From the NCBI RefSeq assembly GCF_013280595.1, contig NZ_JAAATY010000055.1:1-39014 (forward strand): a stretch of DNA of 39,014 nt, in the 5' to 3' direction. Position 1 is the first letter of the stretch. Every line of letters begins with the position of its first letter. Position numbers and translations under genes: made by a program. Source of the stretch: Kibdelosporangium persicum (GTDB taxonomy: Bacteria; Actinomycetota; Actinomycetes; Mycobacteriales; Pseudonocardiaceae). Below the pieces are notes generated by a model. The model ran no database searches. It was not told the DNA's origin and saw only the letters and a list, made by a program, of their open reading frames with translations. Positions 1 to 39,014 of the stretch are shown here, one piece after another.

Positions 1-162
1 AGGTCGTGTTTCGAATGTCCCGGTCGATGAGAGTCGGGATCGGGGCGGTTCCTGGCGTCGCCGCGGGATCGCCGCGAATACTGGTTGTCTTTGGGCGGTC
101 CCGCGGTGGCGTCAGGGGCCGCATCCGGCCCGGCTATCGCGATCGGGCATTTGAAACACGGC

Positions 163-1167
163 CTAGCCTTCGCCGTCGCGATCCGGCATGTGCTGTTCGG
201 GGTAGCGGGTGCCCTTGGCGGCCCCCTTCGGGATGAGCTCGTCGATGCGGGCCAGGTCCTCACGGTCGAGCGTGACGCTGGTGCTGGCGATCATGGTCTC
301 GATCTGCCCGGGTCGCCGCGACCCGATGATCGGGACGATGTCGTCGCCCTGGGCGGCGACCCAGGCGATGGCCACCTGCGCAAGCGTGGCGTGCTTCGCC
401 TCGGCGATCTCCCCCAGGGCGGACACCAGCGCTTCGTTGTGCTCGCGGTTGCCGGGCCGGAACCGCGGCATCATCGGCAGGGCGCCCCCGGCCGCGCCGC
501 TGCCTCCGATGAGGCCCTTGGCCAGGACTCCGTACGCGGTGATGCCGATACCGAGCTCGCGGCAGACCGAGAGGATGCCATCCTCGATTTCCCGGCTGAG
601 CAGCGAGTACTCGATTTGCAGGTCACTGATCGGAGCGACGGCCGCGGCACGGCGGATGGTGTCGGAGCCGACCTCGCTCAGACCGATGTGCCGGACGTAT
701 CCCTGCTCGACCAGCTCGGCGATCGCACCGATCGTGTCCTCGATCGGCACCTGGGGGTCGAGCCGGGCGGGGCGGTAGATGTCGACATGATCCGTGCCCA
801 GGCGCCGCAGCGAGTAGGTGAGGAAGTTGCGCACCGCCGCCGGGCGGGCGTCCTTGATCCCGGCCGGCATCCCGGTCAAGGTCAGCAGCTCACCGAACTT
901 CACCGAGAGCACGACGTCGTCACGGCTGCGCTCGCGCAGGGCACGCCCGACGAGGAGCTCGTTGTGGCCGGCGGCGTAGAAGTCCCCGGTGTCGAGCAGC
1001 GTGCCGCCGGCATCGAGGTAGGCGTGGATGGTGCGGACGCTCTCGTCGTCATCAGTGTGCCCGTAGGCGCCCGACATACCCATGCAACCCAGACCAGGTG
1101 AGGAGACGACCGGGCCGCTGCGGCCGAGTTGGCGGGTGTGGAGCGTCGTGGAAGGTGAATCGGTCAT
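163..1167 (-). CDS. Aldo/keto reductase family oxidoreductase
   Basis: A 334-residue NAD(P)H-dependent aldo/keto reductase (AKR), a cytosolic TIM-barrel enzyme that reduces carbonyl substrates; the substrate is unknown. The start MTDSPSTTLHTRQLG fits the family N-terminus and has AAGAGG about 8 bases upstream; longer reading of the frame is Arg-rich and unlike the family. Visible landmarks are GLGCMGMS near residue 26, DTGDFY at 59-64 (catalytic Asp59 and Tyr64), Lys90 in KFG, and the GYVRHIGLSEV strand. The usual catalytic His of the tetrad is not present: the segment reads VDIYRPARLDP, so position 134 is Ala. From memory, this variant occurs in an actinobacterial AKR subgroup. The gene is divergent from the XRE regulator at 1268, with 100 bases between the start codons, and is its likely target. 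Confidence 0.92.
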   Translation of the reverse strand: MTDSPSTTLHTRQLGRSGPVVSSPGLGCMGMSGAYGHTDDDESVRTIHAYLDAGGTLLDTGDFYAAGHNELLVGRALRERSRDDVVLSVKFGELLTLTGMPAGIKDARPAAVRNFLTYSLRRLGTDHVDIYRPARLDPQVPIEDTIGAIAELVEQGYVRHIGLSEVGSDTIRRAAAVAPISDLQIEYSLLSREIEDGILSVCRELGIGITAYGVLAKGLIGGSGAAGGALPMMPRFRPGNREHNEALVSALGEIAEAKHATLAQVAIAWVAAQGDDIVPIIGSRRPGQIETMIASTSVTLDREDLARIDELIPKGAAKGTRYPEQHMPDRDGEG

Positions 1168-1218
1168 GCCATGAGCCTCTTCGGCCGCGCGTGCGCCGAC
1201 CAGGCCCGGTGTATCCAC

Positions 1219-1231
1219 GGAGAGGCTCTCC
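1219..1231. promoter_or_regulatory. Palindrome in the AKR/XRE divergent promoter region
   Basis: GGAGAGGCTCTCC is a perfect 13-base odd palindrome midway between the two divergent starts at 1167 and 1268. Its position suits an operator for the XRE/MmyB-type regulator acting on both genes. A looser inverted pair, CTATC at 1235-1239 and GATAG at 1256-1260, lies next to it. Binding is inferred only from position and symmetry. Confidence 0.4.
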
Positions 1232-1267
1232 CTGGCTATCCGTTCTGACGCGGGCGATAGTGGAGGA

Positions 1268-2113
1268 ATGATCGATCGGCACGGGCTCGCGGACTTCCTC
1301 CGTCGCAGGCGGGAACGTCTGCGGCCGGCCGATGTCGGCCTGCCGGCCGGTGCTCGCCGCCGGACACCGGGTCTGCGGCGGGAAGAGGTCGCGCAGCTGG
1401 CCGGCATCTCCACCGACCACTACGCCCGGCTCGAGCAGGAGCGCGGGTCGGCCCCGTCGGAAACCGTCGTGGCCGCTCTGGCACGGGCGCTGCGATGCGA
1501 TCTGGACGAACGGGACCACCTGCTCCACCTCGCCGGATATTCGGCACCTCCCCGCCGAGCCGGACGGCACATACGCCCGGGGCTCATCGCCCTCGCCAGT
1601 CGTCTCGACGATGTGCCCGTCTGCATCTACACCGATCTCGGCGAGATCGTGTGGAAGAACACCCTGCTCGCTGCTCTGCTGGGCTACGGGGAGACCGCAC
1701 CCGGCCGCGACAGCAACATGATCTGGCGCATGTTCACCGACCCGGCGGGACGCGCTCGCGTCCCGGAGGAAGACTGGGCGCGTCTGGCCGCCGTACACGT
1801 CGCCGACCTGCGCGCCACGTACTCCCGACGTGGTGGCGACGCCGACGTCAGTGCCCTGGTGAACGATCTGATCGAGGTCAGTGCCGAGTTCCGCGAACTG
1901 TGGCAGCGGCACGAGGTCGGCGTCCGCCGCTCCGACCTCAAGCGCACCGTTCACCCCGAGGTGGGGACGATCGAGCTGCACTGCGAGGTCATGGCCACCC
2001 CCGACGCCGACCTCAACCTCCTCGTCTTCTTCCCCCTCGAAGGCACCGACGCCGCCGAGAAGCTCGAACTGCTGCGCGTCATCGGCACCCAGGACTTCCA
2101 GACGACCTCGTAG
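1268..2113 (+). CDS. XRE-family transcriptional regulator with MmyB-like ligand-binding domain
   Basis: A 281-residue DNA-binding regulator. Residues 5-75 form the helix-turn-helix with hallmarks of the MmyB subfamily: LADFLRRRRERLRPADVGL, then RTPGLRREEVAQLAGIS and YARLEQERG. Residues of about 100-275 match the MmyB/MLTR-type ligand-binding domain (FTDPAGR, LRATYSR, SAEFRELWQRHEV, HPEVGTIEL). In this family the C-terminal domain binds a small, often lipid-like ligand. The ATG at 1268 follows GGAGGA with almost no spacing, so leaderless translation or a start a few codons further in is possible. It is divergent from the AKR gene and probably regulates it and itself. Confidence 0.93.
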   Translation: MIDRHGLADFLRRRRERLRPADVGLPAGARRRTPGLRREEVAQLAGISTDHYARLEQERGSAPSETVVAALARALRCDLDERDHLLHLAGYSAPPRRAGRHIRPGLIALASRLDDVPVCIYTDLGEIVWKNTLLAALLGYGETAPGRDSNMIWRMFTDPAGRARVPEEDWARLAAVHVADLRATYSRRGGDADVSALVNDLIEVSAEFRELWQRHEVGVRRSDLKRTVHPEVGTIELHCEVMATPDADLNLLVFFPLEGTDAAEKLELLRVIGTQDFQTTS

Positions 2114-2174
2114 CCCGAGGGACGCGAGCCGCCTACGACCACTGCGCGAAAAGGCGCATCAGAAAGGCCTCCGT

Positions 2175-2984
2175 ATGCCCGACATCACTGTCGCATGCTC
2201 GATCGACAACCGCCCCTGGTCCTGTGAACAACTCGCCGTGGTGGAGTACGACCGCCATCGCCATGTGCTGCACGAAATGACAAGGCTGGGAGCCACCATC
2301 GACCATGCCGGCGGCCGGCTCAGCCACGAAGAAATCGACTTCCTGAACGCCGCCGAAGCCCGCACAGCCTGCATCACCGCACGTCAGTCGTACGGGGTCG
2401 AGGGCATCACACATCTTTACCGGGACCTGTTGCAGGCATCCGACAGGATGTGGAAGGAGGTGAACGCGGAGACCGGGAAGAAAGGTCCCATGCAGTTCGC
2501 CACCGCCGATGTCACCGTGACAGGGCTGACCATCGACGAGCTTCGTGGGGCGCTGGGTCCAGCGAGTCTGAGCCGCGACTACGCCTCGCTCAACCCAGAC
2601 CACTACTTCATCGAGGAAAACGGCGACGGCATGCACGCGATGGAGACTTTCGGCATGTACGGCGCCCCGACCGAGATGCACCTCATCGCGGACCCGGCCA
2701 TGCCGGTTCCCGTCGAACCGGCAGCCGGATATCTGGTCCTCACGGCCGGTTCGACGAGCCTGGCCAGCGACGGCACCGAAATCAACGTCCTGGCATTCCA
2801 CCAGTACAAGCCACTGGAGAACGGTTTCGCCGTCAAACTCGGCTCGCTCTACCCCGCGGCGACACCGCAACAGATCGTCGAGGGACACAAGATCCACATG
2901 GCCATCGAATTCCGGTCGATGTGCGAACTCGCGGCGGGCGTCGACGACGGGCCGCGGCCGGCCTCCTGCTCCGAGTCCGCGTGA
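2175..2984 (+). CDS. Conserved-looking protein of unknown function
   Basis: A 269-residue protein that I do not recognise. The start has AGAAAGG 8 bases upstream and follows the regulator by 61 bases on the same strand, so the two may share a transcript. It has no signal peptide and no membrane segment. The N-terminal 100 residues look helical and charged (YDRHRHVLHEMTRL, AEARTACITARQSYG). The C-terminal part alternates short strands with acidic loops (HYFIEENGDGMHAMETFGMYG, PAAGYLVLTAGSTSL, EINVLAFHQYKPLENGF). Codon use matches its neighbours and the frame is intact. No catalytic motif is evident. Association with the AKR/XRE pair is the only functional hint. Confidence 0.75.
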   Translation: MPDITVACSIDNRPWSCEQLAVVEYDRHRHVLHEMTRLGATIDHAGGRLSHEEIDFLNAAEARTACITARQSYGVEGITHLYRDLLQASDRMWKEVNAETGKKGPMQFATADVTVTGLTIDELRGALGPASLSRDYASLNPDHYFIEENGDGMHAMETFGMYGAPTEMHLIADPAMPVPVEPAAGYLVLTAGSTSLASDGTEINVLAFHQYKPLENGFAVKLGSLYPAATPQQIVEGHKIHMAIEFRSMCELAAGVDDGPRPASCSESA

Positions 2985-3014
2985 CGGCCTGAGGTGAACC
3001 CGCGCGAGCTCTCT

Positions 3015-3566
3015 TCAGACTGACGGTTGTTGGTCGAGCAGCCCGACGGGGTCGGCGCTGTAGGCGACCATCCAGGTGGGGTCGATGCGATACCACACGT
3101 TCTCGTCCCAGAACGGGTTTTCACTGTCGTCGTCGTAGTGGTTGACGAGGTAGTCGCGGATTGCCGGCCAAGCCGGATCGCTGCTCGTCCCCTCGGGGTT
3201 CAGCGGAACGGCGTGTCCATGCGTGAAGATGCCGAGCTGCTCGCCGCGCATGAAGGTCGCGCTGATGCCGGGCCGCGCCGCGAGATGACGGGCCTTGGCG
3301 GCCTGGCGGTGGGTGCCGACGATCCAACGGCCGTGCAGGAAGTGCCCGTCGACGCCGCTGATGCGTGGCTCACCGCGCCGGGTGACTGTGGCGATGGCCA
3401 GGGTGCACATGCCTTGACAGACTCGGACGACCTGCTCGGCGTTCAAGGTGCTTTCACCTGGCCGGATGATCGATTTGAGATGGCTGCTGGAGCCGGCCAA
3501 AGACGTGTCGAGCAGGACTTGGAGGCTGTGCAGCTCGTCGGGAGTTTCGAACATTCGGCTAGTCAA
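3015..3566 (-). CDS. Pyridoxamine 5'-phosphate oxidase-fold (split-barrel flavin-binding) protein
   Basis: A 183-residue protein of the PNPOx-like split-barrel family, which bind FMN, F420 or heme and often act as small reductases. The core runs from about residue 45 (VRVCQGMCTLAIATVTRRGEPRISGVDGHFLHGRWIVGTH) through RQAAKARHLAARPGISATFM, the usual strand order of the fold. A TTG start at 3566 has GGGAG 4 bases upstream and is preferred; an ATG four codons later lacks good spacing. The C-terminus (NPFWDENVWYRIDPTWMVAYSA) is typical of the pyridox_oxidase sub-branch. It is a single gene, convergent with the gene ending at 2984. The cofactor cannot be told from sequence. Confidence 0.82.
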   Translation of the reverse strand: MTSRMFETPDELHSLQVLLDTSLAGSSSHLKSIIRPGESTLNAEQVVRVCQGMCTLAIATVTRRGEPRISGVDGHFLHGRWIVGTHRQAAKARHLAARPGISATFMRGEQLGIFTHGHAVPLNPEGTSSDPAWPAIRDYLVNHYDDDSENPFWDENVWYRIDPTWMVAYSADPVGLLDQQPSV

Positions 3567-3616
3567 TCAGCTCCCACCGACAGTTTCGGCTCAGTGCGCA
3601 GTCACCGAACCTCGGG

Positions 3617-3745
3617 GTGGACCCCGCCACGGTGGACCCCGCGAACCACCTGTCCGATCGCGCCCGCTACGCCCCGGCGTGGGGTGCGCTGACCCACGAA
3701 TGCGGGCACGCCAAACACACTGCCCTGCCTGTCCGGAATGGCTGA
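3617..3745 (+). pseudogene. Remnant with HExxH-like metalloprotease motif
   Basis: A 42-codon open stretch whose codon use looks coding: it starts VDPATVDPANHLSDRARY and continues to ALTHECGHAKHT before a stop. HECGH fits the HExxH zinc-binding signature. A following frame (EWLTLSAAFADEVPSI) may continue the same gene after a frameshift. No ribosome site or full domain is present, so this is at most a fragment of a zinc metallopeptidase-like gene. It occupies the 270-base gap between the PNPOx gene and the transporter operon. Confidence 0.25.
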
Positions 3746-3835
3746 CCCTGTCCGCCGCCTTCGCCGACGAGGTTCCGAGCATCGCCGACCGCGACGACAG
3801 CCGGGGCGTTTCACCGGTGATCCACATGGCCGCGC

Positions 3836-4708
3836 TCACCCCTTCACTGCCCCGGTCAGACCACTGACGATCCGGCGTTCGAAGATGGAGAAGAAGATGA
3901 GTGCGGGGATCATCGACAACGAGACGAACGCCAGCACGCGCGCGGTGTCCACCGAGTACTGCGATGCGAACGCCTGAACTCCCAGTGGCAGGGTGTACAA
4001 GTCGTTGTCGCTGAGCAGGAACAGGGGCAGCAGATAGCTGTTCCAGCTCGCTACAAACGCCAAGATCCCTACGGTTATCACGCCGGGCAGGGACAGCGGA
4101 ACGACCATCCGGACGAAGAAGCCAAGCCGGCTCGCGCCGTCGATCAGGGCGGCCTCCTCCAACTCCTTCGGGATGGCTCGCAGAAACGGCACGAGGATGA
4201 TCACGGTGGTCGGCATGGCGAACGCGATCTGCGGCAGGATGATCCCGGCCAAGGTGTTGGTCAGTCCGAGGTCGCGCACCATGATGTAGAGCGGGGTGAT
4301 CGCCACCGTGACGGGGAACATGAGTCCCGCGGTGAAAAGCGAGTACATCAGGTGCTTGATCTTGAACGGATAGCGGGCGATCACGAAGCTGGCCATGAGA
4401 CCGAGCACGACAGCGCCGGCCGTGGTGCCCACCGCGGCGATCACGGAGTTGAGGAGCTGCTGCCAGAAAACCTCGCCGGTCAGCAGCCCAGTGTAGTTGC
4501 CGACCTCCCAGGGCTCTGGCAAACCGGCCGGCGACCGGATGATCTGGGAGTTCGTCCGGAACCCACCCAGAATGATGTAGACGGCGGGCGCCAGACACAG
4601 GCCGATCAGGGCGAACGCGACCAGGTAGGCGGCCAGGCTCCCTCGCCCGGTCACAACCCAGCGGTCAGCCCCGCGAGCGGTCGTGCCGGATGCAACAGCA
4701 GTGGACAT
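3836..4708 (-). CDS. Carbohydrate ABC transporter permease (MalG-like)
   Basis: A 290-residue inner-membrane permease of the CUT1 sugar importer family, with six predicted membrane spans. The EAA loop that docks the ATPase is clear: EEAALIDGASRLGFFVRMVVPLSLPG, spanning roughly residues 190-215. The C-terminus ends in SGLTGAVKG, as MalG proteins often do. It is the last gene of the GH51 operon, and its ATG overlaps the stop of the preceding permease by one base (TGATG), indicating translational coupling. No ATP-binding subunit is encoded nearby, so it probably uses a shared MsiK-type ATPase, as many actinobacterial CUT1 systems do. Confidence 0.95.
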   Translation of the reverse strand: MSTAVASGTTARGADRWVVTGRGSLAAYLVAFALIGLCLAPAVYIILGGFRTNSQIIRSPAGLPEPWEVGNYTGLLTGEVFWQQLLNSVIAAVGTTAGAVVLGLMASFVIARYPFKIKHLMYSLFTAGLMFPVTVAITPLYIMVRDLGLTNTLAGIILPQIAFAMPTTVIILVPFLRAIPKELEEAALIDGASRLGFFVRMVVPLSLPGVITVGILAFVASWNSYLLPLFLLSDNDLYTLPLGVQAFASQYSVDTARVLAFVSLSMIPALIFFSIFERRIVSGLTGAVKG

Positions 4709-5718
4709 CAGGCCACACCTTCAGTCAGCGCGCCCTCGGTGTCGCGGCGCAGCACATACCGCTGATAGACGAGCGCGATCACGAGCGAGATCAGGAAGAT
4801 CACCACGGCGACGGCGCTGCCGTAGCCGTACTCGCCGGATATCCGGCCGTTGGCCACCATGTAGGTCGCCATCGTTGATGTCCCGGCGGTGTCGGCCACG
4901 TACTGGCCCCAGATCACATACACCAGGTCGAACACCTGTAGCGAGCCGATGATGGACAGGAATGCCCAGATCCTGATGGTCGGACCGAGCAGCGGCAATG
5001 TGATGTGCCACTGCGTCTGCCAGTACGACGCGCCGTCGATCGCGGCCGCTTCGCGCAGCTCGTCGGGAATCCCTTGGAGACCGGCGAGCATGAGGATGAC
5101 CGCGAACCCGATGTACTTCCACACCAGGATCAGCATCAGCGTCCAGATCGCGACGTCCGGGTCGGCGAGCCAATCCAGCGCCAGACCACCGAGCCCGATC
5201 CGGTCCAGCACGTCATTGACCGCACCGGTGGGGTGCAGCATGAGGCTGAAACCGATCGCGACGATGACCTCTGAGATCACATACGGAACGAAGATCAGAA
5301 CGCGGATGAGGGAACGCCCGCGCATCCTCCGGTTCAGCAGCAGGGCGATCCCGATAGCCACCGGTCCCTGCAGGATCAGCGACATGACCAGGATGAACCC
5401 GTTGTGCCACATCGCTTCGAGGAACGCGCCGTCGGTGAAGATCAGCTCGTAGTTGCGCAGGCCGACGAACTCGGTCGGGACCCCGTAACCGCTCCATTCG
5501 AAGAAGCCGTAGTACCCGGCCATGAGGACGGGCACGATCACGAACGTGACAAAGACGACGACCCCCGGGCCGGCGAGCAGCGCGATCTCCGCCCACCGCC
5601 GCCAGGGCACTCGACGCCCCTGGGCCGGCCCACCGGCCGGGGCCGGCGCCTCGGCGGCGCTGGCCCCGGTCCGCGCACTGTCCGGCACGTCGCGGTTTAC
5701 GTGCGCGGCTGTCTCCAT
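4708..5718 (-). CDS. Carbohydrate ABC transporter permease (MalF-like)
   Basis: A 336-residue membrane permease, partner of the MalG-like protein. The first 45 residues form a Pro/Ala-rich cytoplasmic tail (METAAHVNRD start), followed by six spans beginning WAEIALLAGPGVVVFVTF. The ATPase-docking EAA loop is REAAAIDGASYWQTQWHITLPLLGP near residues 225-250. The start at 5718 lies 11 bases after the stop of the binding-protein gene. Upstream in-frame sequence is antisense to that gene, so the later ATG was chosen. Together the two permeases form the channel for an oligosaccharide delivered by the lipoprotein encoded upstream. Confidence 0.95.
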   Translation of the reverse strand: METAAHVNRDVPDSARTGASAAEAPAPAGGPAQGRRVPWRRWAEIALLAGPGVVVFVTFVIVPVLMAGYYGFFEWSGYGVPTEFVGLRNYELIFTDGAFLEAMWHNGFILVMSLILQGPVAIGIALLLNRRMRGRSLIRVLIFVPYVISEVIVAIGFSLMLHPTGAVNDVLDRIGLGGLALDWLADPDVAIWTLMLILVWKYIGFAVILMLAGLQGIPDELREAAAIDGASYWQTQWHITLPLLGPTIRIWAFLSIIGSLQVFDLVYVIWGQYVADTAGTSTMATYMVANGRISGEYGYGSAVAVVIFLISLVIALVYQRYVLRRDTEGALTEGVA

Positions 5719-5729
5719 GTGGTCGACTC

Positions 5730-7046
5730 CTAGTTCCGGCCGGCCGCTTCGGTGATCGCCTTGACCAACCCCGCAGGAGTCGTCTTCCCCGTCAGCAGCT
5801 CGATGACCGCCTGGTTCAGCACGGTGCCGACCTTCTGGCCATAGTTGGTGTCCAGGAAGTTCGACACGTAGGTCGCCTCGTTGAGGGCGTCGATCATCTG
5901 CTTGTCGTAGTCGTTTTTCACCACGTCCTGGGCGTCGGCGTGCAGCGGTATGGAACCGAACGCGGTGTAGAAGCTCTCCTGGTTCTTCTCCGAGTTCATC
6001 AGCGCGAGGAACTCCCCGCACAGCTTCTTCGGCGCACCGGCCGAGCAGGAGAATCCGCCCTTGCCGCCCATGAGCGCTTTCGCGTCACCTTTGCCGGACG
6101 CCACCTGCGGGAACGGGAACCAACCCAGGTCGGGAAGCGGTTCCCTGTTCGGAGTGAGGTCCTTGACGACGCCCGGCTCCCAGTTTCCCATGAGCTCCAT
6201 GGCCGCCTTGTGGTTGGCGAGCAGGCCGGCCGAGCTGCTGGCGCCCTGCTGCGCGGACGTGTTCAGGAAGCCTTCGTTGAACGGCTTGAGGGCCGCCAGG
6301 TCGACGACGTCCTTGGCCGCCTTCTCGTAGCACGGGTCGGAGAAGTCCAGTGAGTTGTTCGTCGCCTCAAGGGTGTCCTTCGAGCACTCGCGTAACGCGA
6401 AGAAGTAGTACCAGTGGGCGGCGGGCCAGGCGTCCTTGCCACCGAGCGCGATCGGGGTGATGCCGGCGCCCTTGAGTTTGTCGATCGCGCCGGCCAGCTC
6501 GTCGACCGTCTTCGGGATCTCGGTGATGCCTGCCTGCTTGAACAGATCCTTGCTGTACCAGATGCCACCGGGCTGAACCAGCTGCGGCGCGGCCAGCAGC
6601 TTGCCGTCGACGGTGAGCGCCTCGTACGACACCTTGCCAAGTTTCTCGCGTAACTCAGGGGAATCGGCCGCGCTGCCCGTGAGATCAAGGAGCTGGTTGG
6701 CCTTGGCCATGTCCCGCATCTTGCCGCCGCCGCGCTGCATGAAGACGCTCGGTGCGTCACCGGAGTTCAGCGCCGTCTGGAGCTTTCCGTCCAGCTCCTC
6801 GTTCTGGATGTGCTGGGCCTTGACGGTGACGTTCGCATGCGAGGCCTCGAACTCCTTGGCCACGCTGTCGAACCAGGCCAGGCCGGCCTCGCCGGTGAAG
6901 TTGGTCCAGACCGTGAGGGTGTACGGATCGCCTTCCTTGTAACCGCTGGCTTCCGGAGCCGTCGAACAGGCCGACAGTGCGAGGGCTGCCGACATCGTGC
7001 CTGCCAGAACGCCAAGCGTCCTGGAGCGGTACCTGCGTGTCATCAT
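5730..7046 (-). CDS. Extracellular sugar-binding lipoprotein of CUT1 ABC importer
   Basis: A 438-residue solute-binding protein. Tandem ATGs occur at 7046 and 7043; GGAG sits 6-7 bases before the first. Residues 1-26 are a lipoprotein signal (MMTRRYRSRT start) with lipobox LSAC and lipidated Cys27, so the protein is tethered outside the membrane. The remainder is a family-1 extracellular solute-binding fold, with WTNFTGEAGLAWFDSVAKEF, PSVFMQRGGGKMRDMA and GKGGFSCSAGAPKKLCGEFL as landmarks. It lies 53 bases downstream of the arabinofuranosidase gene in the same operon, so arabino-oligosaccharides are a reasonable guess for the ligand; this is context only. Confidence 0.94.
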   Translation of the reverse strand: MMTRRYRSRTLGVLAGTMSAALALSACSTAPEASGYKEGDPYTLTVWTNFTGEAGLAWFDSVAKEFEASHANVTVKAQHIQNEELDGKLQTALNSGDAPSVFMQRGGGKMRDMAKANQLLDLTGSAADSPELREKLGKVSYEALTVDGKLLAAPQLVQPGGIWYSKDLFKQAGITEIPKTVDELAGAIDKLKGAGITPIALGGKDAWPAAHWYYFFALRECSKDTLEATNNSLDFSDPCYEKAAKDVVDLAALKPFNEGFLNTSAQQGASSSAGLLANHKAAMELMGNWEPGVVKDLTPNREPLPDLGWFPFPQVASGKGDAKALMGGKGGFSCSAGAPKKLCGEFLALMNSEKNQESFYTAFGSIPLHADAQDVVKNDYDKQMIDALNEATYVSNFLDTNYGQKVGTVLNQAVIELLTGKTTPAGLVKAITEAAGRN

Positions 7047-7099
7047 TGACAACTCCTTTGGTTGGCTGACGTCCGGCATTGGTGCCGTATCGCGGCGGA

Positions 7100-8620
7100 T
7101 TAGCTGAGCTGGAGCTCAGCTGTGAGGTAGGAGTGCGGCGGCAACTCGACGAGCAGGCCGCGCGGATGCTCGCGCACACCGTCGAACCCAACTGGTGCCA
7201 CGGCGGACGGAGTGTGCGGGGTGTTGTGCGAGGCGGGCGTCGGTGCGGTGAGGATCCGCGCGCCGCGGCATTGTGCGGTGCGCCCGCGCAGGTCCAGCAC
7301 GACCTCGGCCGGGGAGCCGATGTCCAGATTGGCCAGTGAGACGAGCGCGCTGTCGTCCTTGGTCGACGCCGTGACCGAGACGAGGCCGAGTTCTCGCCCA
7401 TCCGACTCGACGGTCGGAACATCGCGCAGGTGGACGTCCAACGACGCCGCGTCATGGTGACCCGTGCTCATCTCGAACACGTGGTAGGTGGGCGTGCGCA
7501 CGAGCGCGCCGGAATCCGGGTCAGTGAGCAGCACGGCCTGGAGCACGTTGATCGTCTGAGCGATGTTCGCCATGACCACCCGGTCGGCGTGCCGGTGAAA
7601 GGCGTCGAAATGCACTGCGGCCACCAGGGCATCGCGCAACGTGTTCTGCTGGTACAGGAACCCCGGATTGGTGCCTGGCTCGACGTTCCACCAGGTGCCC
7701 CATTCGTCGACCACGAGCCCGATCTTGCGGTGCGGGTCGTAGCGGTCCATCACCGTGCTGTGCCGAGTGAGGTACTCCTCCATCAGCGAGGCGCGGGACA
7801 ACGCGACGTACCACTCGTCTTCAGTGAAGCGGGTCGCCGCGCCCTTGTCCGACCAGGAACCGGTCATCGTGTAGTAATGCAGCGACAGCGCCTGAAACGG
7901 AGCCGCCGGCGCAACCGGGTCGGCAGCCAGGTCGTCGAACGAGCGCATCATGGTCTCGGTCCACTCGTAGTCGCCGTCACTGGGGCCGACGGCGATCCGG
8001 TAGACCTTGTTGTCGCCCTGGTCACGCACGAACGTCGAGTAGTGGCGGGCCAGGGACGCGTAGTGTTCGGCCCGCATGTTGCCGCCGCACCCCCAGGCCT
8101 CGTTGCCGATTCCCCAGAACGGGACGCGCCACGGCTTGTCCCGCCCGTGTGCCCGGCGCAACGCGGCCATCGGCGAGTCGCCGGCACGGGTGAGGTACTC
8201 GACCCACTCGGCCATCTCCCTCACCGAGCCGGAGCCGACATTGCCTGACACGTACGGCTGTGCGCCCAACTGCTCACAGAGGTCGAGGAACTCGTGGGTG
8301 CCGAAGGAGTTGTCCTCGACGACGTCACCCCAATGGCTGTTCACCATCCGCGGACGGTGCTCGCGCGGCCCGACGCCGTCGCGCCAGTGGTAGGTGTCGG
8401 CGAAGCAGCCCCCCGGCCACCGCAGGTTCGGGATCCGCAGTGCCCGCAGCGCCTCGACGACGTCCGCGCGGATGCCGCGCACGTTCGGCACCTTCGCGTC
8501 CTCGCCCACCCAGAACCCGCCGTAGACGCACCTGCCCAGGTGCTCGGCGAAGTGGCCGTACACATGCCGGGAGATGACCGGACCAGGCAAGTCCAGGTTG
8601 ATGATCGCCGTAGTCGTCAT
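7100..8620 (-). CDS. Alpha-L-arabinofuranosidase, glycoside hydrolase family 51
   Basis: A 506-residue retaining arabinofuranosidase that releases terminal L-arabinofuranose from arabinan, arabinoxylan or short oligosaccharides. Family landmarks are [20 protein letters not shown] near residue 17, [21 protein letters not shown] near 65-85, the acid/base Glu174 in GNEAWGCGG and the nucleophile Glu306 in VVDEWGTWW. The C-terminal beta-sandwich follows from about residue 390. There is no signal peptide, so it acts in the cytoplasm on sugars brought in by the transporter encoded after it. Its length matches the family. It is the first gene of the operon, preceded by a candidate LacI operator at 8661-8677. 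Confidence 0.97.
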
Positions 8621-8660
8621 GTCGCCTTCCGGTGTGGACGGTGTCTGCGCCGCGCTTGAA

Positions 8661-8677
8661 CTGCGAAAGTTTCGTAG
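8661..8677. promoter_or_regulatory. LacI-type operator in the GH51/LacI divergent region
   Basis: CTGCGAAAGTTTCGTAG is a near-perfect palindrome: CGAAA and TTTCG arms around a central G, with outer CT/AG also matching. From memory, CGAAA(N)TTTCG motifs occur upstream of actinomycete xylanase and arabinose-polymer genes regulated by LacI-family repressors. It overlaps a -10-like TAAACT (minus strand, 8681-8676) for the GH51 operon. A second half-site, CTCGAAAG on the minus strand, lies at about 8689-8696. The divergent LacI gene begins 150 bases to the right. Confidence 0.6.
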
Positions 8678-8825
8678 TTTATCGTTACACTTTCGAGCGA
8701 GAAGAGTCGCGACTGGACACCCCCGCCGTCAAGCCGGACACTGCGCATCGTCGCCATTTTGTGACTGATCGTCGCCACACACCGACGCCCAGGTCCCCGC
8801 ACCCCGAGCTGAGAGAGTGACCGTT

Positions 8826-9869
8826 ATGAGACGACGCACCGTCACGATGAGCGACGTGGCACGCGAAGCCGGCGTGTCGGTGATGACCGTGTCGAACGTG
8901 CTCAACGACCGGTCGAACGTCGGGGCCGACACTCGGCTTCACGTACTGGAAGTCGTCGACCGGCTCGGCTACGAGATCAACCTGACTGCCCGGCGTCTTC
9001 GATCGGGGCGGACCGGCACGGTCGGCCTGATCGTGCCCAGGTTCGACTTGCACTATTACGGCGAGTTGGCGGCCCTGATCTCGGACGCACTGGCGGCGGA
9101 CCGCATGCACCTCGTCGTCGAACAGTCGGGCGCGAGCCGTGAACGCGAGCTCTCCGCGCTCTCGCTCGCCCGGCTCCAGCAGTACGACGGCGTCCTGCTT
9201 GGCGCTGTCGGACTGGACACGGCCGATCTCGATCGAATCCATCCGGACCTGCCGATCGTGCTGCTCGGCGAACAGGACGTGCCAGACCGCTACCACCGCG
9301 TCCAGATGCGTAACGCCGCCGGGGCGCGACTGGCCACCGAGCACCTGATCTCCTGCGGCGCGAGCCGAATCGCGGCGCTGGGCGGCAAACTCACCGCACC
9401 TCGCCCGGAGATGGCGACCTATCGCGCGAACGGCTGGGCAGGCGCGCTCGCCGACGCGGGCCTGGATCCCCGCCCAGACCTCGTGATTCCACTCCACGAC
9501 TATTCGATCGCGGAGGCACGAGCCACGATCACTGATGTGCTGGCCGCTGGACTGAAGATCGACGGCATCTTCGCCGTTACCGACGAGGTGGCGATCGGCG
9601 CCCTGGCCGGCCTCAACGATGCCGGGTTGCGCGTTCCGGATGACGTGCAGCTCGTCGGGTTCGACAACCTCGACATCTCTCAGCACCTCACCCCCGGCCT
9701 GACGACCATCGACCCCGATCGCCCGGCAATGGTGGCCGAGGCGCTGCGCCTGCTGCGCCGACAGCTCGCGGACAAGAACGCCGCCCCCGAACACATCGTC
9801 AGCACCGTCTCGCTCGTAACCCGAGGCAGCACCAGGAATTCACCCTGCTCCGCCTGCACCGATGAGTGA
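8826..9869 (+). CDS. LacI-family transcriptional repressor
   Basis: A 347-residue LacI repressor. The helix-turn-helix occupies the first 25 residues (VTMSDVAREAGVSVMTVSNVLND), followed by the hinge helix region NLTARRLRSGRTGTVGLIVPRF and a periplasmic-binding-protein-like effector domain (GVLLGAVGL, GIFAVTDEVAIGAL, DVQLVGFDNLDISQHLTPGLTTI). The ATG at 8826 lies 9 bases after GAGAGA; a GTG at 8817 is an alternative three codons upstream. It is divergent from the GH51-transporter operon and is its likely repressor, with an arabinose-type sugar as inducer inferred from the neighbours. Confidence 0.95.
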   Translation: MRRRTVTMSDVAREAGVSVMTVSNVLNDRSNVGADTRLHVLEVVDRLGYEINLTARRLRSGRTGTVGLIVPRFDLHYYGELAALISDALAADRMHLVVEQSGASRERELSALSLARLQQYDGVLLGAVGLDTADLDRIHPDLPIVLLGEQDVPDRYHRVQMRNAAGARLATEHLISCGASRIAALGGKLTAPRPEMATYRANGWAGALADAGLDPRPDLVIPLHDYSIAEARATITDVLAAGLKIDGIFAVTDEVAIGALAGLNDAGLRVPDDVQLVGFDNLDISQHLTPGLTTIDPDRPAMVAEALRLLRRQLADKNAAPEHIVSTVSLVTRGSTRNSPCSACTDE

Positions 9870-10217
9870 TCGGGACAAAGACATCACGCACGACGGATGT
9901 CCAGCCAGAACCGGACGACATGGACGGACGAACAGCGGACAACTCGGCCGTCCCTCCGGGAAACGCTTGCCGACACCGTCGGGTACACCACAGCATGTGG
10001 TGTGAATGACCGGCAGCGTCCTCTCTGTCGCGTCCGGCGTAGTGCCCCCAGACTGGGAGATGCTCGCGGCGCAGGAAGTACCGACATGAGCGTCGAGCAC
10101 GGAACCACTGAGAACGCGGACACGATCACAGCAACCGAGTGAACGACCGCAGCTGATCGTTCACATTGGACTGTCCACAGTAGCTACAACCGGTGTTCGG
10201 GACCGCGCCGGCCGGTC

Positions 10218-10252
10218 GGCAGCCACTGGGCAACGGTTGCCCAGTGGCTGCC
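10218..10252. repeat. Perfect 16-bp hairpin with 3-base loop
   Basis: GGCAGCCACTGGGCAA at 10218-10233 and its exact reverse complement at 10237-10252 flank the loop CGG. This is a very stable cruciform or terminator-like structure. There is no T tract on either side, and no intact gene ends next to it: the LacI stop is about 350 bases to the left. Confidence 0.85.
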
Positions 10253-10388
10253 TGCCGGGTGGTCCGGGCAGATGTCGGCGGCCGCGTTACCCAAGCCGAA
10301 CGGAGCCCGGAAGTCCACCATGAAGGACGGCAAGCAGGTTCCCGTTCGTCCCATTTGGAATCACCACCGGCGACGCGGGCTGGTCCGC

Positions 10389-10595
10389 TCACCGGCCCGG
10401 CGGGCACCTCAGCCCCTCCGGCCCGTCCACTTCGCGCACCGCATCGAAGACGCCGAGCGGTTCACCGCCCGCGGTGCGCACGCGGGCGGTGAACCGAGCC
10501 AGCAGGTCGACCCCCACCGTCCGGTCGACCACGACCACGGCGAAGGGGATGCCGTTCCGGGCGCGAAGATCGGCGATGCTGGGCGGGCGGGGCAC
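10389..10595 (-). CDS. Possible small hypothetical protein or gene fragment
   Basis: A 68-codon frame starting at GTG with third-position GC bias typical of coding DNA here. The translation includes IADLRARNGIPFAVVVVDR and VDLLARFTARVRTAGGEPLG, which looks like an alpha/beta protein segment rather than a random shadow. No convincing ribosome site and no family match. It may be the end of a decayed gene. The hairpin at 10458-10496 lies inside it, which argues for caution. Confidence 0.25.
   Translation of the reverse strand: MPRPPSIADLRARNGIPFAVVVVDRTVGVDLLARFTARVRTAGGEPLGVFDAVREVDGPEGLRCPPGR
10458..10496. repeat. Perfect 15-bp hairpin with 9-base loop
   Basis: CGGTTCACCGCCCGC at 10458-10472 pairs exactly with 10482-10496 around the loop GGTGCGCAC. 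It is the second of three strong hairpins in this gene-poor stretch; their centres are about 242 and 248 bases apart. Confidence 0.85.
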
Positions 10596-10700
10596 CGACC
10601 AAGGATATGGCAGAACGGGCGCTGCGAGGCCGAGGAGGGCACTGCCACCGCGGGCCCCGGTGAGGCCGCGCCGACGGCGGACCGACCAGTTGCGCGAGGT

Positions 10701-10750
10701 CCCTCGTGAGTGTTTATCGGTGTTCTAACCCTGACAAACACTCACGAGGG
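10701..10750. repeat. Dispersed hairpin element, copy 1 (GTGAGTGTTT family)
   Basis: CCCTCGTGAGTGTTT at 10701-10715 is exactly inverted at 10736-10750, with a 20-base loop that begins ATCGGTGTT. The element at 17585-17632 has nearly the same arms and the same CGGTGTT in its loop, so these two are copies of one repeat rather than unrelated hairpins. Confidence 0.85.
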
Positions 10751-10980
10751 TGTGGACGTCGTGGCGCGGCGCGGGCTGGTGGTTGGGTATCCCGGCGGGG
10801 CGGCCGGGACCGGGTCGTGAGGGTTTCGGGACACCGGCCGGACAGGCCAGGTGCGGCCGCGGGTTCCGAAGCCCTCTCCGAACCCGGGCCGGGGACAGTC
10901 GTTGGGCTGTAACGGGTTTCTCCCACGGGCGGCGCAGATCGGCCGTGAGGACGCGGACCAGCCGTAGTTGGGTGTACGCC

Positions 10981-11139
10981 ATGACCGCCCAGGGCCAACT
11001 TGACGCGGTTCGCGCCACCCTGGCCCCTCGCACCACCAACATCACGCGGGCGGTGGACATGCCGAACGCCGGACACTGGCTCGTCGAGGAGAACCCCCGG
11101 TTCGTCACCGCGGAGCTGGTGCGCTTCCTCGACGGATGA
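10981..11139 (+). pseudogene. C-terminal remnant of an alpha/beta hydrolase
   Basis: The last 52 codons end in ITRAVDMPNAGHWLVEENP followed by RFVTAELVRFLDG and a stop. This matches the C-terminal end of alpha/beta hydrolases such as epoxide hydrolases and haloalkane dehalogenases, where the catalytic His lies in a GHW motif followed by a final helix. The catalytic core, including the nucleophile elbow, is absent upstream, so the gene is a 5'-truncated remnant. It precedes the SDR operon by 200 bases. Confidence 0.5.
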
Positions 11140-11160
11140 CACCCCGCCCCGGTCGCCGTC

Positions 11161-11193
11161 AGCGGTGCCATAGGCGTTCCCTATGGCCCCGCT
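11161..11193. promoter_or_regulatory. Imperfect palindrome upstream of SDR operon
   Basis: CCATAGG at 11168-11174 is inverted as CCTATGG at 11180-11186, and outer arms AGCGG (11161-11165) and CCGCT (11189-11193) also pair, with a 2x2 mismatch between inner and outer stems. It lies 147 bases before the SDR start and 21 bases after the hydrolase remnant. It could be a terminator for the remnant or an operator for the operon; sequence alone does not decide. Confidence 0.35.
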
Positions 11194-11339
11194 GACATTT
11201 CGTCTTTGCCTCTCGGTCTTTTGTGGACGTACCGTGAAACAGCCCGACGGGGAGCGCACCGTGATTTCACAGAAACGCTCGTGTGCACCAGACGTCATTT
11301 TGTCGGGTCATTTCAACGCGCAATCGAAAGGACGCTGGC

Positions 11340-12104
11340 ATGACCTCGGCCGGAAACGGATCGGGAACGCGGGAACTCGAAGGTAAGCGGGCTCTGGTCA
11401 CGGGTGGTTCTCGCGGCATCGGGGCGGCCATCGTGCGCCAACTCATGGGGGCGGGCGCACAGGTGCTCACGACCGCCAAGACGACGAAGTACACGCCCCC
11501 GGAGGGGGCCGACTTCGTGATGGCCGACGTGCGGACGCCGGCTGGTGTGGCGGCGCTCGCCGAGACCGCGCTGGACAGGCTCGGCGGGGTGGACATCCTC
11601 GTCCACAACGTGGGTGGGGCGCGACCGCACACGGACGGGCTGGCCATCCCCGAGGAGGAGTGGCAGGACGCGCTCAACCTGAACCTGTTGGCCTCGGTGC
11701 GGCTGAACGCGTTGCTGGCACCGGGGATGCGGGAACGGCGTACCGGCGCGATCGTGCACATCTCCACGGCGGCGCTCGGCCCGTCGCCGCAGTTCCTGCA
11801 CTACGGGCCGGCGAAGGCGGCGCTGGAGAACTACAGCCGGGGACTGGCAACCACCCTGGCCCCGTTCGGCGTCCGGGTCAACACCGTGAGCCCTGGCAGG
11901 ACCACCACTCCCGGCGGTGTGGCGACGCGGGAGCTGTGGGCACAGGTCGCCGAAGCGTCGGGGGCGACCGCCACCACCCCGCTGGGGCGCGACGGCCAGC
12001 CCGACGACGTCGCCAACGCGGTGCTGTTCCTCGTGTCCGACCGGGCGGCATGGGTGACCGGCAGCAACCTCGTCGTGGACGGCGGCGAGTACCCGAGGGC
12101 CTGA
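11340..12104 (+). CDS. Short-chain dehydrogenase/reductase (SDR), first of operon
   Basis: A 254-residue classical SDR oxidoreductase. The start at 11340 has AAAGGA 7 bases upstream. Nucleotide-binding motif TGGSRGIG lies at residues 21-28, the HNVG segment (for NNAG) near 89-92, catalytic Ser142 in HISTAALG and the YxxxK pair Tyr155/Lys159 in YGPAK. The C-terminal substrate and cofactor loop includes SPGRTTTPGG, and the protein ends with the family's usual VVDGGE. The substrate is unknown. It starts a plus-strand run of three redox enzymes with gaps of 52 and 33 bases, probably one operon. Confidence 0.94.
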   Translation: MTSAGNGSGTRELEGKRALVTGGSRGIGAAIVRQLMGAGAQVLTTAKTTKYTPPEGADFVMADVRTPAGVAALAETALDRLGGVDILVHNVGGARPHTDGLAIPEEEWQDALNLNLLASVRLNALLAPGMRERRTGAIVHISTAALGPSPQFLHYGPAKAALENYSRGLATTLAPFGVRVNTVSPGRTTTPGGVATRELWAQVAEASGATATTPLGRDGQPDDVANAVLFLVSDRAAWVTGSNLVVDGGEYPRA

Positions 12105-12156
12105 CCGCGACGACATGGCGGAACGGCGATTTTCAACGAAGAAGCAGGAGTTTGAC

Positions 12157-12900
12157 ATGGACGGGTACAGCGGCAAGAACGCGGTCATCACAGGTGGCAG
12201 CAGCGGCATGGGATTCGCGATCGCGAAGATGCTGGTGGACGGCGGCGCCCGCGTGGTAATCACCGGCCGGTCTCAGGCCAAGCTCGACGCCGCGCGGGAG
12301 CGGCTCGGCGAGAACGCGGTGACGGTTCGGAATGACGTGGGCGCACTCGCCGACCTGGATGCGCTGGCCGACCGCGTGCGGGACGAGCTCGGCACGATCG
12401 AGGCCCTGTTCGTCAACGCCGGCATCTCGCCGCCCACACCCTTCGGGTCGACCACCGAGGAGGAGTACGACGAGCTCTTCGCGATCAACGTGAAGGGCGC
12501 CTTCTTCACCGTGCAGAAGCTCGCCCCGCTGCTGAGCACGGGCGCCGGCGTCGTCCTCACCACCTCGGTCGCCAACGTCATCGGCTTGCAGGCGGCCAGT
12601 GTCTACTCGGCGGGCAAGGCGGGGCTGCGCTCGATGGCCCGCACCCTCTCCCGCGAGCTGCTCCCGAGGGGAATCCGGGTCAACGCGATCAGCCCGGGTC
12701 CCATCGACACGGGAATCCTGGAGGCGACGTTGCCCAAGGAGGCCGCCGACCAGTTCAGGGCGGAGCGGGTGGCCGAAAATCCCATGGGGCGCTACGGGAC
12801 TCCCGAGGAGGTCGCGAAGGCGGCCCTGTTCCTCGCCTTCGACGCCACGTACACCGCCGGCGCCGAACTCGCCGTCGACGGCGGTGTCTCCCAGCTCTGA
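12157..12900 (+). CDS. Short-chain dehydrogenase/reductase (SDR), second of operon
   Basis: A 247-residue classical SDR. AGGAG lies 6 bases before the ATG. It shows TGGSSGMG at residues 12-19, NAG at 87-89, catalytic Ser137, Tyr150 and Lys154 (YSAGK), and the C-terminal AVDGGVSQL typical of FabG-like enzymes. It is clearly distinct from the first SDR rather than a recent duplicate. GRS at 37-39, after the second strand, suggests NADP preference. Its place between the first SDR and a quinone-reductase-like enzyme points to a multi-step redox modification or detoxification; the substrate cannot be named. Confidence 0.95.
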   Translation: MDGYSGKNAVITGGSSGMGFAIAKMLVDGGARVVITGRSQAKLDAARERLGENAVTVRNDVGALADLDALADRVRDELGTIEALFVNAGISPPTPFGSTTEEEYDELFAINVKGAFFTVQKLAPLLSTGAGVVLTTSVANVIGLQAASVYSAGKAGLRSMARTLSRELLPRGIRVNAISPGPIDTGILEATLPKEAADQFRAERVAENPMGRYGTPEEVAKAALFLAFDATYTAGAELAVDGGVSQL

Positions 12901-12933
12901 GCCGATCCGGTCGGCACCAACCGAAGGGCTTGC

Positions 12934-13962
12934 ATGACCATCCGAGAGTCGTCCGCCGTCGTCCTGCGCGCGCACCGAACCGATCTCGCCCAACCTCCCA
13001 GCTCGGTGCTGGAGGTGGCGCCGGTCCGGCTGCCACCGCTCGGTGCGAACCAGGTCCTGGTGGAGAACGTCTTCCAGCACCTCATCGCCGCCAGCGGCGA
13101 CCTCATGTTCGAACGGTCCCAGATCCCGGTGCCGACCTTCCGGATCGGCGAGCCGATCTCCGGCACAGCGATCGGCCGGGTCGTCGAGTCCCGCGCCGCC
13201 GACCTCCCGATCGGCACCACCGTGCTCCACACGGCTGGCTGGCGCGAGCACAGCGTCCTCGACGCGGCCGAGGCCTTCCCCGTCCCCGACGGCCTCTTCC
13301 CCGGTCCCGAGTACCTGCTCAACCAGGGCGTGTCCGCCTACCACGGCATCGTCGACATCGCGGCCGTCGACGACGGCGACATCGTGTTGGTTAGCGGAGC
13401 GGCCGGCGGTGTCGGCTCGATGGCGGCTCAGATCGCCAGGGCGCGTGGCGCCGCCACGGTCATCGGGATCGCCGGAGGGGCGGAGAAGTGCCGCTTCCTC
13501 GTCGAGGACCTCGGGCTCGACGCCGCCATCGACTACAAGTCCGAGGACCTCGACGAGCGGCTCGACCGGCTCGCGCCCAACGGGATCACCGTGTTCTTCG
13601 ACACCGTGGGTGGCACCCAGTTCGAGGCCGCGCTCCGGCACGCGGCGTTCGGCGCCCGCTTCGCACTGTGCGGCACCCTCGCCGGGCAGATCGGTGGTGG
13701 GCAGGGCGGGCACCCGCGCCTGGACATCATGACCGCCATCGTCAACGAGATCCAGATCCGCCCCTTCTCCACCAGGCACACCCCCGACCAGGTGCGGGCG
13801 TGGAGCACCCACTACGCCCGATGGCACGCGGAAGGCCGGATCACCTTCCCGCACACCATCGTCGAGGGTGGCCTGGCGCGGGCGATCACGGCCCAGGACG
13901 AGCTGCTGGCCGGCGTGCACCGCGGCAACCTCATCGTGCGGTTGACCGGACCCCGCACCTGA
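12934..13962 (+). CDS. NADP-dependent medium-chain oxidoreductase (zinc-independent MDR)
   Basis: A 342-residue medium-chain reductase resembling the prostaglandin reductase/leukotriene B4 dehydrogenase branch, which reduces double bonds of enones. The Rossmann motif SGAAGGVGS lies near residues 154-162. Other landmarks are NQGVSAYHGI near 130, FFDTVGGTQFEAAL and FALCGTLAGQ. No zinc-ligand Cys or His cluster is visible, as expected for this branch. GAAGGG lies before the ATG. It is the third gene of the operon and ends 6 bases from the stop of the convergent LysR gene. Confidence 0.93.
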   Translation: MTIRESSAVVLRAHRTDLAQPPSSVLEVAPVRLPPLGANQVLVENVFQHLIAASGDLMFERSQIPVPTFRIGEPISGTAIGRVVESRAADLPIGTTVLHTAGWREHSVLDAAEAFPVPDGLFPGPEYLLNQGVSAYHGIVDIAAVDDGDIVLVSGAAGGVGSMAAQIARARGAATVIGIAGGAEKCRFLVEDLGLDAAIDYKSEDLDERLDRLAPNGITVFFDTVGGTQFEAALRHAAFGARFALCGTLAGQIGGGQGGHPRLDIMTAIVNEIQIRPFSTRHTPDQVRAWSTHYARWHAEGRITFPHTIVEGGLARAITAQDELLAGVHRGNLIVRLTGPRT

Positions 13963-13968
13963 CGGAGG

Positions 13969-14868
13969 TCAGGACGCCCGTGCGAAGCAGGCGGTGCTGT
14001 ACCAGGTCTCCTGGCGCAGGAGTTCGAGCAGGGCCCGCTCCGCCGGGCCCGCTCCGGGCTGGAGCGCGGCGATGATGGGCTGGGACACGGCCGGGAACAC
14101 CGGGCGCGTGAGGTGTTCGTGGCCGTAGGGCACCGCGGAGGCCGGAACGAGCGTCACCCCGAGCCCGTGGGCGGCCCACTGCACGGCCGTCGCCGTCTGG
14201 GACACGCGGGCGACCGTGGCCGGGGCCAGCTCGTTGTCCCGCAGCACGTCCCGCAGCACGTCGTCGATCCTGCTGTTCTGGTCGAACCGCACCCACGGGT
14301 CCCGCGCCAGCTCACGCAGCTCGACCCGGTGCTTGGCGAGCTGCGGGTGCCCGGCGCCCAGCACGACGACGAACTCCTCGTCGCCGAGGTGGTGGGCTTC
14401 GTACGAGTGGTCGTCGCACGGCCCGGTGTTCAGGACGAGGTCCAGCACGCCCCGGCGCGCCAGCCGCTCCAGTTCGGCGGAGTTCGGCTCCTCGAAGACG
14501 GTGACCTCCAGCCGGGGGTAGCGGTTTCGCAGCGCCGTCAACGCCCCCGGGAGCTGCCGCGTGCCCAGGCCCATCTGGGCCGCGACCACCAGCTCGCCCT
14601 CCAGCTCGGCGGCACCGGCCCGCGCCGTCGCCCTCGCCCGCCGCGCCGCGCTCACCGCCACCTCCGCCTCCCGCAGGAATGCGCGGCCGACCGCGGTGGG
14701 CACCAGCCCGGTCGGCGTGCGGTCGAACAGCGTCACGCCGAGCTCCCGCTCCAGGCTGCGGATCTGCTGGGACATCGACGGTTGAGCGACGTGCAGCAGC
14801 TCCGCCGCCGCCGTCACCGAGCCCGCCTCGGCAACGGCCAGGGCGTACTCGAACTGACGAAGGCTCAT
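13969..14868 (-). CDS. LysR-family transcriptional regulator
   Basis: A 299-residue LysR regulator. The N-terminal winged helix is typical: MSLRQFEYALAVAEAGSVT, then AAELLHVAQPSMSQQIRSLE and LGVTLFDRT. The effector-binding domain covers about residues 90-295 (GELVVAAQMGLGTRQLPGAL, LDLVLNTGP, WAAHGLGVTLVPASAVP). It is convergent with the redox operon, not divergent as is common for LysR, so control of that operon is plausible but unproven. A palindrome just upstream of its start suggests autoregulation. Confidence 0.95.
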   Translation of the reverse strand: MSLRQFEYALAVAEAGSVTAAAELLHVAQPSMSQQIRSLERELGVTLFDRTPTGLVPTAVGRAFLREAEVAVSAARRARATARAGAAELEGELVVAAQMGLGTRQLPGALTALRNRYPRLEVTVFEEPNSAELERLARRGVLDLVLNTGPCDDHSYEAHHLGDEEFVVVLGAGHPQLAKHRVELRELARDPWVRFDQNSRIDDVLRDVLRDNELAPATVARVSQTATAVQWAAHGLGVTLVPASAVPYGHEHLTRPVFPAVSQPIIAALQPGAGPAERALLELLRQETWYSTACFARAS

Positions 14869-14883
14869 CGTCCCCTCCCCGCA

Positions 14884-14911
14884 ACCGTTGTAACGGTGTA
14901 AGCCTACCGTT
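14884..14911. promoter_or_regulatory. Candidate LysR autoregulatory site
   Basis: ACCGTTGTAACGGT at 14884-14897 has inverted 6-base arms ACCGTT and AACGGT around GT, and a third ACCGTT half-site follows at 14906-14911. The block starts 15 bases upstream of the LysR start codon, where an autorepression site would be expected. The assignment rests on symmetry and position only. The remaining 160 bases up to the glycosyltransferase stop show no clear feature. Confidence 0.45.
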
Positions 14912-15075
14912 GGTCACCGAAGAGGAACGACGCCAGTTTCCCCTCCTGCTCGGTGACGGCGGTCTGCTCGACGCTGGCGGGTTGGGCCTTTGCCGCGCCA
15001 CGGTCGTCGTCACCGCCGACACCCGCCTGGACAGCCAGGACGGGGCTTCAGCGGCAGGGTCGGCCAAGCGGGCAG

Positions 15076-16581
15076 TCAGCCGTGGTAGTCGTACATCACG
15101 AAGGTGCGCAGCTCCGGCCAGGCCGCGCTCCAGGTCCGGTCGTGGATGCGGCCGAGCCACACCGGGTTCGCCGCGGTGCCGCCGATCTGCTGGAAGTCCG
15201 TGGTCAGCGCCGCGAGTTCGGCGGGATCGGTGCCGGTGTAGACAACGAGGTCCTTGGTGTCGGGCGGTGGATCGAAACGGCCGTAACTGCGGTGTCCGCT
15301 GTGGACCAGCGGTAGGCCGAGAGCGGGATCGGCGGTGTCGATCTCGGCCGCGCTGACGTAGTTCGGAACGTAGAGCACAGCCCGTGCACGCTGGTCCGGT
15401 GACAAGGTGGACCACGCCTGGGCGACCTCGTGAACCTGCGGACCCGGTGCCCGCTGGCTCACCAGGATCCCGCCGAGAACGACAGCCCCGACCGCGCCGG
15501 CCACGGACAGGATCGCGCCGGACCACACCACCCGGTTGCTGGTCCGTCGCCCGGCCGCACGCCGGTGCGCGAAGGCGACGGAGCCGAGCGCGGCCAGGGC
15601 ACCGTGCAAGGAGAAGAGATAGTAGTAACGCCCGGCTGTCGCGACGAACACCACGAACAGCACGATGAACGTGACCGACAGGAAGCGATAGGTGCGCAGG
15701 CGTTCGTCGGTCCACACGGCGACCAGTCCCATCAGTACCAGGACCGTTCCGATGATCCCCGCCGTCACCACCAGCCCGACGGCGACGCCGGCTCGCCCGC
15801 CGTAGAGCACGGACTCCTGCGCGACGGCCCCGGCCATCGCCAACTGTGGCCAGTCGTGCAGTGCCTGCCAGATCAGCGTCGGGGCGGCGAGCACCCCGGC
15901 GAGCGCCGCTGCCAGCCAGAACGCGGGCCGCCGGAGCAGTTCCCGCGGCCCCACCACCGCCACCGCGGCCATCAGCACCGCCGCGAACAGGATGACCTGG
16001 AACCTCGTCTCCGCAGCGAGGCCGAGCACCGCTCCCGTCCACACCAGCAAGCGGTCGCGCCGAACTCTGATCCACCGCACCAGCAGCCACACGATCACCA
16101 GCCACTGCAACGGTTCGAGGGTGTAGGGCGTCAGCCAGTGGCCGACCAGCGCGCTGTAGAGACCCGTGGCCTGGGCGAGCGCGGTGAGGATCTGGGCCCG
16201 CCGATCCCCACCCAGCTCACGGGCGATCAGAGCCGCGACGAGGACTGCCGCCGCCGTGGCGAGCGACGGCACGATCCGCAGCAGCGGCACCGACCCGGGA
16301 GCCACGGTGTTGGTGAGCCAGGCCAGCAGCGGCGCCACGGGGGCCTGGTCCACCGCGCCCCAGTCCAGGTGCCAACGGCCGATCACCACGGTCATCGCTT
16401 CGTCGAGGAAGTACTCGCGGTGCAGCGAACCCGCCACGAGATGCACCACGCCGACTGCGGCCGCGATCAGTCCGGCCGCACGGGACAACGGAGGAAGCTG
16501 GTCGGTTTCGGGAGCCGTCGCCGACGGTGCCACCTCGGACCGGCCCACCGGGGCGGGCACCTCCACCTGATCAGCACTCAC
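15076..16581 (-). CDS. Membrane glycosyltransferase, GT39/PMT-like (GT-C fold)
   Basis: A 501-residue polytopic membrane protein with about nine to eleven hydrophobic spans. The catalytic-loop signature of GT-C enzymes is visible: REYFLDEAMT near residues 55-63, with the acidic pair Asp60-Glu61, then DQAPVAPLLAWL. Such enzymes move a sugar from a polyprenyl-phosphate donor to a protein or lipid on the outer face of the membrane. The extracytoplasmic C-terminal domain begins around residue 370 (SQRAPGPQVHEVAQAWSTL) and ends YDYHG. The start is taken as GTG (VSADQVEVPAP) at 16581; no strong ribosome site is seen. No related genes adjoin it. Confidence 0.85.
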   Translation of the reverse strand: MSADQVEVPAPVGRSEVAPSATAPETDQLPPLSRAAGLIAAAVGVVHLVAGSLHREYFLDEAMTVVIGRWHLDWGAVDQAPVAPLLAWLTNTVAPGSVPLLRIVPSLATAAAVLVAALIARELGGDRRAQILTALAQATGLYSALVGHWLTPYTLEPLQWLVIVWLLVRWIRVRRDRLLVWTGAVLGLAAETRFQVILFAAVLMAAVAVVGPRELLRRPAFWLAAALAGVLAAPTLIWQALHDWPQLAMAGAVAQESVLYGGRAGVAVGLVVTAGIIGTVLVLMGLVAVWTDERLRTYRFLSVTFIVLFVVFVATAGRYYYLFSLHGALAALGSVAFAHRRAAGRRTSNRVVWSGAILSVAGAVGAVVLGGILVSQRAPGPQVHEVAQAWSTLSPDQRARAVLYVPNYVSAAEIDTADPALGLPLVHSGHRSYGRFDPPPDTKDLVVYTGTDPAELAALTTDFQQIGGTAANPVWLGRIHDRTWSAAWPELRTFVMYDYHG

Positions 16582-17028
16582 GCGGCGAGTATGCCGAGCG
16601 TCGGGACACTGTTCCTCCCGAAGACCCGGACACTGCCCTTTTCTCCCCGCACCGTTGACCTTTCGGTCGGCGAGAGTCGCTTCGGCAGGCCGACATCGCC
16701 TCGGCGGCGGAGCCATCGTGCCGGACCACGAAGGTCCACCGAATGCCCCGCCGCCAAGCGGCCACCACCGTCCACAATCACCAGTGCGACCGGTGCGGAC
16801 ACACTCGCACCACACTCGACCCCACACACACGTCGGGATCGGGCTTGACGAGAGGGATGCTCCCGCGGAGGACCATCCACGCCCAGCCCTTCTCGTCCGC
16901 GGCGAAGGGTGGCCGTCGCGCCGCACCGACAAGACTGGTTACCCCCTCGATCCATGGTGACTGTGACTGGTAAGCCTGTACGCGCCGAGAGCAGGTCAGC
17001 AAGCCATCGGCGCGTGAGGCCACCTCCG
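16582..17028. other. Intergenic stretch without a supported gene
   Basis: About 450 bases between the glycosyltransferase start and a transposase remnant. Two short frames were inspected: one on plus with a CDRCGH zinc-knuckle-like string near 16780, and one on minus (16778-17038) containing GWAWMVLRGSIPLVKPD. Either could be a decayed gene piece, but neither has a ribosome site or full domain. The glycosyltransferase promoter should lie near 16600-16680; no clear boxes were found. Confidence 0.5.
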
Positions 17029-17043
17029 GCATGATCACGGCTC

Positions 17044-17583
17044 GTGCTCACTCGCTTCACCTACCTCGCCGTCACACACGCCTTCACCGCACTGCGGCTA
17101 CTGCCGAGGACCAACCGCGAGAACGACATCGAAATCCTCGCCTTACGCCACCAACTCACCATTCTGCAACGGCATGGCAGCCGAGAACCCGACCTGGGGC
17201 TACCGGCGCATCCACGGCGAACTCGCCCTTCACGGCATCACGACCGTCCCCGTCCCCTCGACAGTGTGGAAATCCTCAAGACCGAGGGTATTGCCCCAAC
17301 CCCACACCGGACGACCGTCACGTGGGCTGACGTCCTGCGCTCCCAGGCCGAAGCGATCCTGGCGATAAACTTCATCCAGACCGTCACCCTTACCGGAACG
17401 CGACAGTACATCCTCGCCGCGATCCACCACGCCAGCAGGCAGGCATGCATCCTCGACGCCACCGCACCCCACCCATACCTGGATGACGCAGGCCGTCCGC
17501 AACTTGCTCATAGACCTCGAGAACGGCGGAAGCGCCGCGCGGGTCAGGTTCCTCATCCGCGACTGCGACCTGATCCAGCAAGA
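17044..17583 (+). mobile_element. Transposase remnant, copy A (rve/DDE type, IS3/IS481-like)
   Basis: The frame opens GTG as MLTRFTYLAVTHAFTALRLL followed by [14 protein letters not shown], the conserved N-terminus of an actinobacterial single-ORF rve transposase. It then jumps directly to [14 protein letters not shown] in another frame, so roughly 95 codons are missing internally. The later part (NFIQTVTLTGTRQYILAAIHHASRQ) is the start of the catalytic domain, after which the copy stops at DCDLIQQ. The 5' leader GGCATGATCACGGCTCGTGCT-like block just before the GTG is shared with copy C. It is inactive. Confidence 0.8.
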
Positions 17584-17584
17584 G

Positions 17585-17632
17585 CCTCGTGAGTGGTTGC
17601 CGGTGTTGGACCGCCGACAACCACTCACGGGG
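17585..17632. repeat. Dispersed hairpin element, copy 2; possible terminator of the protease gene
   Basis: CCTCGTGAGTGGTTG at 17585-17599 pairs with CAACCACTCACGGGG at 17618-17632 with a single G-T type mismatch. The loop contains CGGTGTT as in copy 1 at 10701-10750. Arm substitutions (GTGTTT versus GTGGTT) are compensated on both sides, so the stem is conserved although the sequence is not. It sits 17 bases beyond the stop codon of the minus-strand protease gene and could end its transcript. Confidence 0.8.
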
Positions 17633-17648
17633 ATTTCAAGCTCGCACG

Positions 17649-18965
17649 TCAGCCGGTTGACACTGTGACGCCGAGACCACTCTCCACTTGGGATACTCGA
17701 TGTCCGAGGCACGTGTCGGACGAAGGCGTGGCCCCTATCAACATTCCTCGGATGGTGGCGCCGTTGTTCGCCGCCTGGGTGTAGAAGGGCGCTCCTGAGT
17801 CGCCGGGCTGGCAGATCACGTTACCCGGTCGGCTGGCGACGAAGAGGCCGTTGGTGCATATCCCGTCACCGCACGCCGTTCCGCCATTGAGCGAGGTGAC
17901 TGTGAGGCTGCACCGAGCGCCGGTGACAGACCCGCTGACACAGACCGAGCTGTTCAGTACTGGATTGGCCTTGCCGGTGACGTTGCGTTGAACTGGCGCG
18001 CCGGGGTCTGTGTGGATGAAATGGTCGTAGGTCTGGAACAGCGTGTACAGCCGGACCATGTCCTGGGACGAGTTCCGAAGCCGGCCTTCGGTGAAGCCGT
18101 ATGGGTTGGCGCCAGAAACGTAGGACACGAAGTTGTCCGCGCAGTGCCCGGCGGTCACGGAACCGGGGCGGCCGTCGGAGAACACGACTGTGAAGCCGGC
18201 AGTGCACAACAGACCGGTGCCGGGCAGTTGCGGCGTGATCTGGGCACCGCCGTAGTGTGGCGCGGCGTCATTGAAGCGACCGCCCGCGAGGATGTTCTGC
18301 CCAGCCGACGTGGGCCGGTTGCCGAACTCCACTGTGACCAGCGAACCCAGCGCTTCCTTCAGTGCGGTACCCACTTCCCGTTCGTGCCCGGCGAAGCTGA
18401 CCCGATAAGTCGAGTTGTGAGCGTCCAGGTAGTAGGTGTACGTGGCAGCCGCTGCCTTCGGATGCCAGGCCTGACTCGCGAGTACGGACCGCGCCCGCAA
18501 CAGCTCCCGCGCCGGGAAACAGCCGGCGCGCACGCTGACCGCGAGTTTTGTGTTCGTCAGCCGGTTTTGCAGCGCGATGCGGTCCACCAGCGTGGGGTCG
18601 ACGACCACGACGTACTGCCGCGTGGTGTTCTCGATAGTGGAACCTATCAATCCGCGGGCAAGTTGGTGCTCTGCACTGACGGACTCCGGATCTCCGAACG
18701 TGGCCGACACAGTTCGGTTGATCGCGGCGACTTCCTGTTGAGCGGCATCGTTGGCCACCCACGCTTCGTGACTCGGGTACCCCTCAGGTGTTTCGGTGCT
18801 GACGGCACGCAGGTGCGCGTCATCCTGAACTACACACGATCCGTTCGCTCGCACCGAAGAGGCGGCGATCGGATCGGCATTGACGGTGCTCCCACCAAAG
18901 ACGAGGCATGGTGCCGCAGCGACTGCGCAGGCGAACAAGCCCACAGCGGTCCTGATACTGGCCAT
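17649..18965 (-). CDS. Secreted chymotrypsin-like serine protease (S1 family)
   Basis: A 438-residue extracellular protease precursor. Residues 1-31 form a Sec signal peptide (MASIRTAVGLFACAVAAAPC onward, cleavage near NADP). Residues of about 32-235 resemble the pro-region of alpha-lytic/streptogrisin-type enzymes. The catalytic domain has His274 in TAGHC, Asp302 in QDMVRL and Ser390 in QPGDSGAP, with Cys254/Cys275, Cys342/Cys352 and Cys385/Cys419 placed as expected for disulphides. ATG at 18965 follows a purine-rich AGGGGA about 10 bases away. It lies downstream of the SARP regulator gene on the same strand, with heptamer repeats in between, so that regulator may control it. Confidence 0.92.
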   Translation of the reverse strand: MASIRTAVGLFACAVAAAPCLVFGGSTVNADPIAASSVRANGSCVVQDDAHLRAVSTETPEGYPSHEAWVANDAAQQEVAAINRTVSATFGDPESVSAEHQLARGLIGSTIENTTRQYVVVVDPTLVDRIALQNRLTNTKLAVSVRAGCFPARELLRARSVLASQAWHPKAAAATYTYYLDAHNSTYRVSFAGHEREVGTALKEALGSLVTVEFGNRPTSAGQNILAGGRFNDAAPHYGGAQITPQLPGTGLLCTAGFTVVFSDGRPGSVTAGHCADNFVSYVSGANPYGFTEGRLRNSSQDMVRLYTLFQTYDHFIHTDPGAPVQRNVTGKANPVLNSSVCVSGSVTGARCSLTVTSLNGGTACGDGICTNGLFVASRPGNVICQPGDSGAPFYTQAANNGATIRGMLIGATPSSDTCLGHRVSQVESGLGVTVSTG

Positions 18966-19112
18966 ATCTTCTGTTCCCCTCCATGTTGCTGGTCCGCGGC
19001 ATGTTGATCAGCCGCGTGGCAGCGCGGGAGGCAGGTGTGGTGTCGTGCGATGTGATCCCCCGCGCCGCCGGTGTCGGGCAGCGCTGTGAGGATGGTCTGG
19101 GCTCGTTGGGTG

Positions 19113-19141
19113 GCCGTATAGCCGCCGTATATCGGGCGTGT
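19113..19141 (+). promoter_or_regulatory. SARP-type heptamer direct repeats upstream of the protease gene
   Basis: GCCGTAT occurs at 19113-19119 and again at 19124-19130, exactly 11 bases apart; a third, weaker unit GGCGTGT follows in phase at 19135-19141. Seven-base direct repeats on an 11-base period are the known geometry of AfsR/SARP binding sites. They lie between the regulator's stop (19152) and the protease start (18965). The repeats read on the plus strand, opposite to protease transcription, which is unusual. The identical heptamer, also with 11-base spacing, precedes the regulator gene at 22089-22122. Confidence 0.6.
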
Positions 19142-19151
19142 TCGGCAACGG

Positions 19152-21995
19152 CTACTCGACCTGGAGCGCGGTGAGTTTGGCGCGTACCTGATCGGCGTCG
19201 GGATGCTGGAGATCGTCGAAAAGGCTTACGGCATGCTGCCAGTTGAGACGGGCGGCCATGGCATTGCCCATCGCATGCTGGGTGTCGGCGAGGCGCGCGA
19301 GCGTGCCCGCTTCGTAGTAGCGGTTGCGCATGCCTTGATAGCGGGTGATGGCCTGCTCATAGCAGGAGATGGCTTGCGAGTGATTTCCGAGATGGTGGTG
19401 GGCGAACCCCAGACTGTCCCACGTGTGTGCCTCGCCGAGGCTGTCGCCGAGTTCTCGATGCAGGTCGAGAGCCTGCTGGCAGCAGGCCAGGGCACGCTGG
19501 TGGTCGCCGAGCTGGGCGTGATCCCAGCCGACCATGTTCAGCGCTCTGGCCTGTCCCGCGATGTGACCCGCGCGCTGGTAAAGGTCAAGGGCGCGCTGGG
19601 AATGGCCGAGCGCGTCGTCGAGGTGTCCCTGGTGTTCCAGCACCCAGGACAGCGCATGGTGGGTGTGGGCCTGGCCGACCGGGTCGTCGAGGTGCTGGTA
19701 GATGTCCAGAGCGTGCGCCAGGTGGAGGAGTGCGTCGTCATAGGCGGTGAGTAGCGCGCAGGCGCGGGCACGGCTGAGATAGGCGCGGCCTTGTCCGTCC
19801 TGGTCGCCCTGCCGTATCGCGGCCTCCAACGCCACGCCCGAAGCGGCGTCCCATTCGTGCCAATGTCCGCAACGTTCGAAGAACGTCCCCAGCAGCCACG
19901 CCAGCTGCCACGCATGCCGGTCGAACCCGAGGTTTACGGCATGTGTGATGACCGCGAGCAGCACAGGGTATTCCGCCGTGCACCATGCCCAGGCCGCAGC
20001 CGGCCCGGTGAGGTGTTCCGGCAGCGCCCCTGGCTGTGGTGTGTCCAGCACGATCCGGTCTCGGTGCGGATCCAGCAACCGGTCGGCAGCGTTGGCCGTA
20101 TGCACGTAGTAGTCCAGCATCCGATGCCGGACCGCGTGCCGCTCCTCTTCGGTCACCGAGACAGCGGCCTCATCGGCGGCGTAGACGCGGAGCAGGTCGT
20201 GGAACGCGAACCGGTCCGGCGCGGACCGGTCGAGCAGGTGCGCGCGGGTCAGTTCGGCCAGCGCCGCTCGTGCCTGCGCCAGGGAGACACCGGCCAGGCT
20301 GGCCGCGACGGCTGACCCGATGTCCGGGCCGGGATGCAAGCCCAGTAACGGGAACAGCCGTGCTGAGTGCGTGTCGAGGTGGTGGCTGGACCAGGAGAGG
20401 ACGGCCCGCAGATTGGCCGTGGAGTCGCCGACGTCCAGCGCGTCGAGCCTGGTCTGCTCGTCGCTGAGTTCGTCGGCCAGCAGCCGGAGCGGAAACGCGG
20501 GCTGGGCGGCGGCGCGAGCGGCCACGATCGCCAGGGCCAGCGGCAACCGGCCGCAGTGGGCGATCAGTTCCAGCACCGTCTCCCGTTCGGCCGCGATCCG
20601 CTCGTGGCCAAGATGGTTGGCCAGCAGGGCTTCGGCGTCCGCGGTACTGAGCACGTCCAGGGTGAGCGGGCGCGCGCCTTCCTGGACCGCGAGGCTGGCC
20701 ATCCGGTTGCGGCTGGTGATCAGGACCAGGCAGGTGGAGCTACCGGGGAGCAGCGGTCGTACCTGCTCGACGTCACGTGCGTTGTCCAGCAGCACCAGCA
20801 TCCGCCGGTCGGCCATCAGGCTGCGGTACAACGCTGTCTGCGCGTCGAGCGTGAGCGGTATACGTTCCGGCGGCATCTGGAAGGCATCGAGGAAGCCACG
20901 CACCACTTCGGCCGGCTGGGTCGGTGTGCCGCCGGGGTCGAAACCGCGCAGGTTCGCGTACAGCTGGCCGTCGGGAAATCGATCGGTGACCTGGTGGGCC
21001 CAGTGCACGGCCAGTGTGGTCTTGCCAATGCCCGCTGTGCCGCCGATCGCCGAGATCACCACAGTCCCGACGGCCGTTGCCCCGTCTCCGGCGGTGGCGG
21101 CGTCGAGCAGTTTGGTGAGCTGGTTGAGTTCTTCGGACCGCCCCACGAAGTGCGGGGTGTGGGCGGGCAACTGCCGGGGCACCGGGTCGCCGGTGGTCCC
21201 GCCCCGTTCGGGCGGTGCCTCGTTAGGTGCCGCTTTCGCAGGCACCGCAGGGAGTTCCAGGCACTTGTCGGCGGACAGAATCGCCTGTTCCAGACGCCTG
21301 AGGTAGGGACCTGGGTCGATGCCCAGCTCCTTTGCGAGCAGCAGGCGGGTGTCGCGGGCGACCGCGAGCGCCTCGGCCTGCCGTCCGGCCCGATACAGGG
21401 CGAGCATCAGCTGCACGCGGAGCTGTTCGCGCAGCGGATACCGGGTCACCAGGACGGACAGCTCGGCGATCAGCTCGTTGTGCCGGCCGATGGCCAGGTC
21501 CGCCTCGATCCGTGACTCGAGCACGGCCCGATGGCGCTCCTGCAGCCGGGATGCCTCCTCACGCAGCAGGTCGACGTGGTCCAGGCCGGCGAACGGCGTG
21601 CCTCGCCACAACGCCAGCCCTTCGCGCAGCAGCCGGGCGGCCTCGGCCGGTTCGCCGTCGATCAGGGCGTTCTGCCCGGCGTCGGCCAGCGCCTCGAACC
21701 GCGCGGCGTCCAGTTCCCCTTGCCGCACAGTCAGGGCGTAGCCCGGTGGACGGCGGACGATCCGCTGGCTGTCGCCCAGCGCACGTCGTAGCTGATGCAC
21801 GTACAGCCGCAGGTTGTCGACCGCGGTACGAGGTGGGCTGGCACCCCACAAGGCGTCCAGGAGCTGATCCACTGACACCGGTGTGTCAGCGTGGCACAGC
21901 AACACCGACAGCAGGATCCGTTGTTTGGAGGCCCGCAGTTCGATCTGCCGCGAACCATCGGCGACCTCGATCGCGCCCAACACGCTGAACTCCAT
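19152..21995 (-). CDS. AfsR/SARP-family regulator with NB-ARC ATPase and TPR domains
   Basis: A 947-residue pathway regulator. The start MEFSVLGAIEV has AAGGGGG 4 bases upstream. Residues 1-92 are the OmpR-type winged helix (RASKQRILLSVLL, LWGASPPRTAVDNLRLYVHQLRRALG), 95-240 the bacterial transcriptional activator domain, 283-540 an NB-ARC-like ATPase with P-loop GGTAGIGKTT (318-327) and Walker B MLVLLDNA, and 700-947 tetratricopeptide repeats (HTHHALSWVLEHQGHLDDAL, AHTWDSLGFAHHHLGNHSQA). This is the full AfsR architecture. It probably activates itself and neighbours through the GCCGTAT repeats at 22089-22122 and 19113-19141. No biosynthetic cluster adjoins it; a secreted protease does. Confidence 0.96.
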   Translation of the reverse strand: MEFSVLGAIEVADGSRQIELRASKQRILLSVLLCHADTPVSVDQLLDALWGASPPRTAVDNLRLYVHQLRRALGDSQRIVRRPPGYALTVRQGELDAARFEALADAGQNALIDGEPAEAARLLREGLALWRGTPFAGLDHVDLLREEASRLQERHRAVLESRIEADLAIGRHNELIAELSVLVTRYPLREQLRVQLMLALYRAGRQAEALAVARDTRLLLAKELGIDPGPYLRRLEQAILSADKCLELPAVPAKAAPNEAPPERGGTTGDPVPRQLPAHTPHFVGRSEELNQLTKLLDAATAGDGATAVGTVVISAIGGTAGIGKTTLAVHWAHQVTDRFPDGQLYANLRGFDPGGTPTQPAEVVRGFLDAFQMPPERIPLTLDAQTALYRSLMADRRMLVLLDNARDVEQVRPLLPGSSTCLVLITSRNRMASLAVQEGARPLTLDVLSTADAEALLANHLGHERIAAERETVLELIAHCGRLPLALAIVAARAAAQPAFPLRLLADELSDEQTRLDALDVGDSTANLRAVLSWSSHHLDTHSARLFPLLGLHPGPDIGSAVAASLAGVSLAQARAALAELTRAHLLDRSAPDRFAFHDLLRVYAADEAAVSVTEEERHAVRHRMLDYYVHTANAADRLLDPHRDRIVLDTPQPGALPEHLTGPAAAWAWCTAEYPVLLAVITHAVNLGFDRHAWQLAWLLGTFFERCGHWHEWDAASGVALEAAIRQGDQDGQGRAYLSRARACALLTAYDDALLHLAHALDIYQHLDDPVGQAHTHHALSWVLEHQGHLDDALGHSQRALDLYQRAGHIAGQARALNMVGWDHAQLGDHQRALACCQQALDLHRELGDSLGEAHTWDSLGFAHHHLGNHSQAISCYEQAITRYQGMRNRYYEAGTLARLADTQHAMGNAMAARLNWQHAVSLFDDLQHPDADQVRAKLTALQVE

Positions 21996-22088
21996 GCCGC
22001 CCCCTTGCGTACTGGACAAAACCCGCCCGCGCACACGCGACGACCGCAACTCGAAACTACCGCTGCCAGCAGCCCGAATACCGCCGCT

Positions 22089-22122
22089 ATACGGCGGACA
22101 TACGGCTGCCCAACGGCCGTAT
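22089..22122 (-). promoter_or_regulatory. SARP-type heptamer repeats upstream of the regulator gene
   Basis: Read on the minus strand, GCCGTAT occurs twice at 11-base spacing (22106-22100 and 22095-22089), preceded in phase by GCCGTTG (22117-22111). After the last repeat, 8 bases precede TATTCG, a -10-like element, which is the spacing described for SARP promoters. One further GCCGTAT at 22116-22122 points the other way, towards the divergent secreted-protein stub at 22179. Autoregulation and divergent control are the natural inferences. A small perfect hairpin (CAGGCCCG/CGGGCCTG, 22138-22156) lies next to it. Confidence 0.65.
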
Positions 22123-22178
22123 CCCACTGTTACGGCACAGGCCCGTTCCGGGCCTGGACGACTGTAGGGGAGACAATC

Positions 22179-22388
22179 GTGATCTTGGGAAGGATGGTTC
22201 TGGCGATGGCCGGTGCCTTCGCCGTGGCCTGGCCGGTCCTGCTGGCCACCCCGGCCATGGCGGCCCCCGCCCAGACCAGAGCACCGCCGGACCGGCTACC
22301 CTGCGATCTTCCTCGGCAGATCGGCATAGATGACGTCCGGTCCCACGAGGGCACCGGCAGTGGCCTCACCACTTTCGTGTTGCCATGA
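22179..22388 (+). pseudogene. Truncated secreted protein, start of a Calx-beta-like domain
   Basis: GTG at 22179 has GGGGAG 6 bases upstream. The first 28 residues are a Sec signal peptide (MILGRMVLAMAGAFAVAWPV onward, cleavage after ATPAMA). The mature part continues to IGIDDVRSHEGTGSGLTTFV, which resembles the opening strand pair of a Calx-beta domain (IxxDDVxxxEGxxGxTxxxF). The frame then runs into transposase copy B and stops two codons later. The signal, ribosome site and divergent SARP repeats are intact, so this was probably an expressed exported protein cut off by a transposition-linked rearrangement. Confidence 0.6.
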
Positions 22389-22963
22389 ACTTCATCGAGA
22401 CCATCACCCTGACCGACGCACGCCAGTACATCCTCGCCGCCATCCATCACGCTGGCCGGCGCGTGCGCATACTCGGCACCACCGCGCACCCCGCACACGC
22501 CTGGGTGACACAGGCCGTCCGCAACCTCCTTATGGATCTCGAAGACGCCGCAACCCAGACGCAGGTCAGATTCCTCATCCGCGACCACGGCGGCAAATAC
22601 CCCGCGCTGATCTACAAGATCCCCAGCAGCGCCGGGATCGCGACGGTACTGGCCGGTGTCCGGATACCCCGCATGAACGCGATCACGGTACCTGGGTGAA
22701 AACGCTCCGCACTGAACTGCTGGACCGCACGCTGATCTGGCACCAGACCCACCTCCGGCACGCACTTCGCGAGCACGAGCGGCACTACAACCTGCACCGA
22801 ACTCGCCGATCACTCGCCGCCGCATCACCCCTGCGAGCCCTGCCTGAGGCAATTGAACCCGACCAGATGGAGCACCTCGCGATACATCGCCAGGACCGTC
22901 TCGGCGGCGTTATTCGCGAGTACCGACATGCTGCATGATCAGCGCGGACGTGGTTTTCGGCAC
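22385..22963 (+). mobile_element. Transposase remnant, copy B (3' half with right terminal repeat)
   Basis: Only the catalytic half remains: NFIETITLTDARQYILAAIH, then VRFLIRDHGGKYPALIYK and RIPRMNAI, followed by a frameshift near 22685 and continuation as LRTELLDRTLIWHQTHLRHAL to the terminal DRLGGVIREYRHAA. The right end reads, on the minus strand, GTGCCGAAAACCACGTCC, matching the terminal inverted repeats of copies C and D. The 5' half is absent and the left junction lies inside the Calx-beta-like gene, so the copy is inactive. Confidence 0.85.
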
Positions 22964-23001
22964 GCACAACGCGCCGCGATACCGGGACACCACCCCCTAA
23001 A

Positions 23002-23035
23002 CCTGTCCGGAACTGTCCGAGTTCTCCGAGACAGG
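23002..23035 (-). terminator. Stem-loop at the end of the ten-gene operon
   Basis: CCTGTC (23002-23007) pairs with GACAGG (23030-23035), and the inner CGGAAC pairs with GTTC/CCG with one bulge each side. On the minus strand it begins 5 bases after the stop codon of the CitE-like gene, and a short T-rich run (AGGTTTAGGG) follows. This is where the long operon should end. Confidence 0.55.
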
Positions 23036-23040
23036 GACGG

Positions 23041-23880
23041 TCAGGAACTCGACTGAGCAGCCAGTGCGAGGACGGTCCGCGCCTGTTCGAGCATTGCCAC
23101 GTCCAGGAACGTGCCGTCCGCGAGGGCGATCGCGCCGACGCCGGCCGTCATCGCGTTGTCCAGGCGTGCCACCACTTCCCGTGCGCGTTCGACCTCTTGG
23201 GCCGTCGGCAGGAACGCGGCTCGGATCGTCTCCAGCTGCGCTGGGTGGATCGCGGTGCGGCCGCGGAAACCGAGCGCGCGTCCGGCCCGGCAGGACGCCG
23301 CGAGGCCGGCCAGGTCCTGCACGTTGGGGTAGGCGGACATCGCGGGCGGTGGCAGGCGTGCCGCGCGGGCCGCGACGACGATCCGGCTGCGTGCCCAGCT
23401 CAGCCCGGCGTCGTCGGCCACTCCCAGGTCCGAGCGCAAGTCCGCCTCGCCGAGGGCCAGCGACGCGACGCCTGGCGCGGCCGTGGCGATCTCCAGCGCC
23501 CGCTCGACACCTATCGCTGACTCGATCAGCGGGTGCAATGCCCGCCCAGGCAACGCGGTCGCGAGCGCACGGATCTCCTCGGGCGACTCGACTTTGGGAA
23601 TCCTGGCTCCCACCGGGAGGGGCAGGCCTGCGAGCGCGGCGATGTCGTCCTCGTGCCACGGCGTGCTCGGGTGGTTGACCCGCACCTGGATCCGGCGCGA
23701 CGCCGACGCCTGCGCGAGCACGCGCACGGCGTTAGCACGCGCTTCGTCCTTGTGGAACGGGGCAACAGCGTCCTCCAGATCCACGAGCACGACATCCGCT
23801 GTCGACGCAAGCGCTTTCGCGATCCGGTCCGGCCGATCGGCGGGCACATACAACAGAGTCAGCGCAGGCGGTTCGGTCAT
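23041..23880 (-). CDS. HpcH/HpaI-CitE family lyase (CoA-ester lyase-like)
   Basis: A 279-residue TIM-barrel lyase of the CitE family. Members cleave malyl-CoA, citramalyl-CoA or similar 3-hydroxyacyl-CoA esters with Mg2+. Motifs seen: LYVPADRPDRIAKAL at 10-24, VVLVDLEDAVAP at 30-41, Arg67 in QVRVN, metal ligands Glu120 in IESAIGVERA and Asp147 in GEADLRSDLG. The ATG overlaps the preceding CoA-transferase stop by 4 bases (ATGA), so the two are translated together; a CoA transferase making the ester and a lyase splitting it form a sensible pair. It is the last gene of the operon. The exact substrate is not shown by sequence. Confidence 0.93.
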   Translation of the reverse strand: MTEPPALTLLYVPADRPDRIAKALASTADVVLVDLEDAVAPFHKDEARANAVRVLAQASASRRIQVRVNHPSTPWHEDDIAALAGLPLPVGARIPKVESPEEIRALATALPGRALHPLIESAIGVERALEIATAAPGVASLALGEADLRSDLGVADDAGLSWARSRIVVAARAARLPPPAMSAYPNVQDLAGLAASCRAGRALGFRGRTAIHPAQLETIRAAFLPTAQEVERAREVVARLDNAMTAGVGAIALADGTFLDVAMLEQARTVLALAAQSSS

Positions 23881-25085
23881 ATCGCCCCCTCGGCCCGGAG
23901 TCGCGCCACGCGCTCCGGGCCGAACCCGAGCTCGCCGAGGACCGCGTCGGTGTCGGCGCCGTGCGGCCGTCCGGTGAACGCGATCACGCCTGCATCGTCC
24001 GACAGCCGGAAGAACGGGCTCTGCACGAGTGTCGGCCCGAGTTCCGGGTCCTCGACGGGGTGGATCGTGCCGAGCGCCTGGAACTGCGGGTCGGCGACGA
24101 TGTCCGAGGCGTCGTAGATCGGCGCGACGGCCGCCTGTGCCTCCTCGAACGCGGCGACCACCTCGTCGCGGGTGCGCTGGGCGATCCACCCGCCCACGGC
24201 GTCGTCAAGTTCGTCCGCGTGCTGGGCCCGGGCGGCTCCGCTCGCGAACCAGGGCTGGCCGGCCAAGTCCGGTCTGCCGACCAGCCGGACGACCCGCTCG
24301 GCCACCGACTGGGCCGAAGTGGACACTGCCACCCAATGGCCGTCCCGGGTGCGGTAGGTGTTGCGCGGTGCGTTGTTGGCCGACCGGTTGCCGGTGCGCG
24401 GCTGCACCGTGCCCAGCTGATCCCATCGGGTGATCTGCGGGCCGAGCATCGCGAGGATGGGCTCGACGATCGCGGTGTCGACCACCTGGCCGCGCCCGGA
24501 CCGCTCGCGCGCGGCGAGCGCGACCATGATCGCGTAGGCGGTGGCCAGCGACGCGATGCCGTCCGCCAGCCCGAACGGGGGAAGGGTGGGCGGTCCGTCC
24601 GGCTCCCCCGTCATCGCCGCGAACCCGCTCATCGCCTCGGCGAGGGTGCCGAAACCGGGCCGGGACCGGTACGGCCCGACCTGCCCGAATCCCGTGACAC
24701 GGGCGAGCACGAGCCGCGGGTTGCGCGCCGACAGCTCGTCGTAGCCCAGTCCCCACCGCTCAAGGGTGCCGGGCCGGAAGTTCTCGATGACGACATCCGC
24801 CTGCGAGGCGAGCGCGAGGAACACCTCGCGACCGCCAGGCTGACCGAGATTCGCCGTGATGGTGCGCTTGTTCCGGCCAAGCGTCTTCCACCACAGGTTG
24901 ACACCGTCCTTGGCGGCGCCGTGGGTGCGGGACGGGTCGGGCTTCTGGGGGTGCTCGACCTTGACGACGTCAGCGCCCATGTCGCCGAGGTGCATCGCTG
25001 CCATCGGACCGGCGAAGAGCGTGGCCGCGTCGACAACCCGGAGACCCGCCAGGGCACCGTCCGCGGGATTACGGGACACCGTCAC
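23877..25085 (-). CDS. CaiB/BaiF family (class III) CoA transferase
   Basis: A 402-residue class III CoA transferase, which moves CoA between carboxylic acids through an aspartyl anhydride. The family start GLRVVDAATLFAGPMAAMHL is present, and Asp175 in FGLADGIAS occupies the place of the catalytic Asp of formyl-CoA transferase. RSGRGQVVDTAIVEP follows as usual. The GTG start (VTVSRNPADG) overlaps the preceding stop as GTGA; a start further upstream would lie deep in the previous gene. Paired with the CitE-like lyase, it probably activates an organic acid released by upstream operon enzymes. Confidence 0.94.
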   Translation of the reverse strand: MTVSRNPADGALAGLRVVDAATLFAGPMAAMHLGDMGADVVKVEHPQKPDPSRTHGAAKDGVNLWWKTLGRNKRTITANLGQPGGREVFLALASQADVVIENFRPGTLERWGLGYDELSARNPRLVLARVTGFGQVGPYRSRPGFGTLAEAMSGFAAMTGEPDGPPTLPPFGLADGIASLATAYAIMVALAARERSGRGQVVDTAIVEPILAMLGPQITRWDQLGTVQPRTGNRSANNAPRNTYRTRDGHWVAVSTSAQSVAERVVRLVGRPDLAGQPWFASGAARAQHADELDDAVGGWIAQRTRDEVVAAFEEAQAAVAPIYDASDIVADPQFQALGTIHPVEDPELGPTLVQSPFFRLSDDAGVIAFTGRPHGADTDAVLGELGFGPERVARLRAEGAI

Positions 25086-27028
25086 CGCGGCACCTCCCAG
25101 CAGCACCGGAAGCCGACGGACGCACTGCGCGCCAAGCCCAGACCTGGCAGGAGCAGCTTGACCGCGTAGCCGGGGTCCTGTCGTCCGCCCTCGACGTACC
25201 AGTCCGAGCCCTCGGCCCGGAAATCACTACCGCCCTTCAGCATCACGAAACGCGTCCGTCCGTCACTGTGCTCGCTCTCCGTCCAGTTCCACACCGCGGG
25301 CTCGCCGCGGCGCAGCCGCCCAATCTCGGCCGCGAGTTGCCATTCGTCCTCGGTGGGCAACCGGCCGCCCCGCCATGCGCAGTACGCGCGGGCGTCGTCA
25401 AGGTCCACAAAGGTCACCGGTTCGTGGCCGGTCCGCTGGTCCCAGTGCATGAGAAAGCGATGCGCCTGCGCAGGCCGGTACCCCGTTGCGTCGAGGAAAG
25501 CCGCGAACTCGGCGTTGGTGACCTCGCTGGCGCCGACCGCCACGGCGGTGGCGAGTTCGCCTGCCCGCTGCAGCGTGCGCGCGTCATGCAACCTCGGCGG
25601 GAGAGGCTTCCACTCGTCGACGTAGGGCGCTCCCTGGTACATCCCGGTTTCCCTTGCCCTGTAGCGCATCGTGAGCACGTAAGGTCCTGAAGGGACGATC
25701 ACGGTGTCTTGATGGGGTTCGCCTACAGTGGGTTCCGGCTTTCGCCGAGTCGCGAGCCGGTGTGGGAAGCGGGCGTCCGGGTCGTGCGGCAGGTCGGGAA
25801 GGCCCCGCAGCCAGTCCGGTTCGGGGGTGCCCGGCGAGATCCGCAGCAACGCGGCGATCCCGCGCGCCGGTACTCCCCCGCCGAGGAGGTTGACGACCGT
25901 TCCCGTGGTCGGCGGTACCAACGGACCGTTGTAGTCCTCCGCACCGCGATTGACGACCGTCCACAGTGTCAAGCCGGCCAACTCCCACCGCGAGGCGTAG
26001 ACCCCGGCGGACTCAGCCTCAGGGGCCAGTTCGGCCAACGGCGTCCACTCGCCGCGCAGCAGCAGGTCAACGGCAGCGCGTTGAACGGTCACCATGCGGC
26101 GAACGGTCGCGGCGTCTCTCGGCGACCAACCGACCCAGACGCCGAAGACGACTTCCCAGACCATGACCCCCACGCCGTTCAGCCAGGCGGAGTGCAGTTC
26201 CTCGGAGTGGTCCCGGTGCCAGCGGCGGACGTGGTGCTGCATGTGCCGCCGCTCGTACCAGTGGGCGCGCAGAACCCCCGGCACCGGCGAGTCGGCGAAG
26301 AACTGGGCCCACGAGCAAGAGTGGTCCTCGACGCGCTCGACCGGCAACTTGGACTCGCCTTCGAGCACGATCCCGGGCCGGGCCGCCTCCAGCCGTTCGA
26401 CGAACTCGGGCTCGGCCTTCTTGAGGGTATCGAGGAAAACGCCGTCCGCACCGAGATCCGCCACGAGCGACGCCAGCTCGGTGAGGTCGTCACCGCCGCG
26501 CCGCGTACCGACGTCCCACGGGTTGTAGTCGACGAACACACGGACGCCCGCGTCGTGCAGGTCGTCGACGAGGTCCCTCAGGCCCGGGACATCCCGGTAG
26601 AAGTCCCACTGGTTGCGGTCGTCGAGCCCGATGACGGGGTAGGCGTGCCACAGCACGACCGCGTCGAGACCTCCGAAGCGCTCGTGTGCGTCGGCGAGGA
26701 AACGCTTGGGGGTGAACTGGTGTTGCTCGAACGAGTAGAGCAGCTCGTCCCACAGCCATACCTGGGCGACGATGTGGCAGCGCGACGCCCAGGCCGCACC
26801 CGGACGGTCGTAGGCCGACCCGGTGTACCCGTGGCGGGATTTCGCGTCCGCACGCCACTGCCGCAGCCGGTCGCGCCACGCGGGCCGGTCGGCCGGATCC
26901 GGCGGTCCGGCGAAGATCTTGGCCTCGTCCAGCGCGACCAGCTGCTCGGCGGTCAGCGGCCCGCTCAGCGGCACCCCGGTGGGCCGGTCGATCGGACGCG
27001 GAACCAGCGGGTCGAACGTGTAGGTCAC
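25082..27028 (-). CDS. TIM-barrel glycosidase-like protein fused to an FGE/SUMF1-like domain
   Basis: A 648-residue cytoplasmic fusion protein without signal peptide. Residues of about 75-330 look like a glycoside-hydrolase TIM barrel (DAVVLWHAYPVIGLDDRNQW, AGVRVFVDYNPWDVGTRRG, LGADGVFLDTLKK, GIVLEGES), with Asp and Glu at strand ends as candidate catalytic residues. Residues of about 490-648 resemble the formylglycine-generating enzyme/SUMF1 fold (ASEVTNAEFAAFLDATGY, ARAYCAWRGGRLPTEDEWQL, WNWTES, VMLKGGSDF, SVGFRC). The copper-binding Cys pair of true FGE is not seen, so this part probably binds rather than catalyses. The ATG overlaps the ribokinase stop by 4 bases. A role in substrate processing is inferred. 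Confidence 0.8.
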   Translation of the reverse strand: MTYTFDPLVPRPIDRPTGVPLSGPLTAEQLVALDEAKIFAGPPDPADRPAWRDRLRQWRADAKSRHGYTGSAYDRPGAAWASRCHIVAQVWLWDELLYSFEQHQFTPKRFLADAHERFGGLDAVVLWHAYPVIGLDDRNQWDFYRDVPGLRDLVDDLHDAGVRVFVDYNPWDVGTRRGGDDLTELASLVADLGADGVFLDTLKKAEPEFVERLEAARPGIVLEGESKLPVERVEDHSCSWAQFFADSPVPGVLRAHWYERRHMQHHVRRWHRDHSEELHSAWLNGVGVMVWEVVFGVWVGWSPRDAATVRRMVTVQRAAVDLLLRGEWTPLAELAPEAESAGVYASRWELAGLTLWTVVNRGAEDYNGPLVPPTTGTVVNLLGGGVPARGIAALLRISPGTPEPDWLRGLPDLPHDPDARFPHRLATRRKPEPTVGEPHQDTVIVPSGPYVLTMRYRARETGMYQGAPYVDEWKPLPPRLHDARTLQRAGELATAVAVGASEVTNAEFAAFLDATGYRPAQAHRFLMHWDQRTGHEPVTFVDLDDARAYCAWRGGRLPTEDEWQLAAEIGRLRRGEPAVWNWTESEHSDGRTRFVMLKGGSDFRAEGSDWYVEGGRQDPGYAVKLLLPGLGLARSASVGFRCCWEVPR

Positions 27029-27948
27029 CGTGCATCCCCTCCCGAATCGAGCGCGGCAAGCGCCGCGACTTCCGCGGCGGTGGGGACGGCGGACTGAGCA
27101 CCGGGCCGGGTGACCGCCAATGCACCGGCCGCGCAGGCGAGCCTCGCCGCCTCGGCGAGTTCGAGCCCGCGCGCCAGTGCTGCGGCGAGCACGCCGCAGA
27201 ACGTGTCACCCGCACCCGTGGTGTCGACGGCATCGACGGAGAAACCCGGGATTCGCAACGGATCGCGCCCCTTCTCGGCAACAACGCAACCCCCACGACC
27301 AAGCGTGATGACGACGGCGGAGACACGCTCCAGCAGCATCGCCGCCAGCTCCGCTGCGGAGCCCGCGGCCTGCGTCAGTTCGACTGCCTCGTGCTCGTTG
27401 ACGATGAGCAGGTCGATCGCGTCCCAGACATCGTCTGGCAGAGCCTGCGCCGGTGCGGCGTTGAGTGCCATGAGGACACCCGGCCCCCGTGCGGCCGAGG
27501 CCCCGCGGACCACGTCGAGCGGGATCTCCAACTGGGCGAGCACGACGTCCGCGGCCGCGATCCGCGCAGTCCGCGCGGTGTCGAGTTCCAGACGGGCGTT
27601 GGCACCGGGAGCGACGACGATGGTGTTCTCCCCATCCGGGGAGACTGTGATCAACGCCGTGCCTGTCGGGGCGTCGGCTCTGCCTGTGAGGTCCGTGCGG
27701 ACGCCCGCGCGTTCCAGCGAGGTGAGGAGGAGATCGGCGGAGTCGTCCGCACCGAGCGCGCCCACGAAAGTCGTCTCCGCGCCGCCTGCGAGCGCGGCGG
27801 CCACGGCCTGGTTGGCGCCCTTGCCGCCGGGGTTGCGGCGCAGGTCGCCGCCGAGAATCGTCTCCCCGCCGCGCGGCGGCCGGGGAACGTCGACTACGAG
27901 GTCGACGTTCGCCGAGCCGACGACCACGACCCGGCCGCGCGTGGTCAC
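27025..27948 (-). CDS. rbsK: Ribokinase, PfkB family
   Basis: A 307-residue sugar kinase with strong ribokinase character: VVGSANVDLVVDVPRPPRGG at the start, RNPGGKGANQAVAAALAGG (PfkB signature 1, residues 39-57) and DTTGAGDTFCGVLAAALARG (signature 2) with catalytic base Asp248. It phosphorylates a ribose-type sugar with ATP, feeding ribose 5-phosphate to the pentose pathway. The GTG start shares GTGA with the stop of the upstream ADP-ribosylglycohydrolase-family gene, and its own stop overlaps the next ATG. This tight coupling ties ribose release to its phosphorylation. A related pentose or deoxyribose substrate is possible. Confidence 0.92.
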   Translation of the reverse strand: MTTRGRVVVVGSANVDLVVDVPRPPRGGETILGGDLRRNPGGKGANQAVAAALAGGAETTFVGALGADDSADLLLTSLERAGVRTDLTGRADAPTGTALITVSPDGENTIVVAPGANARLELDTARTARIAAADVVLAQLEIPLDVVRGASAARGPGVLMALNAAPAQALPDDVWDAIDLLIVNEHEAVELTQAAGSAAELAAMLLERVSAVVITLGRGGCVVAEKGRDPLRIPGFSVDAVDTTGAGDTFCGVLAAALARGLELAEAARLACAAGALAVTRPGAQSAVPTAAEVAALAALDSGGDAR

Positions 27949-29285
27949 GAGTCACCCCGTTTCGACGCGAGCGCGGCGGTGCGCGCCGCGAGATCAACTA
28001 TGCGCTGCTCCCCGCCGGGCAGCGATGTCGTTATCCGGCCGTCGAGCGGTTCGGTCCACTGTGCACCGATTCCGTCGGCTCCGCGCAGCGCACCCACGAC
28101 GCCTCCGACCGTGGCCGCCGCCGAATCGGTGTCCCATCCGGCCGTCACCGCAATGGACACACTCGGTCCGAATTCCCCACCGCCCTTCGCGAGCGCGTAC
28201 GCGATGATCGAAGCGTTGTTGAGCACGTGCACCCAGTGCAGGTCGCCGTATTCCGCGTGGAGGCGATCAAGACCGTCGCGCACACCGCCTTCGGTGGCCT
28301 TCCGTCCGAAGTGGACGGCTTGCGCCAGCCGACTGCCGGGCGGCAGGACCGCCTCGGCCGCGTCGAGGACCTCTTCGACCGTGTCGCAGACCATCGCGGC
28401 CGAAGCAAGCGCCGCGGCCCACATCGCGCCGTACACGCCGTTGCGCGTGTGGCTGAGCCGGGCATCGGTCCAGGCAAGGCGCGCTGCGGCGCGCACGTCA
28501 CCCGGCGAGACCCATCCGAACACGTCGGCGCGGATCAACGCGCCTATCCACTCGCGGAACGGGTTGTGGTGCTTCGCGGTCTCGGGTATGGGACGAGCGT
28601 CGAGCACATTGCGGTACGCGGTGCGTTCCGCGGTGAAGACCCGGCCCGCAGGCAGGTTGTCCAACCACAACTGGGCGACGTCCTCGGTGGTGAAGTCACG
28701 GCCGCGCGTCTCGAGCAGCGTGAGCGCGAGCATCGGGTAGTTGAGGTCGTCGTCCTCCGGCATCCCGTCGATGTTCTCCTCCAGCGAGGTCCCGGCGGAC
28801 CGCCGGTTCCACGGCCAGCGCGCGGCCACCTCGCCGGGAAGGCCGGCCGCGGTGAAGTACCGGTCGAGCGGCCAGCGTCCCGTCGCGTGCAGGATCTCCT
28901 CGATGCCCGCACGCGGAATCTTCTCGACCGGCTTGCCGAGCAGGCACCCGGCCGCGCGGCCGATCCACGCTCCGAGCGTGCGGTCATCGCCGGGTGAGGG
29001 CAGGTCCGGAGCCTGCGGCAGCAGGGCGAGGATGGCTTCCCAGTCGTCGGGCTCCTCGGCGGCGTGCGGTACGGGAAGCGCGTCGAGTTCATCGAGCAGT
29101 TCCCGCGCGAGCGCCCGCAGCGCGGGCGTCGCAGGTGCCGGCCCTGCACCGCTCACCGCGGGTGTCGGGTCGCCGCCAGCCGCCACCCAGCGAGCCCGCA
29201 CGATGGCGATGTCCTTGCCCTCCGCGGCGGACTGGACGAACTCGTGCGCGAGCAGGTCCTCGGGCTGTGCCCACGTGAGCCTCAT
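27945..29285 (-). CDS. ADP-ribosylglycohydrolase family protein, with N-terminal extension
   Basis: A 446-residue member of the ADP-ribosylglycohydrolase (DraG/ARH) fold, an all-helical enzyme with two Mg ions that hydrolyses bonds to the anomeric carbon of ribose. Residues of about 1-98 are an extra N-terminal segment (MRLTWAQPEDLLAHEFVQSA onward). The core has LGAWIGRAAGCLLGKPVEKI at 104-123, the acidic cluster EDDD at 177-180 in MPEDDDLNYPML, and WDTDSAAATVGG near 384-395, all consistent with metal binding. The ATG overlaps the stop of a second family member upstream (ATGA). The true substrate is unknown; a protein ADP-ribose link is unlikely given the sugar-import operon. Confidence 0.9.
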   Translation of the reverse strand: MRLTWAQPEDLLAHEFVQSAAEGKDIAIVRARWVAAGGDPTPAVSGAGPAPATPALRALARELLDELDALPVPHAAEEPDDWEAILALLPQAPDLPSPGDDRTLGAWIGRAAGCLLGKPVEKIPRAGIEEILHATGRWPLDRYFTAAGLPGEVAARWPWNRRSAGTSLEENIDGMPEDDDLNYPMLALTLLETRGRDFTTEDVAQLWLDNLPAGRVFTAERTAYRNVLDARPIPETAKHHNPFREWIGALIRADVFGWVSPGDVRAAARLAWTDARLSHTRNGVYGAMWAAALASAAMVCDTVEEVLDAAEAVLPPGSRLAQAVHFGRKATEGGVRDGLDRLHAEYGDLHWVHVLNNASIIAYALAKGGGEFGPSVSIAVTAGWDTDSAAATVGGVVGALRGADGIGAQWTEPLDGRITTSLPGGEQRIVDLAARTAALASKRGDS

Positions 29286-30454
29286 GCCCCCACCACCGCG
29301 TCGTCGAGCGAGTCGAGGGTGTGCAGCCGCGCGAGCGCCCGTTCGCGGTCGGCCCGCAGGATGTCCGCAGCCGCCGAGGCCATGAGGAGCCCGGTCTCGC
29401 GGATGTCCATCCGGCTCGCCTCGCTGATGGCGTCGAGCCACTCGGCGGGCACGACAGCGGACCCGCCGAGGCCAGCGCAGACCGCTCCCGCCATGGCCGC
29501 GACCGAGTCCGCGTCCCGGCCGTAGTTGACCGCGGCGAGGACCGCACCGCGGTAGTCGCCCCGGTGGCCCAGCACGAGCCCGAGCGCGGCGGGCAGTTCC
29601 TCGATCGACTTCGTCCGCGACGGCCGCCGGGAGTCGAGCGACATCTGCCGGTAGTGCGGCCCGACCGAGTCGAACGGGGCCACTGTGTCCCGGACGAGAC
29701 GGGCCAGAGCCCGCTCCTCCTCGTCCGTTCGCGGCGGCGTGGTCCAGCCGTCGAAGGCGTCGACCACGGCACGGATCGCCGCCGCAGTCCCGTCGTGCGC
29801 CACGTCGAGAGCGGCCGTGACCACGTCGTCGAGCCCAGCGCCGGGCGCGACCGCAGCGGCGACCATCGCCGCGAGGACGCCGGCCGCCTCCCGCCCGTAG
29901 CTGGACTGGTGGGCGCCGGTGAGGTCGATAGCCTCGGCGTAGGCACCGCGCGGGTCGCCGGCGTTGACGATCCCGACCGGTGCGACGTACATCGCCGCTC
30001 CGCAGTTGACGACGTTGCCGACACCGGCCTCGCGTGGATCGACGTGTCCATAGTGGAGCCGGGCGACGATCCACTTCTCCGCGAGGAACACGCGCTGGAG
30101 CAACAGCGCGGTCGACTCCAGTTCGGGGACCCACCGGGGCTCGCCGATCATGAGCGGCACCAGGTCCTCGGCCATGGCGTACGCGTCGAGGTGCGCGCGG
30201 CGTTTCGCGTACACCTCGACCAGCGCACGTGTCATGAGCGTGTCGTCGGTGACGTGCCCGTCGCCCTTGTGATACGGCGCGATGGGCCGGGCGTCCCGCC
30301 AGTTCGGGTACCACGGCCCGACGATGCCGGTCACCCGGCCGCCATGCCGCTCCTCGATCTGCTCGGGTGTCCATCCCTCGGTGGCGCCGCCGAGCGCGTC
30401 CCCCACGGCCGCTCCGGTGATCACAGCCACCGCTCGGTCTTCCAGCCAGGTCAC
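29282..30454 (-). CDS. ADP-ribosylglycohydrolase family protein
   Basis: A 390-residue DraG/ARH-type hydrolase, quite different in sequence from the neighbouring family member. Metal-site motifs are clear: TGAAVGDALGGATEG at 13-27, GHVTDDTLMTRAL with Thr69-Asp70-Asp71, and GRDADSVAAMAGA with Asp314, Asp316 and Ser317. The GTG start (VTWLEDRAVAV) has GGGGAG 8 bases before it. It begins 50 bases after the binding-protein stop and starts the run of six genes linked by 4-base overlaps. Two such hydrolases with a ribokinase recall E. coli yegU-yegV, an ADP-ribosylglycohydrolase-family gene next to a PfkB kinase gene. Confidence 0.92.
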   Translation of the reverse strand: MTWLEDRAVAVITGAAVGDALGGATEGWTPEQIEERHGGRVTGIVGPWYPNWRDARPIAPYHKGDGHVTDDTLMTRALVEVYAKRRAHLDAYAMAEDLVPLMIGEPRWVPELESTALLLQRVFLAEKWIVARLHYGHVDPREAGVGNVVNCGAAMYVAPVGIVNAGDPRGAYAEAIDLTGAHQSSYGREAAGVLAAMVAAAVAPGAGLDDVVTAALDVAHDGTAAAIRAVVDAFDGWTTPPRTDEEERALARLVRDTVAPFDSVGPHYRQMSLDSRRPSRTKSIEELPAALGLVLGHRGDYRGAVLAAVNYGRDADSVAAMAGAVCAGLGGSAVVPAEWLDAISEASRMDIRETGLLMASAAADILRADRERALARLHTLDSLDDAVVGA

Positions 30455-30504
30455 CGGCTCCGCTCCCCTTCCAGTTCCGTGCGGTCCACAGTGGATCGTC
30501 ACTA

Positions 30505-31782
30505 CTACCTCGAGATGGTCTGCCAGCCGTCCTGCAGCGCACGGGCGAGACCGTCGGCGTCGAGTTCCCTGCCGAGGAACCGCTGGAACGCCGGGGTCGC
30601 GACGGTGTCCTTCCACTGCGCGTACTTGTCGACGAACAGGTACGGCGCGGAGGTCAGGTGCTTGCCGGAGGACAGGATGGCGTTCCAGCCGTTCTTCGAC
30701 CCCAGCTTGGCGGTCAGCGCCTCGCGCGCGGAGGTGGTCGGCGGGATCAGCGCGTCGGCCTCGTTGAGTGCGGCCAGGTTCTCCGTGCTGGTGAAGAAGT
30801 CGATGAACTCGGCGGCTTCCTTGACGTGCGCGGAGTCCTTGTTCACCGACAGCGTCTGCGGGTTGGCGGCCTGCGCGGGGCCTGCCGGGCCGGCGAGCGG
30901 GGGCAGCACGACCCAGTCGAAGCCCGCGGGCGCGTCCTTGGCGATGTTGGCGGCCTGGAACGAACCCTGGACGGTCATCGCCACCTGGCCCGCGTAGAAG
31001 GACGCGAGCACCTTGCTGCCGGACTGGGTCAGGGTGACCGGGAGGACCGACTTGTCCTGCTGGGCCATCGCGTCGACCAGCTTGGGCAGCGCCAGCTCAC
31101 CGGTGCCGACCACGGCCTTCGCGTCCCGGCCGGTGCCCTCGAAGTACTTCCCGCCGAAGCCCGGCGCGAGCGCCACGAACGCCGCCGTCGGGCTCGACAG
31201 CCCCCAGCCGAGACCGTAGGCGCCGTCCCTTGTGGTCACCTTGGCGATCTCGCGCAGCTGGTCCCAGGTCATCGTCTCGCCCGACGGAATCGTCACACCC
31301 GCCTTCTGCAGCAGCGCCCGGTTGGCGAAGACCACATAGGACTGCAGCTCGGTCGGGTAGGCGATCACCTGGCCGCCGACGGTCACCGAGTCCATGACGC
31401 CCTTCGGGATGTCCGCGCGCTTCTGCTCGGACACGTACGGGGTCAGGTCGGCCAGGTACCCGTCGGCCGCGAACGGCACGACCCCGGCTGCTTCGTAGTG
31501 GATGATGTCGGGCGCGCTGTTGGCGTTGAACTGGGTGATCAGCTTGTCGTAGACGCCGTCCCAGCCCGCCTGCACGACCTTGACCTGCACGTCGGGGTGG
31601 GACTTGTTCCAGTCGTCGACGATCTTGGTCGTCGCCGCGATGGCCGCAGGCTGGTCGGACAAGGACTGGAACGTGAGGGTCACCGGACCGCCGGCGGAGT
31701 CACCGCTGTCCCCGCCGCAGGCGGTGAGCAGCAGGCTCGAGACGGCCAGGAGCGCGGCGGTCACCACGCGTCGAGACTTCAT
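30505..31782 (-). CDS. Extracellular sugar-binding lipoprotein of CUT1 ABC importer
   Basis: A 425-residue solute-binding lipoprotein. ATG at 31782 has GAAAGG 7 bases upstream. Residues 1-21 form the signal with lipobox LTAC and lipidated Cys22, followed by a Gly/Asp/Ser linker. The binding fold shows DWNKSHPDVQVKVVQAGWDG, NSAPDIIHYEAAGVVPFA, AYPTELQSYVVFANRALL and the C-terminal FQRFLGRELDADGLARALQD. It delivers its ligand to the two permeases encoded just upstream. No sequence feature reveals the ligand; the downstream ribokinase and glycohydrolases suggest a glycoside or riboside. Confidence 0.94.
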   Translation of the reverse strand: MKSRRVVTAALLAVSSLLLTACGGDSGDSAGGPVTLTFQSLSDQPAAIAATTKIVDDWNKSHPDVQVKVVQAGWDGVYDKLITQFNANSAPDIIHYEAAGVVPFAADGYLADLTPYVSEQKRADIPKGVMDSVTVGGQVIAYPTELQSYVVFANRALLQKAGVTIPSGETMTWDQLREIAKVTTRDGAYGLGWGLSSPTAAFVALAPGFGGKYFEGTGRDAKAVVGTGELALPKLVDAMAQQDKSVLPVTLTQSGSKVLASFYAGQVAMTVQGSFQAANIAKDAPAGFDWVVLPPLAGPAGPAQAANPQTLSVNKDSAHVKEAAEFIDFFTSTENLAALNEADALIPPTTSAREALTAKLGSKNGWNAILSSGKHLTSAPYLFVDKYAQWKDTVATPAFQRFLGRELDADGLARALQDGWQTISR

Positions 31783-31813
31783 TGGTCGACCTTTCGTGTT
31801 GGAGGGCACGGTT

Positions 31814-32641
31814 TCAGCCCTTCACCGCGCCGGCCATCAGCCCGCTGGTGAGCCTGCGCCGCAGGAGGGTGAAGAAGACGATGCTGGGGACGGCGGCGAG
31901 CACGGCGCCCGCGGCCAGCGGCCCGAGCGCGACCTTGCCCTCACCGCCGATGAACATCTTGAGTGTGATGGGCAGGGTGTAGTTCTCCGGCGACTGCAGC
32001 AGCACGAGCGCGAAGAAGAACTCGTTCCACGACGACACGAAGCTGAACATCGCCGTCGCGGCGATCCCGGGCGCCAGCAACGGGAACACGATCGTGCGCA
32101 GCACCGTGACCCGGCTCGCGCCGTCCACTGCCCCGGCTTCCTCGAGTTCGACGGGGATCGCGGAGACGTAGCCCTGCAGCATCCACAGGGCGAACGGCAG
32201 CATGTAGGTCACGTGCACGAGCGTGAGCCCGGCCAGGCTGTCGGCCAGCCCGATCGTGCGCAGGATGAGGAACAGCGGCAGGATGACCAGCACGACCGGG
32301 AAGACCTGGCTCACCAGGATCCAGCCGACCCCGGCCGCGCGCACCTTGCCCCGCAGCCGGGCGAGCACGTAGGACGCGGGCAGGGCGATCACGACCACCA
32401 CGGCCGTGGCCACCAGCGCCACGACGAGGCTGTTCCATGCGGAGTGGACGAGCCCCTGCCGGGACAGCGCCTCGACGTAGTTCTCCCAGTGCCACTGCTG
32501 CGGCAGCAGGCTGACGGTCAGGGAGTTGAGCTCCCGTGAGGACTTCACCGAGGCGGAGATCAGCCACAGCAACGGGAACCCGAGGAACAGGATGTACAGC
32601 AGCAGGGCCGCGTACTGGGCAGGACGCGCGAGGGCACGCAT
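31814..32641 (-). CDS. Carbohydrate ABC transporter permease (MalG-like)
   Basis: A 275-residue CUT1 permease with six predicted spans, starting MRALARPAQYAALLLYILFL. The EAA loop EEAGAVDGASRVTVLRTIVF lies near residues 180-199, for contact with the ATPase. It ends LMAGAVKG, like other MalG proteins. The ATG sits 5 bases after the stop of the MalF-like gene, so the two are co-translated. No ATPase gene is present in the operon. Confidence 0.95.
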   Translation of the reverse strand: MRALARPAQYAALLLYILFLGFPLLWLISASVKSSRELNSLTVSLLPQQWHWENYVEALSRQGLVHSAWNSLVVALVATAVVVVIALPASYVLARLRGKVRAAGVGWILVSQVFPVVLVILPLFLILRTIGLADSLAGLTLVHVTYMLPFALWMLQGYVSAIPVELEEAGAVDGASRVTVLRTIVFPLLAPGIAATAMFSFVSSWNEFFFALVLLQSPENYTLPITLKMFIGGEGKVALGPLAAGAVLAAVPSIVFFTLLRRRLTSGLMAGAVKG

Positions 32642-32646
32642 GGTCG

Positions 32647-33594
32647 TCAGCCCCTCCGCTCGGTGCGGTCGTCGCGGAACTGCGACCGCAGGTAGATGGC
32701 CAGGAGGAGCACGATCACGATCACCAGCACGACGCCCATGGCGGCCGCGTAGCCGATGTTGCGGTTCTTGAACGCCTCGAGGTAGGTGAAGAGGATCGGG
32801 ACCATGGTCCGGCCGCCCGGACCGCCTTCGGTCAGCACGTAGACCAGGGAGAACGAGTTGAAGTTCCAGATGAAGTTCAGCGACGTGATCGACGTGACGA
32901 TCGGCCGCAGGCTGGGCCAGGTCACCGCGGTGAACCGGCGCCACGCGCCCGCGCCGTCCATCGACGCCGCCTCATGCAGCTCGGCCGGGATCTGCTGCAA
33001 CCCGGCGAGCAGCGTGACGGTCGTCTGTGGCATCCCGACCCAGACCCCGACGAGGATCACGGCGGGCAGCGCGGTGGCGAAGTCGCCGAGCCAGTTGGTG
33101 TCATCCGGCAGGCCCAGGCTGCCGAGGAACGCGTTGAGCGGCCCGCCGTTGGCGGAGTAGATCATCTGCCACATGATCGCCACGACCACCGGCGGCATCG
33201 CCCACGGCACGAGGGCGAGCACCCGCGTCAGCCCCTGGAGCCGCAGGCCCGAGTTGAGCAGCAGCGCGAGCCCCATCGAGGCGGCGAGTTGCAGCACCGT
33301 CACGCCGACCGTCCAGATCAGACCGATCCGCAGCGAGTCCCAGAAGAACGAGTTGCCCGCCAGCCGCCCGAAGTTGTCGAGGCCGACGAACTCGTAGTCC
33401 GGGTTGCGCACCAGCCGGGCGTCGGTGAACGCCAGAGCCAGCGCGACCACCAGCGGTGCGACGCTGAGCACCAGGATGGGGATCAGCGACGGCATCACCA
33501 GCGCGATCGCCTCGCGCCGCCGGGCGCGCACCAGCGTCCCGCGCCGCCGCTGTGGCGCCGCCTTGGTCTTCTCGGCCAGCGTTGGCGTCGTCAT
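32647..33594 (-). CDS. Carbohydrate ABC transporter permease (MalF-like)
   Basis: A 315-residue CUT1 permease. A basic cytoplasmic tail (AAPQRRRGTLVRARRREAIA) precedes six spans; the EAA loop is HEAASMDGAGAWRRFTAVTW near residues 210-229. Its ATG overlaps the stop of the LacI repressor gene by 4 bases (ATGA), so repressor and transporter are made from the same message. This arrangement gives tight negative feedback: the regulator is produced together with the importer it controls. Confidence 0.95.
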   Translation of the reverse strand: MTTPTLAEKTKAAPQRRRGTLVRARRREAIALVMPSLIPILVLSVAPLVVALALAFTDARLVRNPDYEFVGLDNFGRLAGNSFFWDSLRIGLIWTVGVTVLQLAASMGLALLLNSGLRLQGLTRVLALVPWAMPPVVVAIMWQMIYSANGGPLNAFLGSLGLPDDTNWLGDFATALPAVILVGVWVGMPQTTVTLLAGLQQIPAELHEAASMDGAGAWRRFTAVTWPSLRPIVTSITSLNFIWNFNSFSLVYVLTEGGPGGRTMVPILFTYLEAFKNRNIGYAAAMGVVLVIVIVLLLAIYLRSQFRDDRTERRG

Positions 33595-34619
33595 CGTGCG
33601 CCCCCGTCCGTGGATTTCCGCACGATCAGAGCCGGGCCGACGGCGACTTGCTGCGCCTGTTGCCCCGGGTCCTCGGTGAGGCGGAGCATCAGCTGTGCGG
33701 CGGCGCGCCCGCGCTCGGTGGAGCCGAGCGACACGCTGGTCAGGCTCGGGTGGAACACCCGTCCGATCTCGATGTCGTCCATGCCGGTCACGGCGACGTC
33801 CTGCGGCACCGACAGTCCCAGCTCCCGTGCGGCGTGAATTACCCCGATGGCAAGGAGGTCGTTGGCCGCCACGACGGCGTCGAGCTGTCCGGCGCCATCC
33901 GGGGCACGGGCGAAGAGCCTGCGCGCGGCCTCGAGGCCGGCCGCCACCGTGAAGTCGCCGGCGATCTCCACCTCGATCCGCTCGGCGGCGAAGCCCTCGG
34001 CCCGCACCGCCGCGTCGAACCCGCGCTGACGGGCCTCACCGGGAGTGGTGTCCAGCGGACCGTTGAGGAAGCCGACGCGGCGCCGGCCGATCGCGTGCAG
34101 GTGGCGCACCGCTGCTCCGATGCCGCCCGCGGAATCCGTGGAGACCGAGCTGATGCCGTGGTCGCCCAGTGCCCGGCCGATCACGACCACGGGCACCGCC
34201 GCCTGCTGGATCTCCTGGATGAGCCGGTCGTCGGTTCGCAACGGGCTGATGACCATGCCGTCGACGAAGCCGCTGTTCAGACTCCGCACCAAGTCGGCCG
34301 TCGAGCCGGTGGTGTCGCCAGTGGTCATCACCACGACGCGGTAGCCGTGCGGGGCGAGCACGCCATGGATTGCCCGCATCATCTCGACGTACACGGGGTT
34401 GCCGATGTCGGCGACCGCGAACGCGATCTGGAAGGTCTTCTTCATCCGCAGCGAGCGACCGACCGCATCCGGGCTGTAGCCCAGCTCGGCAGCGGCCGCG
34501 CGCACACGCTCGACCATGGCCTTGCTTGCCCCGGTGCCGTGCAGAGCCCGCGAGGTCGACGCCAGCGATACCCCGGCTCGCTCGGCGACCTGCTGGAGCG
34601 TGGCTCGTGTTGACGTCAT
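33591..34619 (-). CDS. LacI-family transcriptional repressor, first gene of the ten-gene operon
   Basis: A 342-residue LacI repressor. The start MTSTRATLQQVAERAGVS has GGAG 5 bases upstream; longer frames run back through the operators and are not credible. The helix-turn-helix (LQQVAERAGVSLASTSRALH) and hinge (PDAVGRSLRMKKTFQIAFAV) are followed by the sugar-sensing domain (NPVYVEMMRAIHGVLAPHGY, AVVAANDLLAIGVIHAAREL, MDDIEIGRVFHPSLTSVSLG). The first and last operon genes are separated by 11.5 kb with no gap over 50 bases. Two matching operators lie just upstream at 34637-34683. Confidence 0.96.
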   Translation of the reverse strand: MTSTRATLQQVAERAGVSLASTSRALHGTGASKAMVERVRAAAAELGYSPDAVGRSLRMKKTFQIAFAVADIGNPVYVEMMRAIHGVLAPHGYRVVVMTTGDTTGSTADLVRSLNSGFVDGMVISPLRTDDRLIQEIQQAAVPVVVIGRALGDHGISSVSTDSAGGIGAAVRHLHAIGRRRVGFLNGPLDTTPGEARQRGFDAAVRAEGFAAERIEVEIAGDFTVAAGLEAARRLFARAPDGAGQLDAVVAANDLLAIGVIHAARELGLSVPQDVAVTGMDDIEIGRVFHPSLTSVSLGSTERGRAAAQLMLRLTEDPGQQAQQVAVGPALIVRKSTDGGAR

Positions 34620-34636
34620 CGTCGCTCCGCGTGTCG

Positions 34637-34683
34637 TTGGAAACGATTCCAAGACCAGTCCGTTCGGCTGGAATCGTTTCCAA
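34637..34683. promoter_or_regulatory. Double LacI operator, two inverted copies 31 bases apart
   Basis: TTGGAAACGATTCCAA at 34637-34652 and TGGAATCGTTTCCAA at 34669-34683 are the same 15-base site in opposite orientation. Each is itself a LacI-type palindrome with a central CG. Centre-to-centre distance is 31 bases, about three helical turns, so both lie on one face of the DNA. They sit 18-64 bases before the LacI start codon and should cover the operon promoter, giving cooperative autorepression. Confidence 0.75.
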
Positions 34684-34719
34684 AAGTGTGTGGCGGATCT
34701 TGGCACCGGCAAGCGGGAG

Positions 34720-34851
34720 ATGTCAACACCAACGAACCGTGCCATCGAGTACCTGAGCGGCGGGGAGGCGACCTGGGACTGGCGCGCATCGATGGAACTG
34801 GCCAACAGTGAGCTGGTCGATTCCAAGGGCAAGGCATCTCGGCAGACCTGA
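34720..34851 (+). CDS. Possible 43-residue small protein
   Basis: ATG at 34720 opens a frame starting MSTPTNRAIEYLSGGEATWD and ending KGKASRQT. Codon bias is coding-like, but GGGAG touches the ATG with no spacer, and in-frame sequence extends upstream (VADLGTGKRE). It is divergent from the LacI operon and stops 12 bases before the left end of insertion sequence copy C. It could be a real small gene or the tail of a disrupted one. No family is recognised. Confidence 0.25.
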   Translation: MSTPTNRAIEYLSGGEATWDWRASMELANSELVDSKGKASRQT

Positions 34852-34862
34852 TTCGGGTGTGG

Positions 34863-35041
34863 GTGCCGAAAGGTACATCCGTGGAGGTGAACAGGCATCG
34901 AAGCGTCGCCGACGCTGTCCGGCATGATCACGGCTCGTGCTGGTCCGCTTCGCCTATCTCGCTGTCACACACACGTTCGCCGCGCTGCGGCTGTTGCCGA
35001 AGACCGACCGCGAGAAGGACATCAAGATCCTGACCCTGTGG
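34863..35041 (+). mobile_element. Transposase remnant, copy C (5' end, interrupted by copy D)
   Basis: The left terminal repeat begins GTGCCGAAAGGTACATCC at 34863. The transposase frame opens at GTG 34937 as MLVRFAYLAVTHTFAALRLL and runs to KDIKILTL, where it is cut at 35041 by the left end of copy D. The matching remainder of copy C is not found after copy D, although copy E at 36606-36664 could be its displaced right end. Confidence 0.8.
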
Positions 35042-36246
35042 GTGCCGACAACTACATCCATGGGACCTGACCTGCAGATCTCCGAAGGCCCAGAGATAGC
35101 GCCACTGGGCGGGCACACCAAGATGCTGCGTCGTGCTGCTGCGACTCCCCTACCTTGCACCCACTCGCGTATTCGCGTTCCTCCGGTTACCGCCGACGAA
35201 CAGCACCGACAGGGACATCGAGATCCTGGCCCTGCGCCACCAGCACACAGTCCTGCAGCGTCAAATCGGCAGCCACGTCTCACCCCGCCCAACCGCGCGT
35301 TCCTCGCCGCTCTCCTTCACCGCATCCCCAGACCAACACTGCGCAAGCTCCACCTGATCGTCTCCCCCGACACGATCTTGCGCTGGCACCTAATCTGCTC
35401 CGCGGCCGTCACACGCGAGCATCCCGCTCGACGCGACCAGGCCGACCACGCACCATCCGCAGCATCCAGGCCCTCGTCCTGCGACTCGCCCGCGAAAACC
35501 CGAACTGGGGCTACCGACGCATCCACGGCGAACTCGCCACCCTCGCCATCAAAATCGCTCCCTCCACCGTCTGGGAAATCCTGAAGAACAACGGCGCCGA
35601 ACCGGCGCCTCGCCGCGATCACCTAACCTGGGCCGCCTTCCTACGCAACCAAGCACACGCCATCCTCGCCGCCGACTTCTTCGAAACCCGAACCCTCACG
35701 AACCCGACAGCCATCCTCGCCGTCATGGAGCGCCACCCGCTGCATCCCCATCCTCGGCGCGACCGCGCACCCCACCGCGGCCTGGACCACTCAACTGGCC
35801 AGAAATCTCACGATGGATCTCCAAGACGCCGACGCCACCACAGTGAAGTACCTGATCCGGGATCACGACAACAAATACACCACCACCTCCGACACCGTGC
35901 TCGCTGACAGCGGGATCACGGTCATCACAACCGGTATCCGCGTACCCCGCATGAACGCGATCATGGAACGCTGGATCCGCACCTGCCGAACCGAACTCCT
36001 CGACCGCACCCTCATCCTCCACCAAGCACATCTGCTACATGCACTCCGCGAGTACGAACGCTTCTACAACCAGCATCGACCTCACCACGCGCTACATGCC
36101 GCAGCACCACAACGCGCAAAACCGCAACCCATCCCAGACCCAGCTGTACTCAAGCACCTCGACATCCAACGACAAAGATCGACTCGGCGGCATCCTCCAC
36201 GAGTACCACCACGCCGCTTGACCTGCGTGGACGCTATTGTCGGCAC
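35042..36246 (+). mobile_element. Nearly complete but degenerate insertion sequence, copy D
   Basis: A 1205-base element with terminal inverted repeats: left GTGCCGACAACTACATCC at 35042, right (minus strand from 36246) GTGCCGACAATAGCGTCC. The single transposase gene starts at GTG 35133 ([20 protein letters not shown]) and ends DRLGGILHEYHHAA at 36221. Pieces appear in successive frames: [17 protein letters not shown], then [20 protein letters not shown], then [20 protein letters not shown], then VPRMNAIMERWIRTCRTELL. At least four frameshifts make it inactive. The rve (DDE) catalytic domain occupies the second half. No target-site duplication was found. Confidence 0.88.
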
Positions 36247-36613
36247 CTACAGGTACAGGGATTGTTTGCTTTCGGTACTTGCCCTCTTCTGCCTTGCGGG
36301 CGGCATCTGTCGGGTTGACAACCTGGACGCCGGGGCCACCGCCGTTCGCTCCGCCATTGCCCTTGCCCGGCTTGGGCGGCAGTTTGATCTTCGACAACAG
36401 CCAATACAAGCACAGCAGCAAGAACTGGAAGTTGATAGCCCAAACCAGCATCGGGCTGAAGGTCGGCCATCCACCTCCACCAGAAGGCCCTGACCCTGAG
36501 ATGAAGGGGATGAACTGCGACGAATGAGGCTTGTTCTTAGGTTTGGGGAAGTAACCGGAGAGACCGGAGGTGAAGTCGACCGACAACACGTCATCACTAT
36601 CGTTGGGCGGCAT
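36247..36613 (-). pseudogene. Fragment of a membrane protein trapped between IS ends
   Basis: A minus-strand frame opens MPPNDSDDVLSVDFTSGLSG inside the copy E remnant and leaves genuine-looking protein up to KYRKQTIPVPVG, where copy D begins. It contains one strong membrane segment (MLVWAINFQFLLLCLYWLLS) followed by a Gly/Pro/Lys-rich tail (KLPPKPGKGNGGANGGGPG). GC content is lower than in neighbouring genes. Both ends are cut by insertion sequence material. The family is unknown; position near a toxin/immunity locus may be relevant. Confidence 0.4.
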
Positions 36614-36664
36614 TCTCGACGAGTATCACCGCGCCGCTTGACCAACGCGGACGACATTTTCGGC
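36606..36664 (+). mobile_element. Right-end remnant of the same insertion sequence, copy E
   Basis: GGILDEYHRAA followed by a stop matches the transposase C-terminus of copies B and D. The sequence after the stop (TGACCAACGCGGACGACATT then TTCGGC) aligns with the right terminal repeats of B and D. Only about 60 bases remain. It may be the displaced right end of copy C. Confidence 0.7.
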
Positions 36665-36729
36665 GAGCGCATGGTCTTCGACTTCAGCGCCGATCAAGTG
36701 CTTCCGCGCGGCAACGGCTTCTCGGACGG

Positions 36730-36927
36730 GTGCGCGACCTGTTTCCCGACGGCGTGGACGGAATCATCGACGCGGCGGAGATGGACAACGCGATGGCACC
36801 CGGCGGTGCACGGCGGCGGGGCACCGTCGCGACCTTCCGAGGGTTAGCCTGCAGTACCGACCGCGACGTGTGCTGGCACCTCGGACTGGAGAACACCGAC
36901 AGCGGCCGTCTGGTCGCACAAGCCTGA
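36730..36927 (+). pseudogene. Remnant of a medium-chain (zinc-type) alcohol dehydrogenase
   Basis: The frame VRDLFPDGVDGIIDAAEMDN followed by RRGTVATFRG resembles the Rossmann-domain strand of zinc-type dehydrogenases and quinone reductases (LFPDGVDxVxDxA...GGxxxxxRG). The rest of the domain is missing upstream, where insertion sequence copy E lies, and the C-terminal 30 codons look scrambled. The fragment ends 20 bases from the stop of the immunity-like gene. Confidence 0.4.
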
Positions 36928-36946
36928 GCCAGTTCGATGCGGTCCG

Positions 36947-37924
36947 TCATTCGGCTTGGGTGTTGAGCACTACGTCGTGCGGCCATTCGTCGTGCAGGAC
37001 GCGATTGAGTTGTGGGTCGCTCGATCTGTCGCAGTACGGAGTCTCGTCTGGATCGCGGACGATTGCCTCCACGGGACTGCCAAGCATTCCCCATGGAGGG
37101 ATACTGTTCGCCAAGAAGCCGGTGATCTTGAGGTCTTTGTATTCGGGTGACCACCACGCCGCGAAGACTGATTGCAACTTGCTTGGATCTATGGCCAGCC
37201 ACACGCCGTACGTGATGGCGTGTCCCTGTTCCAGCTTGATCGGCAGCAATGCTCGGACGAATGCGCCTGCGCCTGGCACCTGCATCATCACGGATTCGTG
37301 GGGGGTTGAATGACTCAGCCACGTGCCGGGTGCATTTTCCTGGCCTGAGACAGCCAGTACCGGCTCAGGCAGAAGGAATCGCACGTGACGATCGTGCGCG
37401 TCCATTTCGTTTCCGCATGTGGGGCATTCAGGACTCAGCAGGGTCGCGAACCGCTGCGAGTCGGCCCATTCCCATACAACCCTGCCAGCGTTCTCTTCGT
37501 CTTGAACAACGTTAACGAGGTCGACTGGGTCGACGTCGGGTGGGATGTCCACGGCGACATGTCGAGATCCACTCCATTCTCTGAGCACGCCCAAGGTGCT
37601 GATCGCTTCGTTTATACGGGATGAACTCTTCTCAACGACACCGCCGCTGATGGTCATCGGGATGAACGCACGCAGCGCCCGATGCCCGGAGAGTTTTTTC
37701 AACGCGATAATCGTTGCCCCATCAGGTGTCGTGTCGACGATATCCCCCAACGCCATTCCGTACGCCCGGAACGGGATGCAGCAAACCTGATAGGTAGCGT
37801 TCTCCAATTTCTTCAGCCACAGCTGCTCCGCCAGGCCGGGAAACCCAAACTGCTCAAGGCTAACATGGGCGATGTGATCACTTTTTGCTCGCCAAGCCGG
37901 ATCGTTGTGCCGTACCAGTTCCAT
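36947..37924 (-). CDS. DUF4265-DUF2199 two-domain protein, probable immunity protein
   Basis: A 325-residue cytoplasmic protein. AAGGAG lies 6 bases before ATG 37924. Residues of about 15-140 match DUF4265 (EQLWLKKLENATYQVCCIPF, YGMALGDIVDT). Residues of about 170-300 match DUF2199, beginning at the CPTCGNEMDAHDRHVRFLLP motif and including VRALLPIKLEQGHAITYGVW. Domain names are from memory of these families. It starts 35 bases after the stop of an HNH toxin C-terminus on the same strand, the standard toxin-then-immunity order. Neutralising that nuclease is the inferred role. Confidence 0.75.
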   Translation of the reverse strand: MELVRHNDPAWRAKSDHIAHVSLEQFGFPGLAEQLWLKKLENATYQVCCIPFRAYGMALGDIVDTTPDGATIIALKKLSGHRALRAFIPMTISGGVVEKSSSRINEAISTLGVLREWSGSRHVAVDIPPDVDPVDLVNVVQDEENAGRVVWEWADSQRFATLLSPECPTCGNEMDAHDRHVRFLLPEPVLAVSGQENAPGTWLSHSTPHESVMMQVPGAGAFVRALLPIKLEQGHAITYGVWLAIDPSKLQSVFAAWWSPEYKDLKITGFLANSIPPWGMLGSPVEAIVRDPDETPYCDRSSDPQLNRVLHDEWPHDVVLNTQAE

Positions 37925-37959
37925 TGCTCACTCCTTGCGCTCGGACGTATTTTACCAAG

Positions 37960-38346
37960 CTACCGAGTGAACCATTCCGGCCACCATGGCGGCGGCCATT
38001 CTTTGTAGTTGCAGCTCGGCGGCGCGTTCAGCGGCGCGATCCGATCCTTTTTCGAGCTGTTACAAAATGTACATGCAGGCGTCGTGTTACCCGCCGTCAG
38101 ATCGCCGCCGTGACTCTTTGAACTAACATGGTCTACGGCTTGCGCCGGATTCGATCGACAGTACGAACAAAGCGGCGTAATAGACCCAGATGCAGCGTTT
38201 ACACCAATATTGAAGGCACCAAGCAACTTCGCGGGGATTGACTTTCCAGCTCCAACGCCACCGAAGGAACCAGGGGGAATATTGTAGACTGGTTCACCGT
38301 TCGGGCCTTGTTCCGCAATTTTAGGCCGGTTGATGAAGGTCTCTCT
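37960..38346 (-). CDS. C-terminal HNH nuclease toxin tip, N-terminally truncated
   Basis: About 129 codons of a minus-strand protein ending PPWWPEWFTR. The HNH/zinc-finger core is CSYCRSNPAQAVDHVSSKSH, then NTTPACTFCNSSKKDR: two CxxC pairs around the DH of the nuclease site. Upstream lies IAEQGPNGEPVYNIPPGSFG and SIPAKLLGAFNIGVN, typical of polymorphic-toxin tips. Codon use and lower GC support coding from about 38346 leftwards. Further right the same frame is antisense to a clear plus-strand gene, so the toxin's delivery part is missing. No start codon is evident: it is a displaced tip or a pseudogene. Confidence 0.7.
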   Translation of the reverse strand, partial: RETFINRPKIAEQGPNGEPVYNIPPGSFGGVGAGKSIPAKLLGAFNIGVNAASGSITPLCSYCRSNPAQAVDHVSSKSHGGDLTAGNTTPACTFCNSSKKDRIAPLNAPPSCNYKEWPPPWWPEWFTR

Positions 38347-39014
38347 GCCGCGGAACTTGAGCGGACCCGGCAGCAGCGGATCATCGCCGAACGCGAAGCC
38401 GCGACCGCCGCGGCCCAGCGGGCCATCGCCGAACGCGAGCGCGCCACCGCCGCCGCAGCCCGCGGACGGGCCGAGCAGCAAGCCGCGGTCGCGCGCGCGA
38501 TGCGCGGCGAAGCCGAAACCCAGGCAGGCATCGCGGCCGCGGCCCGCGGACGCGCCGAAGCCGCGGACGGCGCCGCCGCCCAGGCCGAAACCAACGCCCG
38601 CACCGAGGAACGCAACGCCAACACCAGCCGTGACAAGGCCTACCAAGCCGAACGAGACCAACGCGCGGCCGAGGCACGAGCCCACGCGATGGACGCCATG
38701 GCCGCCGCCGCCCGCGGCGGCCCGCACGCCGAAACCGCCCAGAACGAGGCCAACAAAGCACGCGGTGAGGCGCTGACCGCGGCTGGTGCCGCCGGCGCGG
38801 CCCGCAACGCCGCCAACATCGCCACCGGCGCCGCGGCCGGCGCCCGCGGTGCGGCCACCGAAGCCACCCGTGCCGCGGCACGGGCTCGGGCCGCGGCCCA
38901 GGCCGCGCAAGCAGCAGCCGCTCGGGCGAACGCGGCAGCCAACAGGGCCGAAGCCGAAGCGGCAGCCACGCACGCGGCTGCACTTCGGGCCGACTCGGCC
39001 GCGTCGGACGCGAC
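38335..39014 (+). CDS. Ala/Glu/Arg-rich coiled-coil stalk of a large surface or toxin protein (both ends incomplete)
   Basis: An open frame of at least 226 codons running off the right edge. It begins around EGLSAAELERTRQQRIIAER and continues as alanine-rich heptad-like sequence (AAAQRAIAERERATAAAARG, AEEARAH-type stretches, NIATGAAAGARGAATEATRA). Codon use is strongly biased to GC at third positions, showing this strand is coding. It resembles the alanine-rich (ALF-repeat-like) stalks of actinomycete polymorphic toxins. No ATG or GTG lies upstream in frame before a stop at 38239-38241, and the left part of that frame is antisense to the HNH tip, so the 5' end is lost. The strand is opposite to that of the HNH tip. 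Confidence 0.65.

Follow-up and report, generated by a model that had tools for sequence, protein, structure and literature searches.

The window, a stretch of 39,014 nucleotides from Kibdelosporangium persicum, carries ten genes on the minus strand (34619 to 23041), which we tentatively read, with a close to even chance of being right, as an operon devoted to the catabolism of a furanoside taken up from outside and repressed locally. This furanoside would most likely be a riboside, with an acid part that is passed via a CoA transferase (CaiB) to a C-C lyase (CitE). The binding protein and the two permeases would import the furanoside together with a shared ATPase, and in the cytoplasm a GH/FGE fusion protein and two DraG/ARH-family hydrolases, ARH1 and ARH2, would cut its glycosidic bonds. 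A ribokinase would convert the released ribose to ribose 5-phosphate, CaiB would put CoA on the remaining hydroxy acid, and CitE would cleave the resulting hydroxyacyl-CoA to yield acetyl-CoA plus a 2-oxo acid. Judging by the nearest relatives of these enzymes, the hydroxy acid could resemble citramalate or 3-hydroxy-3-methylglutarate. We know of no natural riboside of such a hydroxy acid; among the substrates considered and set aside as unsupported are bacillithiol-type and plain malate conjugates, aceric acid and methanopterin. The preliminary description knew of no described pathway with this gene set, and none was found in the literature searched for the gene set or its chemistry, where, among the matches listed, the only relevant one was a paper on E. 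coli yegTUV.

Organization of the operon

Open reading frames together with Pfam and NCBIfam matches bear out the ten-gene minus-strand operon that had been proposed, with LacI as first and CitE as last gene and with matches that fit the proposed gene classes. The LacI-family repressor (33591-34619; PF00356 and Peripla_BP_3) was given its start at 34619, while the open frame extends to 34931. It is followed by two CUT1 permeases, one MalF-like (32647-33594) and one MalG-like (31814-32641), both matching PF00528, and by a CUT1 solute-binding protein (30505-31782; PF01547, 143 bits), an apparent lipoprotein with a lipobox, LLLTACGG, that was read by eye. None of the ten genes encodes an ATPase, and therefore it is assumed that the importer uses a shared one. 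All five four-base overlaps reported before are present in the sequence (ATGA at 29282 and 23877, GTGA at 27945, 27025 and 25082), and a sixth one, ATGA at 33591-33594, is common to lacI and the first permease gene. The spacing of -4 is also kept in relatives among the best 80 of 492 loci, namely for ARH1/ARH2 in 63/75, ARH2/kinase in 53/66, kinase/FGE in 45/66, FGE/CaiB in 66/78 and CaiB/CitE in 63/78 loci, with gene starts chosen by script. Rfam gave no RNA and ARAGORN no tRNA in the DNA searched.

Directly upstream of lacI lie two LacI-type palindromes that were absent from the preliminary description and are putative operators, a distal one at 34669-34683 with the exact pattern TTGGAANCGNTTCCA and a proximal one at 34637-34652, where GGAANCGNTTCC is the pattern conserved upstream of lacI. 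The exact 15-base TTGGAANCGNTTCCA occurs in the genome assembly only at 34669-34683 and 34637-34652. Among the best 80 of 492 loci, GGAANCGNTTCC is found 5' of lacI in 56/74, with at least two copies in 48, compared to a background of 12/1600 random stretches; these come from the loci themselves, and some may contain true sites. The palindromes suggest that the operon is locally repressed, probably by its own LacI protein. Another, different operator pattern has a match in 47/75 loci of the best 80 of 492.

Conservation of the gene set

All ten genes are present in the same order and on the same strand at 65 of 80 named actinobacterial loci. As these are the top 80 of 492 when ranked by their resemblance to the GH/FGE fusion protein, this number is biased upwards. 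A lack of co-occurrence elsewhere would have spoken against the proposed pathway, which survived this comparison: a draw of 394 genomes of the class gave 59 with an ARH2 orthologue, and in 56 of these an operon-type CoA transferase lies no more than 10 kb away (59 ARH2 places with identity of at least 50%, CaiB in the best 77 of 100 genomes, one place each; the 394-genome draws were taken as the same genomes by their shared handles). The FGE fusion is absent at E 1e-30 in 36 of these 56 genomes, and all 20 genomes with the fusion also have ARH2 and CaiB. In the best 77 of 100 CaiB genomes, 18 were scored without ARH2, a number that is too high, since two of them (G325, G388) have a short piece of ARH2 (42-43%) no more than 3 kb from CaiB and a third (G094, locus L227) has an ARH-type match 7.9 kb away. 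Across the 65 loci, the pairwise distances, compared among operon genes only, correlate with r 0.90-0.97 for nine of the ten genes and with 0.70-0.79 for ARH1. Because of this conservation a chance assembly of the ten genes was rejected. The occurrence is patchy: in a set of 60 relatives, the full-length fusion occurs in three of the other 59 genomes and a broken-up one in a fourth. The core of the gene set is ARH1-ARH2-(kinase)-CaiB-CitE; the transporter, the GH/FGE fusion and the downstream esterase found in some relatives are add-ons. If our reading is true, it would assign a role to a gene set, the core of which occurs in about one seventh of the class genomes drawn (56/394), and it would point to a new natural furanoside as food of soil actinobacteria.

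The kinase and the nature of the sugar

The ribokinase-type PfkB kinase (27025-27948) reaches 273.4 bits with the ribokinase equivalog TIGR02152 of NCBIfam and thus misses the cut-off of 299.65 bits, whereas its best solved matches are ribokinases, 6znx being the best one in the PDB. Aligned to the solved ribokinases, N14, D16, G41, G42, K43, N46, E141 and D248 are at least 97% conserved (67 rows), and these positions, which we take to be the ribose contacts of ribokinase, are kept as in RbsK. A ribose-type kinase is therefore supported by the sequence. The sugar might instead be another furanose, e.g., apiose or arabinofuranose, with the kinase acting on another pentose. We regard this as unlikely on account of the conserved contacts and the solved matches, even though the missed cut-off and two gene neighbourhoods point towards it: a Sphingopyxis plasmid combines ribokinase, FGE fusion and CoA transferase with an annotated beta-L-arabinofuranosidase in the place of the ARH genes, and in Spirosoma a relative of the FGE fusion adjoins a GH28 gene. 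All four kinase-less genomes checked hold another ribokinase (291-304 bits), which argues for ribose as well, but the window genome also has another copy (best 275.2 bits, below the TIGR02152 cut-off), and 14 of 14 control genomes have some TIGR02152 match, four of them over the cut-off.

The fusion protein of 648 amino acids (25082-27028) had been described as a GH/FGE fusion. Its C-terminal part has an FGE-sulfatase match (PF03781, residues 495-588), whereas residues 1-400 have no Pfam match and, in a predicted model with a barrel partly below pLDDT 50, resemble amylases only weakly (Foldseek TMt 0.33-0.42), so that neither Pfam nor the model with Foldseek placed this possible GH-like barrel in a family. 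D200 and E225 are invariant in 21 rows. The invariant columns include no cysteine, C642 being the only nearly invariant one, and FGE activity of the C-terminus was rejected for want of a conserved pair of cysteines in these rows, presumably the catalytic hallmark of FGE. The protein is also below the EgtB and SenA equivalog cut-offs (36.3 vs 360 and 56.9 vs 420 bits), and a plasmid search for the fusion yielded two distant matches only.

The CoA enzymes and the link to the acid

The family III CoA transferase CaiB (23877-25085; PF02515, 393.2 bits) has 4ed9, of unnamed function, as its nearest solved relative, followed by succinate-hydroxymethylglutarate CoA-transferase (SUGCT; 2.7e-49), which belongs to the same family. 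Its D175, which we assume to be the active-site Asp of family III, is at least 97% conserved (79 rows) and aligned with an Asp of SUGCT. However, CaiB reaches only 230 bits with the SUGCT equivalog NF052585, the cut-off of which is 750. For the CitE-type lyase (23041-23880; PF03328, 112 bits) the best solved relative is the acyl-CoA lyase 8khl, and the nearest curated model is RipC, the lyase of itaconate degradation, with 164.4 bits far below the cut-off of 375; unlike the RipC system, the ten genes include no hydratase. The missed equivalog cut-offs of kinase, RipC and CoA transferase all count against our favoured reading.

It is also conceivable, though rather unlikely, that the acid is not glycosidically bound and that two modules run together, the acid being either esterified to the compound taken up or a separate substrate of the same origin. 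In 20 of the 74 loci that extend 1.5 kb beyond CitE (19 by clustering; best 80 of 492), a PF00756-type esterase gene follows CitE in the same orientation at a distance of up to 0.7 kb, the single one read, at L098, having an apparent signal peptide, and acid and sugar may therefore be ester-joined or separate substrates. No such esterase was found in the other 54 of these 74 loci (best 80 of 492) nor in the window (best E 0.80), and the conserved four-base overlaps from ARH1 to CitE likewise speak for one joint pathway. On the other hand, both halves occur separately. Adjacent CaiB-CitE pairs with no ARH match are present in 6 of 20 loci around CaiB relatives (L217-L220, L226, L236). At L217 the pair is accompanied by genes of the MmgE/PrpD and PF04199 types; an amidohydrolase gene lies near the CaiB relative of L231, and all three of these gene types are found near the one of L234. 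Conversely, two loci (L198, L204) have ARH1-ARH2 without adjoining CaiB-CitE, Deinococcus and Mycolicibacterium plasmids carry LacI-CUT1-ARH-ribokinase cassettes without CoA genes, and a Phyllobacterium plasmid carries a LacI-CUT1-ARH-ARH cassette. These plasmid cassettes, like the Sphingopyxis plasmid, also count in favour of our main reading. Thus, of the pathway proposed before, the co-occurrence of the genes and the ribose-type kinase find support, whereas the ribosylated acid is weakened by the CaiB-CitE pairs without ARH and by the esterase.

The ARH proteins and ADP-ribosylation

ARH1 (29282-30502) and ARH2 (27945-29285) match PF03747 with 161.6 and 156.0 bits, both well over the Pfam cut-off of 26.2 bits, the match of ARH2 beginning at residue 105 after an N-terminal extension of about 100 residues. 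GDA, TDD and DxD are, as we assume, the acidic metal-site motifs of the ARH/DraG family. ARH1 has GD (34-35), TDDT (85-88), R329, D330, D332 and S333, all at least 97% conserved (73 rows), and ARH2 keeps EDDD (177-180) and WDTDS (384-388) but not GDA (78 rows). The predicted model of ARH2 has the all-helical ARH fold, with Foldseek TMt of 0.74-0.76 to MJ1187 (1t5j) and DraG (3g9d) and a further match to ARH3. Family and fold would also be in line with ADP-ribosylation biology, in which the two hydrolases would free proteins, nucleic acids or small molecules of ADP-ribose, with the CoA genes as passengers, and Streptomyces homologues are listed in this sense in the available excerpts of two papers (PMC5087735; PMC9411070). 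We nevertheless consider this improbable, because the sugar importer, the single-site operators and the CoA enzymes are conserved alongside the hydrolases. In the CGAAMR stretch, moreover, ARH1 has a Tyr where MJ1187 has an Arg, at a place where the alignment scores just 4.5 bits.

Five loci that we read as Streptomyces-like (L190-L194) have the order ARH-c16-ARH1-ARH2-(kinase)-CaiB-CitE, and in all five the search for the CUT1 transporter, LacI and FGE fusion of the operon gave no match beside this core. In L190 and L193 the core is flanked by apparent trp genes on one side and by gltB on the other. In Streptomyces coelicolor, the four consecutively numbered SCO2028-SCO2031 are all uncharacterised DraG/ARH homologues (excerpts of PMC5087735 and PMC9411070), and SCO2038 belongs to the trp locus (excerpt of PMC5036795). 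From gene order and numbering, SCO2028-SCO2031 probably correspond to the Streptomyces-like core. The same excerpts treat them as ADP-ribosylation hydrolases and do not mention a catabolic role (PMC5087735; PMC9411070). According to an excerpt of PMC13036486, SCO2028 and SCO2030 are inactive on U-alpha-ADPr, which speaks weakly against ADP-ribosylation, as the assay covered one substrate type and two other ARH-like proteins of S. coelicolor outside the cluster were inactive, too. That ARH-family enzymes act as furanosidases in an actinobacterial catabolic pathway joined to CoA-dependent hydroxy-acid cleavage appears plausible to us, with a chance somewhat short of even. If this is true, clustered ARH-family proteins, listed as putative ADP-ribosylation hydrolases from homology in these excerpts, would have a metabolic role, which suggests that some listed erasers of protein ADP-ribosylation may be food-processing enzymes. 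If in addition SCO2028-SCO2031 are the core, four of the eight listed DraG/ARH homologues of S. coelicolor would not be ADP-ribosylation erasers, and much of the inferred "lively ADP-ribosylation metabolism" would be carbon catabolism.

As far as the accessible part of PMC10819704 describes it, yegTUV of E. coli is similar in placing an ARH gene (YegU), a PfkB kinase (YegV) and a transporter (YegT) under one single-target repressor, but it has three genes with one ARH, a nucleoside symporter instead of an ABC importer, and no CoA enzymes. Its function is called unclear there and is linked to glycogen and ADP-glucose (PMC10819704).

Composition and Conservation of the Operon

The ten minus-strand genes from 34619 to 23041 lie where the preliminary description had placed them, and Pfam and NCBIfam recognize a LacI regulator, two CUT1 permeases, a binding protein, two PF03747 proteins (ARH1 and ARH2), a PfkB kinase most similar to ribokinase, a protein of 648 aa whose C-terminus is FGE-like (the fusion), a family III CoA transferase (CaiB) and a CitE-type lyase. 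All five four-base gene overlaps claimed there are present in the sequence, a sixth joins lacI to the first permease, and for several genes longer open frames are possible at the start. Neither a tRNA nor an Rfam match was found in the window.

A profile search of genome contigs, based on an alignment of 21 fusion proteins, confirmed 492 relatives. The best 80 of these, which were retained, all come from actinobacterial genera, and 65 of the 80 loci contain all ten genes in the same order on a single strand. The neighbourhood check proposed for this gene set thus bears it out: the operon is real and is kept together across many actinobacteria. Among the 15 incomplete loci, nine lack the kinase alone (L082, L105, L120, L122, L124, L131, L136, L139, L141) and six, mostly at contig ends, lack more than that (L088, L100, L102, L103, L127, L133). 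Pairwise protein distances across the 65 complete loci correlate at 0.90-0.97 for nine genes and at 0.70-0.79 for ARH1, which is compatible with joint inheritance but falls short of proof. Occurrence in nearby relatives is patchy, with a full-length fusion in three (G002, G005, G027) of the 59 other genomes among 60 relatives. In G001, of the same genus, the operon looks decayed: locus L034 retains the fusion solely as three pieces in three frames, alongside fragments of the kinase and of CitE; its 20 kb give no match to LacI, the transporter, ARH or CaiB.

Class-Wide Distribution and Variant Loci

Since resemblance to the fusion had been the criterion for choosing the 80 loci, a further draw of 394 genomes from across the class was analyzed, which contains the fusion at E 1e-30 in 20 genomes, an ARH2 relative at 1e-10 in 74 and a CaiB relative at 1e-110 in 100. 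An ARH2 orthologue of at least 50% identity is present in 59 genomes and has CaiB within 10 kb in 56 of them, the exceptions being G177, where ARH2 is close to a contig end, G418 and G371. These 56 genomes include all 20 with the fusion, and 36 are without it. In the core of the operon, hydrolases of the ARH family are joined with a CoA transferase and a C-C lyase. One fusion genome, G273, has its fusion relative apart from the core, beside GH3 and GH67 genes, and a fusion-less core on another contig (L206).

Twenty neighbourhoods selected for ARH2 relatives were read. The Streptomyces-like loci L190-L194 have the order ARH-c16-ARH1-ARH2-(kinase)-CaiB-CitE, and the transporter of the operon has no match in them; in L190 and L193, read by eye, trp genes and gltB surround the core. 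In L195, L199-L203, L205 and L206 the core is extended by LacI and the CUT1 genes, and the fusion is absent. L196 has a different order of parts and no kinase, L197 stops at ARH2, L198 and L204 have no CaiB-CitE adjoining ARH2, and L207-L209 contain more distant ARH2 relatives and no core. Many loci carry two additional ARH-type genes, both of which are PF03747 members in L063 (174 and 98 bits), the second seemingly missing the last acidic motif. In NZ_LT559118.1 (L216) the operon runs from LacI as far as the kinase, and the fusion has no match there; this record of 11.85 Mb came from a plasmid collection and looks like a complete Nonomuraea chromosome.

LacI-CUT1-ARH cassettes are also found on plasmids. 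Beyond the actinobacteria, they include a ribokinase in Deinococcus and have none annotated in Phyllobacterium; among the actinobacteria, Mycolicibacterium has such a cassette that includes a ribokinase. A Sphingopyxis plasmid encodes consecutively a ribokinase (50% identity), the fusion (31%), a protein annotated as beta-L-arabinofuranosidase and a CoA transferase (30%). Twenty more loci, centred on CaiB relatives, were read, 18 of which have no ARH match; L235 has ARH1 and the transporter, and L227 an ARH-type match 7.9 kb off. CitE is adjacent to CaiB on the same strand in eight of the 20, six of these without an ARH match. The neighbours scanned, in three of the 18 ARH-less loci, are MmgE/PrpD, PF04199, amidohydrolase, acyl-CoA dehydrogenase and a branched-chain-type binding protein.

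Of the 74 loci with 1.5 kb or more of sequence beyond CitE, 20 have a PF00756-type esterase behind that gene, invariably on the operon strand and in several genera; the window has no such esterase. The one Pfam-scanned esterase of the 20, from L098, bears what looks like a signal peptide, and its C-terminal part is of the SBBP-repeat type.

Predicted Enzymes and Putative Catabolic Role

Both ARH1 and ARH2 retain the acidic motifs. The predicted ARH2 model (pLDDT 81.8) matches MJ1187, DraG and ARH3 (TMt up to 0.76), and Tyr172 of ARH1 stands opposite an Arg of MJ1187 in a weakly aligned segment. The kinase scores under the ribokinase cut-off and retains the residues that we take to be ribose contacts. 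Another ribokinase (291-304 bits) occurs in each of the kinase-less genomes G440, G318, G308 and G404, which would fit ribose as a product, if weakly, because the genome of the window has a second ribokinase as well. The nearest named solved structures are SUGCT, a formyl-CoA transferase and YfdE for CaiB, and those nearest to CitE are acyl-CoA lyases, e.g., 8khl. For the fusion, the predicted model (pLDDT 76) yields matches of low TM to amylase-like and to FGE/EgtB-like structures. The operon is best read as catabolic; that a riboside is its substrate, and which acid is involved, we infer.

Literature searches on the gene set and its chemistry gave nothing relevant among the matches listed. 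In Streptomyces coelicolor, SCO2028-SCO2030 and later also SCO2031, tentatively equated with the core by gene order and numbering, appear in two papers as uncharacterised DraG/ARH homologues (PMC5087735, PMC9411070). The trp locus of that species includes SCO2038 (PMC5036795). According to a further paper, SCO2028 and SCO2030 have no detectable activity on U-alpha-ADPr, and two ARH-like proteins encoded elsewhere in that genome are likewise inactive on it (PMC13036486). No mention of SCO2032 or SCO2033 was found in the literature searched.

Putative Operator Palindromes Upstream of lacI

Two palindromes, GGAAACGATTCC and GGAATCGTTTCC, start 62 and 31 bases, respectively, 5' of the lacI start, and are the sole exact matches to the 15-base pattern TTGGAANCGNTTCCA in the 10.35-Mb assembly. 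Of 74 relatives whose upstream sequence is long enough, 56 carry the pattern GGAANCGNTTCC 5' of lacI, 48 of them in at least two copies; it is present in 12 of 1600 random stretches. This distribution fits a putative LacI repressor dedicated to this single operon. A single-target repressor is also described for E. coli yegTUV, the function of which is called unclear (PMC10819704).

Further Features of the Window and Genome

Diverged short repeats (63-84% over 70-117 bases) flank the operon on both sides at 17025-17563, 22382-22585 and 34918-35562. Judged from their translations they look like a possible transposase remnant; Pfam gave no match on 17044-17592 and 34937-35584. A second sugar operon is located at 3591-9869. 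Its LacI is on the plus strand (8817-9869); the minus strand encodes a protein (7100-8620) whose C-terminal domain is that of an alpha-L-arabinofuranosidase and a binding protein (5730-7079), beyond which more minus-strand open frames follow. Elsewhere in the genome (G000:C1:148734-150514), an ARH gene (207.8 bits) adjoins a PfkB gene (110 bits, TIGR02152) on the same strand, forming a yegU-yegV-like pair.
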